The position numbers were made by a program, and so were the translations under genes. From positions 20,775-84,774 of the IMG/VR virus record IMGVR_UViG_3300047552_002060: a DNA stretch of 64,000 nt, one strand, 5' to 3'. Under the pieces are notes generated by a model. It was not told where the DNA came from. It worked only from the letters and a program-made list of their open reading frames with translations, and did no database searches. Position 1 is the stretch's first letter. Each line of letters starts with the position of its first letter. Origin of the DNA: a virus. Of the stretch, positions 1 through 64,000 are shown in pieces.

Positions 1-78
1 CAGTGAAGGAACTCTAATACGTTTTCTTTTCAAGCACAAATATCTTGAAGGGTAAAATACACTCGACTCCACAAGATC

Positions 79-95
79 AGATCTAGTACAGATCT
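79..95. terminator. possible terminator hairpin upstream of the ligase gene
   Basis: AGATCT is repeated on either side of AGTAC, giving a 6-bp hairpin, and a short T-rich stretch follows on the + strand. It could end transcription of a gene lying left of the window, or be a leader hairpin of the ligase gene. The stem is short and AT-rich, so this is weak. Confidence 0.3.
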
Positions 96-155
96 TCTTT
101 TAATTGAGATCAACACAGTCAATTCCTGATCTCCCTAACCATAAGGCTAAATAAA

Positions 156-1262
156 ATGAAGCTTCCTAAGCTGTTCAAGATATCCTCAACAGGAGCAAAG
201 CAAGAGTGGGAGATATCAACCGAAGGTAATGTAATTGTGACGCGTTGGGGTCAAGTTAACGGAAAGATCCAAGAGACTCGGGACGAGATCAAAGAAGGTA
301 AGAATCAAGGTCGCAGCAATGAGACCACCGCGTCACAGCAGGCAGAAGCGGAAGCCACCAGTCAATGGGAAAAGAAGCTCAAGAAGGGATATGTAAAGTC
401 GCTTGATGCTGCGGAAGCTGGTGAGATTGATGATGTTATCACGGGCGGTGTCGAACCCATGCTGGCTAAGCGATTCGATGAGCATGGAGATAAGGTCGTC
501 TATCCTGCTTATGTTCAACCTAAGCTGGACGGTCATAGGTGTATTGCCATAGTTGATAAGAATGGACACTGTACTCTATGGAGTCGTACTCGTAAGCCAA
601 TCACCGGTCTTCCACATATCGTCAAGGCTATTGAGAACTCTGGCGCTAAGTATACCGTACTTGATGGAGAACTCTATAATCACAAGTACAAGTCTAATTT
701 TGAAGAGTTGACTAGCTTTATCCGCAATCCTGAGCCAAAGGAAGGACATGAAGTAGTCGAATATCATATCTATGATATAGCAGTAAATACTCTATCTTTC
801 AAAGAGCGGCTGGCAGAACTTTACAAGCTATCTGTCTATTCGCCACTTGTGTTAGTACAGACTCAGAAGGTTGTAGATGAAGAAGAACTCATGATCATGT
901 TCGAGAACTTTCTTAGTCAAGGATATGAGGGTGCTATGGTCCGCAATATGGCCGGTAAATACGTCAATAAGCGCTCTACTGATCTTCTGAAGATTAAAGA
1001 GTTTCAGGATGCTGAGTTCAAGATTGTGGATGTTGAAGAGGGGCGAGGTAAGCTAGCAGGCAAGGCTATCTTTGTATGTGCCAATGAGCAGGGCACTAAG
1101 TTCAAGGCCAAGATGAAAGGTGATCAGGATGAGCTGGCGAAGTACTGGAAGAAGCCCTCTCTCGCTATAGGTCGTATGCTCACTGTACAGTTTCAAGGTC
1201 TGACGGGAAAGAACGGTGTCCCTAGGTTCCCTGTGGGTCTGCGATTTCGCGATGACATGTAG
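156..1262 (+). CDS. ATP-dependent DNA ligase with N-terminal WGR domain
   Basis: Seals nicks in duplex DNA during phage replication and repair through a lysyl-AMP intermediate. Residues about 1-75 form a WGR domain (WG at 31-32), a nucleic-acid-binding fold known from PARPs and some bacterial ligases. The nucleotidyltransferase core follows: motif I KLDGHR with adenylated Lys123, motif III DGE at 170-172, motif IV YEGAMVR at 257-263 and motif V LLKIKEF at 277-283. An OB-fold occupies the C-terminus. At 368 residues it is complete and of normal size for a small viral ligase. The start is the first ATG after a leader of at least 155 nt. A direct role in replication is inferred, since no polymerase is in view. 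Confidence 0.93.
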   Translation: MKLPKLFKISSTGAKQEWEISTEGNVIVTRWGQVNGKIQETRDEIKEGKNQGRSNETTASQQAEAEATSQWEKKLKKGYVKSLDAAEAGEIDDVITGGVEPMLAKRFDEHGDKVVYPAYVQPKLDGHRCIAIVDKNGHCTLWSRTRKPITGLPHIVKAIENSGAKYTVLDGELYNHKYKSNFEELTSFIRNPEPKEGHEVVEYHIYDIAVNTLSFKERLAELYKLSVYSPLVLVQTQKVVDEEELMIMFENFLSQGYEGAMVRNMAGKYVNKRSTDLLKIKEFQDAEFKIVDVEEGRGKLAGKAIFVCANEQGTKFKAKMKGDQDELAKYWKKPSLAIGRMLTVQFQGLTGKNGVPRFPVGLRFRDDM

Positions 1263-1298
1263 GTTGATTATCTGGGATAATAGATATCAAGGACCTAT

Positions 1299-1541
1299 AT
1301 GAACATCAAATACCCACTAAATCGTTACACTATAAAGTTTGACTCAGAAAAGAAGCTATTCTTGTTGGTAGATAAAGAAGGAAATGTGGTTGGAGAGAAT
1401 ACTAATGGCCGAGAGCTAGGGCGAGATGCTTGGGGTTGGGGAGCACAAGAAGTCTGTTATGACTATGATCTAAACCTAGATGAAAAACTGCCATTGATGT
1501 CTACCTATGAGAAATTCAAAGCGCGAAGTCGAATGTCTTAA
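1299..1541 (+). CDS. hypothetical protein, 80 aa
   Basis: An AAGGACC ribosome-binding site lies just before the ATG. The protein is charged and aromatic-rich (AWGWG near residue 45) with no signal peptide or membrane segment. Residues 10-35 resemble a short beta-hairpin (KLFLLVDKEGNVVG). I do not recognise a family. It lies between the ligase gene and another small gene whose start it overlaps, so it is probably part of the same transcript. Confidence 0.6.
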   Translation: MNIKYPLNRYTIKFDSEKKLFLLVDKEGNVVGENTNGRELGRDAWGWGAQEVCYDYDLNLDEKLPLMSTYEKFKARSRMS

Positions 1542-1803
1542 ACGTTTACAGGAGCTCTCTCCTGTATATGACGAACTACTCCAGTTCCTAGATCAAGAGT
1601 TCCTTATATCTAAGGAAGAACTGAAGGTTATCAAGAATTCACCTGAAAAGAGTAAGCTGCTACAGGCAAAACTTGCTCTTCTTTCTGATGAACGCAAGCT
1701 TCAACTTGTCGAATATATTTGGCAAGTTTTGCCTGTAGAGAGAATTTCTGTAACAATTGTGTCTGAACGCGCTATGAAAGAATTTGCGTATGGAGATACT
1801 TAA
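1507..1803 (+). CDS. hypothetical helical protein, 98 aa
   Basis: It starts inside the end of the preceding gene (35-nt overlap), and its stop TAA overlaps the next ATG at 1803 (TAATG). That arrangement suggests translational coupling in both directions. The protein is rich in Leu, Lys and Glu and predicted almost wholly helical. No motif is recognised. Confidence 0.6.
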   Translation: MRNSKREVECLKRLQELSPVYDELLQFLDQEFLISKEELKVIKNSPEKSKLLQAKLALLSDERKLQLVEYIWQVLPVERISVTIVSERAMKEFAYGDT

Positions 1804-1831
1804 TGAAATCTAAAGCTGAACAGCAAAAAGA

Positions 1832-2428
1832 GTGGGCCAAAATAATCCAGAAAAGTATAAGGCGGCCCAGCGTCGGCATTATTTAAAACATAAAGAAAAA
1901 ATACTTCTTAAGACAAAAGAGTATGTAAAAAACTTGTCACTTGAAGAATTAAATAATCTTAAAGAAAAGAAGAAAATTCTTTGTGCTGCCTGGTATAAAC
2001 AAAATCAATCTAAAATCTTAGAAAAAGCTAAAGTTTATCAAACTCAGCGACGACAAGTTGACCTTAATTTTAAATTAAGGTGTTATTTACGCAGTCGTTT
2101 AAGTCATGCTATCAAGAATGGCCAAAAAATCGGTTCTGCTGTTGAAGATTTAGGTTATTCTTTAGATGACCTAAAGAAACACTTAGAATCTCAGTTTTAT
2201 CCTAATTCAATTACGGGAGAGGTAATGAGTTGGGATAACTATGGTAGGGACGGTTGGGAAATTGATCACATTGAGCCATTGGCTAAATTTGACTTATCTA
2301 TAAGAGAGCATTTTTTAAATGCTTGTAATTATAGAAATCTTCAACCACTCTGGTGGCAAGATAATGCTCAAAAAAGTGACAATATCGTAACTGATAGAGG
2401 TTTTAAAGAGTTCGTTGCGGAGATATAA
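1832..2428 (+). CDS. HNH homing-type endonuclease, 5' end probably frameshifted
   Basis: The C-terminal half carries the HNH signature WEIDHIEPLAKFDL, then NYRNLQPLWWQDNAQKSDN. This is the variety common in phage free-standing homing endonucleases. The N-terminal 60 residues are a Lys-rich helix. The open frame starts only at a GTG at 1832 with no well-placed ribosome-binding site. In another frame an ATG at 1803 overlaps the upstream stop and encodes a run ending EWAK. One extra A in the run at 1839-1842 would join it smoothly to NNPEKYKAAQRRHYLKHK. The true gene is therefore probably 1803-2428 with a 1-nt deletion or frameshift. A close relative of its HNH domain lies at 45181-45414. Confidence 0.8.
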   Translation: MGQNNPEKYKAAQRRHYLKHKEKILLKTKEYVKNLSLEELNNLKEKKKILCAAWYKQNQSKILEKAKVYQTQRRQVDLNFKLRCYLRSRLSHAIKNGQKIGSAVEDLGYSLDDLKKHLESQFYPNSITGEVMSWDNYGRDGWEIDHIEPLAKFDLSIREHFLNACNYRNLQPLWWQDNAQKSDNIVTDRGFKEFVAEI

Positions 2429-2430
2429 TC

Positions 2431-3063
2431 GTGGAATATTCGAGTGATCTAGAGGCAAAGCTAGCTGCTTATTTTATAGAGAACTATCCCTTTTTTACTG
2501 GGGATATCATTAGGATCAATGAAGATGTAGATGATGTCATTGAGGCTAGTGATCTTTATTTACCTCTCAATTTAAATAGTCTTAATCAATATAAAGCAAA
2601 GCATAATTATGCGGCTTTTCATCTAAAAGTCGACTACGTCAAGTTGATCAATCGTTCTACTCCAATGAGAGATATTATTCAACTTAGAGGAGATATACAT
2701 TACGTAATAGAGGAATTTCGACCAGTGATTCAAGACATGGCGACTTATTACAGTGACAAACCAATGCTCGCTGATGAAGTTTCTGAGTCACCTCTCTATG
2801 TGTGGTCAGGTGAAACACCAGCCGATTCCATTAGGAAAAAGCAGGCACTTAGTAAATTTAAGTATTTCACTGTAATCGCATTCATCTCAAGCTCAGTCAC
2901 CTTCGCCAAGATTCCTCCGTCTCTCGTAAAAGAGATGGATATGATGTTTGATGTGATGGCCGATCGTCTTAAAGAGACATTGGACGAGAAACTAGCCTCT
3001 AATATCCTTTCGATTTTGAAGAAATCTAGATCGGAAATTCGAAATAAGTATATTTCTCCATGA
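2431..3063 (+). CDS. hypothetical protein, 210 aa
   Basis: A GTG start follows a GGAGAT ribosome-binding site. The protein is acidic and mixed alpha/beta with no membrane segment or recognisable catalytic motif. The stop overlaps the ATG of the next gene (ATGA), so the two are probably translated together. Function unknown. Confidence 0.7.
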   Translation: MEYSSDLEAKLAAYFIENYPFFTGDIIRINEDVDDVIEASDLYLPLNLNSLNQYKAKHNYAAFHLKVDYVKLINRSTPMRDIIQLRGDIHYVIEEFRPVIQDMATYYSDKPMLADEVSESPLYVWSGETPADSIRKKQALSKFKYFTVIAFISSSVTFAKIPPSLVKEMDMMFDVMADRLKETLDEKLASNILSILKKSRSEIRNKYISP

Positions 3064-3269
3064 GCGAATCAAAAATTCGAAGTCGAGTTACTTCTTCTGA
3101 TGATGAATCTTTTAGTTCTATGGGAAGTAAAAGACTTAGTAGATTGTGGTGGCGCGTTTTACGCAAAACTTATGGGGATATTAGAAGCGAAGAATTTAAA
3201 CTTATCAAAAAGGCATATTTCATAAATAATTTTGAGTCAGGTCTACACGTCTACTCCACTGAGGAATAA
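3060..3269 (+). CDS. hypothetical basic protein, 69 aa
   Basis: It starts at an ATGA overlap with the preceding gene and ends directly before the AAA+ ATPase gene. The N-terminus is Ser/Arg-rich (RSRVTSSDDESFSSMGSKR), followed by LWWRVLRKTYGDI. The position suggests it could be a partner or adaptor of the ATPase, but that is only inference from neighbourhood. Confidence 0.6.
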   Translation: MSESKIRSRVTSSDDESFSSMGSKRLSRLWWRVLRKTYGDIRSEEFKLIKKAYFINNFESGLHVYSTEE

Positions 3270-4265
3270 ATGGCAAAAAATGGAAAGTTTGAAGTAAAAA
3301 ATATCACATCGTTTAGTGATCTGGTCAGTGGCAAAGTATCCATTCTTAACGAGAGTGATCTGTGCTTTCAGAATTCGACCGATATCGTCCAGCTAGCTTA
3401 CAAGGAACCAGAGAATGGAACCAAGTACGAGGTTAAGCCAGGTTTTTACACACTTGCTTCGACTGCTGCGGGTATTCAGACTTCTAAGATTGAGTTCCGT
3501 AAGCGTGACCTCCTCGAGGATGTCACTAGCACTAGAAGCATTATTTCTGAAGCACGGCTATTCTTTAATAAGCTTGAAGTATACGAGAAGCTCAATCGAC
3601 CCAAGAAACGTGGAGTATTGCTTTACAGTGCTCCCGGTTGCGGAAAGTCTTCTTCCATTGAGAAATTTTGTGTCGATTTCTCAGTTGAAGATCCTGGTAC
3701 CGTTGTGATCGTGTGGCCAACGTCAGAGATCGAGGCTGACTCAATTGCTCACTTCTTTGGCCACAGCATTGAATACACGTCTTCATGTACTCGCTTGATT
3801 CTCATCATCGAAGACATCGGCGGGAAGGAACCAGGCGAGTATCGAGGCAGTCAAGGAATTGATGCGGGTCTATTGAACCTACTGGATGGTATCGGTGTCA
3901 CTTTTAAGCTTCCTACTTTTATTGTCGCGACTACGAATCATCCAGAAAGCTTGCTACAGGCGCTTGCTGACCGACCTGGCCGGTTCGACCGCCTTATTAA
4001 GCTCAATCCCCCGACACACGAGGAGAAAGTACGGCTACTAACTTTCATCGCAAAGCGTGAGCTCACGGACGAAGAAAAGGAATCAATCGGTAGAAAGGGA
4101 ACAGAAGATTTTTCCGTTGCTCATCTTGAAGAGATCGCGATTCGTTCGCTTCTTCACGATAAGACATATATGGAAGTAATTCAAGAAATGATTGACCACA
4201 CAAAGCTCTTCAAGAAGAATTTTGAAGAGAAGGGTAGTGCTGGTTTTGGCTTTGGCAGAGATTAA
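3270..4265 (+). CDS. AAA+ ATPase
   Basis: A 331-residue protein with one AAA+ module at about residues 80-290. Visible are Walker A SAPGCGKS (120-127), Walker B ILIIED (177-182), sensor-1 ATTN (220-223) and a box RPGRFDR (235-241) typical of the FtsH/Bcs1/spastin-like classical clade. The first 80 residues match nothing I know and may bind substrate. Such phage ATPases act as protein or protein-DNA remodelling machines; the substrate is not evident. A GAGGA ribosome-binding site lies at the end of the preceding gene. Confidence 0.85.
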   Translation: MAKNGKFEVKNITSFSDLVSGKVSILNESDLCFQNSTDIVQLAYKEPENGTKYEVKPGFYTLASTAAGIQTSKIEFRKRDLLEDVTSTRSIISEARLFFNKLEVYEKLNRPKKRGVLLYSAPGCGKSSSIEKFCVDFSVEDPGTVVIVWPTSEIEADSIAHFFGHSIEYTSSCTRLILIIEDIGGKEPGEYRGSQGIDAGLLNLLDGIGVTFKLPTFIVATTNHPESLLQALADRPGRFDRLIKLNPPTHEEKVRLLTFIAKRELTDEEKESIGRKGTEDFSVAHLEEIAIRSLLHDKTYMEVIQEMIDHTKLFKKNFEEKGSAGFGFGRD

Positions 4266-4272
4266 GTCGATC

Positions 4273-4349
4273 GAGTAGAGCTGGATATCCGGAAACGCCT
4301 AGAAGCACACTAGGACCCTCTAGCGAGAGTTCGATTCTCTCGTCTACTC
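4273..4349 (+). tRNA. tRNA-like sequence, degenerate, isotype uncertain
   Basis: The ends pair over 7 bp (GAGTAGA with TCTACTC), though the acceptor register relative to the T arm is off by one. A perfect T arm is present (GAGAG TTCGATT CTCTC). A 5-bp stem CCTAG/CTAGG encloses AAGCACA, which would place GCA (Cys) at the anticodon, but the usual U at position 33 is replaced by A and the D arm is poor. It may be a decayed or structurally unusual phage tRNA. Confidence 0.5.
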
Positions 4350-4372
4350 TTGTAGTACACTTCAAACAAGGA

Positions 4373-4615
4373 ATGAACAAAATGACCACAACTTTAAACA
4401 ACGCTATTCTTCGTGTAACCCGTCGTACCGTAAAGGGCTTCACTGTTGGTGAGATCTTTGATCGTCTATCGAGCAGTGATGATCGCAACACTCCATACAA
4501 CAGCGTTCGCGCTCGTGTATATGAGCTTGCGGCAGCTGGTAAGCTAGCTCATGTCGGTGAGCGTCGCGATCCCGTCTCCGGTCGGGAGAGCAAGGTGTTC
4601 GTTCGCGCGTTCTAA
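4373..4615 (+). CDS. small winged-helix-like DNA-binding protein, 80 aa
   Basis: The protein fits a short winged helix: GFTVGEIFDRL (first helices), then NTPYNSVRARVYELAAAGKLAHVG (recognition helix and turn), then a beta-wing ending SKVFVRAF. This resembles the helix-turn-helix pattern of phage 'two-stage' repressor-like or replication proteins that sense context before binding DNA. It is flanked by two tRNA-like genes. A regulatory role is inferred from the fold only. Confidence 0.75.
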   Translation: MNKMTTTLNNAILRVTRRTVKGFTVGEIFDRLSSSDDRNTPYNSVRARVYELAAAGKLAHVGERRDPVSGRESKVFVRAF

Positions 4616-4624
4616 TAAGCGCCA

Positions 4625-4698
4625 TTCCTTGTAGCTCAAATTTGGAAGAGCGGCTGCTGTGAGGCAGTGGGTTACAGGTTCGAGTCCTGTCAAGGATT
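4625..4698 (+). tRNA. tRNA-His-like (anticodon GTG), 6-nt anticodon loop
   Basis: Acceptor TTCCTTG pairs with CAAGGAT except at the outermost pair. U8-A9 are present, the D stem is GCTC/GAGC, and the T arm is ACAGG TTCGAGT CCTGT. The anticodon stem GCTGC/GCAGT (4653-4657, 4664-4668) encloses only six bases, TGTGAG, with GTG as the natural anticodon. The loop is one base shorter than normal, so function is uncertain. Confidence 0.65.
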
Positions 4699-4714
4699 TT
4701 AATAGGAGAGGAGT

Positions 4715-4837
4715 GTGATTCCTACAGAAATCAAAGAAAAGATTAAAAGTGAACTTAGCTTTGTTGGTTTTCTCTGTGGATTAGCGATCATCGCAGGAGT
4801 AGTGCTCTATGAGCACTATAAGCATCGTAAGCCATGA
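4715..4837 (+). CDS. small single-pass membrane protein, 40 aa
   Basis: A strong ribosome-binding site (AGGAGAGGAG) precedes a GTG start. The peptide has a charged N-terminus, one membrane helix (about residues 15-31, FVGFLCGLAIIAGVVL) and a basic tail YEHYKHRKP. The stop overlaps the next gene's ATG (ATGA). Role unknown; small phage membrane proteins often act on host envelope or exclusion systems. Confidence 0.65.
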   Translation: MIPTEIKEKIKSELSFVGFLCGLAIIAGVVLYEHYKHRKP

Positions 4838-5601
4838 AAGCCTATCCTGTTCTCAGTCAGTTCCCGCTTCCTCCAATCCAAGGTTGGACACCTCCGAGAC
4901 AATTCTCTACAGAATCGACTACATGTAAGTTCTGTCAAGAGCCGGATTTATATTGGCAATGGAGCTTCTATCTTAAGAAGTCTATACTAATAAATCCCGC
5001 AAGAAGAACATTTCATCGTTGTACGGCTTCTGGACAGAAAGATGTATTTCCCGGCTGGTGTGATAAGTGTCAAGCTGCCGATCTATTGTGGATTCGTAAG
5101 ACGAATGGATTTGAGCTCACTGAGAGCTACGGATTGCCACATTCATGTGAAGTCGATCCTCCAGAAGATATATCTCATACAACTTGTAAACATTGTTCAC
5201 AGAAAGATCTCCTTTGGACCTTAAGAGGTGCTCGCTATACCCTCGTTGATACTAGGGGAATCAAGCACAACTGTCCCGCTTATCCTTCCTATATGAAGGA
5301 CTGGGCAGAAGCCCTACGCATGAACTATGCTGCTGAAAAGGCATGGCTGAAAGCTATACCAGACGACACACCTTGTAAAAAATGTAAAGGCTTTGGTGTT
5401 ATTATCTACACCTCTAAGAGCAAGAAAAACCTTCAAAAGTACAACTCCTCCGAACCGATACGGATGTCTCGCCCATGTGTTAAATGTAAGCAATTAGGGA
5501 CCTTTACAGCATTAAAGAAGAAGGCATATCTAAAAGACCTTAGAAAGAAATATTGGCCCTTCAGGATTGGATTCCACAAGTGGAAGAAACACAAGCCATG
5601 A
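4834..5601 (+). CDS. multi-zinc-finger protein, 255 aa
   Basis: Three tandem copies of a Cys module of the form C.xC....DL.W (C at residues about 30/33, 75/78, 114/117), each followed after 20-30 residues by a (H)xC pair. A fourth Cys4 zinc finger follows (CKKCKGFG...CVKCKQLG), like the DnaJ-type CxxCxGxG. The C-terminus is Lys-rich. This looks like a metal-stabilised nucleic-acid- or protein-binding array; no catalytic domain is visible. I know no named family. Confidence 0.75.
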   Translation: MKAYPVLSQFPLPPIQGWTPPRQFSTESTTCKFCQEPDLYWQWSFYLKKSILINPARRTFHRCTASGQKDVFPGWCDKCQAADLLWIRKTNGFELTESYGLPHSCEVDPPEDISHTTCKHCSQKDLLWTLRGARYTLVDTRGIKHNCPAYPSYMKDWAEALRMNYAAEKAWLKAIPDDTPCKKCKGFGVIIYTSKSKKNLQKYNSSEPIRMSRPCVKCKQLGTFTALKKKAYLKDLRKKYWPFRIGFHKWKKHKP

Positions 5602-5873
5602 GCAAGTCAAAGAAAAAGATCCCGTATAATGGTCGAGATGAGAACATCGTCAAGATCATCAAAGGTGCTACCAAGAGTGGAATCCATAAAGACTTGAAGA
5701 AGGAAGAGAATAAATATGCTTCTCGTTCCAAGGTGAAAGCGGAAGATGATTGCTGCCTACAGTGTGGCTTTCCATATCGTGAGCATCGAGGCTTGGACGC
5801 AAACGAACTAGCCGCTATGGAATGTGGATTCTGCTCTGTATCATGTATGGACTACTATAAGACCCAAGAATAA
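5598..5873 (+). CDS. small Cys-rich protein, 91 aa
   Basis: The ATG at 5598 overlaps the upstream stop (ATGA), so I prefer it to an in-frame start further upstream. The basic N-terminal half is followed by CCLQCGFPYREHRG and ECGFCSVSCMDYY, a probable four-Cys zinc site. Function unknown. Confidence 0.65.
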   Translation: MSKSKKKIPYNGRDENIVKIIKGATKSGIHKDLKKEENKYASRSKVKAEDDCCLQCGFPYREHRGLDANELAAMECGFCSVSCMDYYKTQE

Positions 5874-5881
5874 GGAAATTT

Positions 5882-6124
5882 ATGCATACACGACCATCCG
5901 AAGCATCAGTATTACGAGATCTTCTAAAGAAAGAGATGAAGGATAGCAGCAAATTTAAGGAGCTTCTCGCTGAGCTTGATGTAGAATGCGATGTGTCTAG
6001 GGATAGTGTGTGGAATGACCAATTTCATTGTTCCATTCACGCAGTAACATTCCGCGACCATGAAGAGTCTTATATATGTCCGGTTGGGCAATTTGCCCGA
6101 GAATTGAAGAGTAGGTATGAGTAA
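5882..6124 (+). CDS. hypothetical protein, 80 aa
   Basis: An AAGGAAAT ribosome-binding site precedes the start. The protein is charged, with two His/Cys pairs (FHCSIHAV, YICPVG) that could bind a metal. It overlaps the deaminase-like gene by 8 nt, so the two are probably co-translated. Confidence 0.6.
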   Translation: MHTRPSEASVLRDLLKKEMKDSSKFKELLAELDVECDVSRDSVWNDQFHCSIHAVTFRDHEESYICPVGQFARELKSRYE

Positions 6125-6479
6125 GCGACTTGAGAAACTTAAAGAAGCAGCTTATAAGGAAGCACTCAAAAGCGATGGACGCCAGCGTCATGGTGCTGTA
6201 GTCATTGGTACTGGTGGTCGTATCTTGGCCAAGGCATGTAACAACTATGACAATGGCTGCCATGCTGAAGTTCGAGCGATCAAGCGTGTTCCTCATGATG
6301 CTAAGAAGGATATAGAAGAACTCATGGTTGTCAGGGCTCGCAAGAGTCAGAAGTATGGAATGAGCAAGCCATGCCCTGAGTGCCAGGCTGCTATCAAAGC
6401 AGCAAAGATTAAGGTAGTCTACTATTCGACGAACGGAGAAGTTCTTGGATATGACACATACGACGAAGACAACATATGA
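6117..6479 (+). CDS. cytidine/deoxycytidylate deaminase-like protein
   Basis: The zinc deaminase signature is complete: CHAEVRAI (His and catalytic Glu, residues about 49-51) and PCPEC (residues about 84-88), with the conserved HGAVV strand before them. At 120 residues it matches a minimal cytidine-deaminase-fold domain. The substrate could be a free nucleoside or nucleotide or a nucleic acid. A second, more typical dCMP deaminase is at 33129, so this one may have another substrate. Confidence 0.75.
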   Translation: MSKRLEKLKEAAYKEALKSDGRQRHGAVVIGTGGRILAKACNNYDNGCHAEVRAIKRVPHDAKKDIEELMVVRARKSQKYGMSKPCPECQAAIKAAKIKVVYYSTNGEVLGYDTYDEDNI

Positions 6480-6486
6480 CAGCTTG

Positions 6487-6621
6487 ATGAACAAGTACGA
6501 GTTTGCTAAAGAATCAGCTACTCGCTTTGGCTCATGGAGCGAGATGGATAAGTTTGTAAAGGAGATCTTGCGAGAGATCTCACAAGAGACAGAAAGTTGG
6601 CAGCCTGAGTATCAAGCATGA
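6487..6621 (+). CDS. hypothetical protein, 44 aa
   Basis: A short open frame from ATG 6487 fills the gap between two genes, and its stop overlaps the next ATG (ATGA). The peptide is a charged amphipathic helix with Trp residues (RFGSWSEMDKFVKEIL). Coding is supported mainly by the coupling to the next gene. Confidence 0.5.
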   Translation: MNKYEFAKESATRFGSWSEMDKFVKEILREISQETESWQPEYQA

Positions 6622-7130
6622 AATACCTGTCAATTCTCCTATTGCTCGCCTGTAGTCCAGTTCCCTGCTATCCAGAGAGTGGCCTGAGTAACTTTACGTC
6701 ATATCAGACACCCAAAGAAGAACCTTCTCTTGAGATAATGGCCCAACTCAGGCAGGTAGAAGCATGTCTAGCTCCACTCAAGACAACATGGCTCTCTGAT
6801 GAAGAAGCAAAAGCCGCAGAATGCTACGGTAGGTCTGCTGCTTCTTTAGAGCTCAGGGCATGTATGCGGGTCGCAGTAGCACCAGATTGGTACACAAGTA
6901 CGTGTACCGGCGAGCAAGTTTTCAATTGCAGTATTGGTAACGCTCGTTGCTTAGAAAAGGGAATTACTCCTACTGCTGAATGTCCATGTAGTTGTCGGGC
7001 TCAGATTCAAGATACAACTACTATCTGGATCACGCCTAATCGCAAGCTGTTGTCTGCTTATGCAGTTACTCTTCTAACAGGCTGTCTCAGTCCATGGACA
7101 CCTACTCTCGTTAAATGTTCTAACATCTAG
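6618..7130 (+). CDS. Cys-rich putative lipoprotein, 170 aa
   Basis: The N-terminus MKYLSILLLLAC has a basic residue, a short hydrophobic core and a lipobox-like LLAC, suggesting cleavage and lipidation at Cys12. About a dozen further Cys residues suggest disulphides in a periplasmic or surface domain. Phage lipoproteins often block receptors (superinfection exclusion, as in T5 Llp) or act in lysis as spanins. Neither role can be assigned from sequence. Confidence 0.6.
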   Translation: MKYLSILLLLACSPVPCYPESGLSNFTSYQTPKEEPSLEIMAQLRQVEACLAPLKTTWLSDEEAKAAECYGRSAASLELRACMRVAVAPDWYTSTCTGEQVFNCSIGNARCLEKGITPTAECPCSCRAQIQDTTTIWITPNRKLLSAYAVTLLTGCLSPWTPTLVKCSNI

Positions 7131-7134
7131 ATAT

Positions 7135-7207
7135 TCCCGAGTAGCTCAATTGGTAGAGCGTCGCACTGTTAATGCGAAAGTCGTAGGTTCGAAACCTACC
7201 TCGGGAG
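7135..7207 (+). tRNA. tRNA-Asn (anticodon GTT)
   Basis: A complete cloverleaf: acceptor TCCCGAG/CTCGGGA, D stem GCTC/GAGC with GG in the loop, anticodon arm TCGCA CTGTTAA TGCGA, T arm GTAGG TTCGAAA CCTAC, discriminator G. CCA is not encoded. Confidence 0.95.
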
Positions 7208-7316
7208 CTGTTGAGTATGTGAGCCATCTTAGATGGCATAAGAAAAAAGACCACGACATTGACCGAATCGCACGTTACCAACTGTCTTTACTTCTTTTAT
7301 CATATCCTCAATCTTT

Positions 7317-7571
7317 ATGCCGATACGTATATTCTTTTTAAGCCAATTGAATAATCGAGTCCAACGTGGAGAATTGTCTCAAGGATGGCATTCGTGTTGG
7401 GCATTACTTAAATTCTTAACCTCTCTTAAACAGATTAAGTTGATAACTCCATCAACTTGGGATTCTGCTTATAGAGATGTTTGTGCTGTTTGGCAGGATT
7501 CAAAGCGAGCATTTAAATATGAAACAAAACAAAAAGAAATCTTACACACCACCTTCGAAACCTCTTCGTGA
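7317..7571 (+). CDS. small aromatic-rich protein, 84 aa (tiny-protein family candidate)
   Basis: The core reads CWALLKFLTSLKQIKLI, then STWDSAYRDVCAVW. This resembles the tiny proteins at 25153 and 25356 (W.xY..D...F..R after a hydrophobic helix). No good ribosome-binding site is seen. It overlaps the next gene. The call rests on that pattern and is tentative. Confidence 0.45.
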   Translation: MPIRIFFLSQLNNRVQRGELSQGWHSCWALLKFLTSLKQIKLITPSTWDSAYRDVCAVWQDSKRAFKYETKQKEILHTTFETSS

Positions 7572-7851
7572 CCCTGACCATATCAGTAAGAGAGGTGTAT
7601 ATTACTGGTGGAGTACGGAATGGCTCCGAGGCACCAATTCTGCCAACACTTCTTTTGGTCGAATTAAGGCCATTAAAGAGCGCGGAACAGTGAATCTATA
7701 TATGGTAAGTAAAGATGGCAACCTTACTTACATTCAAGGCAGCATCCAGCAAGAATTTAAGGATTGGCATCTGCAGAGAAAGATAGACTATTTCTTTCTA
7801 GCTGATGACCCAGAAGCACTGGACGATATCATTCTTGCGTCCGATCCGTGA
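7519..7851 (+). CDS. hypothetical protein, 110 aa
   Basis: I prefer the ATG at 7519 because it removes an unlikely N-terminal extension and leaves a basic start MKQNKKKSY. The middle (GVYYWWSTEWLRG, TSFGRIKAIKERGTVNLYMVS) looks like a small beta-rich domain. It ends just before the convergent ClpP-like gene. Function unknown. Confidence 0.6.
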   Translation: MKQNKKKSYTPPSKPLRDPDHISKRGVYYWWSTEWLRGTNSANTSFGRIKAIKERGTVNLYMVSKDGNLTYIQGSIQQEFKDWHLQRKIDYFFLADDPEALDDIILASDP

Positions 7852-7859
7852 GTAAGTAG

Positions 7860-8669
7860 CTATACTCCTGCTCCTGGAACACCTGTCAGCATCGGTTTCG
7901 GTACGACGACTTCCTCGTCAATCTTAACATTCGGGTCACTCTCTTCTTTAACATGTTTATTTAGTTCAAGCTTAGGAACATTGTGACGATTAACTCTGCT
8001 GTACAGCTTGTGAACTAAGACTTCCATATCAGCATGTGCTGGAGTTTTCTTCAGCTGCGACGATCGCAGTTTACGAAGGTTTCCTCGCTTCTTAGGTTCA
8101 ACGACTTTATCTGCCAAGCCCAACTTAATAGTTTCTTCTGCAGAGAGATATAAGTCGCGCTGACACACATCTTCCCAAAAGCTCTTAGGCATCCTAGAAT
8201 TGGCTGCATACACGTCATAGAGCATATCCTGAAGACGCTTTGCCTCTTCCATCGCGATCTTCGCATCTGTATGTGTACCTTCGAAATATTCAGTGCCGTC
8301 ATGAATCATAACAGTCGTGTTTGGATAAAGATAGCGTTCGTCACAGATGGCCATAATCCATGTAGCACTACTCTGAACAATCCCACCGCCGAAAAACTTG
8401 ACTTGACATGGACAAGCTAAGATCTCATCACATAGCCGTAGCATCGAGTAGGGATCACCGCCGGCACTATTCATATATAGTTCTATGGGTTTTCCAGGGG
8501 CTTCATTCACAAGTCGATGAAGAGCTCTCACTGCGAGTTCGATCGAACGTTGAGTCACTTCTCCACACTCTTCATCGGCTTGACCTGTGTAGTCTCCGAA
8601 GTAGATACGACGGTTCTTGGTATCTATACCGTAATCTAGAAAGTCACCTAATTCCGTTTTAAGGGCCAT
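7860..8669 (-). CDS. ClpP-like serine protease (phage paralogue A)
   Basis: A ClpP/crotonase-fold serine peptidase. Conserved are NSAGGDPYS (67-75), the nucleophile region GGGIVQSSATW with Ser101, MIHDG with His123, and RDLYLSAEE with Asp170, at spacings that match ClpP. The C-terminal 70 residues are an extra, charged tail. Phage ClpP homologues serve as head-maturation proteases or as independent peptidases. Here it is a lone minus-strand gene beside virion/fibre genes, far from the capsid genes at 56-62 kb. A second paralogue is at 22720. Confidence 0.85.
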   Translation of the reverse strand: MALKTELGDFLDYGIDTKNRRIYFGDYTGQADEECGEVTQRSIELAVRALHRLVNEAPGKPIELYMNSAGGDPYSMLRLCDEILACPCQVKFFGGGIVQSSATWIMAICDERYLYPNTTVMIHDGTEYFEGTHTDAKIAMEEAKRLQDMLYDVYAANSRMPKSFWEDVCQRDLYLSAEETIKLGLADKVVEPKKRGNLRKLRSSQLKKTPAHADMEVLVHKLYSRVNRHNVPKLELNKHVKEESDPNVKIDEEVVVPKPMLTGVPGAGV

Positions 8670-8730
8670 AATTTAGTATTCTACCCCGTTTATAAGTGTT
8701 TAAAAAAGCAACAATAACCAAAAGGACAAC

Positions 8731-8997
8731 ATGTCTAAGAAAGAAACCGTGGAAGAATTTTTGAAGCGTGGTGGGACTATAACTAAAATCCCGCCAGTAG
8801 CACCCGCAGAAGACAGCAGCAATGACCACATTGTACCCACTACCAATGGCGGCGGAACAACTATGTTTACCCTAGGTGAGGGCGCCCTATATTATTCTGA
8901 ATCTAAAGCTAAGCCCAAGAAACTCAAGAAACTTGATGAAGTTATCAATAAGTCTGCTCTTCCTGCTTCTCTATTGAAATACATGTCCAAAAATTAA
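8731..8997 (+). CDS. hypothetical protein, 88 aa
   Basis: A good ribosome-binding site (AAAGGAC). The N-terminus EEFLKRGGTITKIPP is a motif often seen at the start of small phage proteins of unknown function. The rest is Gly/Lys-rich and low in predicted structure. It is divergent from the ClpP-like gene and converges on the repeat-rich fibre gene, whose end it overlaps by 4 nt. Confidence 0.65.
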   Translation: MSKKETVEEFLKRGGTITKIPPVAPAEDSSNDHIVPTTNGGGTTMFTLGEGALYYSESKAKPKKLKKLDEVINKSALPASLLKYMSKN

Positions 8998-10682
8998 GTA
9001 GGATTTACCTTAGACACTAAGATTCCATCGACGAATGTTAATGATCCAGCAGCTCCAGGAGTGGTTAGTTTGGCGAGAGAAGCAGTGTCATTATTATTTG
9101 TTGTTGGAAACACACCGGGAATGTTAAGTGCAACCATGGCAGCAGCAGCCAAATCTTTGAATATGAGCTTCAATTGACTCTGCTGCAGTGGTAGCAGAGT
9201 ATTGTAATCTTGTAGTGGAGCTATCAGATCAGGGTCGACTCCTCCTTGGACTCCGTATAGGTAAGCCAATTGTAGTGCTTCGTCAAGATTCATAAATGTA
9301 TTGGCTTGACGCTGAGTAACAGACAATGGATCAACAATGGGCGTCGAACTTGTTATGGTTGGAGTTCCAATGTTGATTATTTGCTCTATGCCTGTTGCAA
9401 CAATTTGATTGCTTATTGCAGGTACACCCAGCTCTATAGATTGTTCGCTGCCCACTCCAACAACATTTGAAACTATCCCGGTTATTGGGGTGCCGATTAG
9501 AATATCTTGTTGGATGCCAGCTTCAACAGCGAATATTGAAGTATTGTTAGTGGGTACACCGACAGAGATATCTTGCTGAATGCCTATTGCAGTATGTGAT
9601 GTTATTGAACTGACAAGTGACAATCCTGTGTCAATCGTCTGATCAATGCCTATACCAATCGCGGGTATATAAACAGCTGCTATTGGAGTTCCAATAGTGA
9701 TGTCTTGTTGAATACCAACACTCAAAAATTCTCGATCTAGAGCACGCACTGCAGATGGCGTACCGACGTTGATAACTTGTCCAAAACCACTTCCAATTAC
9801 TGAAGCCGGTCCAGCAACCACCGGCGCTCCTACACTGATAGGCTCCAAGATTCCTACGCCAATAGTCGTGAGTGGATTAATATCAGCAGTAGGTGTACCG
9901 ACAGCTATAGTCTGTGCGATACCTACGCCCTGAGGTTCCTGTTGTTGAATAATTGCAGGTGTACCAATACTGATATTTTGTGCGACACCGACAGCTATAG
10001 TAGAAGCAAACAATCCAGAGGCTGGATCACCGACAGTAATAGTTTGATCAACACCTATGCTCGTTGAGGAGAGAGAAGTTGATGTGACTGGCGTTCCGAT
10101 ATCTATTGTTTGATCAATACCAACAGATTGAGCATCACCCTGCGACTGCATAGATGGAGTTCCAACAACGATATCTTGTTGGATACCAACGTTTACACAT
10201 GCAATTTGAGCAGGTTGAATAACGTCAACGACTAATCCTGGCCAATTGTAGGTTCCACTGCGCGGAATTACCCAAGAACTTCCAGTAAAGACAGCATTAT
10301 TCCTGATGCTAAGAGTGTAAGTATTTGTGCTGATTAATGGCCCAGAAAGCGCCAAAAGAATACTTCTTGCTCCAGCATTCCAAGTTACACTATTAATCGT
10401 CGGCGGAGTAGGTCCAGAGAGAGAGTAATCTGAGACAGTAGTGCTTACTGATTGCAGTGGAGCGGTGAATTGTATAGTAATAGTATTTACAGCTGATTCA
10501 CCATAGTGCGCTGACCACAATGCTCCTTGCACGACTTCTCTATCACCGGTGATAGAAAATTGACCGCGTTTGCCCGAATTTCCATTGAAGTTTGGAGCAA
10601 CATCAAAAGCCGAAGAAACTCTTTTCCAAGTATCTTGCTCCGTACTTGGCAATGCAAAATCATTGGATGCATAGGCAGTCAT
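8994..10682 (-). CDS. repeat-rich virion/fibre protein, 562 aa
   Basis: Three parts. The N-terminal 160 residues are beta-rich and begin like the neighbouring protein at 10682-11146 (NDFA.P.TEQ.T). The centre (about 165-440) holds about a dozen repeats of GI.Q.I.IGTP spaced 20-24 residues apart, probably a beta-strand stack. The C-terminal 110 residues are shared with the protein at 12713-13051 (MVALNI, ASLAKLT, VDGILV). Such modular beta-repeat proteins are typical of tail fibres or capsid surface fibres; no receptor-binding function can be shown. Confidence 0.7.
   Translation of the reverse strand: MTAYASNDFALPSTEQDTWKRVSSAFDVAPNFNGNSGKRGQFSITGDREVVQGALWSAHYGESAVNTITIQFTAPLQSVSTTVSDYSLSGPTPPTINSVTWNAGARSILLALSGPLISTNTYTLSIRNNAVFTGSSWVIPRSGTYNWPGLVVDVIQPAQIACVNVGIQQDIVVGTPSMQSQGDAQSVGIDQTIDIGTPVTSTSLSSTSIGVDQTITVGDPASGLFASTIAVGVAQNISIGTPAIIQQQEPQGVGIAQTIAVGTPTADINPLTTIGVGILEPISVGAPVVAGPASVIGSGFGQVINVGTPSAVRALDREFLSVGIQQDITIGTPIAAVYIPAIGIGIDQTIDTGLSLVSSITSHTAIGIQQDISVGVPTNNTSIFAVEAGIQQDILIGTPITGIVSNVVGVGSEQSIELGVPAISNQIVATGIEQIINIGTPTITSSTPIVDPLSVTQRQANTFMNLDEALQLAYLYGVQGGVDPDLIAPLQDYNTLLPLQQSQLKLIFKDLAAAAMVALNIPGVFPTTNNNDTASLAKLTTPGAAGSLTFVDGILVSKVNPT
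9350..10190 (-). repeat. tandem protein-coding repeats, GI.Q.I.IGTP
   Basis: Within the fibre gene, about twelve copies of a degenerate unit of 60-72 nt encode (V/I)GI.Q.I.(I/V)G(T/V)P. The invariant parts are GI, Q/E, I and the G.P turn. Linker lengths vary and copies have diverged, so this is an old expansion rather than an identical array. Confidence 0.85.
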
Positions 10683-11146
10683 TATGTCACCACCGGAGTT
10701 CCAATGTCAACTGTTTCAGTAACACCTGATTGAGTTGAAGCTAAATCTACATAGATTGGAATTGATGAAGCAATATTGGTAAAATATCCGTCGTAAAAAG
10801 TGTTATCGGCGACTTTTACAGTATATGAATTTTCTATGGCCAAAGTGCTGGATAGTGTCAATCGTATGTACGACTTTCCAGATATGAAAGACACTGATGT
10901 AACTGTAGGTGCAGATGTACCATTAATTATATAGTTACCAGCAACAGTCATGCTGCCACTAGTCAATAAAACTCGATCTGTCTGTATGTATAAAAAGGCC
11001 ACACTTCCCGATGGCGAATATCGGGCACAGAATGGAATGGGTCCAGTATTATTGCTTAATAACCAGGGTGCTAAATATACACGATGTGCGTAAGTATTTT
11101 GTTCTGTATTTGGCTGAGCAAAATCATTTGGAGTATAAGAGGCCAC
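10682..11146 (-). CDS. virion/fibre-type protein, short paralogue, 154 aa
   Basis: Beta-rich. It starts MASYTPNDFAQPNTEQNTY, clearly related to the start of the long repeat protein next to it, and ends in a single repeat unit (GVTETVDIGTPVVT). It therefore looks like the long protein with the repeat array reduced to one copy. The stop of this gene and the start of the neighbour overlap by 1 nt. Confidence 0.65.
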   Translation of the reverse strand: MASYTPNDFAQPNTEQNTYAHRVYLAPWLLSNNTGPIPFCARYSPSGSVAFLYIQTDRVLLTSGSMTVAGNYIINGTSAPTVTSVSFISGKSYIRLTLSSTLAIENSYTVKVADNTFYDGYFTNIASSIPIYVDLASTQSGVTETVDIGTPVVT

Positions 11147-11162
11147 AAGTCAGTGTCTCCTA

Positions 11163-12167
11163 TTACAGACTCGGCGCCACTGATCCCACTGTTAACCAAT
11201 GTCCAGAAACCATTCGCTCCGGATTGCCGGTTCCAGGAACCGTGCTTCCTGGAACAACTTGCGCCCCAATTGCCCAAAGATCGGGAATCCTGCCGCGTAT
11301 CCCTTTATGGGAAGTCGTCGTATCCATTACATAAGCAATAGGCAATGCATCTACAGTGGAATCTAAGTTATTAGTGGTTGTCAATACGGCCATTGACTGA
11401 CCACTAGGTTTAAAGTTTGTCGTCATGATCTGCATTGATGAAGTGGCTGCAGAATTATCTTGGGCTTTTCCACGTATTGTCCACGTACTAGATTCAGATA
11501 ATGCACCGACGCCCGAATCTAAAAACGTTGTCCACATTATGGTGCGAGCCGCATCAGATGAATGATATTCTGTTAGTGGTTCAATACAAATTGATGTAGA
11601 AAAATATCCAGTGCCATTGCGTGAGATGAAAAATCGAAACCCGCCATTTGCATCAGTAGAAAAATGAGTTTTACCGGCGCCAGCAGTAGTAGAGATAAAT
11701 TGAAATGATGTAAAAGCTGACTCATTAGTCGCTGTGGGTCTAGCTGTAGTTGAACCGCCGGTGAAAGCATTATTAGCAACTATGATAGAACCAGTCTGAT
11801 CATTCGTGGGGCCGATATAATCAAAGCAAACATACCAAGGACCATCTAACAGACCAGATGGCGATTGAAGTACAAACCATGTGTGTGCAGAAGCCGCAGC
11901 AGCACGCGTCCAGTTGCTCGCCGTGTAAGAGCCTGCAAAGTTAAGTCGATCTGTAGAATCCATGCCGGCTGTTGAAGCATTGCTGCTACCAACTAGGGTC
12001 CAATAAGCACCCGAAGGTCGTGCACCCTCCGAACCATCAGTTCCAGAAACGCTTCCGGTCAGTGTAGCTCCAAAGGCCCATAACGCGCTACTAGCCGCTC
12101 TAGACGCAGTACTGGTATCGTCCAGTGCTCGATTTATCGTTGAATACCATGTTTTGCTTAAAGTCAT
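11163..12167 (-). CDS. virion-associated protein, 334 aa
   Basis: Ser/Thr/Ala/Gly-rich, with almost all predicted structure as beta strands and no enzyme motif. Composition and position in a minus-strand block of fibre-like genes suggest a surface or tail protein. The start ATG follows a GAGGT ribosome-binding site. No specific family recognised. Confidence 0.6.
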   Translation of the reverse strand: MTLSKTWYSTINRALDDTSTASRAASSALWAFGATLTGSVSGTDGSEGARPSGAYWTLVGSSNASTAGMDSTDRLNFAGSYTASNWTRAAAASAHTWFVLQSPSGLLDGPWYVCFDYIGPTNDQTGSIIVANNAFTGGSTTARPTATNESAFTSFQFISTTAGAGKTHFSTDANGGFRFFISRNGTGYFSTSICIEPLTEYHSSDAARTIMWTTFLDSGVGALSESSTWTIRGKAQDNSAATSSMQIMTTNFKPSGQSMAVLTTTNNLDSTVDALPIAYVMDTTTSHKGIRGRIPDLWAIGAQVVPGSTVPGTGNPERMVSGHWLTVGSVAPSL

Positions 12168-12271
12168 GAAATTATACCTCTTTTTCTAAATATTTAAAGT
12201 GTGACCACGAATAGAATGAGCTTGCCTAATTACTATTTAAACAGTAGTTGGAGTGACTACAATACTAACAA

Positions 12272-12685
12272 TTACGTCAACTTGAAGATCTTATTAGTTC
12301 CTGAGTCGGGACTCCACGTGATATCGCCGCCGTTCGTGCTGAACGGTAAGGTGACACCGGTCGTGGTATCAATGAGTACAAGAAGTGGAGAGGTAGCCGC
12401 CGTTCCTGTGTCTTTATAGATTACGAAATATCGTACAGTCGATCCACCAGCAACGGCTGTAAAAGTAACTGAAGAGCTATTAAAGACGCCGTTGACAATT
12501 GTGACACCGCTAAGTGCCTGTGGAACATCAATAACATTCGCGTTGACGTCCGTCCAATACTGATGTGTTGCAAGGTTGGGAGTATAGGAGCTAGACACTA
12601 GAGCAATCTTGATCGTGTCTGAGTCAAGCACGAAACTACCATGTAGAAGACCCTGCTTGCCTAGAGTATAAAGTGCATTTGCCAT
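12272..12685 (-). CDS. phage structural protein, 137 aa
   Basis: The pattern (A.ALYTLGKQGLL.G.....DTIKIALVSSSYTPNLATHQYWTD) is that of a widespread small phage virion protein family, usually found beside tail or head decoration genes. Mostly beta; no catalytic residues. Exact place in the particle is not known. Confidence 0.7.
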   Translation of the reverse strand: MANALYTLGKQGLLHGSFVLDSDTIKIALVSSSYTPNLATHQYWTDVNANVIDVPQALSGVTIVNGVFNSSSVTFTAVAGGSTVRYFVIYKDTGTAATSPLLVLIDTTTGVTLPFSTNGGDITWSPDSGTNKIFKLT

Positions 12686-12712
12686 TTTTTCAATTTCCTT
12701 TTGTATAAATAT

Positions 12713-13051
12713 TTACGACGGATCCGTTTTTGCTACTAAAATTCCATCAATGAATGTTAACAATCCAGTTGTTCCAGACGGCGTCAATTTTGCCAATGTA
12801 ACGGTGGTTGATAGACCTGTAGGTAAAGCTCTCTTAATATTTAAAGCTACCATCATGGCAGCTATTAAAGACTTGAAGGGGTCCTTAACGCCTTGTTTTA
12901 CCGCTTGTACCGCAGGAGTACTATACAAGGGCATAGGATCAAGTACTGGCTGAGATATCTGGTTTTCAACACCAAATGCGAATGCTGCTTCTAGATCGCC
13001 CTCTAGAGCCACAATCCCCGTCTCCTGATCTGCTGTAATTATCAATTTCAT
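12713..13051 (-). CDS. fibre-type protein sharing a C-terminal domain with the repeat protein
   Basis: A 112-residue protein. Residues about 60-112 (AAMMVALNI, VTLAKLTPSG, LTFIDGILVAK) match the C-terminus of the 562-residue repeat protein almost motif for motif. The N-terminal half is unrelated. This shows exchange of a C-terminal module, perhaps a trimerisation or attachment domain, between virion proteins. Confidence 0.6.
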   Translation of the reverse strand: MKLIITADQETGIVALEGDLEAAFAFGVENQISQPVLDPMPLYSTPAVQAVKQGVKDPFKSLIAAMMVALNIKRALPTGLSTTVTLAKLTPSGTTGLLTFIDGILVAKTDPS

Positions 13052-13094
13052 AACTATTAATATATTCTACTTCGGCTGGAGTTAACTAAGACCT

Positions 13095-13133
13095 CTTTTC
13101 CGAAACAATTAATAGACAAGGGAATAATTCCCT
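13095..13133 (+). promoter_or_regulatory. TTTCCGAAA box and AGGGAAT dyad upstream of 13159
   Basis: CTTTTCCGAAA at 13095-13105 lies 53 nt before the start codon. A 15-nt dyad, AGGGAAT-A-ATTCCCT, spans 13119-13133 and contains a GAATAAT that could be a -10 element 16 nt after the box. The same box precedes other genes at a similar distance, so this is probably a promoter with an operator. Confidence 0.5.
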
Positions 13134-13158
13134 ATTGAGCAGGTAAAGAAAGGCACAA

Positions 13159-13491
13159 ATGAGTAATACACCTAATTTCGAAGATGTAGTGATTGGCACA
13201 CTCGGTCGTACGCTGTCTCAGCATGATTTGATGTATCATTACGATAGTTTACACACTGAGTTGACCAGTGAGTGGAATGTCGCTTATCGTGTCCAGGATA
13301 ACTTCACGACGGCTGTTCTCTTTAAGACTGTCGGGCGTGATTCAGGAGAGTTGCGTACGGAAGATATGTTTGTAGGTGTCTCAAAGCGAAACACTCAGGA
13401 CCGGAACCTTCCCATTCGTGGACGGTCACTGGCTCTCTCACGAGCAGTGCACGCATTCCTAATGGATAGACTCCAAAGTTTCAAGAGCTAA
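13159..13491 (+). CDS. hypothetical protein, 110 aa
   Basis: A good AAAGAAAGG ribosome-binding site. Mixed alpha/beta, soluble, ending in a helix (SRAVHAFLMDRLQSFKS). It is the first gene behind a TTTCCGAAA box and is followed at once by a small membrane protein gene. Function unknown. Confidence 0.7.
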   Translation: MSNTPNFEDVVIGTLGRTLSQHDLMYHYDSLHTELTSEWNVAYRVQDNFTTAVLFKTVGRDSGELRTEDMFVGVSKRNTQDRNLPIRGRSLALSRAVHAFLMDRLQSFKS

Positions 13492-13493
13492 AC

Positions 13494-13625
13494 ATGACTC
13501 TCTTAGAGTTTGTAGGTGATCATCCTATAGTAACTATACTGATTGCGATGATCGTCTGTAATACTGTTGTAGACATTGTACGCCTCATGACTCAGACTGT
13601 TGAACAAAAACACCACGAAGACTAA
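13494..13625 (+). CDS. small membrane protein, 43 aa
   Basis: It starts 2 nt after the preceding stop. One membrane helix (about residues 11-29, PIVTILIAMIVCNTVVDIV) is followed by a polar tail ending QKHHED. Unknown role; one of several tiny membrane proteins in this window. Confidence 0.6.
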   Translation: MTLLEFVGDHPIVTILIAMIVCNTVVDIVRLMTQTVEQKHHED

Positions 13626-13628
13626 TCT

Positions 13629-13639
13629 CTTTTCCGAAA
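13629..13639 (+). promoter_or_regulatory. TTTCCGAAA box upstream of the MoxR gene
   Basis: CTTTTCCGAAA, identical over 11 nt to the copies at 13095 and 16066, ends 47 nt before the MoxR start codon. A CATAAT and a CACAAT lie downstream. Proposed promoter element. Confidence 0.45.
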
Positions 13640-13686
13640 TCATCATAATTCGATTCACCCACAATGCAGCTAGGAGCAAATTATAA

Positions 13687-14829
13687 ATGAAGCCATCCAA
13701 TATCACCGCAGTTCTTGACCTCGCTCTGAAGGCCAATCAGATCGGCGAGATTGTTAACCCGATGTTCACCGGCGATGCTGGACTTGGCAAGTCTCAGATC
13801 GTTCAGCAGTGGGTCGAAAAGCAGCGCGAAGTCGATCCCGAGTTTGGATTCGTTGATCTCCGCATCGCCTATCTGGAAGCGCCAGACCTTATCGGCTTTC
13901 CTGATACGGCCAAGGATGAGAATGGTCTCGAGCGGACAATGCATCGTCTGCCTGAGTTCTGGCCGACCTCGGGTCGTGGACTGATTCTTCTTGAGGAGCC
14001 CAATCGTGGTACGACGGGCGTCATGAACTGCCTCATGCAGCTCCTGACTGATCGCAAGGTACACAACTATACTCTTCCACCAGGCTGGATGATTGCTGCA
14101 GCGGTCAACCCCGACTCATCCGAGTATGATGTCAACGCGATGGATGCTGCCCTTAAGGATCGCTTTGAGGAATTCGAGGTTGAGTATGATGCCCTCACCT
14201 TCATGGAGTTCATGGAGAACAGGGGTTGGGACGCAAACATCCAGCGGTTCGTTGGCAACGGCGTCTGGGTCTACAAGACGCCAAAGGAGCTTGGCCAGAA
14301 CGGCAAGTACATCAGCCCACGTACTTGGAGCAAGGTCAATGCTGCTGAGCGTGCTGGACTCAGTCAGAGCAATCGAATGCTCCACCGAATCACCGTGTGC
14401 GGCATTCTGGGCAAGGACATCGGCAACGAGTATCATTCGTACTGCTTTGATCAGGCGCCAGTGACCGCTCAGGAGATCTTGAAGGACAAGAAGGGAGCAT
14501 TCAAGCGACTCAAGGAGCACTGCGCAACGGATACCTATCGCGGCGACATGATTCCAGTCACGGTCGACAGTATTATCAAGGCTTACGGCGGCAAGAAGGC
14601 CGTCTGTAAGGACGATCAGATCGATGAAGATACGATGGTCGAAGTCGCCAAGATTATCCCGGCTGACCAGACTGCTAACCTCATCAAGGGTTGCGGGTAC
14701 GCAATCGCCAAGGGTCGTATGTCTGACTTCTTGAATCAATTCGTTAAGGATCACCCCGAACTCATCAACATCATGAAGAGCAATATCAAGCTCAATCGCG
14801 CAACAGGTGTTGATAAGGATAAGAAGTAA
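13687..14829 (+). CDS. MoxR-family AAA+ ATPase
   Basis: A 380-residue AAA+ protein of the MoxR branch: Walker A GDAGLGKS (29-36), Walker B LILLEE (100-105), sensor-1 Asn142 in AVNP, and a DRFE box with Arg160. MoxR ATPases work with VWA-domain partners as metal-dependent chaperones, and such a partner is encoded at 16126. The gene is notably GC-richer and more codon-regular than its neighbours, which suggests high expression. Start: ATG after AGGAG at 9-nt spacing. The substrate is unknown. Confidence 0.88.
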   Translation: MKPSNITAVLDLALKANQIGEIVNPMFTGDAGLGKSQIVQQWVEKQREVDPEFGFVDLRIAYLEAPDLIGFPDTAKDENGLERTMHRLPEFWPTSGRGLILLEEPNRGTTGVMNCLMQLLTDRKVHNYTLPPGWMIAAAVNPDSSEYDVNAMDAALKDRFEEFEVEYDALTFMEFMENRGWDANIQRFVGNGVWVYKTPKELGQNGKYISPRTWSKVNAAERAGLSQSNRMLHRITVCGILGKDIGNEYHSYCFDQAPVTAQEILKDKKGAFKRLKEHCATDTYRGDMIPVTVDSIIKAYGGKKAVCKDDQIDEDTMVEVAKIIPADQTANLIKGCGYAIAKGRMSDFLNQFVKDHPELINIMKSNIKLNRATGVDKDKK

Positions 14830-14863
14830 GAGTTTCCACCGAAAAACGTTCTTTTCAGATTGT

Positions 14864-14940
14864 TTGACTTGGTTCTATCTTAAGAATAGAGAGAGCAGCT
14901 AAAGAGCTGCTAAGTTCTGGTTCAAGTCCAGAGAGTCGAG
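14864..14940 (+). tRNA. tRNA-like sequence, degenerate (AAA at anticodon position)
   Basis: Ends pair as TTGACTT/GAGTCGA with two wobble pairs. The T arm TCTGG TTCAAGT CCAGA is perfect. The anticodon-like arm is GCAGC TAAAGA GCTGC (six-base loop). U8 and the D-loop GG are missing, and a CTAT/ATAG hairpin stands in the D-arm place. It is probably a decayed tRNA or a tRNA mimic. Confidence 0.45.
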
Positions 14941-15007
14941 TCAGTTCAATCACAGACGAATGGGTGACACAGAGTTGCACCCTACGGTGGGTCTTAATGG
15001 AGCATAT

Positions 15008-15115
15008 ATGCAAGGTTTGTTGTATGGCTGGATAGCTCTAATCGTACTAGCGGCGCTTTTCGCTTCTGTAGGATTAGGAGTATTGATTGCTATGTTGTTC
15101 TATCGTAAGAAGTAA
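15008..15115 (+). CDS. small membrane protein, 35 aa
   Basis: GGAG lies before the ATG. The peptide is nearly all one membrane helix (WIALIVLAALFASVGLGVLI), ending in the basic FYRKK. Together with the tRNA-like gene it accounts for most of the gap after the MoxR gene. The stop is followed by a run of eight As, after which another frame stays open to 15275. Confidence 0.55.
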   Translation: MQGLLYGWIALIVLAALFASVGLGVLIAMLFYRKK

Positions 15116-15275
15116 AAAAAACTGGAATGTTCCAAGAGTTGGCGTCCAGTACTGGGTTGATCTACGACGCGGGCAGATCGACAAATGGAAAAGAGAGGCT
15201 ATAAAGGCCGAACGAGATCGTTCGAATCGATTACCAGTTTATGTATGGAGAGAAAATAGTCATCTATTTCTTTAG
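15087..15275 (+). CDS. possible short ORF or frameshifted tail of the membrane protein
   Basis: The frame after 15115 encodes a basic, plausible domain (VGVQYWVDLRRGQIDKW, then REAIKAERDR). The only start in its own frame is a TTG at 15087 inside the membrane protein gene. A +1 shift at AAG-TAA before the A8 run would fuse it to the membrane helix. It may be a coupled small gene, a programmed frameshift or an indel; I cannot decide which. Confidence 0.35.
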   Translation: MLCCSIVRSKKNWNVPRVGVQYWVDLRRGQIDKWKREAIKAERDRSNRLPVYVWRENSHLFL

Positions 15276-15371
15276 AACTTTAAGATTATTAAAGTTGTCT
15301 GAGTACAGAGTTGAAGGTCTGGTGCCCACGCGGTTAATTCTGCAGTACATGCTAGAAAAAAGAGGAAGATA

Positions 15372-15974
15372 ATGAAGCGAAACTTAATTCAACTTGATAA
15401 CGAGATGCTTGAGATCAAGCGAGATGCGAAGGGAAATCTCACTGTAAAGCGGCTCACACCTGAAGAACTTGTCGAGGTGCATGTACTTGAAGATAGTGTA
15501 GCAACTTTACTAGACAATGACTTCAATAAGATCGCCAACGATACCATGGAAGGGCTTCGCAAGGAATTTAAGGCTTCTCTGCGAGAAAACATTCTGCGAG
15601 TGGTTGGTTTTACAAATAATTGGGGCAAGTGGGAAGTTGACAATTGTAACGGCCGGAATTCGCTCATCACAGAATACATTGCGCAAAAGATCAGGCAGGA
15701 TATTAAGGGAGAGTTCGACAGTCTCCTCAAGGAAGACATCGAAAAGATGCTCGTCCCCATGCGAAAGCAACTCGCCGCAGAGTATAAAGAAGTCTTTGCG
15801 AGGACCGTCCGCGAATCCATGCGCTACCAAGCACAAGAAGCGGCAAAAGAGTTCTTGACCAGTCTTCTCACTAAGGAAATCACCAAGGTACAAAAGCAAG
15901 CCATCGCAAAAGCAGAGGCTTGCTTTCTTGCCAAGAAGAAAAATGAAGACGCAGATGTAGATGCAGATGAATAA
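15372..15974 (+). CDS. hypothetical helical protein, 200 aa
   Basis: A strong GAGGAAG ribosome-binding site. Mainly long charged helices (residues 85-190), probably coiled-coil, ending in an acidic tail (NEDADVDADE). It lies between the MoxR and VWA genes, so it may belong to that module. No family recognised. Confidence 0.7.
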   Translation: MKRNLIQLDNEMLEIKRDAKGNLTVKRLTPEELVEVHVLEDSVATLLDNDFNKIANDTMEGLRKEFKASLRENILRVVGFTNNWGKWEVDNCNGRNSLITEYIAQKIRQDIKGEFDSLLKEDIEKMLVPMRKQLAAEYKEVFARTVRESMRYQAQEAAKEFLTSLLTKEITKVQKQAIAKAEACFLAKKKNEDADVDADE

Positions 15975-16126
15975 CTTTTACAAATATCCTTCGACTATTT
16001 AAAAGTTATCGACTTCAAAAACAAGTTGATAAACTATTAAAACAAATAGCGGCCAGAAAAAGTAACTTTTCCGAAATTAGACGGATTCGTTCAAAGAATA
16101 TTATTGAAGTTTCAATGGAGAGATAA
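15967..16126 (+). pseudogene. small gene disrupted by a +1 shift, upstream of the VWA gene
   Basis: An ATG at 15967 overlaps the previous stop but closes after 11 codons. From 15971 another frame is open for 50 codons and ends in a TAA that overlaps the VWA gene's ATG (TAATG), a hallmark of real, coupled genes here. Removing one T from the TTTT run at 15975-15978 gives a continuous 52-residue basic helix (FKSYRLQKQVDKLLKQI). Either a sequencing or assembly indel, or a frameshifted gene. Confidence 0.4.
16066..16076 (+). promoter_or_regulatory. TTTCCGAAA box upstream of the VWA gene
   Basis: CTTTTCCGAAA, identical to the two copies near 13.1 and 13.6 kb, 49 nt before the start codon. GAATATTAT follows about 19 nt downstream as a possible -10. 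It lies inside the frame of the small disrupted gene. Confidence 0.45.
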
Positions 16127-17529
16127 TGTCATCTAGACTTCGCAGCAAGTTGGAAAAAGACCTCTTGGACAAGGAATTTGTCTCGGTTGAAGTTAAGTCA
16201 CAGTGTTTGTCAACTGTGATTTACGAGTGTTGTACTAAGACACACCAGTTCATGGGTGCCGTTCTTCAGAGTCTTACTATCAATTACTCTCATCAACTTC
16301 CAACTGCTGGTATTTTGTTCAATACCGATGCTAAGCACTGGGAGATGCTGATTAATCCGTATTTCTTCTGTAAGAAGCTCAATGCTGAGCAGCGCAAGGC
16401 CGTGCTGCTTCATGAGCTTAGTCACATTCTTCATAAGCACCCATTGCGAGTACCTTTTCTGAAGATTTCGCCACGCAAGCGAGTATTGATGAATATTGCT
16501 GCCGACATGGCGATTAACCAGTTCATCAAGAATATCCCCGATGGCTGTCCACAATGTACACCATATGACCCCGACCATCCAACTCCATGCCCCAATGAGA
16601 TGTGTCCCGGTCGCGGCATCTTCCTGCGTGACTTCTACGACATCGATGACAAGACAAAGGCTCGTATTCCATGGAAGGCCAATCAGACCATGGAGCATTA
16701 TTACGAGAAGCTTCTGACTCGCTTCGAAGATCCTGACGATGGCGACGGAGATGGCGATGGCAATGCCGGTGGTGGAGCGTCAACGGGCGACCTACCCCAG
16801 ACCATCGATGAGCATCTTTGGGATAATGGCGCCGTTGAAGAAAAGGACATGCTGGACGCTACTGAGGAATTGGCCAAGCGTGCGATGGTAAAGGCTCGTC
16901 TTGATTACGATTCTCTTCCTGGCTCAGTGAAGGAACTTCTCGAGGATATCAAGGCACGGCGCGCCGAACTTAACTATAAGCAGCTCATTATGTCGGCTAT
17001 GAAGCGTCACGCCAGCGGCCACGATCGCAATCATACGTGGACTCGTCCCTCTAAGCGATACGGCAATAAGGCTCGTGGAACGAAGGTAGGTGAGCTGCCG
17101 AAGCTCGACATCTATCTCGATTCCTCAGGAAGTATCAGCATCGAAGAGCTGAATGGCTTCTTAGAAGTTGTAGACCAGTTCCTTCGGGTTGGATCTCGTA
17201 AGTGTAATCTGAGTTTCTTCCATACAGCTCTCTACAAGACCGATAAATACAAGATGGGGACTAAGATTGCCCGAGAAGACATTCAGAGTGGAGGCACCGA
17301 TCTCACTCCCGTATTGGCCAATATTCTCAAGAATAAAGCGGATATGGCGATCATCGTGACCGATGGTTGTTATGGGGATGTTCCGGCCGAACAGTGGATG
17401 AAGCCTGGCGAGAAGTTTCCACAAACATTGTTCGTCATCTCTAAAGACGGCACGGCGGATCATCCGTTGAAGCGTTTCGGGTCTGAGACGGTCAAGATTC
17501 CTGATAGCGCTACGTTTAAGAAGCAATAA
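16126..17529 (+). CDS. VWA-domain metallopeptidase-like protein (MoxR partner)
   Basis: A 467-residue protein with an N-terminal zinc-peptidase-like region (HELSH at 96-100, HExxH type), a Cys cluster (CPQC...CPNEMCPG, about 142-160), an acidic Asp/Gly linker (DGDGDGDGN) and a C-terminal VWA domain. The VWA domain has MIDAS D332-S-S-G-S and T391 in GGTDL. This matches the bacterial VWA-like/DUF2201 putative metallopeptidases that occur beside MoxR ATPases. The pair probably assembles or remodels a protein complex using metal-dependent contacts. Whether the HExxH is an active peptidase is not shown. Confidence 0.85.
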   Translation: MSSRLRSKLEKDLLDKEFVSVEVKSQCLSTVIYECCTKTHQFMGAVLQSLTINYSHQLPTAGILFNTDAKHWEMLINPYFFCKKLNAEQRKAVLLHELSHILHKHPLRVPFLKISPRKRVLMNIAADMAINQFIKNIPDGCPQCTPYDPDHPTPCPNEMCPGRGIFLRDFYDIDDKTKARIPWKANQTMEHYYEKLLTRFEDPDDGDGDGDGNAGGGASTGDLPQTIDEHLWDNGAVEEKDMLDATEELAKRAMVKARLDYDSLPGSVKELLEDIKARRAELNYKQLIMSAMKRHASGHDRNHTWTRPSKRYGNKARGTKVGELPKLDIYLDSSGSISIEELNGFLEVVDQFLRVGSRKCNLSFFHTALYKTDKYKMGTKIAREDIQSGGTDLTPVLANILKNKADMAIIVTDGCYGDVPAEQWMKPGEKFPQTLFVISKDGTADHPLKRFGSETVKIPDSATFKKQ

Positions 17530-17550
17530 TCTAACCTAAAGGAATAAACT

Positions 17551-17790
17551 ATGAACAAGAATAAGACGTTAAATGATTATTTTTTAGAAAATTGGTATTG
17601 GGGAGTCGTACTTGTTATCATCTGCGGCATTGTGACCCACTGGATCTGGCCAGAAATTAAGGCGCAAGACGCTGCTCTCACGAGTGCTATGTATTTTATC
17701 TGGTATCGTATCTACTCTGCCCTAGAACTTATGTGGGATACGGTGCAAAAACTTGCGCCGGAGGACAGTGAAGTAAAGGATCTTGAATAA
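17551..17790 (+). CDS. small membrane protein, 79 aa
   Basis: An AAAGGAATAA ribosome-binding site. One clear membrane helix (about residues 16-33, YWGVVLVIICGIVTHWIW) and an amphipathic second segment (SAMYFIWYRIYSALELMW), then an acidic tail. It follows the VWA gene and may anchor or sense something for it; no family known. Confidence 0.65.
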   Translation: MNKNKTLNDYFLENWYWGVVLVIICGIVTHWIWPEIKAQDAALTSAMYFIWYRIYSALELMWDTVQKLAPEDSEVKDLE

Positions 17791-18436
17791 ACTTGATGAT
17801 ATAATTGAGTTTATGATTAAGCCAGAGACCGACATATTAGAAAAGTTTGAACAACTACTTAAATTTGCTAAAGAAGTTGCTCAAACTGAAGAGCTGGAAG
17901 AACTAGTCAAGAGTTGTCCACGCTGTGGTAAGGCCTCTGCCAATAAGTCTAATCCTTCTGGTCGGTGTTCTAGTTGCCTCAAAAAGTTAGCAGCCAATAA
18001 AAAGAAGCCAGGTCACTATCTCCATGAGCATAAAGTGGCAGACGATGCACTCCGTAGACAGAAGGGGAAAAACGGTACCGCTTCTAAGAAGTCTTCTGGT
18101 CTTGGGTCTCGTAAAGAAATCATCAATAAAGTGCATTCTGCTGAAAAACGCACTGGACAAGTTTTGTCTCCAGACCGGAAGGACAACTCAAAAGGTTACT
18201 CCTCATCTAATGTCCGTATGGTCCCACCGCATCTCAATAGAGGTCGACACCATGTTGACGGAAAGAAGTTAGCAGCCTGGAAAAAGAAACTCAAGAAGAA
18301 CGACATCTCTGATGAAGAATTGTATACTTACGTCTTAGCGAAAGCTACAGAGAATCAAACCGAATTAGTATCTGAACTTGAAAAGATGTCTCCCGCTGAT
18401 TTGATCGCATACTTTTTCGATTCAGATGTAGAATAA
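17783..18436 (+). CDS. zinc-ribbon protein with HNH-like core
   Basis: A TTG start overlaps the preceding stop; an ATG at 17813 is an alternative. The N-terminus is a helix. A Cys4 zinc ribbon follows (CPRCGK...GRCSSC, about 45-65). Then comes SPDRKDNSKGYSSSNVRMVPP, which matches the D-R-x-D-x-x-K-G-Y...NV.xV core of phage HNH endonucleases, and the usual first His region is represented by HEHK. Probably a divergent His-Me-finger nuclease; activity uncertain. Confidence 0.65.
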   Translation: MNKLDDIIEFMIKPETDILEKFEQLLKFAKEVAQTEELEELVKSCPRCGKASANKSNPSGRCSSCLKKLAANKKKPGHYLHEHKVADDALRRQKGKNGTASKKSSGLGSRKEIINKVHSAEKRTGQVLSPDRKDNSKGYSSSNVRMVPPHLNRGRHHVDGKKLAAWKKKLKKNDISDEELYTYVLAKATENQTELVSELEKMSPADLIAYFFDSDVE

Positions 18437-18475
18437 CCTTATAAATTCATATTAAATATCTCAAAGGAGCAGGTG

Positions 18476-18889
18476 ATGCTTGCTAATGTTTTGTCTTTTG
18501 TTTTTGGAGTGGTAGTTACTCTTACTGGTCTCACATTGCTGTCTCAATTTCTCCTGAAGAAGAGGAGCCAGGCATTAGCACCGACCGAATATGAAGCAGT
18601 GTCACAGACATCCTCGCCTCCTCCTGTTGAACAACCCACCACCAAGCTCTCTGTAAAAGATCGCCTCAAGAAGGCAGTTGATATTACAGCTAAACAGAGT
18701 CTACTTGATGCCCGCAAGGGACCCGAGTTCGTCATGCAGTTTAATGAGTTAGAACTCGAAAAACTTTCTGTATTGAAGACCATTCTAGCCGATGGATTTG
18801 ATCCACTCATCGTCATTCGCTACAACACTGGTGATCAAGAGATGCTGCTGAGCAGCTATGTTCAGACGATCACCAAGGGGTTGGCTTAG
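18476..18889 (+). CDS. membrane-anchored protein, 137 aa
   Basis: I prefer the ATG at 18476, six bases after AAGGAGC, to the GTG one codon upstream. An N-terminal membrane helix (VLSFVFGVVVTLTGLTLLSQFLL) is followed by KKR, a Pro/Ser-rich linker and a soluble C-terminal domain of about 80 residues. Probably inner-membrane anchored with the domain in the cytoplasm. Function unknown. Confidence 0.65.
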   Translation: MLANVLSFVFGVVVTLTGLTLLSQFLLKKRSQALAPTEYEAVSQTSSPPPVEQPTTKLSVKDRLKKAVDITAKQSLLDARKGPEFVMQFNELELEKLSVLKTILADGFDPLIVIRYNTGDQEMLLSSYVQTITKGLA

Positions 18890-18891
18890 TC

Positions 18892-19296
18892 ATGGCGTTT
18901 CACATCGTCACCAAAAATTGCTTTCTTGTCTGCGAAAAGGTCACCTCAGTGATTCTAGAAGAAGTTTTTCCAGATGGAAAACCAGTTCGTAAGACTAAAA
19001 AGAAGCCCGGTCCAAAGAAGAAAGAATCAGAAGAAGATAAGCAATTTTCAATTAACATCGCTTATTATCCAGTTAATACATCGCGCTCACAGTCATCTTC
19101 TTATAACAGCTCTTCTGGGGCAGAGGAACAATCGGTAGAATTTCGAATTATAGGAAGAAAAGAGGCAACCGCTCTCTTTAATGAGATCATTAAGGAAGTA
19201 CAGGAACAGCATCCTAATGAAGCTTATTTAGATAAGCTTGTAACTAAGATACTCTCTGAAGATGAGCTCAAAGAGAACTCAATTGAAGAAGCGTAA
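18892..19296 (+). CDS. hypothetical protein, 134 aa
   Basis: It starts 2 nt after the previous stop. Two beta-rich parts are separated by a basic patch (KTKKKPGPKKKESEED) that may bind nucleic acid, and a Ser-rich stretch precedes a C-terminal helix. No motif recognised. Confidence 0.65.
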   Translation: MAFHIVTKNCFLVCEKVTSVILEEVFPDGKPVRKTKKKPGPKKKESEEDKQFSINIAYYPVNTSRSQSSSYNSSSGAEEQSVEFRIIGRKEATALFNEIIKEVQEQHPNEAYLDKLVTKILSEDELKENSIEEA

Positions 19297-19480
19297 ACTT
19301 ATCAAAGAGAAACGAGGTTACATTAATCTAATGCGTCATCGAGTTTTATTCGACTCTATATTAATAAATATAGAGCCCAGACTCAATCAGTATGTAGAGC
19401 AGGTCGATAACTCGCGCAAGGATTATGAAGCTTATTTGTCGCCGAGTGTTCCAATAAAGACATTGAATGTCGCTCCATAA
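19262..19480 (+). CDS. hypothetical basic protein, 72 aa
   Basis: It overlaps the preceding gene by 35 nt, as several genes here do. The N-terminal 20 residues are strongly basic (KRTQLKKRKLIKEKRGY). An ATG at 19331 is another possible start. Coding is likely but not certain. Confidence 0.5.
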   Translation: MSSKRTQLKKRKLIKEKRGYINLMRHRVLFDSILINIEPRLNQYVEQVDNSRKDYEAYLSPSVPIKTLNVAP

Positions 19481-19481
19481 T

Positions 19482-19491
19482 CCTTTCCGAA
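19482..19491 (+). promoter_or_regulatory. variant TTTCCGAA box upstream of 19532
   Basis: CCTTTCCGAA ends 40 nt before the next start codon. It differs from the 11-nt consensus at both edges, so it is a weaker member of the set. Confidence 0.3.
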
Positions 19492-19531
19492 TCCAAAAGA
19501 ATTTGAAAAATTAATTTGTATCGAGGTGATA

Positions 19532-20260
19532 ATGGGTACATTGCGGGACGAAAAGTATGAAAAATTAGATTATCTGTCACAACTCACTGAGATCGTTGTT
19601 AGTCCCCAAAATGAAATTTTGGGCAATTTGCCCGAGCGGCTAAAAATTGATTTTGAGCTGTTTAGTAAGGTAAAAACGCGAGCGTGGAATCTATCACTTG
19701 GTTTTGAGGTGAATGTAACTCAAATCTTGATAGAGATTCTCTCTCTAAGAGAGAGAGAGTATATTGAAGACATAAGGAAGTGTTTCACGCTTGAAGCGTC
19801 AGAAGATTTAGAAGTTGATTTTGATACTCAAAAGATGACTGGAACATTAGTACTAGTAAAAATCGACAATCAGCTAGATGAAAAAAAGTTGTTGGAGATG
19901 GCAATCGAAAAGGCTAAACGTCACTTGTCTTATTATTGTTGGCCTGCGAAGCGCCTTCGAGAGAAGATCTCTACGGTGTTGGATGTCTTTGAGACAGGAA
20001 GTGGAAGTGAGTGGGCTAAGACAGCATACGGTAGATCAGGATATGAGGGAGAGCGCAAGATATGTGAAGCTCTCACTTCTGTGATTCTTGATAATAAGTG
20101 GCGTATTCGCGACACATCAATTATTATCAAGATGGGCTCTTGGATACAAGGTTATCTCAAAGACGAAGATGAGTCAAATACTGGTCTTGTGAATCTTATT
20201 AAGCTCAAGATTATGGTCGATAAAGACCTTCCCATTTACTCTATCGACGAGGTCAAATAA
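19532..20260 (+). CDS. hypothetical protein, 242 aa
   Basis: The ATG at 19532 is best placed after GAGGTG. Soluble, mixed alpha/beta, no membrane segment, no recognised motif. Its TAA overlaps the ATG of the next gene (TAATG), and the two probably act together. Confidence 0.65.
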   Translation: MGTLRDEKYEKLDYLSQLTEIVVSPQNEILGNLPERLKIDFELFSKVKTRAWNLSLGFEVNVTQILIEILSLREREYIEDIRKCFTLEASEDLEVDFDTQKMTGTLVLVKIDNQLDEKKLLEMAIEKAKRHLSYYCWPAKRLREKISTVLDVFETGSGSEWAKTAYGRSGYEGERKICEALTSVILDNKWRIRDTSIIIKMGSWIQGYLKDEDESNTGLVNLIKLKIMVDKDLPIYSIDEVK

Positions 20261-20757
20261 TGCCATCTGTGTCAGAAAGATTAGCAAAAATTATAGCATC
20301 GCATATACCACAGAAGATTGTCTTTAAAGCGTATATTACTCCTAATGAGAATAGAAGGAGCAGTGTTGTTTTTGAGCCTAAAGTCGTAAAAAGTAGGGAG
20401 GTCGTTGAGGACGGTCACGATCCAGAATTACATAAGGCTCTTTCTCATAATGTCACCGAGACATGGGACTATGGCGAAAATCGCTTCATGGTATCTACAG
20501 AGGTAGATGGTCTCTGGCGCACTATGAAATATGATGTTATTAGTAAGTATGATCAGATCAGTACGAGAAGCGATGCCACTAAGCGAAAGACAAGTAGATT
20601 TATTGATGGCATCAAACTCAGTGATAAGTATCTACCTGATTTTATCGCACAGATCTTCTTAAAGATAAATAGCGAAGCTTACAAAAAAATGTCACAAGCT
20701 GAAAAACAGGCTCTTTTCGAGCAATTTGAACCACTCCGGAGAATGTATGCTAAGTGA
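20260..20757 (+). CDS. hypothetical protein, 165 aa
   Basis: Translationally coupled to the genes before and after it. The middle is beta-rich (ENRFMVSTEVDGLWRTMKYDV) and the C-terminus helical (PDFIAQIFLKINSEAYKKM). No family recognised. Confidence 0.65.
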   Translation: MPSVSERLAKIIASHIPQKIVFKAYITPNENRRSSVVFEPKVVKSREVVEDGHDPELHKALSHNVTETWDYGENRFMVSTEVDGLWRTMKYDVISKYDQISTRSDATKRKTSRFIDGIKLSDKYLPDFIAQIFLKINSEAYKKMSQAEKQALFEQFEPLRRMYAK

Positions 20758-21283
20758 GCAAGACGACACAGAAGAGATTGTTGAGAAGATTGTGGTGCGA
20801 CGCAAGCTCACCAATGAAGATGTCATCAAATATGAAGCCATGGTCGAAAAGTTTATTCGCGACAGCTGCGTGAAGAATTGGAATGAGGCTCGCACTGGTG
20901 GACCTGATGCTCCTCTGGGTGCTTCTGGCTATACGATCAATGATTTGAAGCAGCACTTGCGTGCTGAAGTATGTGTGGCACTTCAAAACTTTGACCCCAA
21001 CTACCGAACTAAGGAAGGTCGGACAGTCAAAGAGAGTACATTCGTCTATCAGCATCTGACGTTTAGAGTTGGTCAACTGATGAAGCGACTCACCAAGAAG
21101 CGCTGTGGATACGGTGTGCGCCACAATCCAGTTCATCTGGTCATTGAAGATGGAGCAGATGAGTCTGCTCACTATGACGTAGACCTTGGACTCGCTATTG
21201 ATAAGCGAATCGAACTTACGTATGCGCAGAAGAGTCAAGTCCAGAAGTTCTTAGACGCGAAGAGATCACGAGGCTTTCGATGA
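20747..21283 (+). CDS. putative sigma-70 region-2-like phage factor
   Basis: The start at ATG 20747 follows GGAG and overlaps the previous gene by 11 nt. Residues about 65-130 fit sigma region 2: a DLKQHLRAEVCVAL helix, FDPN, then STFVYQHLTFRVGQLMKRLTKK. Compare the DL.Q.G...L..A...FDP...F.TY....I...I pattern of sigma factors and of gp55-type phage late sigma proteins. No region 4 is present in the chain. A separate region-4-like protein lies at 62197. Function inferred from pattern only. Confidence 0.5.
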   Translation: MLSEQDDTEEIVEKIVVRRKLTNEDVIKYEAMVEKFIRDSCVKNWNEARTGGPDAPLGASGYTINDLKQHLRAEVCVALQNFDPNYRTKEGRTVKESTFVYQHLTFRVGQLMKRLTKKRCGYGVRHNPVHLVIEDGADESAHYDVDLGLAIDKRIELTYAQKSQVQKFLDAKRSRGFR

Positions 21284-21930
21284 AAATAGTAACAATCTCG
21301 GATACCCATAACGCCCACAGCAAGCTTACTATTCCTGATTGCGACATTCTCATTCATGCCGGGGATGAGTCTTTTCGCGGCAGGAGAGACGAGATCGAAG
21401 CATTTGTGAAGTGGTTCGATATTCAACCGGCCAAACATCTAGTCTGGATTCCTGGTAACCACTCTCTAGGTGTAGAGGCACACTGGCCAGGTTCTGCTAA
21501 TTGGATCAAGGATATAAGCCCAAGAACTAACATCCTGATGAACTCCGATGTTACCTTAGAAGGTTTAAAGATTTGGGGAAGTCCAGTTACGCCGTGGTTT
21601 TGCGACTGGGCATGGAATGTTCAGCGGGGAGCCGATATCAAAAAGTACTGGGATAAAATCCCAAGTGATGCTTCTATCGTAGTAACACATGGTCCACCAC
21701 ATGGAATCTTAGATGTAGTTGAGCCCAATTCCCATTCCGCGTATCCTCGACATGCTGGATGTGAAGAGCTGATGAAGGCAATGGTACGAGTCAAGCCTAA
21801 GCTTCATGTATTTGGCCATATCCATGAAGGATACGGCGTTCATGTTACGCCTGATACTACATACGTTAACGCATCTATCATGGATGTGGGTTATGATCCT
21901 GTCAATCTGCCACTAGAGTTTAACTTATGA
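21280..21930 (+). CDS. calcineurin-like metallophosphoesterase
   Basis: All five metal-site motifs of the family are present in order: SDTHN (residues 7-11), GDE (28-30), GNHS (near 60), THGPP (near 142) and GHIHEG (near 185). The 216-residue length fits the MPPED/Rv0805-like branch, which hydrolyses phosphodiesters including cyclic nucleotides. Overlaps with genes on both sides place it in an operon with a cyclic-phosphate receiver domain and, further on, an RNA ligase, suggesting RNA-end processing. Confidence 0.88.
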   Translation: MKIVTISDTHNAHSKLTIPDCDILIHAGDESFRGRRDEIEAFVKWFDIQPAKHLVWIPGNHSLGVEAHWPGSANWIKDISPRTNILMNSDVTLEGLKIWGSPVTPWFCDWAWNVQRGADIKKYWDKIPSDASIVVTHGPPHGILDVVEPNSHSAYPRHAGCEELMKAMVRVKPKLHVFGHIHEGYGVHVTPDTTYVNASIMDVGYDPVNLPLEFNL

Positions 21931-22310
21931 TGATTTATCTTGATGACATGAGATCAACTCCAGAGGGTTGGCATCGATGCTTCAAGATTGAAGAAGTTCA
22001 GGAGTTGATGCAGACGAATGTCGTCACACATCTGAGCTTAGACCACGATCTCGGAGCTTCTTACCTATGTAAGAATTGTTTTGACTTTGATCGCACTATG
22101 TGTGACGAAGAAAGTTGTACATGTATGTGCCACAGCGTCGAGTTCTTCACTTGTCCCACTGGGTATGATCTGTGTAAGTGGATGGCCGAACTTGACTGTT
22201 GGCCGATCAATAAACCAATGGTTCATTCTGCTAATCCAGTCGGTGCTCGCAATATGCGCGAATGCATTGAGAGGTACTGGCATGCACCAGGAACTTCGAG
22301 GAGATATTGA
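21927..22310 (+). CDS. cyclic-phosphate processing receiver-domain protein (cREC-like)
   Basis: Short form of the receiver-like fold: IYLDDMR (residues 3-9), LSLDHDLG (about 37-44) and MVHSANPVGARNM (near the end). These are hallmarks of the family proposed to act on 2',3'-cyclic phosphates in RNA repair or nucleotide signalling. An insertion of seven Cys residues (CKNCFDFDRTMC...CTCMCH) after LDHDLG probably forms a zinc knot and is unusual. It overlaps the phosphoesterase gene. Confidence 0.7.
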   Translation: MMIYLDDMRSTPEGWHRCFKIEEVQELMQTNVVTHLSLDHDLGASYLCKNCFDFDRTMCDEESCTCMCHSVEFFTCPTGYDLCKWMAELDCWPINKPMVHSANPVGARNMRECIERYWHAPGTSRRY

Positions 22311-22531
22311 TGGATGACTTCACTCTAATACCTTTCGATACAACGAACGAGCACAAAGTACTCGAGAAGGCGCTAATTAAGGCATTATTAGAATTTCATC
22401 AACAATACGGAAGAACGGCTAGAAAACGTTTAGACATATCGATTGCGCTTTCAGCAGTGAAGATACTTGTTCATTTGAACAATGCACTTAATGAAGCCGG
22501 GTTGAAAATCGTAAAAAACAATGGCAAATAA
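22310..22531 (+). CDS. hypothetical helical protein, 73 aa
   Basis: The ATG at 22310 is six bases after AGGAG and overlaps the previous stop (TGATG). An acidic N-terminus is followed by two helices (VLEKALIKALLEFHQQYG, IALSAVKILVHLNNALNEAG). Function unknown. Confidence 0.6.
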   Translation: MDDFTLIPFDTTNEHKVLEKALIKALLEFHQQYGRTARKRLDISIALSAVKILVHLNNALNEAGLKIVKNNGK

Positions 22532-22727
22532 CTGTTCGTGTGGACATCCATGGGGCGATCACTATGATGCATCATACTGCCTTCACGATGATTGCTACTG
22601 TGGAGTGTGTCTCCTATGTGGAGAACAGTTTATTGAGAGACCGTTGAACTTCGGTTTTTGTCCGCATTGTAAAAGATTAAAGATGACGCTTGATCAGCTC
22701 TTAAAAAAGGAACCCACCGATGCCTAA
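22521..22727 (+). CDS. small Cys/His-rich zinc-binding protein, 68 aa
   Basis: Twelve Cys/His residues in the first 50 positions (CSCGHPWGDH, CLHDDCYCGVCLLCGEQF, CPHCKRL) point to two zinc sites of the kind often seen in tiny phage proteins. It overlaps both neighbours. Confidence 0.65.
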   Translation: MANNCSCGHPWGDHYDASYCLHDDCYCGVCLLCGEQFIERPLNFGFCPHCKRLKMTLDQLLKKEPTDA

Positions 22728-23382
22728 ACATGAACACGAATTTGCGGATGACGAACAGACGAACCAGGTCCAAGAACCGGTAGACGAAGATGGACCCATC
22801 TGGGTCAATACTGTCACCGAAGACTCAGCGCGCGCTTTTGTCAAGCAGCTACAGATACAGTCACGTAAGGATCTCAGCGCTCCAATTATCATCTATATCG
22901 ACTCACTGGGCGGTGATGCCTATTCGCTGCTGACCATGATTGGGGCCATGGAATGCATTCCCAATCAGATCATTACCTGCGCGATGGGCAAAGCAATGAG
23001 TGCAGGTGCGATTCTTCTGGCCTGTGGCGATGTCAGATATGCAAGCCAGCACGCGACAATCATGGTCCATGAAGCTACAGCTATGATCGGTGGACATATC
23101 GATGACATGAATATTCAGCATTCTAATCTAACTAAGCTCAACGAGAAGCTGATGAAGCTTCTAGTTAAGAAGTGCGACTTCCGAGGCGGTGTCAGTGCAC
23201 TCAAGAAGCAGCTGGCCAACTCTCGAGACTGGTATCTCGATGCCGAAGAAGCCGCTAAATTTGGCCTAATTCACCATGTGGGTGTTCCTACGTTGTATAA
23301 GAATCTTTCAATGCAATATCTTTTATCGTCTAACCCAAGGGGAAACAATGATCAAGGATCTGGAAAGAAAGCTAAAGATTAA
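22720..23382 (+). CDS. ClpP-like serine protease (phage paralogue B)
   Basis: Ser94 in GKAMSAGA, His117 in MVHEA and Asp170 in SRDWYLDAEEA form the ClpP triad; IDSLGGDAYS is the ClpP strand-turn. It has 220 residues, close to bacterial ClpP, with an acidic N-terminal extension of about 25 residues. Its context is nucleic-acid enzymes rather than head genes, so it may degrade or process host or early phage proteins. No Clp ATPase is visible, though the AAA+ protein at 3270 could be a partner. Confidence 0.88.
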   Translation: MPKHEHEFADDEQTNQVQEPVDEDGPIWVNTVTEDSARAFVKQLQIQSRKDLSAPIIIYIDSLGGDAYSLLTMIGAMECIPNQIITCAMGKAMSAGAILLACGDVRYASQHATIMVHEATAMIGGHIDDMNIQHSNLTKLNEKLMKLLVKKCDFRGGVSALKKQLANSRDWYLDAEEAAKFGLIHHVGVPTLYKNLSMQYLLSSNPRGNNDQGSGKKAKD

Positions 23383-23506
23383 CGGAAAGCCAGTACAAGT
23401 AATCTGTAATCAAATCGCCTACGAATCATTGAGTAAATTAGTTGTTTTGCCAGAGCTGCTAAAGCAATTAGAAAGCAAGGAAAACCATGAGCACGCACAG
23501 AGTTGA
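23348..23506 (+). CDS. hypothetical protein, 52 aa
   Basis: I prefer the ATG at 23348, preceded by AAGGGGAAAC, to a longer in-frame version. A helical peptide (IKDLERKLKINGKPVQVI...YESLSKLVVLPELLKQL) bridging the ClpP-like and RNA ligase genes, overlapping both. Confidence 0.55.
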   Translation: MIKDLERKLKINGKPVQVICNQIAYESLSKLVVLPELLKQLESKENHEHAQS

Positions 23507-24683
23507 AGTAGTCAAAATTGATGAGATTCTTGTTCATCCGGGAGCCGATCGCCTCGAGCTCGCAAAGATCAGCGGCTGGCAAGTTGTCACCGGAAAGGGC
23601 AATTTTCAAGTTGGGAACTTAGTGCTCTATATTCCAGTTGACTCTATCCTCCCCAACTCACTCGAGATGCGCCTATTCCCGCCTGGGTCAAAGATTACCT
23701 TGAAGAAGGGTCGCGTGCGCTCAATCAAGATCCGCGGACAGATGTCACAGGGAATGATTGTCTCTCTTCAGGTAGTTAAGGAGGAGCTGATTGCTCTTGG
23801 TAAGTTTGAACAACTGCCAAATTATCGTCACGGTGATGATTTTACTAATACGCAGGGTGAAGCCTTCATTGCTGAAGGCGATGATTTTGCAGAACTACTT
23901 GGCGTAACTAAGTATGAGCCACCCGAGCCTGAGTTTGCAGGTGGACCGACTAAGGGTGCCAAGAAGGCAAGTAAGAACCAAATCAATCCTAACTTCAAGA
24001 AATATACAGACATTGAGAATATCAAGTGGTACACTAATGTCTTTAAGGAAGGCGAACAGGTGTATATCAGCGAGAAACTACATGGGACATCTGCGCGCTA
24101 CGGATATGTCCCTCGTCACTATGAGGGATTCTTGGCTCCACTTAGGACAGCGGTGATGGATTTTCTCTCTAAGTGGGGTGTCGTCAAGACACACCAGTTC
24201 GTGTATGGCTCGCGAAATTGTCAACTTCACACGGGCTCAAATCAGAGCTGGTACAAGGAAGATGTCTACTCGAAGATTCTTCACCAGGAAGATATCAAGA
24301 GCAAACTACAACCTGGTGAGTGTGTTTATGGCGAGATCGTTGGCCACAATATCCAGAAGAACTATGCCTATGGCTGTAAGGAAGGAGAGCATAAGTTCTA
24401 TGTCTATGATGTGATGGTAGACGGCAAGTGGCTCGATTATCCTGCCTTTGCTCGATGGTGTAGTCAACGTGGCTTCGCGCCTGTTCCTAAGCTCTATGTC
24501 GGTCCTTGGAGTCAAGAGGTTCATATGAAGCACCGCGACGGCGAGTCCACTATCGGCGGACAGAAGATCCGCGAAGGTGTGGTAGTTAAGTCTGTCGTAG
24601 ACGAAGAGTCTATCTGCGGGCGTAAGGTACTAAAGAGCATCAGTGATGCTTACTATCTAGAGGATAATAGTTCTTATCACTAG
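23487..24683 (+). CDS. RNA ligase (DraRnl/Rnl5-like)
   Basis: The N-terminal OB-fold domain (about 1-130) is typical of the Deinococcus-type RNA ligases that seal 3'-OH/5'-PO4 RNA ends. The nucleotidyltransferase domain has motif I EKLHGTS with Lys197 as the probable AMP acceptor, motif III-like FVYGSRN, motif IV YGEIVG, and EGVVVKS near the C-terminus. The size of 398 residues is normal. With the upstream phosphoesterase and cyclic-phosphate receiver it could repair tRNAs or mRNAs cut by host defence nucleases; that role is inferred. Confidence 0.85.
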   Translation: MSTHRVEVVKIDEILVHPGADRLELAKISGWQVVTGKGNFQVGNLVLYIPVDSILPNSLEMRLFPPGSKITLKKGRVRSIKIRGQMSQGMIVSLQVVKEELIALGKFEQLPNYRHGDDFTNTQGEAFIAEGDDFAELLGVTKYEPPEPEFAGGPTKGAKKASKNQINPNFKKYTDIENIKWYTNVFKEGEQVYISEKLHGTSARYGYVPRHYEGFLAPLRTAVMDFLSKWGVVKTHQFVYGSRNCQLHTGSNQSWYKEDVYSKILHQEDIKSKLQPGECVYGEIVGHNIQKNYAYGCKEGEHKFYVYDVMVDGKWLDYPAFARWCSQRGFAPVPKLYVGPWSQEVHMKHRDGESTIGGQKIREGVVVKSVVDEESICGRKVLKSISDAYYLEDNSSYH

Positions 24684-24685
24684 TT

Positions 24686-25156
24686 ATGAAAGAAATTGTA
24701 TTAAATGGCAAGTATGCTAATGGTCGAAAGGCCCTAATAGATGATCAAGATTATGACAATCTAACCGACCATTCGTGGTCTGTTGGTAGCAATGGTTATC
24801 CACGGTGTACTCATGAACAAAAACAATTTCTTATGCATGACTTCATCATGCCGCCGGTTCCCGGCATGATGGTTGATCACATTAACCAAAATAAGCTAGA
24901 CAATCGTCGAGATAATTTACGGTATGTGACTAAGTCGCAGAATATGACCAATCGCCCGAAGCAAAAGAATAATACGTCTGGAAATAAGGGAGTTTATTAC
25001 CTTAAATCAGGCAATAGGAGTAGGCGTTGGTTCGCTAAATTCAAGTTTAATGGAAGGTTTTATCAGTCTGAATATGTAGCTACAAAGGACGAAGCAGTTA
25101 AACTTTATGAGCAATTGGCTTCTAAATATCAAGGTCAATACAAATCGACGGTATGA
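24686..25156 (+). CDS. HNH endonuclease with AP2 DNA-binding domain
   Basis: The HNH core MVDHINQNKLDNRRDNLRYV (about 69-89) is followed by NTSGNKGVYY...RWFAKFKFNGR, the AP2/ERF-like domain that commonly trails phage HNH homing endonucleases. Complete at 156 residues. Such free-standing enzymes cut phage DNA and spread their own gene. Downstream begins a run of tiny genes of unusual composition. Confidence 0.88.
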   Translation: MKEIVLNGKYANGRKALIDDQDYDNLTDHSWSVGSNGYPRCTHEQKQFLMHDFIMPPVPGMMVDHINQNKLDNRRDNLRYVTKSQNMTNRPKQKNNTSGNKGVYYLKSGNRSRRWFAKFKFNGRFYQSEYVATKDEAVKLYEQLASKYQGQYKSTV

Positions 25157-25359
25157 CATATCGTAATATTTACTATATTCAAGATAATACAAAAAATCAT
25201 AAAGAAGATGAAGTCTATGTACACATGGCACGCTTCTTTTGTTTGTGCGACTCTCTGTTCTCGACTCAATGCAAATCTTGGAATTTTTATGTAAGTGATC
25301 TTTTAAAGTTCGCTAAACGATATAGCAGAAGACCTGCAAGGCAGGAACATCAACTATGA
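25153..25359 (+). CDS. tiny aromatic-rich protein, 68 aa (family member)
   Basis: It starts at an ATGA overlap with the HNH gene. After a polar N-terminus the core is ARFFCLCDSLFS, then KSWNFYVSDLLKFAKRYSRR. The W.xY.SDL..F..R(Y/W) part matches the next gene and the one at 7317. No known family. Confidence 0.6.
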   Translation: MTYRNIYYIQDNTKNHKEDEVYVHMARFFCLCDSLFSTQCKSWNFYVSDLLKFAKRYSRRPARQEHQL

Positions 25360-25574
25360 TCAAACTTGCGGATATGATTAAACTTACAGATATAAGGTCT
25401 TTGCTGCCTCTCTCCCACAAAGAAAAATGGGAGAGAGTTCATGGTGCAATTTGTGGGTTATTTACTGTAGGTGCCCATCTATTTCCAGAAATAAAGGCAT
25501 GGGACACATACTTGTCTGATCTCAGTGTTTTTACGCAGAGGTGGACCCCATATGCCCGTATCAAACAAAGGTGA
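25356..25574 (+). CDS. tiny aromatic-rich protein, 72 aa (family member)
   Basis: ATGA overlap with the preceding gene. The core VHGAICGLFTVGAHLF is followed by KAWDTYLSDLSVFTQRW, aligning closely with KSWNFYVSDLLKFAKRY of its neighbour. The two are therefore probably diverged tandem copies. Function unknown. Confidence 0.6.
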   Translation: MIKLADMIKLTDIRSLLPLSHKEKWERVHGAICGLFTVGAHLFPEIKAWDTYLSDLSVFTQRWTPYARIKQR

Positions 25575-25716
25575 AACACCAGAGCTTAAAGCTGCATGGA
25601 GATTCTTTAAAGTGGTTAATGACCTCAAGTTAGCTAATATCTTTGGCATGCTTTGGAATGTTTATCCTGTTTTAACTTTTATGGAACGTCGCAATCATGC
25701 CAGACTGCAGACTTAG
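25552..25716 (+). CDS. tiny aromatic-rich protein, 54 aa (family member)
   Basis: I use the ATG at 25552. Core AAWRFFKVVNDLKLANIFGMLW, then VLTFMERRN. It shows the helix-plus-LKL(A/G) form of the family. It overlaps both neighbours. Confidence 0.5.
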   Translation: MPVSNKGETPELKAAWRFFKVVNDLKLANIFGMLWNVYPVLTFMERRNHARLQT

Positions 25717-25921
25717 TGATTGCCTTTACCGAAATAAAAAGAAAAATGGCGGCATGCGCGCCGTGGGTGGATGTAAGTGTGATAAATGTCCACAATGTGG
25801 GTCTTACATAAGACCTACAAGACCGGAATATCACAGAGATTGGTGCTCTTATCAGTGGTGGATTCCTCCACACCATAGGGGCAAGATGACCTCTAGACCA
25901 AGTCCTCTTTTTAAAAGATAG
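25697..25921 (+). CDS. small zinc-binding protein, 74 aa
   Basis: A cluster CKCDKCPQCGSY plus CRLSDCLY and DWCSYQWW forms one or two zinc sites in a basic, unstructured background. It overlaps the end of the preceding tiny gene by 20 nt. Confidence 0.5.
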   Translation: MPDCRLSDCLYRNKKKNGGMRAVGGCKCDKCPQCGSYIRPTRPEYHRDWCSYQWWIPPHHRGKMTSRPSPLFKR

Positions 25922-25932
25922 GAGTATTAGGT

Positions 25933-26088
25933 TTGATAAATAGGGAAAGAGCCTGTCTCTTAATCACTCGGCGCTTAATAATAGTCCTATCTAGATTAGA
26001 CTTGGTTTTATATGCCACTGCGGTCAATTTAATCTTGAGCACAATCCCACTACAAAAGTTCAGTGAATCGTGGGTAAAGAAAAATTGA
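25933..26088 (+). CDS. tiny basic-hydrophobic protein, 51 aa (family candidate)
   Basis: AGGAG followed by an 8-nt spacer supports a TTG start. The peptide has a helix LLITRRLIIVLSRLDLVLYATAV and ends FSESWVKKN. The RRL..VLSRLDL stretch resembles the helix-LKL part of its neighbours. The stop overlaps the next ATG (TGATG). Confidence 0.5.
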   Translation: MINRERACLLITRRLIIVLSRLDLVLYATAVNLILSTIPLQKFSESWVKKN

Positions 26089-26258
26089 TGAAAGGTTTAA
26101 CAGCGATAGACATCGATGTTGCTGTTTTTAATTTTTTCAATATGATTTACTTGTTAAAACTTGCACCTAAGAGTTTAGCGACGAAAACAGATGTTCGCGT
26201 AGCAACAATAACAATGCGCTCGATAAATCTATTATTCCTTATGAAGGGGTTCTCTTGA
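26088..26258 (+). CDS. tiny aromatic-rich protein, 56 aa (family member)
   Basis: The ATG at 26088 overlaps the previous stop. Core VFNFFNMIYLLKLAPKSL, with the family's FF..xxLLKLA signature, then a second hydrophobic segment. Its stop overlaps the TTG start of the nucleotidase gene, so the three are coupled. Confidence 0.55.
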   Translation: MKGLTAIDIDVAVFNFFNMIYLLKLAPKSLATKTDVRVATITMRSINLLFLMKGFS

Positions 26259-26902
26259 AAATCTTAGTCGATATGGATGGAATCATAGTAGATACGCTGC
26301 CAACCTGGCTTCAGCGTATCTACTGGTGGACTGGTGTCAAAGTAAACCCAGACGATATTACTCAATGGGACCTCATCAAAGATCCAGCTTTGAGTAAGTT
26401 ACAGCCGAGTCAGATATTTGACATCCTAGATGAGAAGCATTTTACGCTCCAGTTGCCAGAGATGCCTGAGGCCACTCGATTTCTCGAAAAGTTACATGAT
26501 GCCGGCCATGAGATTAACGTTGTTACTGCTAGGTTTGGCATGAACTGTATGCCCGAGACGATCTCCTGGCTACAAGAGATGATGCCGTGGTTCAATGCTA
26601 AAAAGAAGACGTTCTTCTGCTACGACAAGCATCGAATCACAGGAGACATCCTTATCGATGACAAGGCAGAGAATCTCGTCCGGTATAATCAAGAATATCC
26701 CAACGCCAAATTGATCACGATAGACTATCCCTTTAATAAGGATACTCCCGCAGGAACCTTTCGGGCTCGTAAGGACGGATGCGAATGGGAGCAGATCGAA
26801 TTTTATATCAGAAAGAAGTTGGCGAAGCCAACCTGTTCTTGGTGTGGTGATTCAGAAGAAATGCATGGTGGAATGGGACACTCTCACCACTTTGAGGAAT
26901 AA
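26255..26902 (+). CDS. 5'(3')-deoxyribonucleotidase-like HAD phosphatase
   Basis: HAD motif I is VDMDGIIVDT (residues 4-13), motif II VTAR near 91 and motif III ILIDDK near 132. The sequence follows the NT5C (deoxyribonucleotidase) family found in many phages, which dephosphorylates dNMPs. A C-terminal tail CSWCGDSEEMHGGMGHSHH could bind a metal and is not part of the usual domain. TTG start with AAGGGG upstream. Probably adjusts nucleotide pools together with the next gene. Confidence 0.82.
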   Translation: MKILVDMDGIIVDTLPTWLQRIYWWTGVKVNPDDITQWDLIKDPALSKLQPSQIFDILDEKHFTLQLPEMPEATRFLEKLHDAGHEINVVTARFGMNCMPETISWLQEMMPWFNAKKKTFFCYDKHRITGDILIDDKAENLVRYNQEYPNAKLITIDYPFNKDTPAGTFRARKDGCEWEQIEFYIRKKLAKPTCSWCGDSEEMHGGMGHSHHFEE

Positions 26903-27631
26903 ATGAACAACTATCAAACGACACATGAAGCTTATCTAGGTACGCTGCGGGACATCTGGAACAATCCAGACTATAAGACCGCACCTCGTGGGTTGCCCAT
27001 TCGAGAGAAGGTCGATTATTCTTTTAAGGTGGAAAACCCAACGTCTGAGCCAATCAAGACAGCCAATCTAGAGAGGAATAAGGTCATTGAAGACTACACA
27101 CGACAAGAGGTCATACTATACAACTCAGGCACTAATAAAACTGCTGACTTTGCTAAAGCTAGTAAGTTTTGGGAAAAGTTATCGAATCCGGACGGGACTA
27201 TCAATTCGGCTTATGGATTCTTAATCTGGAGGAACTACAGTTGTACGAGTAAATTTAGTGATCGAGCTATGACTCCATGGGAGTGGGCATGTGAATCACT
27301 ATTGGCCGATAAGGATACACGTCAAGCTGTGATGCATTTTGCTAAGGACGAGCATAAGTGGCTAGGTAATAAAGATCAGGTCTGTACCCTTACAGGCAAT
27401 TGGCTGATTCGAGACAACAAGTTAAATTTAACAATTGTGATGAGGTCGAACGACGTAGTCAAAGGACTCGTGTACGATCTTCCTTGGTTCTGCAGTTTGA
27501 TGGATAAGATGCTAGAAGACCTAAAGCCTCAATATCCTGACTTACAAAAGGGTAAGTATACGCATATTGCCCACTCTATGCATGCATACGAGAAGGATGC
27601 GGATGGCATCTTGAAGATGCTAGGAGACTAG
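26903..27631 (+). CDS. thymidylate synthase-fold enzyme, likely dCMP hydroxymethylase type
   Basis: The TS fold is clear: NSAYGFLIW (101-109), DTRQAVMHF (138-146), catalytic Cys161, then R181-S-N-D184 exactly 20 residues after the Cys as in E. coli TS, and HIAHSMHAYEKD near the C-terminus. The position equal to TS Asn177, which selects dUMP, is Asp192 (VYDL). The same Asn-to-Asp change marks T4 dCMP hydroxymethylase, so dCMP is the likely substrate and 5-hydroxymethyl-dCMP the likely product. The catalytic loop reads CTLT rather than PCH. A methylase acting on another pyrimidine remains possible. Confidence 0.78.
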   Translation: MNNYQTTHEAYLGTLRDIWNNPDYKTAPRGLPIREKVDYSFKVENPTSEPIKTANLERNKVIEDYTRQEVILYNSGTNKTADFAKASKFWEKLSNPDGTINSAYGFLIWRNYSCTSKFSDRAMTPWEWACESLLADKDTRQAVMHFAKDEHKWLGNKDQVCTLTGNWLIRDNKLNLTIVMRSNDVVKGLVYDLPWFCSLMDKMLEDLKPQYPDLQKGKYTHIAHSMHAYEKDADGILKMLGD

Positions 27632-28354
27632 ATGAGTCAAGAAAAAATAGAATTAGATATCTTTCAACAAGACATTGTCAGAGGCACCGATCTAGAGTTT
27701 AAACAACTGCTAGATATTCAAAAAGAATTAGAGCAGTTTAAGATCGGGGACATCTACATACGAGAAGTTTTCTACAAATATGCCGGGTCATCTGAGATAG
27801 AAAAGACGAACCACAACGTAGTAGCGAAATACAAAGTCATTCACGTATCTCCGCTCGGCATTCCTTGGCTTAGGAAGATTGGTAGTAATGGTAAACTGAC
27901 AGGGAATATATGTACTATACAGCACATCAACGATCTTATCAACGGAATGAAGCGTGACCATAGTCCATATGGTTCAGAAGACAAATTTGTGCCCGATCCT
28001 GCCCAATTAGATGCGATTCTTTTACAGCAAGACTTTAATCCGGTTGAGGAGGCTCAAATTAAAGCAAAACTGTTCAATGAGATCAACAAACACAATAAGA
28101 GGGTGGCAATTAATACCAGACCTAACAAACCTGATGTAGCTGATTTTTTTAAGAACTCGAAGCCAGGTGACAAATTCTGGACCTCACCTGATGTCTTTTT
28201 CGTGATTCAATCGGTAGTCAAGGGTGCTGGTCAGTGGATCATCACCGTACTTGACGTAAATCAAACTACTGTAACATTTAACTTTAGCAGCTTCAACTTT
28301 AAACGTCTATATAGAGAGCAGCCACGATCATTCGCAAAAGAAAATAAGATATGA
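27632..28354 (+). CDS. hypothetical protein, 240 aa, paralogue of 32398-33132
   Basis: It shares with the 244-residue protein at 32398 the landmarks F.IGD..IRE, a G....R....NG.. element, a FV.DP block near 120 and a K.GD.FW block near 175. The two evidently arose by duplication. No catalytic motif is evident. It overlaps the next small gene (ATGA). Confidence 0.72.
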   Translation: MSQEKIELDIFQQDIVRGTDLEFKQLLDIQKELEQFKIGDIYIREVFYKYAGSSEIEKTNHNVVAKYKVIHVSPLGIPWLRKIGSNGKLTGNICTIQHINDLINGMKRDHSPYGSEDKFVPDPAQLDAILLQQDFNPVEEAQIKAKLFNEINKHNKRVAINTRPNKPDVADFFKNSKPGDKFWTSPDVFFVIQSVVKGAGQWIITVLDVNQTTVTFNFSSFNFKRLYREQPRSFAKENKI

Positions 28355-28527
28355 ATAAGTGCCACTTAACAATTCAAAGTTGCTATGGCAAACGCAAGAT
28401 AGGACGCAAAATTTGGTATCTTCGTCATCACGGCCCAAGTCCATACTGTAATGACCCCGAAAATAAAAAAGCCAATAAGACAACTTGGCGTATTTTTTGG
28501 CATGCCTTACAAACTCAAACTCTCTAA
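28351..28527 (+). CDS. small basic Cys/His protein, 58 aa
   Basis: An ATGA overlap supports the start. Residues C4, H5, C11, H26, H27, C33 and a Trp-rich C-terminus (KTTWRIFWHALQ) could form a small metal-binding fold. Function unknown. Confidence 0.55.
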   Translation: MNKCHLTIQSCYGKRKIGRKIWYLRHHGPSPYCNDPENKKANKTTWRIFWHALQTQTL

Positions 28528-28589
28528 ACAACTTTATTTTTATTGAAGCAGACAAATCCGAATTAATATATTCTCACAAGGAGATGTGC

Positions 28590-29039
28590 ATGTCAACTGT
28601 TCCAAATGTGACCCCAGCGTTGCCAGTGAACGAAGTATCAGCCGAAGAGAAGGAGTTTCTCGCGGAAGCTGAGGTGATGGATCTTAGTCCGATTAAGGGA
28701 AAGACCTATATGGTTGCAGTGGGTACAGGTGATCCCAATAAGGTCAAATTTCTCTGTTCGACGGTACATGGACCATACGACTTCACTGAGATGTGTCAGG
28801 AGGTTGGCGAGACTTGGGTTCAGCACCAGCATCACGCTAAGGTCGTAATTCTTGAGAAGGACCCAAAGAAGAAGGTCCTCCTACTTGATGCTAACACCAT
28901 TGACTACATTGAAGCTCACTATGTTGACATCATCATGGAAGAGACTCTAGCCTCATTTGAGGACAAGGAATTTACTTGTGTGGCAGGAACTATTACAGAT
29001 GCTGAAGTTGATCCGACGACCGGTCAGCAGGTAAAATAA
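28590..29039 (+). CDS. hypothetical protein, 149 aa
   Basis: AAGGAG six bases before the ATG at 28590 sets the start. Acidic, beta-rich, no motif recognised. The strong ribosome-binding site and regular codons suggest good expression. Confidence 0.68.
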   Translation: MSTVPNVTPALPVNEVSAEEKEFLAEAEVMDLSPIKGKTYMVAVGTGDPNKVKFLCSTVHGPYDFTEMCQEVGETWVQHQHHAKVVILEKDPKKKVLLLDANTIDYIEAHYVDIIMEETLASFEDKEFTCVAGTITDAEVDPTTGQQVK

Positions 29040-29041
29040 TT

Positions 29042-29938
29042 ATGCTTAAGCATTTAGCATCTAGTCTCATTGCTCGCATTAATTCTAGTGGACGAATCAG
29101 AAAGATTGAGACGGAGCACAACGCAACTCTTAAGGAAGTTGAGCGACTACGTTGGGAGAATCGACAACTCCATAAGAACGCTTCTGAATACATGGAAGCG
29201 CGAAAAGAGGTCGAGCGGCTTACAACCCTCGTGTCAGTACTTGAGCGAGACTGCGAAGATCTCACATGTCATGCCTGCTCAAAGTGTTGTGATGCTGCCC
29301 TTGCTGATATCGAGCGTTGGAAACGCGCTGCCGTAAGCCAGAACCGTCAGTGGTCGGTGAAATGCGTGGAGGCTACAGAATTGCGTGCCGAAGTCGAGCG
29401 ACTTCAGACCGAACGCCATATGCTTGAGTTACAATTTGAGTCAGCGAAAAAAGCGACTGAGGCATGGGCGGACAAATTCGAACTTAGCGAACGAGAGCGG
29501 CTTACAGCGGAGCGCGACGAAGCCTTAGCCATGGTCGAGCGTCTGCGCGAGATTCTCAAGAACGAGATGCACGAGAGTTCGTTGGCACAGGAGCGCGACG
29601 AAGCCCGTGCCGAGGTCGAGCGGCTCACGAAGGAGGTTGGCAGAGTCATGAACGAGAAGGCGATTCAACTTGGCGCCTTGGAGGCGGAAATTACCGGCGC
29701 CCATGCCGAGATAGAGGCGCTGCTTGACGCAGTGAAAGCTTCGCATGAGACTGGGTGCTGGGGTCCGGCTGAAGACGCCTACGCTGCGTCGGGGCGTCCA
29801 GCCCTACGGCATCGGAGCGAGGTCGAGCGACTCTGCAATATCGTGAAGAACGGAGTGATTGGACCCATCAAGACTTCAGGTGAAGGAAAGACGTTAAACA
29901 ATCTGTCTACTGATAGTATTATCAAAGTTGGCCAATAG
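29042..29938 (+). CDS. coiled-coil protein, 298 aa
   Basis: Long heptad-rich stretches built round repeats of the type (E)VERL (at least six copies) with ERDEA blocks (residues 20-225), interrupted by a Cys cluster CHACSKCCDA near 80. Higher GC and repeated segments set it apart from its neighbours. Possibly a scaffold or filament-forming protein; no known family. Confidence 0.68.
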   Translation: MLKHLASSLIARINSSGRIRKIETEHNATLKEVERLRWENRQLHKNASEYMEARKEVERLTTLVSVLERDCEDLTCHACSKCCDAALADIERWKRAAVSQNRQWSVKCVEATELRAEVERLQTERHMLELQFESAKKATEAWADKFELSERERLTAERDEALAMVERLREILKNEMHESSLAQERDEARAEVERLTKEVGRVMNEKAIQLGALEAEITGAHAEIEALLDAVKASHETGCWGPAEDAYAASGRPALRHRSEVERLCNIVKNGVIGPIKTSGEGKTLNNLSTDSIIKVGQ

Positions 29939-29961
29939 AAGTTAATGATCTTGAACATCGT

Positions 29962-30165
29962 ATGGATTGCAAAGATAATTCTCTAGTCCCTGGTCTCAAG
30001 AAAGCGATTAAAATTGTCGACAACAGATTAGCTACCGCCAAAGCCTTAGACTGTGGCGAAGAGTTTACAGGTGCTATGGAACAGATTCAAGTCTTCTTGA
30101 AAGCCGAACTTTGGCGTCAAGAAAACCCTGAAGAAGCTAAGAAATCATCGACTGTCCTAGATTAG
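29962..30165 (+). CDS. hypothetical helical protein, 67 aa
   Basis: Two helices (GLKKAIKIVDNRLATAKAL, MEQIQVFLKAELWRQE) separated by DCGEEF. Ends just before the tRNA-Lys gene. Function unknown. Confidence 0.55.
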   Translation: MDCKDNSLVPGLKKAIKIVDNRLATAKALDCGEEFTGAMEQIQVFLKAELWRQENPEEAKKSSTVLD

Positions 30166-30170
30166 CAGTT

Positions 30171-30243
30171 GGGACCGTAGCTCAGTTGGTAGAGCAGGAA
30201 ACTTTTAATTTCAAGGTCGTGGGTTCAAGTCCCACCGGTCCCA
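30171..30243 (+). tRNA. tRNA-Lys (anticodon TTT)
   Basis: Cloverleaf: acceptor GGGACCG/CGGTCCC, D stem GCTC/GAGC with GG in the loop, seven-base anticodon loop CTTTTAA, T arm GTGGG TTCAAGT CCCAC, discriminator A. The outermost anticodon-stem pair is mismatched. CCA is not encoded. tRNA-Lys(TTT) is a known target of host anticodon nucleases such as PrrC. Confidence 0.93.
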
Positions 30244-30347
30244 TTATGTTTAAAATATCTTCCACTACGCGTTCGTCGAACTCGCGGTCTAAATGATTTC
30301 ACTATGACTGTTTTTCGTTTCTTTACCTTTCTAAATTGGCTTGGACT

Positions 30348-30599
30348 ATGCTCAAAAAGACACCTAATGTAGAGTATGATATCAACAAGCGTTGGGAACG
30401 CGGAACGACCCACCATCCTAAGTCTATCGCCTTGTTGAAGCGTGTTGATGAGCTTGACTGGGAACTACTTAAGGGACATTTCGACTTCAAGACTGGCGGC
30501 GATGGGGATAATGGTGAGACGTTGATGTATCTGCTGGATATTTACTTCGAGGAGCAAGATGCCACCAAAGAAAAAGAAAGCAAGAAGCGAAAAACCTGA
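30348..30599 (+). CDS. hypothetical protein, 83 aa
   Basis: Start taken at ATG 30348. Contains ELDWELLKGHFDF and an acidic middle, with a basic C-terminus KEKESKKRKT. No clear ribosome-binding site. A tiny open frame at 30304-30372 overlaps its start (see findings). Confidence 0.55.
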   Translation: MLKKTPNVEYDINKRWERGTTHHPKSIALLKRVDELDWELLKGHFDFKTGGDGDNGETLMYLLDIYFEEQDATKEKESKKRKT

Positions 30600-30750
30600 G
30601 CCGCAACAAGTTGAAGTGATCATTAAGGTTGTTCACGAATATAAGCCAGTTGAACACGATAATCAATACAAGCAAAGTCATCCAGACGAATATGAGTGGT
30701 CAAATTTCTGGAATGATTGGGTTCCGAAGTCTTATTTCTCTGGACGATAA
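30559..30750 (+). CDS. hypothetical protein, 63 aa
   Basis: Good GAGGAGC ribosome-binding site; overlaps the previous gene by 41 nt. Basic Pro/Lys-rich N-terminus, then a Trp/Tyr-rich end (EYEWSNFWNDWVPKSYF). Function unknown. Confidence 0.55.
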   Translation: MPPKKKKARSEKPEPQQVEVIIKVVHEYKPVEHDNQYKQSHPDEYEWSNFWNDWVPKSYFSGR

Positions 30751-30752
30751 AT

Positions 30753-30956
30753 ATGAAGATAACACAATGGATTCGCTGTTACAACTCTAAAAATGACGAA
30801 CTAGTGGATGAATGGCTCCTACATGAATTTGAGGATCTTCCTGAATATTGGGAAGAGTGTCTTCCTATTGAGCATCCAGTGGCCTGTGTCCTCTTAGGTA
30901 AGTGCTTGAATGAGCGATTTCGTAAATACTTTCTAGAAATGGAAGCTGAACGATAG
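30753..30956 (+). CDS. hypothetical acidic protein, 67 aa
   Basis: The ATG at 30753 lies 2 nt after the preceding stop, which fits the tight packing here. Contains WLLHEFEDLPEYWEECLP. No recognised family. Confidence 0.6.
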   Translation: MKITQWIRCYNSKNDELVDEWLLHEFEDLPEYWEECLPIEHPVACVLLGKCLNERFRKYFLEMEAER

Positions 30957-31430
30957 ATGACTAGTCTGATAACATATCTGATCTGCCTCATTCCTTACGA
31001 TACTAAAGTCTCTACATGGCCACTCAGTGGCCTAAATAGGGAATTGATGGGTATCGCTCGCTTAGAGTCATATTATGGAACTTACACTGACCATGAACCT
31101 CATATTCGTGGTCCATTCCATACAGCTTTTGGGTCATTAGGATTAAAGCCGATTACGGCCCATGATCAGTATATGAAGTCACCTAAGCTACAGAAGCAAT
31201 TTCCTGGTCTACAAGATGAACAAGTATTTCTGCGAGAATTCTGGCGTAATCGAACGCTCTACACCCAGTGTGCGAACTTCCATTGGTGGTATTTGCGACA
31301 CGTAACTCCAACACTCGAGCGAGCAGTCTACTCTTGGCGCTGGGGACTTACAGCAAGTAATCAAGCCGCGGATGAGCAGATTGCCGCAGATACTTATACA
31401 ATTCAATATATAGAATTGGATAAGCACTGA
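30957..31430 (+). CDS. possible lysozyme/transglycosylase-like protein, 157 aa
   Basis: A short hydrophobic N-terminus precedes GIARLESYYGTYTDHE, where the Glu could be the catalytic acid of a lysozyme-like fold. A RGPFHTAFGSLGLKP segment follows, and a YSWRWGL near the end recalls the AYN.G-type element of lytic transglycosylases. The similarity is loose. If correct, the enzyme cuts host peptidoglycan. No holin lies next to it; the two membrane proteins at 34.8-35.5 kb are candidates. Confidence 0.45.
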   Translation: MTSLITYLICLIPYDTKVSTWPLSGLNRELMGIARLESYYGTYTDHEPHIRGPFHTAFGSLGLKPITAHDQYMKSPKLQKQFPGLQDEQVFLREFWRNRTLYTQCANFHWWYLRHVTPTLERAVYSWRWGLTASNQAADEQIAADTYTIQYIELDKH

Positions 31431-31648
31431 TGCACATTACGGACATACATAAAGCTTGTTGGCGATTTTGGTATACTATAGGTGAATTAAAGTTGGGCAA
31501 CATGGCTGACTTTATTTATCGCGTTGATATTAGAGGCCGTCATCGCCTTCACCATCCTAATTATGATTATGTAATAAACTTCGATATACGACATTATAGG
31601 ACAACTATTCACTATGCCCCTCTTAAATCGTATTCCAGTATTAGATAA
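31430..31648 (+). CDS. tiny aromatic-rich protein, 72 aa (family member)
   Basis: Start overlaps the previous stop (TGATG). Core ACWRFWYTIGELKLGNMADF, a clear aromatic helix-LKLG signature, then a His/Arg/Tyr-rich tail. Unknown function. Confidence 0.58.
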   Translation: MHITDIHKACWRFWYTIGELKLGNMADFIYRVDIRGRHRLHHPNYDYVINFDIRHYRTTIHYAPLKSYSSIR

Positions 31649-32156
31649 AGGTTTCGTAGCGACCTACGATACCTCCTGTAACAGCGACAAGTTGAATGAG
31701 CTTGCTGTCGAGTTCTATAAACGACTCGATGGCAAGTTTTTATGTGAAAATAGTACACTGACGGTGATGATGAAATGCCCACTGTTCATTCAACTTAATC
31801 TTTCGCAGTTCAACTTACGAATCACCAACCTGCCGAATGTCGGCTCTGATGAACTCGAGAGCTACTATCCCAATGTCGGAGAGATCGGCTCCAGTGATCT
31901 ACGTGTCTGTCAGGATATCTCGGACGACATGAAACGCACATCCATTGCCCTACTGATGAATCACAAAGCTTATCAAGCAGATGGATGTAATCGCTTCATG
32001 TCTCAAATTCTAACGCCTATCAACACTTATACGACCATTCTCGTTCATGGAATGTATAATGATTGGAGCAGGTTTGTATCGCAGGGAAATGCACCAGCTC
32101 CGATTGCTGCATATATGCAAGCAGTGGACCAATTAATTAAAGCAGAGTGGCGATGA
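31614..32156 (+). CDS. degenerate ThyX-like protein
   Basis: It aligns along most of its length with flavin-dependent thymidylate synthase: VLDKGFV at the N-terminus, KCPLFIQ (for KAPIFV), DELESYY (for NELSGRY), then ILTPINTYT (for the VLPLNLYT core) and a final long helix. The signature RHRxxS that holds FAD and dUMP is replaced by FNLRIT (66-71), and the His/Gln of the later helix are lost. It probably does not make dTMP. It might bind nucleotides, assist the TS-fold enzyme, or have a new activity. Confidence 0.65.
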   Translation: MPLLNRIPVLDKGFVATYDTSCNSDKLNELAVEFYKRLDGKFLCENSTLTVMMKCPLFIQLNLSQFNLRITNLPNVGSDELESYYPNVGEIGSSDLRVCQDISDDMKRTSIALLMNHKAYQADGCNRFMSQILTPINTYTTILVHGMYNDWSRFVSQGNAPAPIAAYMQAVDQLIKAEWR

Positions 32157-32398
32157 AAAAAAATAAAGACCCAAAAGAACCAGAACTATCAGAAGTATAT
32201 GAGACCGAGATTGAGTTCACGTGTCCAGTCCGTGGGCTAGTCAAGCAGAAAGTTAAAGTGAAGAGATATAAGAGCGTATCTAATCAGCCAGTCGAGGATA
32301 TCTTGCCTAGCAAAAACATAGCAGACAAGCTCGATCAAAAATATTCAGGCTTAATACTCGAGGATGAGAGTGTGGACTTATTAGACGGAGAGGGCTAA
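32153..32398 (+). CDS. hypothetical protein, 81 aa
   Basis: The ATG at 32153 overlaps the previous stop (ATGA). Lys/Glu-rich ends with a beta-like centre (IEFTCPVRGLVKQKVKVKRY). Coupled to the next gene by TAATG. Confidence 0.6.
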   Translation: MKKNKDPKEPELSEVYETEIEFTCPVRGLVKQKVKVKRYKSVSNQPVEDILPSKNIADKLDQKYSGLILEDESVDLLDGEG

Positions 32399-33132
32399 TG
32401 AAGTACGACATTACGCAAGATGACAAAGATATAATGGAGTTCGACTTTAAACATGATCGCACTCTCAAGCACCTCCGCAACTTATCATTTTACAAGTTCT
32501 CGATTGGTGATGTTTTGATCCGCGAAGAAAAATACCGCACAGATGGAAAGGATCAGTGGAGAGTGAAGGTAGCCGATTGCGGATTACCCAATAAATATCT
32601 CTACGCATATGAAAATTCTCTTGGAGTTGGATACATCAGAAGATTGAGCATAAATGGAAGAAAGTTTGTCGACAAGGCGACCTGTGTGACACAGTTTGAC
32701 CCCGATCAAACACGCTTTGTCCTAGATCCTGAGTATGCCGACCACATGCTTCTAGCGTCAGAGAATGATGACTTCGATGCTAAGTCGCGCTACGACGATA
32801 TTAAGAAGAAGAAAGAGAAGGTCAATCGCCAAAACAAAAAGATGCGTACCACTTTTGTGGATGAGGCAGCAGTCAAGAATTGGATGAAGACTTTGAAGAG
32901 GGGAGATCAGTTTTGGTTTAGTCATTCTCTAAGTCGAATCTCCAAGAATCCATATGTCATCGACGCAATTCACCTTGATATCCGGCGGCAGAGTCTATGG
33001 AATAACACCGAGACCATATCCTACGTGTCGGTAACAGGCGGGAATTATAATACGCAGCTGTATCCATCATCGTTTATAACAGGCTATCTCTTTCTCTCGA
33101 GACCTACTTTTGCCGATGAGGTCATATCTTGA
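32398..33132 (+). CDS. hypothetical protein, 244 aa, paralogue of 27632-28354
   Basis: Shares the F.IGD..IRE, R....NG, FV.DP and K.GD.FW landmarks with its paralogue and has a Lys-rich helix (KKKKEKVNRQNKKM) in the middle. No enzyme motif. The TTG start of dCMP deaminase overlaps its stop. Confidence 0.72.
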   Translation: MKYDITQDDKDIMEFDFKHDRTLKHLRNLSFYKFSIGDVLIREEKYRTDGKDQWRVKVADCGLPNKYLYAYENSLGVGYIRRLSINGRKFVDKATCVTQFDPDQTRFVLDPEYADHMLLASENDDFDAKSRYDDIKKKKEKVNRQNKKMRTTFVDEAAVKNWMKTLKRGDQFWFSHSLSRISKNPYVIDAIHLDIRRQSLWNNTETISYVSVTGGNYNTQLYPSSFITGYLFLSRPTFADEVIS

Positions 33133-33590
33133 CAAGGCTACCTACAAAAAAGCTTATTCACTTAAACAATCGTGCGATTGCTATCGCAGAACAGTCGCAT
33201 GATATTCATACTAAAGTAGCAGCACTATTGGTTAATCCACAAACTCTAGCAGTGTCATCTGATGGCTTCAATGGCTTTGTTAGAGAAGCTCCAGATACGA
33301 TTCTTCCTACTGAGAGACCAGAAAAGTATGATTACCTTATTCACGCAGAAGAAAATCTGCTCTGTAATGCTGTAAGGAATGGGGTGAAGACCGATGGCTG
33401 TTTTATCTATGTGAGTATTTCGCCCTGTACAAAATGCCTGCGACTGATGTGGCAAGCAGGAATTAGGGAGTTCTACTTTAAAGAGAAGTATAGAGATTTC
33501 GATAAATGTACTTCTATGCTTGACCTACAAGTTGATTTAAGCTTAGAAGATGGCTTCTATCATATGCTAGTAAGTAGTCGCAAACCATGA
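33129..33590 (+). CDS. deoxycytidylate deaminase
   Basis: Zinc deaminase with IHAEENLLCNA (His/Glu, about 73-83) and SPCTKC (about 98-103), plus the N-terminal HTKVAALLV strand. It converts dCMP to dUMP. The TTG start overlaps the previous stop (TTGA). In this neighbourhood it would link cytosine and thymine pools with the TS-fold enzyme and the nucleotidase. Confidence 0.85.
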   Translation: MTRLPTKKLIHLNNRAIAIAEQSHDIHTKVAALLVNPQTLAVSSDGFNGFVREAPDTILPTERPEKYDYLIHAEENLLCNAVRNGVKTDGCFIYVSISPCTKCLRLMWQAGIREFYFKEKYRDFDKCTSMLDLQVDLSLEDGFYHMLVSSRKP

Positions 33591-33916
33591 GACCTCTTAG
33601 AGAACGACAGATAGTCAACGGAAGAAGGTCCTCTAAGGAAGAACGAGAAAGAGCCGAGCAATCGAGGCTCTTTCTAGAAGAGAAATACCGCTGTGCTCGT
33701 AAGATCTTCTGGGTATTATGGCGTCTTATGCTATATAGCCATTCAGAGAATGTGCTATTCGGACCAACTTATTTAGCCGACCGACTCACTCAAAAACACA
33801 CATTTGGAACTTATGACCAATATAGGCCAGAGAGAGGCTCGAGGATGCTTGACCCGAATAGCGTATGTGATTGTCCGACTTGGTTTAGCAAATCCATGGA
33901 AGTGGACAGCCATTGA
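33587..33916 (+). CDS. tiny-protein family member with extended ends, 109 aa
   Basis: ATGA overlap with dCMP deaminase. A basic N-terminus (RPLRERQIVNGRRSS) leads into YRCARKIFWVLWRLMLYSHSE, the aromatic helix of the family, then VLFGPTYLADRL. The last 30 residues overlap the next gene in another frame, so the end could be affected by a frameshift. Confidence 0.5.
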   Translation: MRPLRERQIVNGRRSSKEERERAEQSRLFLEEKYRCARKIFWVLWRLMLYSHSENVLFGPTYLADRLTQKHTFGTYDQYRPERGSRMLDPNSVCDCPTWFSKSMEVDSH

Positions 33917-33992
33917 TAGATATGAAAGACAGAGTATTTTTTTGGAAAGACATCTTAAGGTGCTTCGAAATGTCACAAGACCTCACTACTAG
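33813..33992 (+). CDS. tiny-protein family member, 59 aa
   Basis: Core CLTRIAYVIVRLGLANPW, then WTAIDRYERQSIFLERH, matching the helix-L.LG(A) plus W/Y pattern. The overlap with the previous gene is long (104 nt), so a later start such as TTG 33849 is possible. Confidence 0.45.
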   Translation: MTNIGQREARGCLTRIAYVIVRLGLANPWKWTAIDRYERQSIFLERHLKVLRNVTRPHY

Positions 33993-34161
33993 ACGCCAGA
34001 TGCTCTTAAGAGCAAGTGCCGGACTCATCAATGTATTCGCGCAGATCCTGTTGTCAGTAGGAGTAGCGTCGTGGTCCGCCGTGAGTGGATATTGGAGCTT
34101 ATGCGATTTTGTAGATAGAAATGACAAATATGTCACTAAGAATATTATTAATAGGAAGTAA
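33970..34161 (+). CDS. tiny-protein family member, 63 aa
   Basis: Start chosen at ATG 33970 to limit overlap. Core LINVFAQILLSVGVASWSAV, then GYWSLCDFVDR. Third member in a row, which argues for tandem duplication with fast divergence. Confidence 0.45.
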   Translation: MSQDLTTRRQMLLRASAGLINVFAQILLSVGVASWSAVSGYWSLCDFVDRNDKYVTKNIINRK

Positions 34162-34582
34162 TCCGTCGACCGCGTCATCAACAGACGAGGCGTTCTCTGC
34201 AGATACGGTCTCGGGAAGAGTGGTTAGATCGTGGATTCAGGGGATAGATGGCACGATCTTATTCGATAATATCGTATCCCAGATCACGAAAAACAACCGC
34301 CCTCTGCATCCAAATGAAATAATGTGTGCATCGGAATCCCTCTTAGAGAGAATCAATAGGATTGATCCTGATCGTTTGATCGCTCTCGGAAAGAGCGCTG
34401 CTTGGGCTCTCAATGAGCTAAAGCTTAATTTTTTAGAGATGCCACATCCGTCGGGACTCAACAGAAAGTTGAATGATAAGGCTTATGTCACTGAGAAACT
34501 TGAGTTACTTAGAGCGTATTGCAAATCAGAGAAGATACCACTTCTTCATCACCGTACTAGCACAATTAGAACTTATAAGTGA
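34133..34582 (+). CDS. uracil-DNA-glycosylase-superfamily protein
   Basis: ILLIGSNPS (motif 1 region) opens the protein, LIALGKSAA lies in the middle and MPHPSGLNRK near the end matches the HPS motif of UDG family 4-like proteins. At 149-153 residues it is a minimal domain. A start at 34121 is possible. It might excise uracil or another base arising from the phage's cytosine metabolism, or act as a non-catalytic binder. Confidence 0.68.
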   Translation, partial: SLRILLIGSNPSTASSTDEAFSADTVSGRVVRSWIQGIDGTILFDNIVSQITKNNRPLHPNEIMCASESLLERINRIDPDRLIALGKSAAWALNELKLNFLEMPHPSGLNRKLNDKAYVTEKLELLRAYCKSEKIPLLHHRTSTIRTYK

Positions 34583-34633
34583 CCCTACATATTTGTCAGT
34601 CACAGACAATTTCTTCAAATTTATGTTCAAAAA

Positions 34634-34774
34634 ATGACCAGCTTATATGACCGGCGTTACTTAGCTATATCTAGCTTCTATAGATGCTTGGCCCTATTGA
34701 AGTTAGGCGATAACAATACTCTCTGGGGGAGTTATAGTCGTTTCTATGGCAAGTATCGACAAATACTCTACTGA
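34634..34774 (+). CDS. tiny-protein family member, 46 aa
   Basis: MTSLYDRRYLAI, then SFYRCLALLKLGDNNTLW and SYSRFYGKYRQ: the most compact example of the family, helix-LKLG followed by W...Y...Y..R. It ends in a 7-nt convergent overlap with the next gene. The ribosome-binding site is weak. Confidence 0.5.
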   Translation: MTSLYDRRYLAISSFYRCLALLKLGDNNTLWGSYSRFYGKYRQILY

Positions 34775-35169
34775 AGATTCTGTAGAACGAGGCGAATTGC
34801 TGCGCCAATAGCACCTAATGCCGTGACTGCGCCACCCAATTTGCCAATAAAGATGACACGTGACTTTAGCCATTCACTCACTGCTTTCTTGCGGATGAGC
34901 TCTAATTCAACTGGAGTGAAACGGTCATCGATTGCTTTCACGTAGCGCTCAAGAATCTCTGTACGCTTCATATGATCTTTTAGCGACGCCGTATTCTCAT
35001 TAAGAACATCTGTATTACGAATTAGGTGTGCCCTATCTTCTTCCTCACGTACAACATGTGATTCAAATTTCGCGACATGCGTGGTCAGTGTGGTGCGCAG
35101 ATCATCTACCTTCTCAGCGACGTTGTCAAGTCGATCAGCGATATAGTCTATTTTAGTATTGTCGGCCAT
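34768..35169 (-). CDS. coiled-coil protein with C-terminal membrane segment, 133 aa
   Basis: An N-terminal heptad region (IDYIADRLDNVAEKVDDLRTTL) and a single C-terminal membrane helix (VIFIGKLGGAVTALGAIGAAI). This layout recalls XhlA-type and similar phage lysis-accessory proteins. With the next membrane protein it may form the lysis cassette. Inference from topology only. Confidence 0.6.
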   Translation of the reverse strand: MADNTKIDYIADRLDNVAEKVDDLRTTLTTHVAKFESHVVREEEDRAHLIRNTDVLNENTASLKDHMKRTEILERYVKAIDDRFTPVELELIRKKAVSEWLKSRVIFIGKLGGAVTALGAIGAAIRLVLQNLQ

Positions 35170-35181
35170 GGTCTATCCGAG

Positions 35182-35517
35182 TTATTTTGTAGGAGGTGGA
35201 TCATCAAGATTATCTATCTTCGATTGCCCACTCTTAGGATCTTCCTTAGTAGTTGCACCAGTACGCCAGTTACGGCCAAAGTAGAGGAATGAGGAAGCAT
35301 AAAAGAACTCTAGAGCGTTGTTTATGTCTACAACACCCAATTTCCCACTCCACTTGCCGACCAACCCAAGAATAACGGTTATCGATGAGATGAAGACCAG
35401 AGTGAGAGAGACAGAGCCCAGTCCAGTCTTTGGATCTTTTACCATCGGTAAAGACAGTCCATACACATTCATGCTCCTTGTCAGAGCAAGAAATTTATTC
35501 CATAGGTCATTAAACAT
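35182..35517 (-). CDS. membrane protein, holin candidate, 111 aa
   Basis: Two hydrophobic segments (VSLTLVFISSITVILGLVG and ALEFFYASSFLYFG) with a charged, Pro-rich C-terminal tail. Size and topology fit a class II holin or a structural membrane anchor. It lies upstream of the coiled-coil membrane protein on the same strand. Confidence 0.55.
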   Translation of the reverse strand: MFNDLWNKFLALTRSMNVYGLSLPMVKDPKTGLGSVSLTLVFISSITVILGLVGKWSGKLGVVDINNALEFFYASSFLYFGRNWRTGATTKEDPKSGQSKIDNLDDPPPTK

Positions 35518-35603
35518 TTGAGTAGTCGCCTTGCGAAATACTAAGTAAGTATAATCTTATCATCATAATAGGTCTAACATATTACCATTTTAAAGGATAA
35601 AAC

Positions 35604-35981
35604 ATGAAACTCGCTAAACTCACAGATGCCCGATTTCACGCCGCCTTGCAGAAACTCAATGCTCAATCTTTACCTCTTCGTGTGGCTTTTAAGCTAAAGA
35701 GTATACAGTTAAGGATCGATGAGGAGTTAAAGAAGTTTGAAGAGTGCCGACAGAGCGCTCTCAATAAGTTCGGTAAGAAGGATGCGGAAGGCAAGCTCAT
35801 ACTACAAGAAGATAACTCGGTCGAATTTGAACCTGGACAGCTTCAAGCATTTGCTCACGAGCTCAATGACTTAGGTCAGATAGATATCGATCTTCCCACA
35901 GTAAAGTTAGATGATTTAGGCGACAAATTGGAGCTCTCGATCAATGAGCTTGTCCTTCTTGATGGCATCATTGTAGAGTAA
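35604..35981 (+). CDS. small phage protein (DUF1617-like), 125 aa
   Basis: AAAGGATAAAAC ribosome-binding site. The order of elements (ALQKLNAQSLPLRVAFKLKSI, then ELKKFEECRQSALNKFGKKD, then an acidic beta end with EL.LLDG) resembles a small helical protein family common near tail or head genes of many phages. It stands alone on the plus strand between minus-strand structural genes. Function unknown. Confidence 0.6.
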   Translation: MKLAKLTDARFHAALQKLNAQSLPLRVAFKLKSIQLRIDEELKKFEECRQSALNKFGKKDAEGKLILQEDNSVEFEPGQLQAFAHELNDLGQIDIDLPTVKLDDLGDKLELSINELVLLDGIIVE

Positions 35982-35994
35982 TATTCAGTTTAAT

Positions 35995-37392
35995 TTACTC
36001 GTAGACGAGCGTCCCATAGATGTTCGGGGTAGTCGGGAAGGTCTTTGGAGAGGCAGCTCTGAGAGCCGCCAAAGTTCCCACTACACCGTCAACACTGAGC
36101 TCGTTAGTGGCTCCGAGCACAGCAGTCGAGATAATGGCACAAGTCCCGCCACGGGATAACACCACACCGTTCGTATTTCCAGAGGGCGGGACATGTGTAT
36201 ATGGTGTCGAAATAGAGCCCCAGCAGTCGCCACGCAAAGCGCTTAGAACTGTGGTGCAGTTGACCCAAGAGCCACTAAGCGAAAGCCCAGCAGGCATATT
36301 GGCTGTACCAGACACAAACTGGACATCTCCTGCCACGGCGAAATTTTCAAAATAAGACAGCGTCGCGGATATTCTGCCTCCGTTAACACGAAGAGCTACA
36401 CCGTTCACGGTAGCATTCTTAAAATAGCACTGGGACACCTGAAGAGCTGCTGTGGTTGTGGTCGTACCAGTCGAGATAATAGCAGCTGTGGTTGTAAAAG
36501 CAGACGTGAATTTACAGCCTGTAAATGACACACTTCCGTCAAGAGTAATAAACCCTACGTTCGTGCTGGTCCCGTTGAATGTACACCTAGAAAAAGCAGC
36601 CAAGGCGGACGGCGAGGTGGTATAGACGCATCTCCCGCTCGACACGGACGCAGCCAGATTCTGTAGCCTGATTTGGGAGTTACCAAAACAGCTAATATGA
36701 CCCAGAATAATAGCACTTGAAGTCGATGCGCTCGCAGTCGACCCCGGAAACCCTTTGTTCCCAGTGATATTTGTAGCTGGCAAGTAGAACGAATAAGCCA
36801 GACCGGTACTCGGTGTAGAGGTGGTTGACAATACAGCCTGAGTGGCTGTATTAGAAATCACCACCGCATAAAATACGGTAGTAGAGACCATGAATTCGCA
36901 TATTTGACCGGCTAAACCGTTGACAGGCCAGTTCTGAGTCGTATCATTCAAGACCCCTGACGTACTGGCAGTGGTCACTCCAGAAGCGGTGCCGCTTGCC
37001 AGTGTGGGAGCCACAGTGGCTCCTTGAATCAACAGTCCGGGACTAGCCGTAGCTGAGGTGGTAGCATAAGTAAACTTTAACCCGGCCAGATAGAACCCGT
37101 CATAGGTCCCAGCAGCCACAGAAATAGTAACTATAGCCCTGATTTCATAGTCTTGCAAGAAGTTAATAGCCGTCTGGATTTGAGCCCATGGCTTTGCTTG
37201 ACTACCATCTCCAGTTGTATCGTTGCCCAATGCCACATCAATGTAATAAGTCGTGTCAGTCGTAATAACTTTAGCTGGAACCTTGACAGTGCCATCTGTG
37301 ATACCATCGACAAGATCAGTGAGTTCGTTAGCTGAACTCTTATCCGTGAAAGCAGTTATGACGCGCTTCTTCGTCTTATTTGATAGTGCCAT
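35995..37392 (-). CDS. beta-helix tail fibre/spike-like protein, 465 aa
   Basis: N-terminal MALSNKTKKRV..A module, then YYIDVALGNDTTGDGSQAKPWAQIQTAINFL, the usual entry of pectate-lyase-type beta-helix phage spikes. Repeated short strands (C.F.G, L.V..C.F) follow. Such proteins bind or degrade surface polysaccharide. The first 30 residues match the next gene's product, probably a shared attachment segment. Confidence 0.72.
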   Translation of the reverse strand: MALSNKTKKRVITAFTDKSSANELTDLVDGITDGTVKVPAKVITTDTTYYIDVALGNDTTGDGSQAKPWAQIQTAINFLQDYEIRAIVTISVAAGTYDGFYLAGLKFTYATTSATASPGLLIQGATVAPTLASGTASGVTTASTSGVLNDTTQNWPVNGLAGQICEFMVSTTVFYAVVISNTATQAVLSTTSTPSTGLAYSFYLPATNITGNKGFPGSTASASTSSAIILGHISCFGNSQIRLQNLAASVSSGRCVYTTSPSALAAFSRCTFNGTSTNVGFITLDGSVSFTGCKFTSAFTTTAAIISTGTTTTTAALQVSQCYFKNATVNGVALRVNGGRISATLSYFENFAVAGDVQFVSGTANMPAGLSLSGSWVNCTTVLSALRGDCWGSISTPYTHVPPSGNTNGVVLSRGGTCAIISTAVLGATNELSVDGVVGTLAALRAASPKTFPTTPNIYGTLVYE

Positions 37393-37411
37393 TGGAGTTG
37401 TTCTCCAAATA

Positions 37412-37684
37412 TTATAGCATTAAGCCAGCAGTAACAAGAGCGGCGAGGAGAGCATCTACCTTAGCCTCAATCGCATCAAGACGCGCTTCAGTGCCGACAA
37501 GCGGAGCAGCGTTGCTGCCAGTACCATCCACACCGACAAGGTTTGTTGTGGTCCCAAGAGCAGCAATATGTGCCGCGGGAATTGCGTTGAAACCTGTGTC
37601 AATCGCGTCCGCTAGTTCGGTTGCTTCTGCTCGGCGAGCCATTGCTACTTCGAGACGCTTACGTGTTTTAGTTGATAGAGCCAT
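37412..37684 (-). CDS. small structural protein sharing the spike N-terminus, 90 aa
   Basis: Starts MALSTKTRKRLEVAMARR, close to the start of the 465-residue spike, and ends in a helix with heptads (RLDAIEAKVDALLAAL). It may be a minor fibre or a cap that competes for the same attachment site. Confidence 0.62.
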   Translation of the reverse strand: MALSTKTRKRLEVAMARRAEATELADAIDTGFNAIPAAHIAALGTTTNLVGVDGTGSNAAPLVGTEARLDAIEAKVDALLAALVTAGLML

Positions 37685-37761
37685 ATGTATCTTTCCTTTA
37701 GATATATAGGTGCCACTGGAGTCCAGGGAACCATCTACAGCTATACTATCAGACTAAGTTG

Positions 37762-38223
37762 TTAAAATAAGTTCTTTAAGTCTTGTGGAGTTGTAGCTGG
37801 AGGATCGAGCTTCCACGCTCCTTGAATATCAGCTTCTTGTAGAGCTAACGTGACAAACTCAGAGCATATCGTGGCTTTTGGATTGGCAAATGGATTCTTC
37901 CACTTTCTCTTGAACCAACGACCAACTTGCGGAAATATCGCTCCAAAGAGACCACCATAGTCATAGGCCTCACCTAGATAACTCTCCATGATAGTTGATA
38001 TATGAGTATCAGTTAGCCCTATAACAGGATAGATAAAGACAGTATTCTTCTTCTCATATCTAGACATCGGGAGCATAACAATACCTTGAGCTTCAGCTCC
38101 CAGATACCAAAGTTTTCCATATTGTTCGATTACAAGAAAGGCATGACTGACTTCTGCATTAGTAATCCAACGCAGAAGTCGAGAAAGTAGGGTCTCTGTA
38201 CGACTAAAGCCAACATAATTCAT
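37762..38223 (-). CDS. NlpC/P60-like (YiiX-type) cysteine peptidase or amidase
   Basis: The pattern of permuted papain-like enzymes is visible: SHAFLVIE (His near 26), Tyr-Leu-Gly segments, YDYGGLFG, and CSEFVTLAL with the candidate Cys near 128. In tail regions such domains help cut peptidoglycan during entry. The order of His before Cys fits the circularly permuted family. Confidence 0.68.
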   Translation of the reverse strand: MNYVGFSRTETLLSRLLRWITNAEVSHAFLVIEQYGKLWYLGAEAQGIVMLPMSRYEKKNTVFIYPVIGLTDTHISTIMESYLGEAYDYGGLFGAIFPQVGRWFKRKWKNPFANPKATICSEFVTLALQEADIQGAWKLDPPATTPQDLKNLF

Positions 38224-39084
38224 TTATTCGTCCTCTGATAGACAATAAAAAGCTGCCGTGGCTGCCGTTCCGATAAAAGCACTATCGTGCTCTAATTTAA
38301 TTCGTATTTCCATTCCTGCTGAGGATTTTAATTCAGTGACAGCTTGATAATTCCAAGGAAAAGTGACTGTGCTTACAGCCATGCCACGCCATGAAGTACC
38401 TCCCATTGCCGAAATTTCAGGATAAGCGCCGTTAGCTTCATTGATATAATCCATGAGAGTTTTATAAATGACTGGGTTGCCGAGTGGAATTAAAGTACCA
38501 GAAGGTACACCAGGCATAAGTTGAGGCGCAAAAACATCCACAAAGCCATAAAGCTGGAATTTAATACTATCAGTAATCACAATGTCTTTAGTAAATTGGA
38601 CCTCAGCCGACTTAATTTTCAATTTTTTACCTAGTTCGGGCTTTATGACGTATTCGCTACCATTTTGGCAATAATACGTCACTTCTACTACATCTTCAGG
38701 CTGAAGCCCTAAAAAAAAGTTAATAATACCAGAAACATAATCAACAGTGTAATCGCCACCAGTTCCATAGTGTGGATCTTGTTCTATTTTTTCTATATTG
38801 TTAACTTTCACTATAACTCGAAAATGATTTCCGTCAATGTCTGTAAGAAAATCTTCTTGAGAAATTTTGCCGTGATAAGTATCAATAATACAATTGTTGT
38901 TAATAGCATACTGTGTATATGATGGGGAATTAATGCAAACAGCTACTTCATCTACTATTCGTATGGCTAATTGATACCAAGTTGTTTTATCACACCAATT
39001 GCCCGTAATAAAAGTCTTTCGAGTACCTTCGGTTGGCCAAAGACTAAAAATCTGCTTTCCATCCGATGTTTTTGGAACACCCAT
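38224..39084 (-). CDS. virion protein, 286 aa
   Basis: Beta-rich, with a DPHYGTGGDYTVDYVSGIINF segment that resembles carbohydrate- or structure-binding domains of tail proteins. Directly adjacent to its neighbours on both sides, so part of the tail/fibre operon. No specific assignment. Confidence 0.6.
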   Translation of the reverse strand: MGVPKTSDGKQIFSLWPTEGTRKTFITGNWCDKTTWYQLAIRIVDEVAVCINSPSYTQYAINNNCIIDTYHGKISQEDFLTDIDGNHFRVIVKVNNIEKIEQDPHYGTGGDYTVDYVSGIINFFLGLQPEDVVEVTYYCQNGSEYVIKPELGKKLKIKSAEVQFTKDIVITDSIKFQLYGFVDVFAPQLMPGVPSGTLIPLGNPVIYKTLMDYINEANGAYPEISAMGGTSWRGMAVSTVTFPWNYQAVTELKSSAGMEIRIKLEHDSAFIGTAATAAFYCLSEDE

Positions 39085-39088
39085 GTCA

Positions 39089-39763
39089 TTACACCTTTGT
39101 AAAAATAAAAATTACATCAAAACTACCCGCAGTAGAGTTGGTTGTAAATTTCAAATGTAGGCCTTCTCCGGAGCGGGCAAAAAAGGGTTTAACCAAACCA
39201 TCACGTTTTGCTCTAGCAGGAAGATAGTTAGCAATCGATTGTTGATTTGCTTCAACGTCCAGTGTTCCGGGTCCCCATTCATCCGTTGATATAATCATTT
39301 TGTCTAGCGGTGTCACAATTTCTCCGGTGATTGTCGCACCCGTTTTGGCTACCATTCCTGTAGGAATAGCGTCCACAGAATCATGAGCAATTGGGGTAAG
39401 TGTTGTTCCTACTGCAGGAGCCGACGCTGAAGCAAATCTATGAAGTTGAAAGATACCTGCCACGCCAGTAACAGCAGCAGTTTGGCTATTTCGAATATAA
39501 AACTCTCTTAATTTAAGAATATATCCACTTCCGGTTGGGTTGTAAATTGACAGTAGAGATTTATTATTTCCGACTACTGTTATAGGCGAGATAACTGTAT
39601 ATGTTGCCTCTTCCGCGCCCGTTGTTGTTACAGGAATTGCGACCTGATCTGCAGGCAGGACAACAGGTATAGAGGAAGATGTTGGCTGAGAACCAATAAG
39701 TAAGTTTCCATTCTCGTCATAAAGAATTACTGCTTTAACTGGAGTACCAATTCGAAAAGACAT
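39089..39763 (-). CDS. virion protein, 224 aa
   Basis: Starts with MSFRIGTPVKAVILYDENGN, a form common in tail fibre-associated proteins, and continues as a beta domain with an FxxxF-type end (FDVIFIFTKV). Tight packing with neighbours on both sides places it in the same operon. Confidence 0.6.
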   Translation of the reverse strand: MSFRIGTPVKAVILYDENGNLLIGSQPTSSSIPVVLPADQVAIPVTTTGAEEATYTVISPITVVGNNKSLLSIYNPTGSGYILKLREFYIRNSQTAAVTGVAGIFQLHRFASASAPAVGTTLTPIAHDSVDAIPTGMVAKTGATITGEIVTPLDKMIISTDEWGPGTLDVEANQQSIANYLPARAKRDGLVKPFFARSGEGLHLKFTTNSTAGSFDVIFIFTKV

Positions 39764-39764
39764 C

Positions 39765-41177
39765 TTATGTCACCTCCAGCCAATTTAAACTACCATAAAA
39801 ATCTTCTGAAACACCTGAAAAACACTGAACAGCTAAAATCAATTCATCGCGAACACCATCAACATCAGCTGCCACGCCCAAAAAAGTCGTTAAAGGTGTT
39901 TGTATAGAGTCTATCCGGGCCGATGTATATCCTGATGCTATAAGATGCCCACCTGAAACAGTACCAGTTCGACTTATATCATATTCAGCAATGCTATCAT
40001 TAACGGCGGTCCAAGATGCTGCAGTTCCACCAGTTATAGTTGGGTTGAGTACTAATTCCCATCGAAAATTGGCACTTGTAGAAGCAAGAGCACTTAGAAA
40101 AGTGGGAAATAGGGTTGCTCGAGTGGAGACCGACTTAAGGCGTAATGAAATTAACGGCCGTTTAGTATTATTAGTAGCAAGAAGAGTTACACCTCTGTCC
40201 GCTGCTCGCGTTACACCGGTTGGTTGATAACCTCCTTCTGAAGCAATTGAACAACAAATTGCCAACATATCTGTAGCTAAACCAGAAGCAGTACCAACTA
40301 ATTCCCAGCGAACTGGCAACGCTGGCGTTCTCATATATGGTTCTGTTACAATATTAGCATGATCGAAAGCATGAACATAAGTCAATCTACCATTCAACAC
40401 GAAGCCTACAAGAACAATACCAACCCCCAACCATTGAAAGTCAATGACAAGAATGTTTGCTTTTGCAACATCTAAGGCAGATAAAGTATTTAGACTCCAA
40501 CTACTGCGCACTACAGTAGTTGTGACTACGAAGCCGCTAGTATTAGATCTTTTAATTAAATTAAAATTTGTGCCATCGTGTTCTAAAAAAATGCCGTTAT
40601 TATCATCATAAAATCCAACTCTTTTTTTTCGATTTGCAGAAGCTCCATTAAAATTATAAGTTATAAAAACACGTTGCCCCTTGCCAGGTTGGTAAGGAAG
40701 GTAACGTTTCGTTTGACGAATTGCTTGATCAGATGCTCCGGTAGAAACCGCCAACGTCATGCAAGATTTGTTAGAATTAAAGGTAACAGTGCCGCCGCTA
40801 ACTACTTTATTAGAAAATAATAAAGCCTGATCATCATAAAGTGTCTTACCATCAAAAATTGTATATGGTTCACTGACGCGCAAACGACCAAAAGCATCAG
40901 AAGCACTGCTTTCAATCGCAGAAATAGCTATATTAACTGGATTCAAAGTAGTTACAGGTGCACTTGCAACTCGAAGATCAACTGGTTGTGAGGTAGTACC
41001 GGTTGGATCAATACGAACAGGATGGGTGCCTGTTCCAAGAACGTTTGTACCATCAGTAATCTGACTCAATACAGAGCCATCGCTATTAATAACAAGTGGA
41101 TTCGTTTCTGCGCCACCTGTGTCAGAACCCACTATCTTTGTGATTCCTGCTGCCTGTATATCAGTCAAATCAGCCAT
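39765..41177 (-). CDS. large virion protein, 470 aa
   Basis: The N-terminal part has repeats of DGT...G.HPVRIDPTGT type, shared with the proteins at 41246 and 42509. The rest is a jelly-roll-like beta domain (DQALLFSNKVVSGGTVTF, KRVGFYDDNNGIFLEHDGTNF) seen in many tailed-phage and marine-virus fibre or baseplate proteins. No enzymatic residues evident. Confidence 0.65.
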   Translation of the reverse strand: MADLTDIQAAGITKIVGSDTGGAETNPLVINSDGSVLSQITDGTNVLGTGTHPVRIDPTGTTSQPVDLRVASAPVTTLNPVNIAISAIESSASDAFGRLRVSEPYTIFDGKTLYDDQALLFSNKVVSGGTVTFNSNKSCMTLAVSTGASDQAIRQTKRYLPYQPGKGQRVFITYNFNGASANRKKRVGFYDDNNGIFLEHDGTNFNLIKRSNTSGFVVTTTVVRSSWSLNTLSALDVAKANILVIDFQWLGVGIVLVGFVLNGRLTYVHAFDHANIVTEPYMRTPALPVRWELVGTASGLATDMLAICCSIASEGGYQPTGVTRAADRGVTLLATNNTKRPLISLRLKSVSTRATLFPTFLSALASTSANFRWELVLNPTITGGTAASWTAVNDSIAEYDISRTGTVSGGHLIASGYTSARIDSIQTPLTTFLGVAADVDGVRDELILAVQCFSGVSEDFYGSLNWLEVT

Positions 41178-41199
41178 TTTTATATATTACCATAAATAA

Positions 41200-41233
41200 A
41201 CGAGGAGTACACGTGTGAAAGTGTACTCCTCGT
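41200..41233. terminator. strong intrinsic terminator hairpin
   Basis: ACGAGGAGTACAC (41200-41212) pairs perfectly over 13 bp with GTGTACTCCTCGT (41221-41233) around an 8-nt loop. T-rich sequence flanks both sides, so it can work on either strand. It lies just downstream of the minus-strand gene at 41246. Confidence 0.75.
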
Positions 41234-41245
41234 TTTTATTCATCA

Positions 41246-42265
41246 TTAATTTTCGACGCCTTCAATGGTGCTATAAAGATCTTGAGCCTGATTGTCTTTA
41301 TTGGTTCGAATAACTAAAATTGACTCTGTGTCCGCTATTGCTTGAGGAGCAGCGAAGGTATATGCAACATTGGGATTAGCAGTGGAATTAAAGAGAACCG
41401 CTTTAGTAACTTCAGAACCGGTAGGTCCTATCTTAATCTCAATCTTCATCTTGCCAGAAGCTGACGCTACAACTTGCTGAAGCGTCAAGGTGGTGCCCGT
41501 AGTTGGAGTATAAGTGTGAGTACTTGATGCGTTCGCGGCAACCGCGGTTGCTTGATTGAAAGCGAGCACTTCAGAACCCGGAGTCGCATTTACAACTGAT
41601 ACAGGAAGAGGGTTACCAGCTGAGAACGCGGTGCCAGTTGCATCGAATAGATCAACCTTTACTTTACCCGAGGTGTCAACGCTGATTGCCTGAAGGTTCG
41701 TACCATCAGTACCACCAACCTGCATCGTGCCAAATGGAACTGCTGAGCCATCGACGCCGTTGGCAGACGTCTGAACATCCAAGCTCTGTTTTGAGTTAAC
41801 GAGAGTAGAAGTAAGCGACGTACCAGCGCCGTCGCGCATATTGGCATCGACATCACCAATATTATTATTGCCAGCGGGAAGTGCAGAAGTAACGACAACT
41901 GATGCTTCACCAGTTGCGCTAATTGCTAGAGTATCTGTTCCATCAGTAACCTTAGTAAACCAACCGTTGGCCGCCGTGCCAGGAGCACCTTGCTCAGCAG
42001 TAACTACATCGGCGTTCGTTAGGGCGCGAATTGAACGAGGATCGATCTGTGCGCCAGCAACGTTAATACCAACATCAAGAGCTTGCTGACCACCGTTTGC
42101 CTGCGATGTAAGCGCATTGCCAGCGCCATCGGCATTTTTTACTGTAACTCGCCCTGAAGCGTCAACCGCAAGCGCTTGAGCAGGCGTAGTTCCATCTACG
42201 ACTTTGACCGCAGCGTCGCCGTTATTCTCTGTTCTAATTGGAAGCGATGAATTGTAATCCGACAT
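41246..42265 (-). CDS. repeat-containing virion protein, 339 aa
   Basis: Several diverged repeats of the form V.DGT...ALAVD.SG.V.V and DGA G..LTS, interspersed with short linkers. The C-terminal 110 residues form a separate beta domain. Probably highly expressed: a strong terminator follows it and codons are regular. Related repeat units appear in its two operon neighbours. Confidence 0.65.
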   Translation of the reverse strand: MSDYNSSLPIRTENNGDAAVKVVDGTTPAQALAVDASGRVTVKNADGAGNALTSQANGGQQALDVGINVAGAQIDPRSIRALTNADVVTAEQGAPGTAANGWFTKVTDGTDTLAISATGEASVVVTSALPAGNNNIGDVDANMRDGAGTSLTSTLVNSKQSLDVQTSANGVDGSAVPFGTMQVGGTDGTNLQAISVDTSGKVKVDLFDATGTAFSAGNPLPVSVVNATPGSEVLAFNQATAVAANASSTHTYTPTTGTTLTLQQVVASASGKMKIEIKIGPTGSEVTKAVLFNSTANPNVAYTFAAPQAIADTESILVIRTNKDNQAQDLYSTIEGVEN

Positions 42266-42288
42266 GTTATAACTCCTCTAAATATAAT

Positions 42289-42477
42289 TTAGACTGATTT
42301 TTCAGCCTCAGTAATTTTGCCTTGTAACTCTGCTTCTTTATCTAATTGAATTTTTATATTATCTTTAATACGTTGGATTTCATCTAACCGCTCTTCAATC
42401 CGAAACTCTAGATCTGCACGCGCTGCAGCAACCTTAACCAACTCTAATTTAATTCTCTTCAATTCTAATCCAGTCAT
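42289..42477 (-). CDS. small coiled-coil protein, 62 aa
   Basis: Heptads run through nearly the whole chain (KRIKLELVKVAAARADLEFRI, then KEAELQGKI). AGGAGATAATT ribosome-binding site. Possibly an assembly factor for the surrounding virion proteins. Confidence 0.62.
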   Translation of the reverse strand: MTGLELKRIKLELVKVAAARADLEFRIEERLDEIQRIKDNIKIQLDKEAELQGKITEAEKSV

Positions 42478-42508
42478 AATTATCTCCTATATTACAATAC
42501 TAAATCAC

Positions 42509-43399
42509 TTAAACTGACATAAGTGTTGCTTCAAATGAACCTAAAAATGGCCTCGCATGTAAGACAGTTACGGTTATAATCTGGCCTGCACCGAGCTGCA
42601 ATCCATTTATAAAATCTTGAAAATCAAAAGTTTGATTGAATGATGTCCACCAAGATCGTTTGTTAAATATGGTAGTTCCGTCTACTTTTACGCGAAAATG
42701 GGCTACAGTGTCTCCGGATACTTCTATCTTAGATACACGCATACCATTCAGTGGAGAGATAACAGTCATCACGGTGGTTTCTACGCCAGAAGCAACACTA
42801 GTTATCTCATTATGAGTTATTGATAGGCCTGGAGTACTAGTAGCTCCGCTGATGCTGACGTTGAGTGAACCATCAGGATTGATGGCTAATGTATCTGTTC
42901 CATCGGTGATCTTGACTGGCCAACTATTGGCGACAGTATTAGGTATACCCTGATCTACCTCTCCAACAGAAATAGAACCTGAAAAAGTAGCACTAGTTGG
43001 AAGGGGGTTATCATCGTCATACTTAGCACCAAATTGGTCTACAAGTATGACTCGCTTAGCTACAGTGGGCTCTTCTTCATATACGGCGCGCTCAAAGTCG
43101 TCCCCAGTGATAGTGGGACGTTTCTGTTCATTGGCAAATATTGCTGCAGAAGCCGCAGTGGTATAAGCTGAAAGATTTGTAAAGGTGTTGATGCTGCCAG
43201 AGATAGGCCCAACAATCATTACAGTTGGACTTATAACTCTCTTGACTTCTAGTGCCAGATTAGTTTGACCAGAAGCTACTATTACTACTTGCTGTTTTAC
43301 TTTGAATAAAGAAGTATCTGCAATAGTAACAGAGCCATTCGCTCCACCATCTGCAGTAAATACTTGAGATGATACCGCCTCAAAACGCTTTTCTAGCAT
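42509..43399 (-). CDS. virion protein, 296 aa
   Basis: The N-terminal beta domain is followed by KITDGTDTLAINPDGSLNV, the same repeat type as in the next gene, and by a C-terminal beta domain (residues 190-296). Member of the tail/fibre operon. Confidence 0.62.
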   Translation of the reverse strand: MLEKRFEAVSSQVFTADGGANGSVTIADTSLFKVKQQVVIVASGQTNLALEVKRVISPTVMIVGPISGSINTFTNLSAYTTAASAAIFANEQKRPTITGDDFERAVYEEEPTVAKRVILVDQFGAKYDDDNPLPTSATFSGSISVGEVDQGIPNTVANSWPVKITDGTDTLAINPDGSLNVSISGATSTPGLSITHNEITSVASGVETTVMTVISPLNGMRVSKIEVSGDTVAHFRVKVDGTTIFNKRSWWTSFNQTFDFQDFINGLQLGAGQIITVTVLHARPFLGSFEATLMSV

Positions 43400-43450
43400 A
43401 TTTTCCCTTACTGCCCAAACGCTCGTGACCGTTCACGAGCTTTCTACAAA

Positions 43451-43972
43451 TTAATAACCAGGGCCTTCGTCACGACCGTTGCCATTAATCTTTATTCTAT
43501 CCCAATATTCCCTCTCCTCTTGCTCATTTTTAAATCTTTGATTGATAGGTTTCTGAGCTTCGGCAAGCCAATTATTGATTCCGTTGCCCCAATTGGATTC
43601 AGCCTTATTCATTTCTTCTTGTGTAGAGAAACCATTAGCTTGAGCATACATATTTTGTGCAGCCCTATGCATCTCTTCATTGGTCGGCTGACGAGGAGGT
43701 GGTCGGGTGCCTAAAATACCAGATTTTTGAAGTTGATTAGCAAGACGTTGGGCGTGCTGCTGCTCAGCGAGCTCTTTAGCTTTCACAAGAACTTGTTCAC
43801 GCGTGAGCTTTGCTGTTGGCTTTGCTGGTACCTTTAGACCAGCAGCAATCTCATTCATCATGCGCTCTACTGGAGAAAGAGACTTGTGATCTTCTTCTGC
43901 CAGAGCTTTCTTCAAAACCTTGAATCGATAGATTAGATCGCCCAACTCTTTTTCAATCTCTGCCTTATTCAT
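43451..43972 (-). CDS. helical structural or assembly protein, 173 aa
   Basis: Charged and helical with a Pro-rich spot (GTRPPPRQPTNEEM) and a Gly/Asn/Asp-rich tail. Overlaps the large acidic protein gene by 8 nt. No family recognised. Confidence 0.6.
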   Translation of the reverse strand: MNKAEIEKELGDLIYRFKVLKKALAEEDHKSLSPVERMMNEIAAGLKVPAKPTAKLTREQVLVKAKELAEQQHAQRLANQLQKSGILGTRPPPRQPTNEEMHRAAQNMYAQANGFSTQEEMNKAESNWGNGINNWLAEAQKPINQRFKNEQEEREYWDRIKINGNGRDEGPGY

Positions 43973-45194
43973 TATCGTCCTCGCTCTTCTTTAGTGACTT
44001 CTTTTCAGGTTTAGGTGGATTTTTGGCTTCCGCGAGTCTTTGTTCGTGTTTAATGCCGCCGATTTCAGACTTTTGCTTCATTTGCTCTTTAAGTTGTACT
44101 TCCATCATCTTGAGCTTAAGCTCATGCTCACGCTTCTTAAACTCAAGTTCCATCTTTACTTCTTCCTTGCGGAGTTGTAACTCTAATTTCTTCTTCTCCA
44201 CTTCAAGCATCTTCATCTGATGGTTGGCTTCTGCGTCACCTTCAGAACCATCGGAGCCTTCAGCTTCCTTCTTGGCCTTCTCGTATTCCAAATCAAGCAT
44301 GCGCTTCTTGTGCTCTTGCTCAATGGCCTGAGGATTGGCTTGCTGTGCTTGCTGATATTCAATATCAGACATTCTCTGCTTGTGGGCGGCATCTTGATCT
44401 ACAAGAGAGTGTTTCTTCTGAGCCTGTTCAAACTCAAGGTCAGACATGCGCTTCTTGTGTTCGCGCTCCATAGCCATCGACTGCTCGTGATGGGCTCGTT
44501 CCATTTCAGCCATCTTTGACGCATTATCTAAATCTAGATTAGACATCGCTGAGGTAGCCTGAGCCTTTGCCTGCTTAGTAGCATCGACCTCCGGAGCATG
44601 ATGACCGTGTACAATATAGGCTATCTCTTGATCAGAATAGCCCTCTTCCTCGAGAGCATCGATCAATTCTTGCGGATCAGCTTTACCAGCTTCGACTTGT
44701 TCCTGCAGTTGCTCATCTTCAGGAGACAATTGAGGTTCGCCTCCTGAAGGATCTTGCTCGGGCTCACCAGGTTGTTCCGGTTGCGCTTCTTGACCATCTG
44801 ACACTGCTTCGGGTGGACCTTGATCACCTTCAGCCTCAGGGGGAAGTTCTTGTGGTTGCTGTTCTGATTCTTCTCCACCTTCAGGTTGTAGTTCTTGCTG
44901 TAGAGCAGCGGCAACATCGCCTCCCTCTTGAGGTTGCTGTGGCTGCTCTTGACCTTCTTGACTACCTGACACTGCTTCAGGTTGGGCTTGGGATTCTTCG
45001 TCTCCACTCATCTCATCTTCAAGACTCATAAAGGCCTTTTCGTGGTTTAAGGCCTTCTTTAGAGTTGCCCAACGGTTAGGCAAACCCGTTTTCTTTTTCT
45101 TTTTGGGAACTTTATTCAATACTTCTTTTCCAGGAACAATTTCCTGTTTTCCATCAGGAGAAACCTCAATTATCTTTTCATTAAACTGCGACAT
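43965..45194 (-). CDS. acidic, low-complexity and coiled-coil protein, 409 aa
   Basis: After a basic start (VPKKKKKTG), residues 60-185 are almost wholly Gln/Glu/Pro/Gly and probably disordered. Residues 190-390 are a long charged helix with at least three copies of EHKKRM.DLE(Y/F)E. The layout recalls tail- or head-assembly scaffolds; packaging inside the capsid is possible. No enzyme motif. Confidence 0.65.
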   Translation of the reverse strand: MSQFNEKIIEVSPDGKQEIVPGKEVLNKVPKKKKKTGLPNRWATLKKALNHEKAFMSLEDEMSGDEESQAQPEAVSGSQEGQEQPQQPQEGGDVAAALQQELQPEGGEESEQQPQELPPEAEGDQGPPEAVSDGQEAQPEQPGEPEQDPSGGEPQLSPEDEQLQEQVEAGKADPQELIDALEEEGYSDQEIAYIVHGHHAPEVDATKQAKAQATSAMSNLDLDNASKMAEMERAHHEQSMAMEREHKKRMSDLEFEQAQKKHSLVDQDAAHKQRMSDIEYQQAQQANPQAIEQEHKKRMLDLEYEKAKKEAEGSDGSEGDAEANHQMKMLEVEKKKLELQLRKEEVKMELEFKKREHELKLKMMEVQLKEQMKQKSEIGGIKHEQRLAEAKNPPKPEKKSLKKSEDDNE

Positions 45195-45414
45195 AGTTAT
45201 CTCCTTTAATTAAATTATCCATCCACCATAATGGTTGTAAGTTTGTATAGTGACAAGCTTCTTTAAATTGAAAAGGATCACTTAAATCGAAAGAAGCCAA
45301 TGGTCTAATATGATCTATATGCCAACCTCTATTACAACATTTCTTAGAACAATAAAGTTGATCTTTTCTGGTAGCAAGATACTCTTCTTTACATGTTAAA
45401 CAAGTTTTTTTCAT
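45181..45414 (-). CDS. HNH endonuclease remnant with zinc ribbon, 77 aa
   Basis: I use the ATG at 45414. The N-terminal CLTCKEEYLATRKDQLYCSKKC zinc ribbon runs directly into WHIDHIRPLASFDL and CHYTNLQPLWWMDNLIKGD, the same HNH type as the gene at 1832. Complete relatives have a linker of about 60-100 residues between these parts, so this copy probably has an internal deletion and may be inactive. Confidence 0.7.
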   Translation of the reverse strand: MKKTCLTCKEEYLATRKDQLYCSKKCCNRGWHIDHIRPLASFDLSDPFQFKEACHYTNLQPLWWMDNLIKGDNYVAV

Positions 45415-45424
45415 AATATCTATT

Positions 45425-46252
45425 TTACAAATAATCAATCATGAACCGTTTTTGATAGTGACCTTTAGCTGCTTCTTTTTGCTGAGTAACTATCTTCTCT
45501 AGTTCGCCTAATCGTTGCTGGAAGAAACCTGGACCAAGTGTACCAACTGATTGACTTGTTCCATCAATACTTATACCAACTGAGGAATAGGGAAAGAGAA
45601 TAGGGCCGAGAGTACTTAGGAACTTATAAGCAGCTAAGTTTTCTATAAGACCCGCTAGTAAGGCAGGAATTTGACCTTCTGGGAAGCCAGCCGTATATTC
45701 AACTAATACAGCGCCTGGCCAATGAGTTAGTGCTTGACTGTTGAATGCGTGGTACCCCAATCCACTGTACACGCTGGCGATAAAACCTGAAATACCCACG
45801 CCATTAGCAGGTACAAGTTGGACAGTGCCGTCTTGTGGCTGAACGTGAATAAACTCTAGTGGCATATCAACAAGTGGAATGCTGCCCTGAACGCCGTTAT
45901 TAAATGTCAGTTGAAATTTGTTAACATTTAGGATAGGCGCGTGGTGTAGACGCAAGAATCCGAAGCTCCAGAACTGCATCTCTCGGTCGTAATCGTGACG
46001 CTCTTGAAATTGGGTCGGAGTAATATACAGATCAAGTTCATGCTCGATCTCAGAGATACTCTCCTTGATATAGTCTTCTAACGTCTCATCAGAGACAGTC
46101 TCTCCAGTGAGACGGCTTTGCAATGGAATACCAAATAATGTACGCCGCTTCATATCAGCAGCTGTTGGAATGTGAGAATAGCGATTGGCACCATTTTGGT
46201 CAATGGCCCAAGATGGAAACGGTTGAACTTGGTTAGTACGACTGATAGTCAT
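45425..46252 (-). CDS. head-tail connector-like protein, 275 aa
   Basis: DETLEDYIKESISEIEHEL (helix pair) followed by a beta part and a C-terminal helical stretch (LLAGLIENLAAYKFL) fits the gp6/gp15-type head-completion adaptor fold. It lies in a minus-strand structural operon. The portal gene itself is not seen in the window. Confidence 0.6.
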   Translation of the reverse strand: MTISRTNQVQPFPSWAIDQNGANRYSHIPTAADMKRRTLFGIPLQSRLTGETVSDETLEDYIKESISEIEHELDLYITPTQFQERHDYDREMQFWSFGFLRLHHAPILNVNKFQLTFNNGVQGSIPLVDMPLEFIHVQPQDGTVQLVPANGVGISGFIASVYSGLGYHAFNSQALTHWPGAVLVEYTAGFPEGQIPALLAGLIENLAAYKFLSTLGPILFPYSSVGISIDGTSQSVGTLGPGFFQQRLGELEKIVTQQKEAAKGHYQKRFMIDYL

Positions 46253-47923
46253 TTATTCTTCTCCACTTTCATTTTCAGAAATATATCGAATATTACGTTT
46301 GAGAGCTGGTTGTGCGGGCTTCGGTGGCATAGCTGCTCCCTGCTTGCGAACAATTGGCGCTCTTGCTGCTACTACTCGCTTCAGTCTGTCTTGAAGATCA
46401 GGTGTATGGGATGCAGCTATCTGCTCTAGCGATTTCTTAGGAGAAGAGGCAACCGGAGCGGGCAATGATGGTTTCTTAACACCAGACATCTTCTCTTGAG
46501 CGATCTGACTGGGCGGTGTGAGACTTCCCTGAATAGATTGAATCTCCTCTGGAGAATATGTCTTGACCGGACTTGCTTTTTCAGCTGACATCTTAGTATT
46601 GAAGCTTTTGGCCTTAGCTCGTAATTCACTTGGAATCTCGTCTTGGGCCTTCAATGCTGCTTGCATTAAGCCGTGCATCTTACGGTTCAAGTGCGTTGTA
46701 AATTTAGCTCCACTTGGATGATCGTGGTTATAGTCATTAACAGCCTGAAACAGTGCGTGCACACCTGCCTCGTGTAATAGACCGTGATCAATTTCTCCAC
46801 CGTTCGCTTTTTCAGTAAGACCAAGCTTAGAAAGAACGTGACGAGCGGCCTTACCTATTTGTGGATGGTATTTCGCCACAAATCGATCAACTAGTTTTTT
46901 CTTCGCGGGATCTTTGAGGGCCGAATGATCGCCGAGAACGGTATTGACATCAGCACGAACCTCTGGATCTAAAGTGTCTAAATCTGAGACATTCGAAAAC
47001 TTTTTAGCCTTCTTGTCATAGTTTTGCATGTACTGCTGAATAAATTCCTGATTGCCAGAAGCGAATGCTGAACCTTTATCTTGCTGAATGCCAGAAGGTC
47101 CACTATCTTCATCATCTCTAGAACCGCCGACATGCTGAATACCTTCTTCTATTGACATTGCTCCAGGTTGTACACCACCGCCAGCAATATGACGAATCTT
47201 TTCGTCTTTCGCTTGACTATATCTCTCCATGGTGTCTGCCCTTTTCTTATGTGCCTCATGATGAGTCAATAAAGCATTAGCTAGATGGTCTGGATTCTGC
47301 TTGTGCCAGTCTTCATGAAATTTCTGTTCCATTTCCATCTGGGTGATTGGATCAGCATTTTGAAACTCAGGAGATTCGGCAAGGGCGCGTTGAGCTTTTT
47401 GTTTATCAGCATAAGAAGTATTGCGAGCCTCTATCAGGCGACCTTGGTGGTGCTTATGCGGGTTTATATGAGCTTGAGCCTCTAGCTTAGACTTATCACG
47501 AGCTCGCTGTTCCCATGGACGAGTGTACTCACGCATGGCAGCAAGTTCTTCTCTAGTGGGTTGCAGATCGCTTGGGATCTCTGACTCAACAGGGGATTTA
47601 CTTTGAGCTGGTTTCACACCCGGTTTCACAATTGTGGGTTTGACAGCTATTTTTTGAGGTTGCTCAACAGGCCTCTCAATCTCTTCTTCTTCAGGTTCTG
47701 CTTGATTTGGTTCAGATTCTTGAGCGGGATCCTCATTACCACCGTCATTCTCTTTGAGCCACTTAGATGCTTCATCGTCTCCTTCTTCACCGAAATCTGA
47801 ATCAGAGTCCAATCCTTCTGCGTCTTGATCTTCATCTATATCAGAATAGTCAGGAGTCTCGTCGGATAGACGTCGACGTGCCTTTAGCAAAAACTCTTTA
47901 ATAGTGTCTAGCGTAGTTGACAT
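46253..47923 (-). CDS. long low-complexity virion-type protein with sigma-like segment, 556 aa
   Basis: Residues 1-110 are acidic and disordered; the middle is charged and helical. Residues about 343-425 (LVDRFVAKYHPQIGKAARHV, then GLLHEAGVHALFQAVNDY, AKFTTHLNRKMHGLMQAAL) fit the helices of sigma-70 region 2. The C-terminus is Pro/Lys-rich. It lies between the connector and another long protein, so it may be packaged in or attached to the head. The sigma link is pattern-based. Confidence 0.65.
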   Translation of the reverse strand: MSTTLDTIKEFLLKARRRLSDETPDYSDIDEDQDAEGLDSDSDFGEEGDDEASKWLKENDGGNEDPAQESEPNQAEPEEEEIERPVEQPQKIAVKPTIVKPGVKPAQSKSPVESEIPSDLQPTREELAAMREYTRPWEQRARDKSKLEAQAHINPHKHHQGRLIEARNTSYADKQKAQRALAESPEFQNADPITQMEMEQKFHEDWHKQNPDHLANALLTHHEAHKKRADTMERYSQAKDEKIRHIAGGGVQPGAMSIEEGIQHVGGSRDDEDSGPSGIQQDKGSAFASGNQEFIQQYMQNYDKKAKKFSNVSDLDTLDPEVRADVNTVLGDHSALKDPAKKKLVDRFVAKYHPQIGKAARHVLSKLGLTEKANGGEIDHGLLHEAGVHALFQAVNDYNHDHPSGAKFTTHLNRKMHGLMQAALKAQDEIPSELRAKAKSFNTKMSAEKASPVKTYSPEEIQSIQGSLTPPSQIAQEKMSGVKKPSLPAPVASSPKKSLEQIAASHTPDLQDRLKRVVAARAPIVRKQGAAMPPKPAQPALKRNIRYISENESGEE

Positions 47924-47925
47924 AT

Positions 47926-49371
47926 TTACTTACCACCCTTTGACTCAACGTATTGCTTAAATGATGGCATCATGAGCATCTCTTCTTGCTGCTCTTTTGG
48001 TAACTGTTTCCACACTTGATAAGTTGGTTCCCAGCGATGTGGTGCTGCTGCTGTCTCCGGTTGTACTGAAGTCTGGACTGCTACCGGAGACGCTTGTGAT
48101 TTAGAGGGCGTTGCTGTACCTGGCGCAGCAGTCGAACCCGGAGCAAGTCGCCGCAGAAGCGGGGGCAAAGCAGCAACATTAAGGGCACTGCCGGATTTAG
48201 TTTTCTGAGCTTCTGATTTAGTACCAGACTCAGCAAAACGGCGCAAAAGCGGAGGCAGTTTATCAGCATTGACTGGTTCATTTGATCCTTGAGCTGATGC
48301 CTGTGATCGTGCCGTTACCGGTGGTTGGTATTTAGGCTTTTGGGGAAAATCATGGACATGAGAAGGATGCTCTTGAAGCGGAACACCTTCATAAAAATGA
48401 GATCCTTTAGATTGGCCTCTCTGCTTATAAGCTTCCTTATCAGCAGTAAATATGTCTCGGTGTCTATTTAGCCACTTTTTATGCTGATCGCTTCCGCGCC
48501 AATTCTTTATAGCATCAGCATGCGCCTGCTGTGCTTCTGGCGTAAAATGCTCTTGTTGTATGTCGGCGACTGAACGAATAGGATGAGAATCAAATTCATG
48601 TGGGGTATATTCCTTCTTATCGGGAATATCATCAATGTGGAGATATGCTTTCTTCGCATCAATGTTCGCAGGTGATCCGACTTGTATCTCTTCCCATGGA
48701 TATCCACTTGAATGCGGCATAGTACTAACTGCATCGTGACCAGGATGCGGCGGCATTTCTAGATAATGATAGTCAGAGATAGTTGTAACAGGCTTTCTCT
48801 TCTCTCCAGGAGCTGGAGCAGCTAAAGCAGGGTCGCGATCAGTACGCTTGCGATCTTTTGTTGGACGAGCAGCGAGTAATTTGGCATCCCGTAGAAATCT
48901 CTTTGGATTGTTTTCGGAACGATGTAGCGTGGTGTAGTTCGTCTCCCACGGGGCGAGTGGCGGATAATCAATGCTTAATTTGCCACCAGAGTGATGCGCC
49001 GCCCTAGCCGTAAGGTGCATCAATGGAATGACGTGCTCAAGATGCTTATCAGCCACTTGCCGCATTTTTGTTTTTTCTGGACCTTCCGATGCAGCATGGT
49101 GTGCTTTTAAAGCGGCCTTATAATGCGATAAATGATGACCCAACGCGTCACGAAGCTGATTGGTATCTGTTGTATCTAGAGCAGCACCGAAATCGGTAAC
49201 TGCGCTATTAGCATTTAACCCAGTCCTATCAGTGGGTTTGGCCATCTTCTCTAGAGCATCTACGACAGAAGTAATGAGAATATCTTCACCAAGCTTATCT
49301 ATCAGAGAATAAAGCTCACTATTTCCTTCAGCTTTCCGAAGCAAAATAGACTTAAATGAATCTAGTTCCAT
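47926..49371 (-). CDS. long low-complexity structural-type protein, 481 aa
   Basis: His- and Pro-rich, with two copies of (A/K)LPPLLRR.A near the C-terminus and a helical first 130 residues. No enzymatic motif. Ends 3 nt from the next gene's start, in the same operon. Probably a head or neck protein; no family recognised. Confidence 0.6.
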   Translation of the reverse strand: MELDSFKSILLRKAEGNSELYSLIDKLGEDILITSVVDALEKMAKPTDRTGLNANSAVTDFGAALDTTDTNQLRDALGHHLSHYKAALKAHHAASEGPEKTKMRQVADKHLEHVIPLMHLTARAAHHSGGKLSIDYPPLAPWETNYTTLHRSENNPKRFLRDAKLLAARPTKDRKRTDRDPALAAPAPGEKRKPVTTISDYHYLEMPPHPGHDAVSTMPHSSGYPWEEIQVGSPANIDAKKAYLHIDDIPDKKEYTPHEFDSHPIRSVADIQQEHFTPEAQQAHADAIKNWRGSDQHKKWLNRHRDIFTADKEAYKQRGQSKGSHFYEGVPLQEHPSHVHDFPQKPKYQPPVTARSQASAQGSNEPVNADKLPPLLRRFAESGTKSEAQKTKSGSALNVAALPPLLRRLAPGSTAAPGTATPSKSQASPVAVQTSVQPETAAAPHRWEPTYQVWKQLPKEQQEEMLMMPSFKQYVESKGGK

Positions 49372-49381
49372 GAGTGGCCTC

Positions 49382-49696
49382 TTAGACTAGACTCTGTCGC
49401 TTAAGTTCGCGAGCAACCTGGACAAATGCGGCAACAGCGCCGATTGTCACAGTAATTGTACTCTTGGTATCATCAGGATTGCCGTCACCAGCATTAAAGA
49501 CAATAATCTCGCCAGCAGACATTGTCGCGGCAAGAACACCATCAATTGTGACAGTGGTAGCACCAGTAGCTCGTACTCGAAAGGTCGAGCACTTTAAGAC
49601 TTCTAGAGTACCGGTATTATTTGTAATCTTCTCTTCCCATGTAAGACCCGATTCTGAATGGCGAAGAGTTTCGGAAACAAGATTGCTGGTTTTCAT
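49382..49696 (-). CDS. small beta-rich virion protein, 104 aa
   Basis: I prefer the ATG at 49696, preceded by AGGAGC with a 5-nt spacer, to an upstream start at 49720. Beta-rich (STFRVRATGATTVTIDGVLAAT), typical of small head-decoration or fibre-attachment proteins. A TTTCCGAAA box lies about 55 nt upstream. Confidence 0.6.
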   Translation of the reverse strand: MKTSNLVSETLRHSESGLTWEEKITNNTGTLEVLKCSTFRVRATGATTVTIDGVLAATMSAGEIIVFNAGDGNPDDTKSTITVTIGAVAAFVQVARELKRQSLV

Positions 49697-49725
49697 GTAT
49701 AGCTCCTGATGGACGTACAAGAGCT

Positions 49726-49759
49726 ATATTATCACTTTACTTGGCTGATTTTCCGAAAA
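49726..49759 (-). promoter_or_regulatory. candidate promoter: TTTTCGGAAAA and GATAATAT
   Basis: On the minus strand TTTTCGGAAAA (49759-49749) is followed after about 16 nt by GATAATAT (49733-49726), then the ATG at 49696. It is the reverse of the TTTCCGAAA box seen upstream of plus-strand genes near 13-19 kb, at the same distance from a start codon. Confidence 0.4.
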
Positions 49760-49777
49760 TGTTTCGGTTGGAGCGTA

Positions 49778-51427
49778 TTAAATTTTCCAGACTCCGTCAA
49801 TAATATTGATGAGTTGTCTTGAGCCATCCGAATAGACCAAACAATGGGTCTGAAGCCAATTACTCGCACCCTGATTATAACCTAGCTTAAGGAATGAAGA
49901 GGTTCCTACCGCAAAAGCACCGTGATGAATTCCTGGACTATGAGAGTGACCGGTCACTGATAGACCGTACGATTTTCGCATGTTCTTGATATTGCCACGA
50001 GTGCCTGATGGTCCAATATCACCATGAGCTCCAAGCTGAATACCAGCTACCTTGAAATCTTCATCTCGCTTTAACCAGCGGATATTCTTAGCCTTAAGAC
50101 CGACCTTCTCAGTAGCAAACTTAACTGGATCCTTGCCTTCCATCATTGCCTTAGCTAGATCCAATGAGAAATAGTGATTCTGAGGATCATGGGCGTATTT
50201 AGCATATTTAAGATAATCTTTAGTAAGAAACTCATCATGATTAGACTTGATAACTACAACTTCATCGACCTGCTTCGAAAACCAATCAAGATCATCTCTT
50301 AACCCAACGAACTCTTGCTCTAAAGAAGGAATGCCGTGCATAAAATGTTGAGCTTTAACAATCATATTATGCTCTTCATGATGATTAATTGATTTGCCAT
50401 TAAACGTGTCATGTAGGGCGACCTTATTAGGATTAAACTCGTCAATCATCTCTTCCGTACACTTACGCACTACAGGATCAGTCTCACCAGAATGCCAGTC
50501 GCCGCAGACTAAGACCTCGGGTGCTTCAACAGAAACCTTTCCATTTGGATAATAGCGCTTGCCAAAATGTACAAAGCTACCTTCGTCATTTAACATCTGA
50601 ATCTGAGTGTATCCATAGCTAACATCGTCAAAGATGTTTACATAGATTGCACCCATAACATGGTGCTTATCCGCAATATAAGCGGTCCGCTCAGACATGT
50701 ACATAGAAGTGACATAATTAGGAACAGTGACAGCACCAGTAGTCATCATCACATGTGGAAGCTTAGTATTAGACGTCGACTGAAGAATCATGCTCTGCTT
50801 AGGAGAAGCAAAGACGAAACTACCTTCACGCTGACCAATATCTCCTAATCCTGTCGTTGGATTGATCTGCTTAGCAGAGAGTTTAATAGTACTAATGAAG
50901 AAATTCGAATTGAGGTGTGTGTCTTCGACAACCATACATTCTTTGGCCAGTCTTGTATCAATGGTTCCATAGCCACCTTTATTATGAGCCTTGGTGTGAG
51001 CAGGATCAGAGGCGACAAGAATTAAAAGAGCAGCCTTATTCTGCTTACAGAAATTCTTTAGACTGGCATGAAACCCCTCATGGACCTCACAACCTGTAAC
51101 AGCAGTTGTGATGACGAATTTCTTGTATTGTTTCACCACTTTGTGAAGATTGCTAGAAAGATCATCTTCTTCTAGAAGATCTACGATTGCGATGTCAAAA
51201 AACTTCTCTGGGTGCTCTACGCGAGCTATCTCTTCTAGTCTACTAAGTGACGAGAAATGATGCTTAATCGAATCTTTCGTGTGGCCAAGATCTATCAACT
51301 CATCCATCTTCGGAGCACGATTCTCTTTTTCAAAGAGATCAGCAAAATCCCTTATGATACCGTTCTTCTTTTCTAAATGATTCTCTTTTTCAAGTTCAGT
51401 ACGTTGTGTTAATTTTGGTTTACTCAA
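49778..51427 (-). CDS. metallophosphoesterase-domain protein, 549 aa
   Basis: The first 250 residues are charged with an HTH-like start (IIRDFADLFEKENRAPKMDELIDL) and no known fold. From about 300 the calcineurin-like motifs appear: CGDWHSG, HDTFNG, KSNHDEF, GAHGD and TGHSHSPG. Size and order recall the T5 A1 protein, which has a comparable metallophosphatase domain and is tied to host DNA breakdown. That likeness is a suggestion, not an alignment. It lies next to the dNMP kinase gene, consistent with recycling of host DNA. Confidence 0.7.
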   Translation of the reverse strand: MSKPKLTQRTELEKENHLEKKNGIIRDFADLFEKENRAPKMDELIDLGHTKDSIKHHFSSLSRLEEIARVEHPEKFFDIAIVDLLEEDDLSSNLHKVVKQYKKFVITTAVTGCEVHEGFHASLKNFCKQNKAALLILVASDPAHTKAHNKGGYGTIDTRLAKECMVVEDTHLNSNFFISTIKLSAKQINPTTGLGDIGQREGSFVFASPKQSMILQSTSNTKLPHVMMTTGAVTVPNYVTSMYMSERTAYIADKHHVMGAIYVNIFDDVSYGYTQIQMLNDEGSFVHFGKRYYPNGKVSVEAPEVLVCGDWHSGETDPVVRKCTEEMIDEFNPNKVALHDTFNGKSINHHEEHNMIVKAQHFMHGIPSLEQEFVGLRDDLDWFSKQVDEVVVIKSNHDEFLTKDYLKYAKYAHDPQNHYFSLDLAKAMMEGKDPVKFATEKVGLKAKNIRWLKRDEDFKVAGIQLGAHGDIGPSGTRGNIKNMRKSYGLSVTGHSHSPGIHHGAFAVGTSSFLKLGYNQGASNWLQTHCLVYSDGSRQLINIIDGVWKI

Positions 51428-51428
51428 T

Positions 51429-52091
51429 TTATTCTCCTAGGCCAATGTTCCGGAGAATCTCATTGAAATTCTCATCAACGGTCTTGCCCTCTACATCAAT
51501 TATACAATGGGGGAACGCGTGAACCATCTCATCCATATTTTTAGCAACTTGAAGCATGAAAGCATTTCCTTTTGCCTCAAGCGCATCACCTGCTTTAAAT
51601 TCTTGTTTTACTTGCTTAGCGCGCTCTAAGCCCTTGACAGTATCATTTTTCAAGTAAATAACTTTATCGTATAATTCGGTCCAATCACAATCAATATTTC
51701 GACACGCCTCTACTGCGAGTTGATTTAGGAAGAAGTGCGAATTGCCACATGCTACACCATAAGCGAGACCGGAAAGAATACCGCGGTCTTGAATAATGTA
51801 GTCATATTCTTGAAGAGCTGGAAGAATAGCTCTTTCAATATGAATTGATCGAATCGCTTGACTTATAAATTCACGAGCAATCGGCGTCATTTGTGATTCA
51901 TACTGAGCATCTAACATAACACCACGAAGTTCCATTGTAAGAGGCACATGTATAGATCCAGGTTCCTTAGTATCAAATACCTTAAAACCCTTATTTCGCA
52001 GGTACTCTACTATTTTTTTACAGTGAGTCGACTTCCCTGATCCCTCGGTCCCTTCGAGCACGTAATACCTTGCTTTTCTTGCCTTTTCCAT
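51429..52091 (-). CDS. thymidylate (dNMP) kinase
   Basis: P-loop GTEGSGKST (14-22), DTKEPGS (near 41), the DRGILSGLAYG block (about 101-111) and an LID-like basic region (RAKQVKQEFKAGD) identify a TMK-family kinase of normal size. It would phosphorylate dTMP, or a modified dNMP, on the way to dNTPs. It is co-transcribed with the phosphoesterase gene. Confidence 0.87.
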   Translation of the reverse strand: MEKARKARYYVLEGTEGSGKSTHCKKIVEYLRNKGFKVFDTKEPGSIHVPLTMELRGVMLDAQYESQMTPIAREFISQAIRSIHIERAILPALQEYDYIIQDRGILSGLAYGVACGNSHFFLNQLAVEACRNIDCDWTELYDKVIYLKNDTVKGLERAKQVKQEFKAGDALEAKGNAFMLQVAKNMDEMVHAFPHCIIDVEGKTVDENFNEILRNIGLGE

Positions 52092-52106
52092 TTTATTATA
52101 ATTCCT

Positions 52107-52436
52107 CTAGTAAGTAGGTGTTGTATTAGATGTAATAGTCACAGTGTATACGGGTGATCCACATACTGTACAAACTGCCAAGCCATTAGCATCTGGCATA
52201 CCAGCAGTACAATGATGATTACTAGAAACTACTGGTGAATACTTCGGCGTATAAGGTGCTGGAATCGCTCCGTACTTGTTGATTCCGAACGGATCATCCT
52301 GTAGACGCTGAATAGTCTCTTCAGCTTGCTGAAGTTTCTTCTCAAGCTCGTCTAACAACAACTTATGAGCAAAACTCTGATTTTCCAGAGCTTCTATTTT
52401 TTTTATCAAATCTTTTACATTGGTCTTTCGTGCCAT
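52107..52436 (-). CDS. small coiled-coil protein with zinc site, 109 aa
   Basis: N-terminal coiled coil (KDLIKKIEALENQ, then ELEKKLQQAEETIQRLQ), Pro/Tyr linker, and a C-terminal HHC...CTVCG metal site. Start next to an AGAGGAA ribosome-binding site and 10 nt downstream of a TATAAT. Confidence 0.62.
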   Translation of the reverse strand: MARKTNVKDLIKKIEALENQSFAHKLLLDELEKKLQQAEETIQRLQDDPFGINKYGAIPAPYTPKYSPVVSSNHHCTAGMPDANGLAVCTVCGSPVYTVTITSNTTPTY

Positions 52437-52461
52437 TTCCTCTAAATTATACCAATAATTA

Positions 52462-52494
52462 AACGACCACCAAGAGGGAGGATTGGTGGTCGTT
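52462..52494 (-). terminator. intrinsic terminator hairpin
   Basis: AACGACCACCA (52462-52472) pairs perfectly over 11 bp with TGGTGGTCGTT (52484-52494) round an 11-nt loop. On the minus strand TTTAATTATT follows. It ends the transcript of the gene at 52679, and the 180 nt between holds nothing else I can support. Confidence 0.7.
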
Positions 52495-52678
52495 CTAGTT
52501 GAATTCTATTTTATAGATCTACAATTATCTACGGCTCTTCATAACAAAATTAATTATTACGGTACCCTGATAATAATTGGAGCAAAGTTGCCACCTTCGC
52601 AATCAACTATTCATTATTGCATTAAGACTAATCCATATCTACACGGCTTTTTCTTGTGTAGGTGTGGGAGTTGAGGTC

Positions 52679-53347
52679 TTAGGTTACCACAGGGGTTGTT
52701 CGTGAAACCTGTGCCAGTTGAAGCTTGAGGAGGGTTGCCTCTGCTTTCGCGTCGACAAGCTCTCGGTCGGCTCGACGACCATCAATCGCGTTCATGAGAG
52801 CGCGTGTTTCATCGCCTTCCTTGCTAACAAGACTCTTGATTTCACAGCAACATTCAGCCATTGCAGCAGCTAGTGTTGCATGGTTGGTGGCTGCGTCATA
52901 ACGTGCATCTTTGAAGCCAGACACTTGACTCTGAAGAATGCTAGCAGTAAGGGTTGCCGCATCAAATCGGCCATCCTTGAAGCCGGTAATCAACATGTTC
53001 TGGGTGTTGGCGAAGTTGCTCGCATTGGCATTGGCAACGGCCGCAGCGGTGCGCTCAGTAGCAAGTTGACCAGCCGCACCAATCTTCTCAATAGCTAGCG
53101 CAGTAGCAGCGCCAGTTTTTTCTGTGGCTAATTCAGCACTGCGGCCATTCTTCTCTACGGATACGACAGTATTGCCAATCTGCTCAAGAACGGCATCAAG
53201 CGATTCAGCGATTGCATCCTTAAGACGCTCAGCTGGACGGTATGGCTGATCTTCATTAAAACCATAACCTTGACGGTCATGGCGGTTGTGATGATTATCC
53301 TGCTCTACTAAAACACTCTTATTTTCTGGGGGAATTACTGTAACCAT
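52679..53347 (-). CDS. helical repeat protein, 222 aa
   Basis: Ala-rich helical repeats of EK.GAA..LA.E(K/R) type (about 65-110), then two copies of SGFKDARYDAAT-like segments (GFKDGRFDAAT, GFKDARYDAAT). Family members occur as minor virion or assembly proteins in other phages, but I cannot name one. It is alone on its transcript, with a hairpin leader and a strong terminator, suggesting high expression. Confidence 0.62.
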   Translation of the reverse strand: MVTVIPPENKSVLVEQDNHHNRHDRQGYGFNEDQPYRPAERLKDAIAESLDAVLEQIGNTVVSVEKNGRSAELATEKTGAATALAIEKIGAAGQLATERTAAAVANANASNFANTQNMLITGFKDGRFDAATLTASILQSQVSGFKDARYDAATNHATLAAAMAECCCEIKSLVSKEGDETRALMNAIDGRRADRELVDAKAEATLLKLQLAQVSRTTPVVT

Positions 53348-53365
53348 AATATGTATGTACCTTAG

Positions 53366-53384
53366 GGCACAATTTTATTGTGCC
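53366..53384 (-). promoter_or_regulatory. hairpin in the leader of the 52679 gene
   Basis: GGCACAAT-TTT-ATTGTGCC forms an 8-bp stem with a 3-nt loop, about 20 nt upstream of the start codon. It could protect the mRNA or bind a regulator. The rest of the gap up to 53565 is AT-rich with no supported gene. Confidence 0.45.
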
Positions 53385-53565
53385 ACATTGAATGTAATAC
53401 TGCATAAAGCAATTACACAAGTAAGTTATGTACTAAAACTTATATATAATGACTGTACGAAATTAAAAAATAATCTCAACAAACTTGACTTTACTGCCGG
53501 CCAAGTTCAGCGAGTATTACATTCTTTATTATATCATGTTCGTGAGCACTACATGTAAAAATAAA

Positions 53566-54156
53566 TTAAAAACCATAATCCGGATCTGCTATTTCCACTT
53601 CTGGTGGTGCCGGAACAAAGTTAACCACCTCATTCTCTTTCAAGAAATCATTTTTCCAAGATGGAACACCATCTAAGATCATGGAAATTATTTGACTAGA
53701 AGATAGGTTTTTACCATTTGTCCAATAACAAAAAAGATAAGTACCTTTGCTAGATTCAACAAAACGATAAAAAGACTTTAAGTCAAATAGAGGTTTCTTA
53801 TTGAGAGGATTTGCAATAGCCTGATCAGCTAATCGACGACAATCAAGATCTAGATCAGTATTAGCAATTTCAGTCATTCGAAGTAGAACTTGTCCATCCA
53901 TGGGCATGTTTGAAAGTGCTTCTTTAGCTGTCCATGCTTCACTTAGATCATCTGACCGACTTAATTCAATCAAAGCTTCAATCTTCATTACTTTTCTTAG
54001 GACGTAGAGTCGAGTCGCTTTTGCCTTGAGCTCAAATAACTTGTCAAAATTGAATGACGTCTCATAATGAGGCACATGCATCTTCTGCTTCAACTGCTTA
54101 ATCTCTGCTTCCACTTCACGAACTTCTTTAATCCACTTCTGTTTGTTTAGTTTCAT
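53566..54156 (-). CDS. hypothetical helical protein, 196 aa
   Basis: An N-terminal coiled coil (KEVREVEAEIKQLKQKM), helical middle (SEAWTAKEALSNMPMDGQVLLRM resembles a HEAT-like pair) and a beta-containing end. GGAGAAGG ribosome-binding site. No family recognised. Confidence 0.65.
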   Translation of the reverse strand: MKLNKQKWIKEVREVEAEIKQLKQKMHVPHYETSFNFDKLFELKAKATRLYVLRKVMKIEALIELSRSDDLSEAWTAKEALSNMPMDGQVLLRMTEIANTDLDLDCRRLADQAIANPLNKKPLFDLKSFYRFVESSKGTYLFCYWTNGKNLSSSQIISMILDGVPSWKNDFLKENEVVNFVPAPPEVEIADPDYGF

Positions 54157-54166
54157 AATCCTTCTC

Positions 54167-54457
54167 CTATTTGTATAGAGGTAAATTAGAGAGCAGCTTA
54201 CGGATCTTCTCTCTAGGTTGCGGCTTAATTCCGATAGCCATTAAGGCTCCGCAATACGGTTCGTCTGGCTCACGAATTGATGAAATTTCTATACCAGCGC
54301 GCAATAGCTTATCTTCAACAGAGAGAAGAGTTTTCTCATCTGGAACTGATAAAACAATAGCGTGTGTATTTGGTGGAACAGAAATATTTTGTGCGCTTTC
54401 ACCAGCCGCATGGACTAACTGAGCGAGTATAGTCCCAAAAAGGAGATCTTTTCTCAC
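54167..54457 (-). CDS. peptidyl-tRNA hydrolase II (PTH2)-like protein
   Basis: A 96-residue version of the PTH2 fold: MRKDLLFGTILAQLVHAAGE (first strand and helix with the Gln/His region), THAIVLSVPDEKTLL, AGIEISSIREPDEPY and a GALMAIGIKP-type end. PTH2 releases peptides from stalled peptidyl-tRNA. Neighbours include a tRNA and peptide deformylase, so a translation-support cluster is likely. The active site is only partly conserved as far as I can judge. Confidence 0.72.
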   Translation of the reverse strand: MRKDLLFGTILAQLVHAAGESAQNISVPPNTHAIVLSVPDEKTLLSVEDKLLRAGIEISSIREPDEPYCGALMAIGIKPQPREKIRKLLSNLPLYK

Positions 54458-54623
54458 TATACAATAGTGGTAAAGAATCTCAACCTTATCTACTTCTATG
54501 CCGCGAGCTTGGTTATCGCTGCAGGTGCTCGTACGAATTCATAATAAGATTATACCACAGTGAATAATTTTAGTTTATAAAGAATATATCGAAACCGCAT
54601 CATTCTATGTTTATTAGACATTT

Positions 54624-54776
54624 TTACTTAAAATTCCGCGATAATTGCTGCCAATAAATCATCTTAAGCCAATTATCATTCATATTAGCTGAATTCTCAT
54701 TCAACCCCAGTTTCCAAAGTAACCAAAAGAAATCTTGAATAATAAGACGATCACTCCATTTCCACCAAATTTTCAT
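54624..54776 (-). CDS. tiny aromatic-rich protein, 50 aa (family member)
   Basis: The ATG at 54776 gives MKIWWKWSDRLIIQDFFWLLWKLGLNENSANMNDNW as its main part, here described in pieces: WWKWSD, FFWLLWKLGL, then NWLKMIYWQQLSRNF. It is the only minus-strand member of the helix-LKL(G) family and lies directly downstream of a tRNA gene. Confidence 0.5.
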   Translation of the reverse strand: MKIWWKWSDRLIIQDFFWLLWKLGLNENSANMNDNWLKMIYWQQLSRNFK

Positions 54777-54778
54777 AA

Positions 54779-54852
54779 AGACTCCTACGGGAGTTGAACC
54801 CGCAACCCTTCGCATGAGCGATGCGAATGCTCTACCGTTGAGCTAAGGAGCC
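54779..54852 (-). tRNA. tRNA with 9-nt anticodon loop, isotype uncertain
   Basis: Acceptor GGCTCCT/AGGAGTC with one G-U pair, U8-A9, D stem GCTC/GAGC with GG, T arm GCGGG TTCAACT CCCGT. The anticodon stem TTCGC/GCGAA encloses nine bases, ATCGCTCAT. If an extra T-A or A-T pair closes the loop, GCT (Ser) sits at the centre, but the short variable region does not fit Ser. It overlaps the end of the deformylase gene by 10 nt. Confidence 0.75.
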
Positions 54853-55271
54853 TTATCGCTTAAGAGAATACCATCCAGATGCTCTATTTCATGCTGGAGC
54901 ATCTGTGCTCTCAATCCACTAGTATTCAGAGTGAGTTTATTCCCATCTACATCCTGATATGAAATTGTTATCTTTGAGAAGCGCATCACGTCTTCGTAGA
55001 TACCAGGAAATGAGAGGCATCCTTCTATCATCATTTTCTTTGTACCTCCGATTCGTTCTATCTTAGGATTGATATAGATCTCTCGCTCATTGCCAACGTC
55101 AGCGACAATAATGCGAAGAGGAATACCGATTTGGATAGCAGAAAGACCAACACCTTTATGTTGGTACATCACTGCAAACATGTTGTGGATAGTAATGGAA
55201 AGATTAGAATCAGTAAAGTCGACTTCTGATGATTTTTGGTGGAGTACAGGATCAGGATATAAGCGGAGCAT
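54843..55271 (-). CDS. def: peptide deformylase
   Basis: All three metallo-deformylase motifs: GVGLSAIQ (40-47), EGCLS with Cys85 as metal ligand, and QHEIEH (126-131, HExxH). It removes the formyl group from new proteins. At 142 residues it is slightly short, as in other phage deformylases. The gene starts inside the end of the composite nuclease gene and ends in the tRNA. Confidence 0.92.
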   Translation of the reverse strand: MLRLYPDPVLHQKSSEVDFTDSNLSITIHNMFAVMYQHKGVGLSAIQIGIPLRIIVADVGNEREIYINPKIERIGGTKKMMIEGCLSFPGIYEDVMRFSKITISYQDVDGNKLTLNTSGLRAQMLQHEIEHLDGILLSDKAP

Positions 55272-56658
55272 CGAGTAATTGACTCTTAAGATAATTTAGT
55301 ACTTCTTGAGAAGTACCAGAGAATTGACCATATTTTTTACTGCGAGAATCTATAGCAATTATTCTACGAGTTAAAGATTCAGTCCACTCACCACCTCGAC
55401 CGATTAGACGTTCCTTTAGAGTTTCTTCTTTCTCTATGATAAAAAGAGGAATTAGGTTAAACTCATGTGAATATCTCTTTATAAAAGTTGAAATCTTAAA
55501 TGTTGGATCATAGAGGGAAATTGCAGTATTGCGAAGCAATGTCAGTCGCTCTTCGTCATTTTTAGTGTCATCATAACTAATATAATTGATCTTATCCTTA
55601 AGTTGCTCACATATCCAACTCTTCCCCGCGCCGGGGACTCCGCAGACTAAGTAAACAGTCGGTAGTTCTTTACTTAAATCTAACCCAAGGTCAATAAGAC
55701 TTTCTTTATATAAGATTTTCCATTTTAAGTTAGGATACTCGGTCTTAAATAAAGCATATTTATCACTTTGGTCCTCAGATAGAAACCCTTTTATCTCTAT
55801 ATACTCATCTGTGGCTGGAAGATAAAAGTCAGCTACATAGCTCTTATTATTGGATAATTGAAATGCCTTTGGTTCATAGAAAAAATCTATTTTGTTATTC
55901 TTTAAATACTCTGCGTACTTCTTTTCCCAAGAAGAGCGCATAACCACGAATCCGTCATTAGGAGTTAGACATGTCATCCGTTTACCATTACCGTGGCTAC
56001 TTCTAGTGCCACTTAAAATCTGATCTATGGCCGTTTGAGACATCTTTAATTTCGTTTCTTCTGAATGATGTTGGCCAATTCTAGCCTCGTTACAATCACG
56101 AAGAGTTATATTGGCGGTTGTAAGAATCTTCTGAATTGAACTAGAAGTCGCTCCAAGTTCTTCTTTTAAGACTCTTACAGCTTTCCCAGCCGTATATTGC
56201 TCAATTATATAGTCTTCTTTGCCTACTATATTAGGATTTGGTCTACGGTGTTCTTTGCCTTGTATAGTTCGATTGTGACGCGCTTCTTTTAAAGAACGAA
56301 TAGGTATTTGAAATTTCTCCAAAGCCTTTTTAACAGCAGATCTATTCTTTAATCCAGCTTCATCAGCAATATTTCTTGTAGAAGCACCTTCTAAAATGTA
56401 ACGTTTATATAACCACTCTTTATCTAATAAAAAAGTTTTAGCTTTTTCCACATTTGGAACATAACCTTTTTGCTTAGCGGTAAGTGTTTTTGCTTCTCCT
56501 GCCGATCGTTGGGGAAAACCGTAACGTTTTATATATTTAGATACTATTGCTTTTGTAACTCCAATCTCTTTAGCAATGGTGCTCATACTTTTTTGTTGTG
56601 TTACGTATTCGTTTGCTAACCACTCTTTATCTAATAGTTTTTCATTTGGTGTGTACAT
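55252..56658 (-). CDS. composite protein: HTH repeats, NUMOD-like, PD-(D/E)XK nuclease and P-loop kinase-like domain
   Basis: I use the ATG at 56658. Two to three helix-turn-helix segments (about 10-50, 80-120, 145-185), each beginning LLDKEWL or similar, are followed by HHSEETKLKMSQTAI (NUMOD3-like). A nuclease core follows with ADFYLP (Asp277) and EIKG (Glu288, Lys290), spaced as in PD-(D/E)XK homing nucleases. From 336 a P-loop GVPGAGKS (340-347) opens a kinase-like domain. It looks like a homing endonuclease fused to or inserted in a nucleotide- or polynucleotide-kinase gene. Confidence 0.75.
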   Translation of the reverse strand: MYTPNEKLLDKEWLANEYVTQQKSMSTIAKEIGVTKAIVSKYIKRYGFPQRSAGEAKTLTAKQKGYVPNVEKAKTFLLDKEWLYKRYILEGASTRNIADEAGLKNRSAVKKALEKFQIPIRSLKEARHNRTIQGKEHRRPNPNIVGKEDYIIEQYTAGKAVRVLKEELGATSSSIQKILTTANITLRDCNEARIGQHHSEETKLKMSQTAIDQILSGTRSSHGNGKRMTCLTPNDGFVVMRSSWEKKYAEYLKNNKIDFFYEPKAFQLSNNKSYVADFYLPATDEYIEIKGFLSEDQSDKYALFKTEYPNLKWKILYKESLIDLGLDLSKELPTVYLVCGVPGAGKSWICEQLKDKINYISYDDTKNDEERLTLLRNTAISLYDPTFKISTFIKRYSHEFNLIPLFIIEKEETLKERLIGRGGEWTESLTRRIIAIDSRSKKYGQFSGTSQEVLNYLKSQLLDAPLIS

Positions 56659-56711
56659 ACAAATATTATACCAAAGAATTTGTATGGAACTAATAAATGA
56701 AAGATAATAAA

Positions 56712-56740
56712 GAAGGCTAGGTTTTAATAACCTAGCCTTC
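56712..56740 (-). terminator. intrinsic terminator after the major capsid gene
   Basis: GAAGGCTAGGTT (56712-56723) pairs with AACCTAGCCTTC (56729-56740), a perfect 12-bp stem with a 5-nt loop, followed on the minus strand by TTTATTATC. The gap here is under 130 nt. Confidence 0.75.
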
Positions 56741-56767
56741 AATAACTACTTGATTTTATTAATTAAT

Positions 56768-58213
56768 TTACTTGCCTACGTTCTTGAAGAAGCAATTAAA
56801 TCTTGGTGTATACACAAAGAGGGCGCCATAAAGGACTACGGCGAACTCGAGCGCGGTTGTAACAATCGCGAAGTTGATCTTGCTTAGAGGAGCTAGCTGC
56901 TTGAACCGCATGTTCTCTGCGCTCATGTCGAGTAGGAATGCCTCGCCGAGACCAGGGAGCTTCGCACCTGCGCAGATGTAGTTACCTGCGCCGACGTTCG
57001 CCCAGTTACCTGCGAACTTCTCGGTACCAGCCGCACCACCTGGTGCGCTAACATAAAGCTTCCAGCTCTTCACACCAGCAGGAACGCTGCTGATCGCGCA
57101 CTGAATGTTCTGACCAAGGGTTAGAGTAACAGCCGCTGAAGCGACAGGCGCTGACTCACCGGAGTCATTAACCGCAGTGACCTTGACCTGGTAAGTACCA
57201 GCCGCGAAGGTTGAACCTGAACCAGTCGCAGTAGCAGTTACCGCAAAAGTTGAAGCAGGAGCTGCTGTGCCGCTTGCCTGCGCGCGCACGCCAGTGCGAG
57301 GACGTAGGAAGAGGTTAGGCTTGAGATCGATCGCGCCAGCAGTGGTCTGAATCTTCGAGACGTCGTAGCCAACAGTCTGTGAAGCAAGACCGGGAGCTGA
57401 ACGGAACTGAGGATAGAACTGCCTAACGAACGCTGAGATCGCTGCGGGCTCTGCGTGTAGCTCGCTGGGTGAACCGAAGTTCTCGAGAGCAATAACTGCT
57501 AGTGCCTCGACATCATCCTGGGCCATAACCGCGCCAGCAAGATCCTGACCGATTGAGCTGGTCGTACCATACCCGTTAAAGTCGCCAGAGATCATCTGCG
57601 CGTCGGTGTCGCCCTTTAGGAGCTGCTTTAGGAGACCGGACATCGCGATTGAGCTTGAGGGAAGATCAGCATCAGCACCAGTCATAGCACCAGTCGTCTG
57701 GTTCTGATAGTGTGCATGACCCCAGTATAGCTCGCGCTCAACATTCTTTAGAAGGTGCATAGTACCCTCTTTCGCCTGCTGCGCAACGATATCACCGACA
57801 GTGACACGAACAAGTGTCATCTGATGTGATACGCGTCGACGGGTGCCGAAGAATACGATCTTCTGCCCGTCACGTACGTAGGTCGAATCTTCCTCTTGGG
57901 GCGCACCACCCTCACCGATATAAGGAGCTGAGTCGCTGCCGTACGAAATTAGACGATTGTACTGCTCGAACAAGTTGTAAGCCTTATCAACGCTAACCGC
58001 GGGCCACATCTTGAGGTTCTTCATGTCAAACGTAACGCTCTTTAGAGTCGTCTCGAGTGATTCAGCCTGGAGGACGCCACCATAGGTGAGGTCGGTAGGC
58101 TTACCAGCACCGCCGTAACCTGCAGTGATGGCCTTGTTAAGTGCCTCGACTTCAGCCGCTGTGACGAGACCGGACTCGAGACCCTGTAATACTTGGTTAA
58201 TTGTGTCGTTCAT
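56768..58213 (-). CDS. major capsid protein
   Basis: A 481-residue protein directly downstream of the scaffold gene, strongly terminated and with the regular codon use of a highly expressed gene. It contains a long N-terminal arm, an RRRVSHQMTLVRV segment, and an inserted Ig/fibronectin-like domain at about 325-395 (AGTYQVKVTAVNDSGESAPVAS) that should stick out from the capsid. The HK97-type fold is inferred from position, length and layout. Its N-terminal AITAGYGGAGKPTD is echoed in the polyprotein at 59542. Confidence 0.8.
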   Translation of the reverse strand: MNDTINQVLQGLESGLVTAAEVEALNKAITAGYGGAGKPTDLTYGGVLQAESLETTLKSVTFDMKNLKMWPAVSVDKAYNLFEQYNRLISYGSDSAPYIGEGGAPQEEDSTYVRDGQKIVFFGTRRRVSHQMTLVRVTVGDIVAQQAKEGTMHLLKNVERELYWGHAHYQNQTTGAMTGADADLPSSSIAMSGLLKQLLKGDTDAQMISGDFNGYGTTSSIGQDLAGAVMAQDDVEALAVIALENFGSPSELHAEPAAISAFVRQFYPQFRSAPGLASQTVGYDVSKIQTTAGAIDLKPNLFLRPRTGVRAQASGTAAPASTFAVTATATGSGSTFAAGTYQVKVTAVNDSGESAPVASAAVTLTLGQNIQCAISSVPAGVKSWKLYVSAPGGAAGTEKFAGNWANVGAGNYICAGAKLPGLGEAFLLDMSAENMRFKQLAPLSKINFAIVTTALEFAVVLYGALFVYTPRFNCFFKNVGK

Positions 58214-58231
58214 TTTTCTTATCTCCTTAAA

Positions 58232-58966
58232 TTACTTAATGTTGTATTTCGAAACAATCTTTTCCAGATCGTGTCCCATCTCAGCCATCGCAATGTCATT
58301 GCTGTCAACGCGACCGCCAGACTTCTTTAAATCAAACAGCTTTGTTGCTACTTCTGACTTCGATAACGGCTCACCTGCATCTGTAGACTTCAAGAGAGGT
58401 GCTACATCTTTGTAAGAGACACCCTTTGCGGCGACTGGAGCGTCCGCTAGTTTGGTCACTGTCTCTAGGATTGAGGCTAGTTTGCCCTCAAGAGCAGTCA
58501 TCTTAGAATCAACATAGCTCTTCATGAGAGTCTCTGCTTCCTCAACGGACTTCTTCATCTCACCCTTGTGCATGTCAAGAAGTTTCTTGGCAATATCCTT
58601 CTCCTTCTCTTCGTGCTTGGGGTCGTCCTTGTGAGGCTCGTCCTCATCCTTCTTATCTTCCTTCTTATCTTCAGCCTTGCCCATGTCAGCAGCAGCGTTA
58701 ACGCCTTCGCCCTTGCCCATGTCAGCCTTGGAATTGACACCTTCTGCCTTCTCGGTCTCCTCTTCCTTATCTTCCTCGTCCTTCTCTTCCTCATCCTCGG
58801 CCTTTTCTGCTAGCTTGCCATTAGTAGGCTTACCAGCAAGCTCATCTGCTCCAGGACCCTTGAGGTCCACTTCAGCAGCTGAGAAACGAGACTTCTTGAG
58901 CTCTTCGAGCTCTAGTAGGGTCTCATCGATTAGGTCAGTGAGGCTCTTTTTGAATTCCTCTTTCAT
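58232..58966 (-). CDS. capsid scaffold protein, 244 aa
   Basis: Very acidic and lysine-rich, helical, with an N-terminal coiled coil and a short repeat (GVN(S/A)xADMGK) at about 75-95. It lies immediately upstream of the capsid gene, the classical scaffold position. Ribosome-binding site GGAG. Confidence 0.72.
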   Translation of the reverse strand: MKEEFKKSLTDLIDETLLELEELKKSRFSAAEVDLKGPGADELAGKPTNGKLAEKAEDEEEKDEEDKEEETEKAEGVNSKADMGKGEGVNAAADMGKAEDKKEDKKDEDEPHKDDPKHEEKEKDIAKKLLDMHKGEMKKSVEEAETLMKSYVDSKMTALEGKLASILETVTKLADAPVAAKGVSYKDVAPLLKSTDAGEPLSKSEVATKLFDLKKSGGRVDSNDIAMAEMGHDLEKIVSKYNIK

Positions 58967-58993
58967 CGTTATGCTCCTTAAAGGGTTAACTAA

Positions 58994-59401
58994 TTACTGA
59001 CCCATACCAAGAAGGTCGGGGTTACCACGTAGAGTTGCAGTGAATGTTGCATCGCTGTTCTCAAGAACAATGTCATTGCAGAAACCAGCAAGAACCTGTA
59101 GAACCTTCGCTGCAGTAACTGAATCAAGAACGTCAGCGATGGTATCCGCCGCAGTGCTTGAGCTCTTTAGCTTGAGCTGACCAGGAGCAACAACGCCAAT
59201 GCCTAGGAAAGGCGAAGACGCAGGTGAAACGCCGCCCATGGGGAGGTCGATTGAAGCAGCAACATATGAAACAGTGAGATCGTTTGAGCCGTTGTCAATA
59301 ACAACAGCCGCACCCGAGTTTGAAAGAACAGTGAGACCTAGTTGAGTACAGTTGCGAGCAACTTTGGCCATGATCTGTGCGACAGCAGTAGTAGATGCCA
59401 T
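58994..59401 (-). CDS. small capsid/decoration protein, 135 aa
   Basis: AAGGAG before the ATG at 59401 sets the start; an upstream in-frame ATG adds only an unlikely leader. Ala/Ser/Val-rich beta protein (SNSGAAVVIDNGSNDLTVSYVA), first gene of the capsid operon. A head decoration or minor capsid role is likely from position. Confidence 0.62.
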   Translation of the reverse strand: MASTTAVAQIMAKVARNCTQLGLTVLSNSGAAVVIDNGSNDLTVSYVAASIDLPMGGVSPASSPFLGIGVVAPGQLKLKSSSTAADTIADVLDSVTAAKVLQVLAGFCNDIVLENSDATFTATLRGNPDLLGMGQ

Positions 59402-59541
59402 GTGAAATTTCTCCTTAAAAATTACGTTAGTTAAAAACTTAACTAAAAATGATGATATCACATGCTAATAGCTAAACCTATATTATTGCGAATCGGTACG
59501 CGCTGCTTCAGTAGACAACGTGCTAGAATGTCTATTAAGAT

Positions 59542-61650
59542 ATGAAATCACTTAAAATCGACATGTGCGCAGGAAGCCAGCTTCGTGATACTCAAGGCGA
59601 AACCTTAGATATTGAAGGTGCCGATATCAGCGAACTTGAAGCCGGAAGAGGTCGTCTGAATGATAACCATGGAAAAGGGTTCTTTAACACTTTAGGCAAA
59701 ATCACGGCTGCCAAGAAAATCTTCAAGGCAGAAGACTGCGAAAATGATAGGCATCGTTATTACTGGGAAAAGGTAAAAAGTCCCTATATTTACGTTGCCG
59801 GTGAACTATTCAATGACGAAGATCACCCAAATAGCAAGGCCGCCGCTGCCATTCTAAGGAATGTCTATAAGACCGATTGTCCGCTTAAAGTTAAGAGTTC
59901 TGTAGAGGGCGGAGTAGTCAGTCGTGGACTTCGAGATCCATCGCATTTAGCTAGAACTAAGATTCACTCTGTCGCATTAACTTTCGTTCCTGCGAATCAA
60001 GCAACTCTTGTTGAGCCGCTTAATCTTGACAAATCATCCTATGATCACGATGCGGATATGGTTCTTATTAAGTCAGTGCTACATCTCGCTGAGACTAATG
60101 TTCCATCTTTTCGTCATATTGTTCGCAATGCGTCAGCAGAAAAGATCGAAGTAAACATCAATAAGATTATGGCCTCCTTAGGCAAGAAGGTGGCGCTTGA
60201 GCTGAAACAAGAGTTAATCAAAGACTCTCTTAGAAACAAGATCTCTGAGAATGTTCATCTCATCAATGAGTTGGTTAAAAGTGCTGTAGAAGAAGAGATG
60301 GATAAGAAGGAACTAGATCCAGGTCTCGGCTACACTTTCTCACACGAACATCACGATCTGGGCGATGGAGAAATGCTCACGCACATTCGAGCTCATCATC
60401 CGAATGGAACAGTAGCCGGTGAGGCTCTATTTAATCATAGACCCAATAAGATGCTTGAGGCAGAAGGTGTGAAAGTTCACCCTGAGCATCAGCGACTAGG
60501 GTTGGCTTCGGCAATCTACAATCATGCGCAAAAAGTAACAAATAAGCCAATTATGCCTAGTACTGATCAAACAGCGGCCGGTAAAGCTTTCTGGTCAGGC
60601 ACGAAGGGGAATTTTGGAAATCCTGCTTTAAATAAGGCCGTTCCTGGACCAGATGAAGATTACTATAATGTTAAACAAGGATATACGGGCAAGGATGCGA
60701 GAGCGGCTCAAATAAACGCTGTTAAGCAGATGGTGAATCGACATGGAAAATTTCACAAACCATTTAAAACAATGGTAAATGAAAAAACTGGAAAACCAGA
60801 ACTACACATGATGGTTCATCGAGGGATTGATGGTCCTGTCACGGATCCAACACCTACCAGTAAAAATAAATTTAAGGTTACTCCAACCCATATCGAGCAA
60901 CCTGGTCACGCAGTACACGCCATGTCATATGGTGCGGCACATGAATACACTGGTCGCGAATTAGATCCACCGGAAACCGCGGAAGGTAAATGGATTGGCG
61001 AAACTTGGGTTCCTGCTAGAAAACCAGATCCAGAAAGAGCACACCCCGAATCCGGTATTTATTCTATGTGGGTTCCTGTAAGTCAAATCGAGAGCACTGG
61101 TGACTATATGGCCCGACGATTTAAAAACCCCAATATGCCGCTTCCAGAAGGTGAAAACGATCGTAGAGCTCTTGCTAATAACAGTCACGCATTTGAGCAA
61201 GGACATATAACTATTAAGCCCGGACGCTACGCGCGAGTCACAAAGACAGAAATGCAGGCAATGCACAATAGGTGGCACAAAAACTTTAAAAAGCGCAACC
61301 CTGACGAGTGGCTTGTGCATCATGAAAAATATCCACCACTAAGTCCTCAATTTAAACATATCTACCCGGATGACCCGCAAGAAAAATTGTCATATACAAA
61401 AGGTAAGACTATGGAAAAGGCACTTACGGCAGGTTATGGTGGTGCCGGTGCTCCAACAGCAATGTCAGGTGGTTCAGTTCTTCAGAGCGAATCACAAGAA
61501 CTCGGTCCTAAGAGCTTTAAATACATCACTTGCGACGACTGCGGTAATGAACAGATCTACGGTAAATTTCAAGTAAAATGTAGAAACTGTAACAAAACTT
61601 TTTCTATGAAGAAGCTTGAGAAGTTTTTTCAAATAAATAAAAAGGGATAA
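59542..61650 (+). CDS. prohead protease polyprotein with GNAT-like, possible ART-like and zinc-ribbon domains, 702 aa
   Basis: Residues 1-165 resemble a phage prohead protease: DNHGKGF with His43, VKSSVEGG with Ser119/120, and SVALTFVPANQATLVEP. Residues about 265-355 look like a GNAT acetyltransferase (VHPEHQRLGLASAIYNHA at 312-329). Residues about 400-580 (MVHRGIDG, HAMSYGAAHEYT, ITIKPGRYARV) loosely recall ADP-ribosyltransferase folds. Residues 627-650 copy the start of the capsid protein (ALTAGYGGAGAPT). The end is a Cys4 zinc ribbon (CDDCG, CRNC). Cleavage could release the extra domains into the capsid. Confidence 0.7.
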   Translation: MKSLKIDMCAGSQLRDTQGETLDIEGADISELEAGRGRLNDNHGKGFFNTLGKITAAKKIFKAEDCENDRHRYYWEKVKSPYIYVAGELFNDEDHPNSKAAAAILRNVYKTDCPLKVKSSVEGGVVSRGLRDPSHLARTKIHSVALTFVPANQATLVEPLNLDKSSYDHDADMVLIKSVLHLAETNVPSFRHIVRNASAEKIEVNINKIMASLGKKVALELKQELIKDSLRNKISENVHLINELVKSAVEEEMDKKELDPGLGYTFSHEHHDLGDGEMLTHIRAHHPNGTVAGEALFNHRPNKMLEAEGVKVHPEHQRLGLASAIYNHAQKVTNKPIMPSTDQTAAGKAFWSGTKGNFGNPALNKAVPGPDEDYYNVKQGYTGKDARAAQINAVKQMVNRHGKFHKPFKTMVNEKTGKPELHMMVHRGIDGPVTDPTPTSKNKFKVTPTHIEQPGHAVHAMSYGAAHEYTGRELDPPETAEGKWIGETWVPARKPDPERAHPESGIYSMWVPVSQIESTGDYMARRFKNPNMPLPEGENDRRALANNSHAFEQGHITIKPGRYARVTKTEMQAMHNRWHKNFKKRNPDEWLVHHEKYPPLSPQFKHIYPDDPQEKLSYTKGKTMEKALTAGYGGAGAPTAMSGGSVLQSESQELGPKSFKYITCDDCGNEQIYGKFQVKCRNCNKTFSMKKLEKFFQINKKG

Positions 61651-61651
61651 A

Positions 61652-62200
61652 ATGGACGAACTGATCAAAATCGCAAGCAATGGTCAATGGACCCTAGAAA
61701 AAGCGATTCCACCGACAATTAAGAAGCCAGGAGAGGTGGCTCGATCACTGGCAAAACCAGCGACAGCAGCTGCGCCAGCCAAATCACCAGCAGCGACACC
61801 GGCTAAGAAGCTAAAAGAAACGACTGTCAAAGATAGCGACAAAACGCGGGCATTAACTCAAGCAGCTTTAGCCGCCACGCCAAGTGACATCACGAAACCG
61901 ATGAAACGAAAAGAAGCCCCTACTGGGCAGCACCCTAAAGAACTGATGCCACCTCAGGAGATGACGAGAGAGACAGAATCAGGTGCACCTATTATGCGAG
62001 AGCGCCAAGGAACCTTCCACGGAGAAGGTGCTAGAACACGCGGAAAGGTTGTTCCTAAACGAGTTGGATACTTAGATAAAAAAACAGGCCAAATGATGGG
62101 TCATACTATACATCAGCAAGAGACCCATCATTGGCGCTGGGATCACAACAATAAGAAGTGGGAGCACGTTAAAACAACTTTTGGCTCCACCTCTGACTAG
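61652..62200 (+). CDS. hypothetical basic protein, 182 aa
   Basis: Follows the polyprotein after 1 nt. Ala/Pro/Lys-rich, disordered first 80 residues, then a His/Trp-rich end (HTIHQQETHHWRWDHNNKKWEH). May be packaged with the polyprotein. Converges with the next gene with a 4-nt overlap. Confidence 0.6.
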   Translation: MDELIKIASNGQWTLEKAIPPTIKKPGEVARSLAKPATAAAPAKSPAATPAKKLKETTVKDSDKTRALTQAALAATPSDITKPMKRKEAPTGQHPKELMPPQEMTRETESGAPIMRERQGTFHGEGARTRGKVVPKRVGYLDKKTGQMMGHTIHQQETHHWRWDHNNKKWEHVKTTFGSTSD

Positions 62201-62604
62201 CTGCCGATTTCGTAATCACCATCAGACTCACTTGACGGTTCAAAGATCGATTCGCCACTAAACTTATTTTTAAGTGTGGCGAATTCTTCTTTATTACGAA
62301 TCTTATTCATTGCTTCTTTCTCGATCTTCTTCACTGTTTCTACAGAGAGACAGTTGAGTGCTGCCACCTCCACATCTGATAAGGTTTGTTCAGAAGCAAA
62401 TTCGTCAATGTATTTAAAAAAACAATAATTGGCCATTTGACTATTTACAGACCATGGACATCCGGGGCACTTGTTCTCCTCTTCTTCTGTGAGTTCTTTT
62501 CCAGCTGTTCTGATAGCTCTAAGCCGCATTACAGCTAGATCACAATACTTAGTAGGCATCTCTTTTAGTTGTCTGGGGCAGCGTGGGTCCATGGGATTCT
62601 TCAT
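62197..62604 (-). CDS. sigma-70 region-4-like protein with Cys cluster, 135 aa
   Basis: The N-terminal half carries four Cys residues (CPRQ, YCDL, CPGCPW), a probable zinc site. The C-terminal half has LSDVEVAALNCLSVETVKKIEKEAMNKIRN (about 78-107), the helix-turn-helix pattern of sigma region 4 (L...E.A..L..S...V..IE..A..K.R). It could recognise a -35 element or bind RNA polymerase. First seen beside structural genes, so a late role is possible. Confidence 0.6.
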   Translation of the reverse strand: MKNPMDPRCPRQLKEMPTKYCDLAVMRLRAIRTAGKELTEEEENKCPGCPWSVNSQMANYCFFKYIDEFASEQTLSDVEVAALNCLSVETVKKIEKEAMNKIRNKEEFATLKNKFSGESIFEPSSESDGDYEIGS

Positions 62605-62804
62605 TTTTCAACCTTATCAAGATCTGGATCTTCTAGTCCCAGGGTAAGAGTCTCAGGAAAGAGAGTTAGAACTACCTGAGGGACCTGACCAGCTCCACCA
62701 AAGACATTTACTTCTTTAACATGTTCTAATTTGACCCCATCGATCCAAACACCGTTATTTGGGTCTAATGGAGATCGCTTTAGAATGATCTTTATTTCAG
62801 ACAT
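62601..62804 (-). CDS. small phage protein, 67 aa
   Basis: LDPNNGVWIDGVKLEHVKEVNV followed by GQVPQVVLTLFPETL is a beta-sandwich-like pattern common in small phage proteins near structural genes. ATGA overlap with the next gene. Function unknown. Confidence 0.62.
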   Translation of the reverse strand: MSEIKIILKRSPLDPNNGVWIDGVKLEHVKEVNVFGGAGQVPQVVLTLFPETLTLGLEDPDLDKVEK

Positions 62805-63478
62805 TAGTGTACCGTCTCTTCAGAAGAAGCGCGAACGTACTTCTGATCGACAGATCCATCGGGATTAAAGGTAGGTTCACCTACAGCTACAACTTGACCA
62901 GCGGGTGGTTCAACAACTACCGCAGGAGGAGGATTACGGATAGCGAGCAACTCGACCACATGCTCAACACCATTCAGTTGGCAAGTAACCTTTGTTCCGA
63001 CTGGCTGACCAGCGAACCCTTTGATCAAAGCAGGAACGCCGCACTCGGCTAGAACGATGCGTGACCGGAAGATGCCAGCATCTTCGCCAGCAGTGGTCGA
63101 TGTAACGATCACAGTACTGTCATCTTGGACAGTCTCACCGACAGTAAAGCTGCCTGCCTTATCTTCGGCATCTGATGCCTCGGCGAAATCATTTAGGCGA
63201 AGCTCTTCTGCCTTCTTCGCCATAGCAGTCATATCAAAATTACCGACAGACTGCATGGCTAAAATCTTATACTGCATCTCATTGATAGTGCCGAATGCCT
63301 TACCAAGATCCTTGGCCATAGACTGAACCTGCTGAAGCAGCTGCTGAACCATCTGCTGTGTGATACGACCAGCCATCTGCGTATTCTGTAGCTCTCTATC
63401 CATCGAGATCATTCGTTCCGTCTTAGTCGGCTTTGGGTCCAACTTAACACCGCGCTTCATCCCATTAACTGGCTTCAT
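62804..63478 (-). CDS. hypothetical structural-operon protein, 224 aa
   Basis: A helical first half with a Gln/Met-rich amphipathic segment (ITQQMVQQLLQQVQSMAKDLG) and a beta second half (GSFTVGETVQDDSTVIVTS, TKVTCQLNGVEHVVELLAI). It starts at the stop of the upstream gene. No family recognised. Confidence 0.6.
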   Translation of the reverse strand: MKPVNGMKRGVKLDPKPTKTERMISMDRELQNTQMAGRITQQMVQQLLQQVQSMAKDLGKAFGTINEMQYKILAMQSVGNFDMTAMAKKAEELRLNDFAEASDAEDKAGSFTVGETVQDDSTVIVTSTTAGEDAGIFRSRIVLAECGVPALIKGFAGQPVGTKVTCQLNGVEHVVELLAIRNPPPAVVVEPPAGQVVAVGEPTFNPDGSVDQKYVRASSEETVH

Positions 63479-64000
63479 TATTGTTTCTCCTTGAGTTTCT
63501 TACAAAAGAATTTAAGCAAATCAACTTCTTCAGTGGAAAATTGATTATTGATTGTCTCTGTCTTTGTACCGAGAATCTTCCCCAATTCAGTATTAAGGAA
63601 AGTTCTTAGATTGGTCTCTATCTTGTCGTAGATTGGTCCCTTCTGCTTAACGAGGCGCTTAGAAAGAATGTCATTGATAGCATTCGCAGTCTCAAGCTTG
63701 ATCTGCTCATTGGTAAGTTTAGAGGCAGCAACAACAGGCTTAGCTACTTCAATTGGTGGTTTAGTTAAAACCTCCTGTGGAGCAATCTCAGGAAAGTCAA
63801 GCAGAGTCTTCCGCACAAAACCATATTTATCAGCCATAGTCGAAAATAATGCCCGAGCTCGTACGAACTGTGGCTTAGTCAATGGTTCCTTATTATCAAC
63901 ACAGCGCTGCCAATGAGCTTCTACATTATGATCGACCATGAGAATTCGTACAGTGTTTACTGATTCTTCTAACTCACCAAGCACTTCGAGGCTTTCCTCA
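63478..64000 (-). CDS. hypothetical protein, partial at window edge
   Basis: The frame remains open to the right-hand end of the window; a GTG at 63984 is possible, but the upstream codons look coding too (EESLEVLGE). Helical, charged, ending FFCKKLKEKQ. Same operon as the two genes before it. Confidence 0.6.
   Translation of the reverse strand, partial: EESLEVLGELEESVNTVRILMVDHNVEAHWQRCVDNKEPLTKPQFVRARALFSTMADKYGFVRKTLLDFPEIAPQEVLTKPPIEVAKPVVAASKLTNEQIKLETANAINDILSKRLVKQKGPIYDKIETNLRTFLNTELGKILGTKTETINNQFSTEEVDLLKFFCKKLKEKQ

What the first reader, a model, noticed from the sequence alone, without database searches (positions are those of the whole stretch)
25153..34774. Scattered family of tiny aromatic-rich proteins with a helix-LKL(G/A) signature
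Members I can see: 7317, 25153, 25356, 25552, 25933, 26088, 31430, 33587, 33813, 33970 and 34634 (+), and 54624 (-). A fragment at 30304-30372 (FRFFTFLNWLGL) may be another. They share an aromatic helix (such as FYRCLALLKLG, FWYTIGELKLG, FFNMIYLLKLA, FFWLLWKLGL, IAYVIVRLGLA), then a W/Y segment ending in basic residues (WDTYLSDLSVF, WNFYVSDLLKF, WDSAYRDVCAVW). Several are in tandem and coupled by stop/start overlaps. Fast-diverging tandem copies in an accessory region suggest proteins under selection against host factors. No known family matches in my memory.
Basis: partly seen in the sequence, partly recalled or inferred. Interest (0 to 1): 0.82.

Follow-up and report, generated by a model that had tools for sequence, protein, structure and literature searches.

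The report
Phage microproteins sharing one helix
A group of uncultured phages carries dozens of tiny, fast-changing proteins built around one shared short helix, and some of them also carry snippets resembling phage shell and tail proteins, which suggests an undescribed tool for interfering with, or protecting, virus particle assembly.

Summary
Its core is an 18-residue helix motif, L-L-x-[LFV]-L-x-[KR]-L-[GKN]-[LIV]-x-[ST]-A. It occurs in 152 of 936 small proteins of this phage clade against 9.4 expected, is concentrated outside large-gene footprints (36 outside, 0 inside at score 24 or more), and is under purifying selection. No database family matches.

Two features lie outside the window. 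First, a single-copy member overlaps the portal gene's end in 30 related loci and has a confidently predicted small fold without a known match. Second, about 14-18 members join the helix to a peptide resembling a virion protein: capsid N-arm (4), a second capsid segment (4), tail-sheath N-terminus (2), a tube-like protein (1), a 1200-aa structural protein (3), fibre pieces. Similar bodies carry different peptides. All 13 that could be checked are co-oriented with virion genes.

Structure and selection are shown. Function is inferred: most likely interference with virion assembly of co-infecting relatives; next, decoys for defences that sense virion proteins.

The parts
7317..7571 (+). 84-aa motif ORF (WALLKFLTSLKQIKLITP), just 3' of tRNA-Asn 7135-7208
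   Evidence: 13.6 bits, 0/1000 shuffles; for the tRNA
25153..25359 (+). 68-aa ORF coupled to the preceding gene; W..Y..DL segment; helix motif not significant
   Evidence: 3.2 bits, 57/1000; member by position and coupling only
25356..25574 (+). 72-aa ORF; positional counterpart in relative G001 (L002:1278-1466, LFPEI..WD.Y.S) but helix motif not significant
   Evidence: dN 0.81, dS 1.9
25552..25716 (+). 54-aa motif ORF (WRFFKVVNDLKLANIFGM)
   Evidence: 9.8 bits, 5/1000
25933..26088 (+). 51-aa motif ORF, TTG start (RRLIIVLSRLDLVLYATA); BLAST-linked to the cluster that holds the portal-coupled members
   Evidence: 16.7 bits, 0/1000
26088..26258 (+). 56-aa motif ORF (FNFFNMIYLLKLAPKSLA)
   Evidence: 11.6 bits, 11/1000
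30304..30372 (+). 22-aa minimal motif ORF (MTVFRFFTFLNWLGLCSKRHLM), just 3' of tRNA-Lys
   Evidence: 19.2 bits, 0/1000
31430..31648 (+). 72-aa ORF (FWYTIGELKLG), weak member
33587..33916 (+). 109-aa motif ORF (RKIFWVLWRLMLYSHSEN), coupled to the deaminase-like gene upstream
   Evidence: 12.4 bits, 1/1000
33804..33992 (+).
   Evidence: 4/1000; 16/41 identical, dS saturated
33970..34161 (+). 63-aa ORF, motif not significant
   Evidence: 58/1000
34473..34637 (+).
   Evidence: 17.9 bits, 0/1000
34634..34774 (+). 46-aa ORF (FYRCLALLKLG) in the same slot as L002:10700/10936 tiny ORFs
   Evidence: 96/1000, member by position only
54624..54776 (-). 50-aa motif ORF (QDFFWLLWKLGLNENSAN) starting just 3' of tRNA-Ser 54778-54853; ortholog L090:2002-2136 also 3' of a tRNA-Ser
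   Evidence: 20.7 bits, 0/1000; 28/43 identical, dN 0.23, dS 2.3
54550..54621 (-). 23-aa second minimal motif ORF in tandem (MSNKHRMMRFRYILYKLKLFTVV); relative L003:12263-12397
56768..58213 (-). major capsid protein, the reference for two of the peptides (N-arm about 45-75; segment about 236-268)
   Evidence: PHROG major head protein, 3.6e-52; SPO1 Gp6.1, PDB 9vel

Best explanation
A clade of large, uncultured, distantly SPO1-like phages (probably of Bacteroidota) carries a multi-copy family of 20-110 aa microproteins built on one helix (LLxLLxKLGIxSA), often followed by a second short helix. One copy is translationally coupled to the portal gene and looks like the conserved founder. The rest are accessory, tandem and fast-diverging. 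A subset joins the helix to a 15-40 aa peptide resembling a virion protein and lies in the head or tail gene blocks. Proposed mechanism: the peptide docks where the real virion segment would bind (for example a neighbouring capsid or sheath subunit), the helix supplies a common second contact or oligomerisation, and the product caps or poisons particle assembly of co-infecting related phages. Shown: the motif, its selection, the core member's coupling and predicted fold, the peptide similarity, body/peptide swapping, and co-orientation. Inferred: docking, poisoning, and that competitors are the target.
For: Motif in 152 of 936 small proteins vs 9.4 expected, and 36 outside vs 0 inside large genes at score 24 or more. 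dN well below dS. Virion-peptide similarity: 10 motif ORFs with E<=1e-3 against 538 large-protein families vs 0 of 276 shuffled (one of the 10 is a plain homologue of a 133-aa protein, another a zinc-ribbon match). Four of 133 motif small ORFs vs 0 of 685 non-motif small ORFs match virion families at E<=1e-3. Profile-profile with capsid: E 3e-11, probability 97% and E 1.6e-4, probability 50%. The peptides keep amino acids but not codons, so they are not fresh DNA copies. Same body with different peptides, and the same locus with different peptides. In all 12 cases with data the phage's own virion protein is not the best match; for three of the four N-arm peptides it ranks 75-82 of 97 and for the fourth about 50 of 97. 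Portal-coupled member in 30 loci.
Against: No function was tested. Most motif ORFs carry no recognisable virion peptide, including every one in the window. The peptides are so conserved among relatives that self and non-self barely differ, and some matches rest on 13-20 residues. Co-orientation with the phage's own virion genes suggests expression together with them, which also fits decoy or own-assembly roles. No phage-encoded weapon of this kind was found in the papers searched.
Confidence: 0.36

Rival explanations
1. Anti-defence decoys. The peptides mimic the virion segments that host defence sensors recognise and occupy those sensors without triggering them, made at the same time as the real virion proteins.
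For: Bacterial defences do sense newly made virion proteins: CapRel binds major capsid protein and has Bacteroidetes representatives (PMC9712102), the Gol peptide of the T4 capsid protein activates Lit (same paper), and DSR2 senses tail tube (PMC11087589). The peptides come from capsid, sheath and tube-like proteins. They are co-oriented with virion genes, so probably co-expressed with the triggers. Variable complement and fast divergence fit an arms race.
Against: A self-decoy should resemble the phage's own protein most closely, which was not seen. It does not explain why one helix is shared by all members, or the many members without a virion peptide.
Confidence: 0.24
2. Own-morphogenesis cofactors. 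The portal-coupled member and its relatives are small assembly chaperones or minor virion proteins, and the virion-like peptides are interaction segments used on the phage's own particles.
For: Tight overlap with the portal stop in 30 loci; location in head and tail gene blocks; conserved, confidently predicted fold.
Against: Copy number and content vary strongly between close relatives. The portal-coupled member is absent from the G000/G001 subclade and from distant relatives with the same head genes. Swapping of peptides on one body is unexpected for a housekeeping role.
Confidence: 0.22
3. General host-takeover microproteins that bind a host protein through the helix; the virion-like peptides are incidental.
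For: Most members, including those in the window, show no virion peptide and sit in accessory blocks near tRNA and nucleotide-metabolism genes.
Against: Virion-peptide matches at E<=1e-3 are confined to motif ORFs (4/133 vs 0/685), and their ORFs sit beside virion genes.
Confidence: 0.13
4. Spurious ORFs or decayed gene pieces with chance hydrophobic stretches.
For: Very short ORFs; several listed ones do not beat shuffles.
Against: dN/dS, excess outside large-gene footprints, orthologs across genomes, peptides conserved in residues but not codons.
Confidence: 0.03

Closest known systems
Capsid- and tail-sensing defences and their triggers (CapRel with major capsid protein; Lit with the T4 Gol peptide; DSR2 with tail tube)
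   Same: Short or whole virion proteins act as recognised signals; capsid and tube are recurrent targets
   Different: Those are host sensors reacting to real virion proteins. Here the phage encodes separate microproteins carrying virion-like peptides; no sensor was identified
Phage anti-defence proteins such as DSAD1 against DSR2
   Same: Small phage-encoded accessory proteins, possibly countering a virion-protein sensor
   Different: No sequence relation was shown or tested; here there are dozens of paralogs with one helix and exchangeable peptides
Satellite capsid-interference proteins (P4 Sid, PICI Cpm proteins, PLE TcaP), from general knowledge
   Same: Small proteins acting on the capsid assembly of another phage
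   Different: To my knowledge they are not chimeras with capsid peptides and do not share this helix, and they are encoded by satellites; relation not tested here
SPO1-type phages
   Same: Distantly related capsid (about 30% identity) and, from general knowledge, many small accessory genes
   Different: The motif family was found only in this uncultured clade, and the capsid is the only link tested
Plakin repeat or DUF910 (YqgQ) as fold analogues of the core member
   Same: Beta-hairpin followed by two helices, or partial helix overlap
   Different: Foldseek E-values 1.5-2.8, not significant

Membership tests
Any curated family (Pfam, PHROGs) | Significant profile match of members | tested here: not met
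   Ten window ORFs and 82 motif ORFs against Pfam and PHROGs: best E 0.005, each in one member only. Core group A7 against Pfam: best E 0.007, a eukaryotic W2 domain in 3 of 17 members, not credible
This motif family (defined here) | 18-residue helix motif above shuffles of the same protein | tested here: met
152 of 936 small proteins vs 9.4 expected.
This motif family (defined here) | Protein-level selection | tested here: met
   dN 0.2-0.9 with dS 1.1-2.8 or saturated in ten ortholog groups
Virion-peptide chimeras (subset) | Peptide similar to a virion protein beyond chance, beside the motif | tested here: met
   not met for any window member
Anti-defence decoys | Relieves a named defence system | not testable with these tools
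   Needs an experiment
Satellite capsid-interference proteins (Sid, Cpm, TcaP) | Sequence or profile similarity | not tested
   Only indirectly: no credible Pfam or PHROG match at all
Plakin / DUF910 or other known folds | Significant structural match | tested here: not met
   Foldseek on a pLDDT 93.5 model: PDB E>=1.5, BFVD E>=0.3

The most novel reading that the evidence does not exclude
Phages of this clade carry a modular, evolving arsenal of microproteins in which one constant helix is combined with exchangeable peptides resembling virion proteins. The peptides select which virion protein, or which sensor of it, is engaged, giving exchangeable interference or decoying at the level of virion parts.
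Probability: 0.45. Interest if true: 0.9.

Novelty: categorically new. Interest (0 to 1): 0.72.

Why it matters
If the reading holds, phages use short virion-like peptides as interchangeable recognition elements on a common scaffold. That would give a direct handle on late-stage phage-phage conflict or on evasion of capsid- and tail-sensing immunity, and natural examples of peptides aimed at assembly interfaces. Even without the function, it turns dozens of 'hypothetical' tiny ORFs per genome into one definable family with a core member beside the portal.

Tried and rejected
RNA element rather than protein: Rfam finds only the tRNAs, the motif varies synonymously, and dN/dS is low. A terminase peptide in L010:6540 (DHFLDALRY) was dropped: E 0.02, and the segment aligns with the capsid-like segment of its ortholog L125:6895. 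The helix as a piece of capsid or another large virion protein: profile-profile comparison with 200 families found only f128, itself a motif-bearing 163-169 aa protein. An effector gene co-inherited with the motif: phylogenetic profiling gave an RNase H, a phosphatase and nucleotide-metabolism genes, nothing convincing. Cultured relatives: none by megablast; tblastn of two capsid-like peptides in known phages found nothing credible. Structure of the capsid-arm chimera: pLDDT 59, not interpretable beyond helix plus strands. Paper searches for phage-encoded virion-peptide decoys or capsid-fragment inhibitors found no description; the library lacks most subscription journals.
Full report
Setting. 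The window is bases 20,775-84,774 of an 84,774-bp IMG/VR virus record. Its major capsid protein is 67-95% identical to those of other uncultured phages, some in records of up to about 177 kb, and about 30% identical to SPO1-type capsids. The only assembled-genome hits are contigs binned as Saprospiraceae, Cytophagales and Flavobacteriaceae, so a Bacteroidota host is likely but rests on binning. The tiny ORFs have no credible match in Pfam or PHROGs.

The observation. The listed ORFs exist and several are coupled by overlapping stop/start. In the closest whole relative (G001, 172,623 bp) the same backbone genes occur in largely the same order, with other tiny ORFs in the same gaps. Positional counterparts are recognisable: 54624 with L090:2002, 25356 with L002:1278, 33813 with L002:9900, 34634 with L002:10700/10936.

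The motif. From hand-picked seeds an ungapped motif was refined by iteration on small predicted proteins. With 18 columns it finds 152 of 936 small proteins in nine records where 9.4 are expected at the shuffle threshold. Consensus: L-L-x-[LFV]-L-x-[KR]-L-[GKN]-[LIV]-x-[ST]-A. In six-frame scans 88 segments outside large-gene footprints and 5 inside reach score 20, and 36 versus 0 reach score 24 (these counts include duplicate copies of the same contigs, and 75 unique ORFs outside reach 20). An earlier 14-column version gave 101 versus 7.3, and large proteins showed no excess (32 versus 45 in shuffles). Distant relatives (capsid about 67-72%) have almost none. Counts are partly circular because the motif was refined on the same proteins; the inside/outside contrast and the shuffles, made with the same matrix, limit that concern.

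Window members. One search scores each against 1,000 shuffles. 54624, 30304, 25933 and 7317 reach 0/1000, 33587 1/1000, 33813 and 25552 4-5/1000, 26088 11/1000. 31430 is weak; 25153, 25356, 33970 and 34634 are not supported by the motif. In other genomes a W-x-[DE]-Y-M segment follows the motif (for example L132:6254, L134:14541, L125:6013), so 25153 and 25356 may be distant members; this was not tested statistically.

Real proteins. In ten ortholog groups dN is 0.2-0.9 while dS is 1.1-2.8 or saturated. For 54624 and its ortholog, 28 of 43 residues are identical, dN 0.23, dS 2.3.

Core member. One subgroup, absent from the window, overlaps or abuts the portal stop codon in 30 loci, some of which are duplicate copies of one contig. 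It is missing at that place in the G000/G001 subclade and in distant relatives. With 17 sequences AlphaFold2 gives pLDDT 93.5: strand, strand, helix (the motif), helix, strand. Foldseek finds nothing significant in PDB or BFVD. BLAST links this group to the G001 array and to window 25933.

Virion peptides. 538 profile HMMs of the clade's large proteins were searched against 276 unique motif ORFs: 10 hits at E<=1e-3 against 0 for one shuffle of each, and 13 against 3 at E<=0.01. One of the ten is a plain homologue of a 133-aa protein (L092:6488) and one a zinc-ribbon match (L134:6161); the other eight are virion or fibre-like. Capsid N-arm, the segment just after the presumed prohead cleavage site: L103:17170 (E 5e-9), L010:6540, L125:6895 and L111:7198. 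Three of these align together, and their profile matches the capsid profile with E 3e-11. A second capsid segment, about 236-268: L132:4163, L103:14731, L108:598 and L040:6117, individually weak, as a group E 1.6e-4 at only 50% probability. Tail sheath N-terminus: L116:19174 (E 2e-5) and L134:12924 (E 0.009); the sheath family itself matches PHROG tail sheath. A tube-like structural protein: L132:4744 (E 7e-6). A 1200-aa structural protein, WDPxxNGGxGxE: L009:5679 (E 6e-4), L099:19096 (E 0.025) and L013:6377 (by its similarity to the others). The names 'tube-like' and 'structural' for these two rest on position beside sheath and tail genes, not on a database match. Fibre-like pieces: L013:14912 (Gly-rich, so possibly compositional) and L009:14187 (E 0.05); L101:13238 and L145:10109 by eye only. 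Motif small ORFs match virion families at E<=1e-3 in 4 of 133 cases, non-motif small ORFs in 0 of 685.

Design. L103:17170 (G004), L116:19174 (G005) and L125:7824 (G008) share one body (PxCSCP...LLHxLLH) but carry a capsid peptide, a sheath peptide and none. L009:14187 and L013:14912 share a body with different fibre-like pieces. The peptides keep residues (65-93% to the nearest capsid) but mostly not codons (from 5/14 to 10/14 identical codons at identical residues), so they are old and kept as proteins. All 13 peptide ORFs with a virion gene on the same sequence piece are co-oriented with it, mostly between portal and capsid or upstream of the tail sheath. The phage's own protein was not the best match for any of the 12 peptides for which it was available, but the L134:12924 comparison is uninformative because the own sheath call lacks its N-terminus.

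How it may work. Best supported as a picture, not as a proven function: a common helix module plus an exchangeable peptide that engages whatever binds the real virion segment. Interference with co-infecting relatives is put first because of variable complement, swapping and the lack of preference for self. Decoying of capsid- or tube-sensing defences is a close second, because co-expression with virion genes is what a decoy needs and such sensors are known (PMC9712102, PMC11087589). Own-assembly cofactors remain possible because of the portal-coupled member.

Limits. The virion-peptide evidence comes from relatives; no window member shows it. Host, expression timing and partners are unknown. 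The literature library is open-access only.

Noticed in passing
window 14868-14942 (+): ARAGORN calls a tRNA with an odd four-base anticodon (aaag), possibly a frameshift-suppressor-like or degenerate tRNA; Rfam does not reach its threshold there.
   Followed up: no
window 59542-61650 (+), C-terminal part, and 56768-58213 (-): The 702-aa protein (its N-terminal part looks like a prohead protease, by eye) ends with a segment (ALTAGYGGAGAPT....GSVLQSES) very similar to the capsid N-terminal region around the presumed cleavage site, though it lies on the opposite strand.
   Followed up: no
window 27632-28354 and 32398-33132 (+): These two genes look like paralogs by eye (shared KIGDIYIREV / KFSIGDVLIREE start) and have counterparts in the same order in the relative L002.
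   Followed up: no
window 7135-7208, 30170-30244 (+) and 54778-54853 (-): Three of the tRNA genes are each followed closely on the same strand by a motif ORF (7317, 30304, 54776); the tRNA-Ser case is conserved in L090.
   Followed up: partly
G004 L101:3089-3580 (-), G005 L110:3442-3936 (+), G006 L137:6286-6795 (+): A 163-169 aa family carrying the same helix, the only larger multi-member protein family that matches the motif profile; its remaining part has no match.
   Followed up: partly
window 1832-2428, 24686-25156 and 45181-45438: Several HNH-type endonuclease-like genes or fragments, judged by eye, lie among the accessory and structural genes.
   Followed up: no
G000 L092:15721-16161 (+): RNase H-like gene (PHROG 1e-22) present in the motif-rich clade records and not found in the motif-poor relatives.
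   Followed up: partly

What the first reader, a model, noticed from the sequence alone, without database searches (positions are those of the whole stretch)
59542..61650. Prohead protease fused to GNAT-like and possible ADP-ribosyltransferase-like domains
The protein begins as a prohead protease but continues 500 residues with an acetyltransferase-like domain, an R-S-E-like region, a copy of the capsid N-terminal segment and a zinc ribbon. A protease that is packaged and cuts itself could deliver enzyme domains with the virion, to act on the host at infection.
Basis: partly seen in the sequence, partly recalled or inferred. Interest (0 to 1): 0.72.

Follow-up and report, generated by a model that had tools for sequence, protein, structure and literature searches.

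The report
Capsid protease carrying swappable enzyme cargo
A phage's head-building protease is made as one long chain with an acetyltransferase, a second unidentified domain and a copy of the capsid protein's own cutting site, and related phages carry other cargo at the same place, which suggests that these phages load host-acting enzymes into their heads by fusing them to the protease that later cuts them free.

Summary
The ART assignment is not established. In 85 distinct related ORFs the protease start and arm/zinc-ribbon end stay constant while the middle changes: nothing, lytic transglycosylase, GNAT, ART-like, HEAT repeats, HExxH, kinase-like or unknown. The window's closest relatives (77% identical) lack the 372-residue middle.

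New evidence concerns cutting. Listeria phage A511 capsid protein is annotated as cut after K23 (ALK^SFTTGYG), and A511's protease carries a copy of that site. Here all 64 proteases tested and 26 capsid proteins have phi-x-K^A (one M) at the same place. phi-x-K-[SAG] is about 5-fold enriched in scaffold proteins and in the protease tail, not in the protease core. In the window protein such sites lie before the GNAT, between GNAT and the second domain, and before the arm. Two modules also occur as separate proteins with a GQWxLxK^[AS] peptide.

Best reading: a self-cutting, prohead-packaged carrier of exchangeable cargo. Packaging and delivery are inferred.

The parts
59542..60021 (+). prohead protease domain (res 1-160), invariant H43 and S120 as likely catalytic pair
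   Evidence: phrog_1028 E 7.8e-7; T4 gp21 5jbl Z 7.9 over 122 residues; conservation
60022..60306 (+). helical tail of the protease (res 161-255) with candidate cut sites K164^S, K177^S and K246^S
   Evidence: motif phi-x-K-[SAG] 149 observed vs 29 expected in this region across relatives; sites listed; helices in model
60325..60606 (+). GNAT acetyltransferase fold (res 262-355), with QRLGLA acetyl-CoA loop
   Evidence: PF00583 E 3.1e-5; structural neighbours Z up to 9.9
60634..60636 (+). candidate cut site K365 (ALNK^AVPG), same ALNK^A as in the window's capsid protein
   Evidence: lies in a low-confidence linker 341-382 of the model
   Evidence: homologue in L089; no family or fold found
61417..61419 (+). 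candidate cut site K626 (MEK^ALTAGYGG), equivalent to the annotated cut of A511 capsid protein after K23
   Evidence: P1 K 64/64, P1' A 63/64, P3 hydrophobic 64/64; A511 mat_peptide
61420..61500 (+). copy of the capsid protein N-arm (res 627-653)
   Evidence: 54% identity to MCP, E 4e-7; same in all complete members of the group; equivalent in A511 protease
61519..61641 (+). zinc ribbon (res 660-700), CxxC-x12-CxxC
   Evidence: invariant Cys; weak zinc-ribbon profile hits
61652..62200 (+). next ORF, 182 aa: probable second internal protein, N-terminal MDELIKIASNGQWTLEK^A and C-terminal HHW domain; the same domain is fused to the protease in L154 and L016
56768..58213 (-). major capsid protein, template of the arm copy; candidate cut ALNK27^A
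   Evidence: phrog_752 E 3.6e-52; LxKA in 26/26 capsid proteins
58232..58966 (-). probable scaffold protein, rich in phi-x-K-[SA] sites (7 vs 1.5 expected)
   Evidence: position next to MCP; homologues 334 vs 65
58994..59461 (-). 155-aa head gene of unknown role between protease and scaffold
   Evidence: same order in L004 and L010

Best explanation
This is a self-processing prohead protease that doubles as a cargo carrier. Shown from sequence and structure: a gp21-type protease; a tail that ends in a copy of the capsid N-arm plus a zinc ribbon; cargo domains inserted between them; and a capsid-type lysine site (phi-x-K^A/S) at the arm copy and between the domains. Inferred: the protease is taken into the prohead (probably through its tail or arm copy), becomes active, and cuts capsid protein and scaffold after phi-x-K. 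It also cuts its own chain at K164/K177, K246, K365 and K626, which frees the GNAT, the second domain and the arm/zinc-ribbon piece inside the head. The freed cargo stays with the DNA and enters the next host, as T4 Alt and the T4 internal proteins do. Cargo is exchanged between phage lineages as cassettes bounded by such sites. My estimates: protease plus capsid-arm copy 0.97; cut at K626 0.85; cuts flanking the cargo 0.65; cargo inside virions 0.65; cargo acting in the host at entry 0.5.
For: A511 capsid protein annotated as cut after K23, and A511 protease carries a copy of that site (A511 MCP vs protease PHROG E 2.7e-15). phi-x-K^A at the arm copy in 64/64 proteases (63 A, 1 M at P1') and LxKA in 26/26 capsid proteins. 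Motif about 5-fold enriched in scaffold and protease tail, not in protease core, depleted in arm/zinc ribbon. SLT-bearing members have a site just before the cargo in 22/24 but inside the domain in 5/24. In the window protein all five sites after the core lie outside the assigned domains. Filled/empty pairs: W vs L014 and L089 vs L116, with the site present on both sides of the inserted cassette. Cargo differs between relatives and changes at least 20 times on the protease tree. Two modules also exist as free proteins with a GQWxLxK^[AS] peptide, like T4 capsid targeting sequences (PMC9026906). SPN3US gp245 removes its own C-terminal propeptide (PMC10052503).
Against: No protein data from any virion of this group. 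The specificity phi-x-K rests on one annotated cut in a distant phage plus enrichment; lysine-rich linkers are common in phage proteins, and other ORFs show a 1.5-fold excess of the motif as well. Related sequences are not independent. Prohead propeptides often leave the head, so small cargo could be lost. About 20 relatives carry no cargo, so cargo is not needed for head assembly.
Confidence: 0.6

Rival explanations
1. The fused domains act in the infected cell late in the cycle, outside the head; fusion only ties their expression to head assembly, and self-cleavage releases them in the cytoplasm.
For: A GNAT could act on host proteins at any stage; the protein is made in the producing cell.
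Against: A prohead protease is expected to act inside the prohead. The commonest cargo is an SLT transglycosylase-type domain with a hydrophobic stretch after the predicted cut, which fits an entry enzyme better than a cytoplasmic one. Free forms of two modules carry a capsid-targeting-like peptide.
Confidence: 0.17
2. The middle regions are structural: spacers or head-interior components that tune prohead size, protease activation or DNA organisation, and have no role in the host.
For: Eleven or twelve relatives have basic, proline-rich middles without a recognisable enzyme; HEAT repeats could be structural.
Against: GNAT and SLT are enzyme folds with conserved motifs (QRLGLA; ESSGG), and about 20 relatives lack any middle.
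Confidence: 0.15
3. The arm copy and zinc ribbon only anchor the protease to the capsid lattice and are not cut; the phi-x-K pattern marks flexible lysine-rich linkers, not cleavage.
For: Arm copies conserve the whole capsid-arm sequence, not just the cut site.
Against: The annotated A511 cut falls exactly at the conserved K; the motif is enriched in scaffold and protease tail but not in protease core.
Confidence: 0.12
4. Residues 370-605 are a true ADP-ribosyltransferase, making this a T4 Alt-like effector (question about one part, compatible with the main explanation).
For: Order of motifs MVHRGI, AVHxxSxxxAHEY, SxWVPxSQ, GHITIKPG/QHISIKPG resembles the R, S-T-S and E-x-E strands by eye. GNAT and ART neighbour each other in known polyvalent proteins (PMC5512222).
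Against: No Pfam, PHROG or PDB match; AlphaFold model unusable (pLDDT 36.8); the Glu of the third motif does not align between the two known copies, where a His is constant.
Confidence: 0.35

Closest known systems
Herelleviridae (SPO1/A511-like) head maturation proteases, phrog_1028; Listeria phage A511 gp84
   Same: Protease followed by a copy of the capsid N-arm with the capsid cut site; A511 gp84 has matches in 613 phage records.
   Different: A511 gp84 (264 aa) has neither inserted cargo nor zinc ribbon; similarity to the window protease is remote.
Phage T4 gp21 with Alt and internal proteins IPI-III
   Same: Same protease fold; short hydrophobic-x-charged cut motif; enzymes packaged in the head, trimmed by the protease and injected (PMC9026906).
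   Different: T4 cargo are separate proteins with their own targeting peptides, and the cut is after Glu; here cargo is fused to the protease and the predicted cut is after Lys.
SPN3US gp245 / phiKZ gp175 giant-phage proteases
   Same: Self-cleavage removes a C-terminal propeptide (PMC10052503; PMC9026906).
   Different: No enzyme cargo reported there; gp245 cuts after A-x-E.
Polyvalent proteins (Iyer et al. 2017)
   Same: Multidomain phage proteins joining effector enzymes (ART, GNAT, lysozyme, kinase) with peptidases, proposed to be injected.
   Different: Assemblin-like peptidases there are reported only at C termini; here the essential head protease is N-terminal and a capsid-arm copy closes the chain.
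Myxococcus phage Mx1 putative prohead protease (WNM70322, 1239 aa)
   Same: Related protease (40.5% over 165 residues) with a capsid-arm-like segment and a long extension with a PI3K-like kinase stretch.
   Different: Arm copy comes before the extension; no zinc-ribbon end found.

Membership tests
Prohead (head maturation) protease, gp21/phrog_1028 type | gp21-like fold and family profile match | tested here: met
   phrog_1028 E 7.8e-7; 5jbl Z 7.9 over 122 residues (a middling Z, supported by the sequence match)
Prohead (head maturation) protease, gp21/phrog_1028 type | conserved His and Ser of the active site | tested here: met
   H43 and S120 invariant in 30 rows
Prohead (head maturation) protease, gp21/phrog_1028 type | gene beside scaffold and major capsid genes | tested here: met
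   58232-58966 and 56768-58213 adjacent; same set in L004 and L010
Prohead (head maturation) protease, gp21/phrog_1028 type | cuts capsid protein and itself | not testable with these tools
   candidate sites only
GNAT acetyltransferase | GNAT fold | tested here: met
   Z up to 9.9, about 88 residues, 2.6 A; PF00583 above cut-off
GNAT acetyltransferase | Q/R-x-x-G-x-G/A acetyl-CoA loop | tested here: met
   QRLGLA in window, QRRGLG in L003
GNAT acetyltransferase | acetyl transfer activity | not testable with these tools
   none
ADP-ribosyltransferase | ART fold | tested here: inconclusive
   pLDDT 36.8; no profile match
ADP-ribosyltransferase | R-S-E catalytic residues | tested here: inconclusive
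   R and S positions conserved in two copies; third-motif Glu not aligned, His constant instead
Polyvalent proteins | several effector-type domains in one phage protein in a virion gene context | tested here: met
   GNAT plus unknown domain in one chain beside capsid genes; SLT, HEAT, kinase in relatives
Polyvalent proteins | assemblin-like peptidase at the C terminus, as reported for the class | tested here: not met
   protease is N-terminal here
T4-type internal protein with capsid targeting sequence (ORF 61652-62200) | short conserved N-terminal peptide ending at a prohead-protease-like site | tested here: met
   M-x-x-LIKIAxNGQWxLEK^A in the window and three relatives; that the site is cut is inferred
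T4-type internal protein with capsid targeting sequence (ORF 61652-62200) | packaged in the head and injected | not testable with these tools
   none

The most novel reading that the evidence does not exclude
A modular virion-loading platform: a lineage of tailed phages uses its prohead protease, cutting after phi-x-lysine, as a polyprotein backbone into which exchangeable host-acting enzymes are inserted as cassettes bounded by the protease's own sites; each is packaged by fusion, freed in the head and injected. The same cargo can alternatively be packaged through a short GQWxLxK^ peptide.
Probability: 0.45. Interest if true: 0.82.

Novelty: new variant of a known kind. Interest (0 to 1): 0.68.

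Why it matters
It would show a way of loading enzymes into phage heads by fusion to the maturation protease, with release built in, and would mark a set of candidate early-infection effectors: whatever lies between the protease and the capsid-arm copy. It also bears on a feature of a large phage family, since the capsid-arm copy in SPO1-like proteases is most simply a self-cleavage or docking site. Because the predicted cut is after lysine, ordinary trypsin proteomics cannot tell it from digestion, which may be why such sites were not noticed.

Tried and rejected
ART assignment: Pfam, PHROG and PDB sequence searches and two AlphaFold jobs gave no support; I ran no fold search on the low-confidence ART model, as its matches would be meaningless. 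Three scans for more ART-like homologues gave only L089 in viral contigs and none in genome contigs. Comparison with part of a phage protein annotated as ADP-ribosyltransferase (Tunturi_5) gave nothing. Chimeric assembly rejected because an independent contig, L003, has the same protease-GNAT-arm order. A composition shift marking recent gain of the cargo was looked for and not seen (GC 0.42-0.47 across it). SLT cargo gave no PDB sequence match by profile; it rests on Pfam and motif. The first full-length alignment misplaced the L089 domain and was replaced before structure prediction.

Full report
What is there. The window is a 64-kb part of an 84,774-base IMG/VR virus record. ORF 59542-61650 (+, 702 aa) starts with a prohead protease: phrog_1028 E 7.8e-7, and the AlphaFold model aligns to T4 gp21 (5jbl, Z 7.9, 122 residues, 2.9 A). 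H43 and S120 are invariant in the relatives. Next to it on the other strand lie a 155-aa protein, a probable scaffold and the major capsid protein (phrog_752, E 3.6e-52). Residues 262-355 are a GNAT: pLDDT 84-95 over most of it, nearly all of the best structural matches GNATs (Z up to 9.9), Pfam above cut-off. Residues 370-605 are a conserved domain of unknown fold. Residues 622-660 are a copy of the capsid N-arm (54% identical, E 4e-7), and the end is a four-cysteine zinc ribbon.

Relatives. Three scans of viral contigs gave 85 distinct protease ORFs. Every complete member of the main group keeps the protease at the start and the arm copy plus zinc ribbon after it; Mx1 and L011 are distant members in which the arm/zinc-ribbon profile found no match, although both have an arm-like segment. 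What lies between varies: nothing in about 20; an SLT transglycosylase-type domain in about 34 (6 of 23 scanned match PF01464, best 9.5e-7); basic, proline-rich sequence in 11 or 12; GNAT in two; the ART-like domain in two; HEAT repeats in six; a HExxH motif in one; a PI3K-like kinase stretch in the two distant members. In L154 and L016 a further domain follows the zinc ribbon; it is the domain of the window's next ORF, 61652-62200.

Exchange. On a tree of the protease domain, cargo type needs at least 20 changes (least possible 8; shuffled mean 37), so it is inherited but often swapped, gained or lost; many inner branches of that tree are weak. The window's closest relatives lack the middle cargo: W and L014 align over 3-249 and 622-697 with 77% identity each, leaving a clean 372-residue difference. 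A second filled/empty pair is L089 vs L116: 83% identical over residues 1-230, then 71% after a roughly 265-residue ART-like cassette. The empty form has one SLAEPLEK-ASKKQL; the filled form has SLAELLEK-ARPYPT at the start and TAEPLEK-ASKKQL at the end of the cassette.

Cleavage sites. The GenBank record of Listeria phage A511 marks the mature capsid protein as starting after residue 23, EDALK^SFTTGYG. The A511 protease contains FMK^SWTTGHGTTPDTQVNAGALRRESL, and the A511 capsid protein matches the protease PHROG over this segment with E 2.7e-15. So a copy of the capsid cut site inside the protease is an old, family-wide feature and not a peculiarity of this window. In the window's family the same place reads phi-x-K^A: P3 hydrophobic 64/64, P1 K 64/64, P1' A 63/64 in proteases; LxKA 26/26 in capsid proteins (the K-A-L-x-A-G core was part of the pattern used to find the place, so the free observation is the hydrophobic P3). 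If phi-x-K-[SAG] is what the protease cuts, it should abound in scaffold and be scarce in protease core and arm. Counts against shuffles: scaffold 334 vs 65, protease tail 149 vs 29, core 56 vs 45, cargo 72 vs 54, arm/zinc ribbon 9 vs 22, other ORFs 757 vs 499. These sequences are related, so ratios matter more than z-scores. In SLT members the stretch before the cargo has a site in 22 of 24 and the domain in 5 of 24 (shuffled means 8.8 and 12.5).

In the window protein the sites are K62 (protease core), K164 and K177 (after the protease), K246 (LVK^S, before the GNAT), K365 (ALNK^A, between GNAT and the second domain) and K626 (MEK^A, before the arm). All five after the core lie outside the assigned domains. 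Among the window's genes only this protein (6 vs 1.7), the scaffold (7 vs 1.5) and ORF 43451-43972 (5 vs 0.3) are strongly enriched.

Free cargo. Two modules also exist as separate proteins. ORF 61652-62200 and its relatives begin M-x-x-LIKIAxNGQWxLEK^A, then a variable middle and the HHW domain; in L154 and L016 that domain is fused to the protease. The HEAT-linked domain fused in L062 is a separate ORF in L125 (30.5% over 344 residues, E 6e-40) with KSNGQWNLIK^S upstream of it. Two further ORFs near proteases carry GQWSLxK^S. This resembles T4 capsid targeting sequences: short peptides, cut by gp21 after L/I-x-E, which bring internal proteins and artificial fusions into the head and so into the host (PMC9026906).

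Interpretation. The simplest joint reading is a protease chain that is taken into the prohead, cuts capsid protein and scaffold after phi-x-K, and cuts itself into protease, cargo and arm/zinc-ribbon pieces. Fusion to the protease would be one way, and the GQW peptide another, to get a protein into the head. Self-cleavage with loss of a C-terminal propeptide is known for SPN3US gp245 (PMC10052503). The SLT cargo, with a hydrophobic stretch right after the predicted cut (median best 18-residue Kyte-Doolittle mean 1.04), makes most sense as an entry enzyme. Cutting, packaging and delivery are inferred, not shown.

What is not supported. The ART label: no profile match, an unusable model, and no aligned third-motif Glu. 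It may still be an ART; I give 0.35.

Novelty. Head-packaged enzymes (T4 Alt), self-cutting prohead proteases and multidomain polyvalent proteins are known. The polyvalent survey reports assemblin-like peptidases only at C termini (PMC5512222). I found no paper describing an N-terminal capsid protease with exchangeable cargo and a capsid-arm copy, though only open-access text could be searched. I rate it a new variant of a known kind.

Noticed in passing
61652-62200 (+); L104, L095, L096, L125, L080, L063: A recurrent GQWxLxK^[AS] peptide stands near the start of otherwise unrelated proteins next to the protease; it looks like a capsid targeting sequence ending at the predicted cut site.
   Followed up: partly
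43451-43972 (-): A 173-aa ORF far from the protease has five phi-x-K-[SA] sites against 0.3 expected; a candidate second core or scaffold protein cut by the protease.
   Followed up: partly
59542-62200 vs 56768-59461: The protease gene points opposite to the scaffold and capsid genes here and in L014, L016 and L017, but the same way in L004 and L010: a clade-wide local inversion.
   Followed up: partly
46253-47923 (-): 556-aa low-complexity ORF with an N-terminal FLLK^A and a stretch that by eye resembles sigma-70 region 2; no Pfam match.
   Followed up: partly
62197-62604 (-): 135-aa ORF with a weak sigma-70 region 4 match (E 0.0015, below cut-off).
   Followed up: no
55252-56742 (-): 496-aa protein with helix-turn-helix repeats, a phage endonuclease-like and a P-loop kinase-like part right beside the capsid gene; looks like a homing-type insertion.
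   Followed up: no
56768-58213 (-), about residues 308-420: The capsid protein seems to carry an inserted domain matching profiles of other phage proteins (phrog_8040, phrog_19622), possibly an Ig-like surface domain.
   Followed up: no
L013 (Tunturiibacter phage Tunturi_5, record 142374-147269): A cultured phage has GNAT domains related to the window's in two neighbouring genes, one annotated ADP-ribosyltransferase.
   Followed up: partly
14868-14942 (+): tRNA-like gene with a four-base anticodon reading (aaag) by ARAGORN.
   Followed up: no
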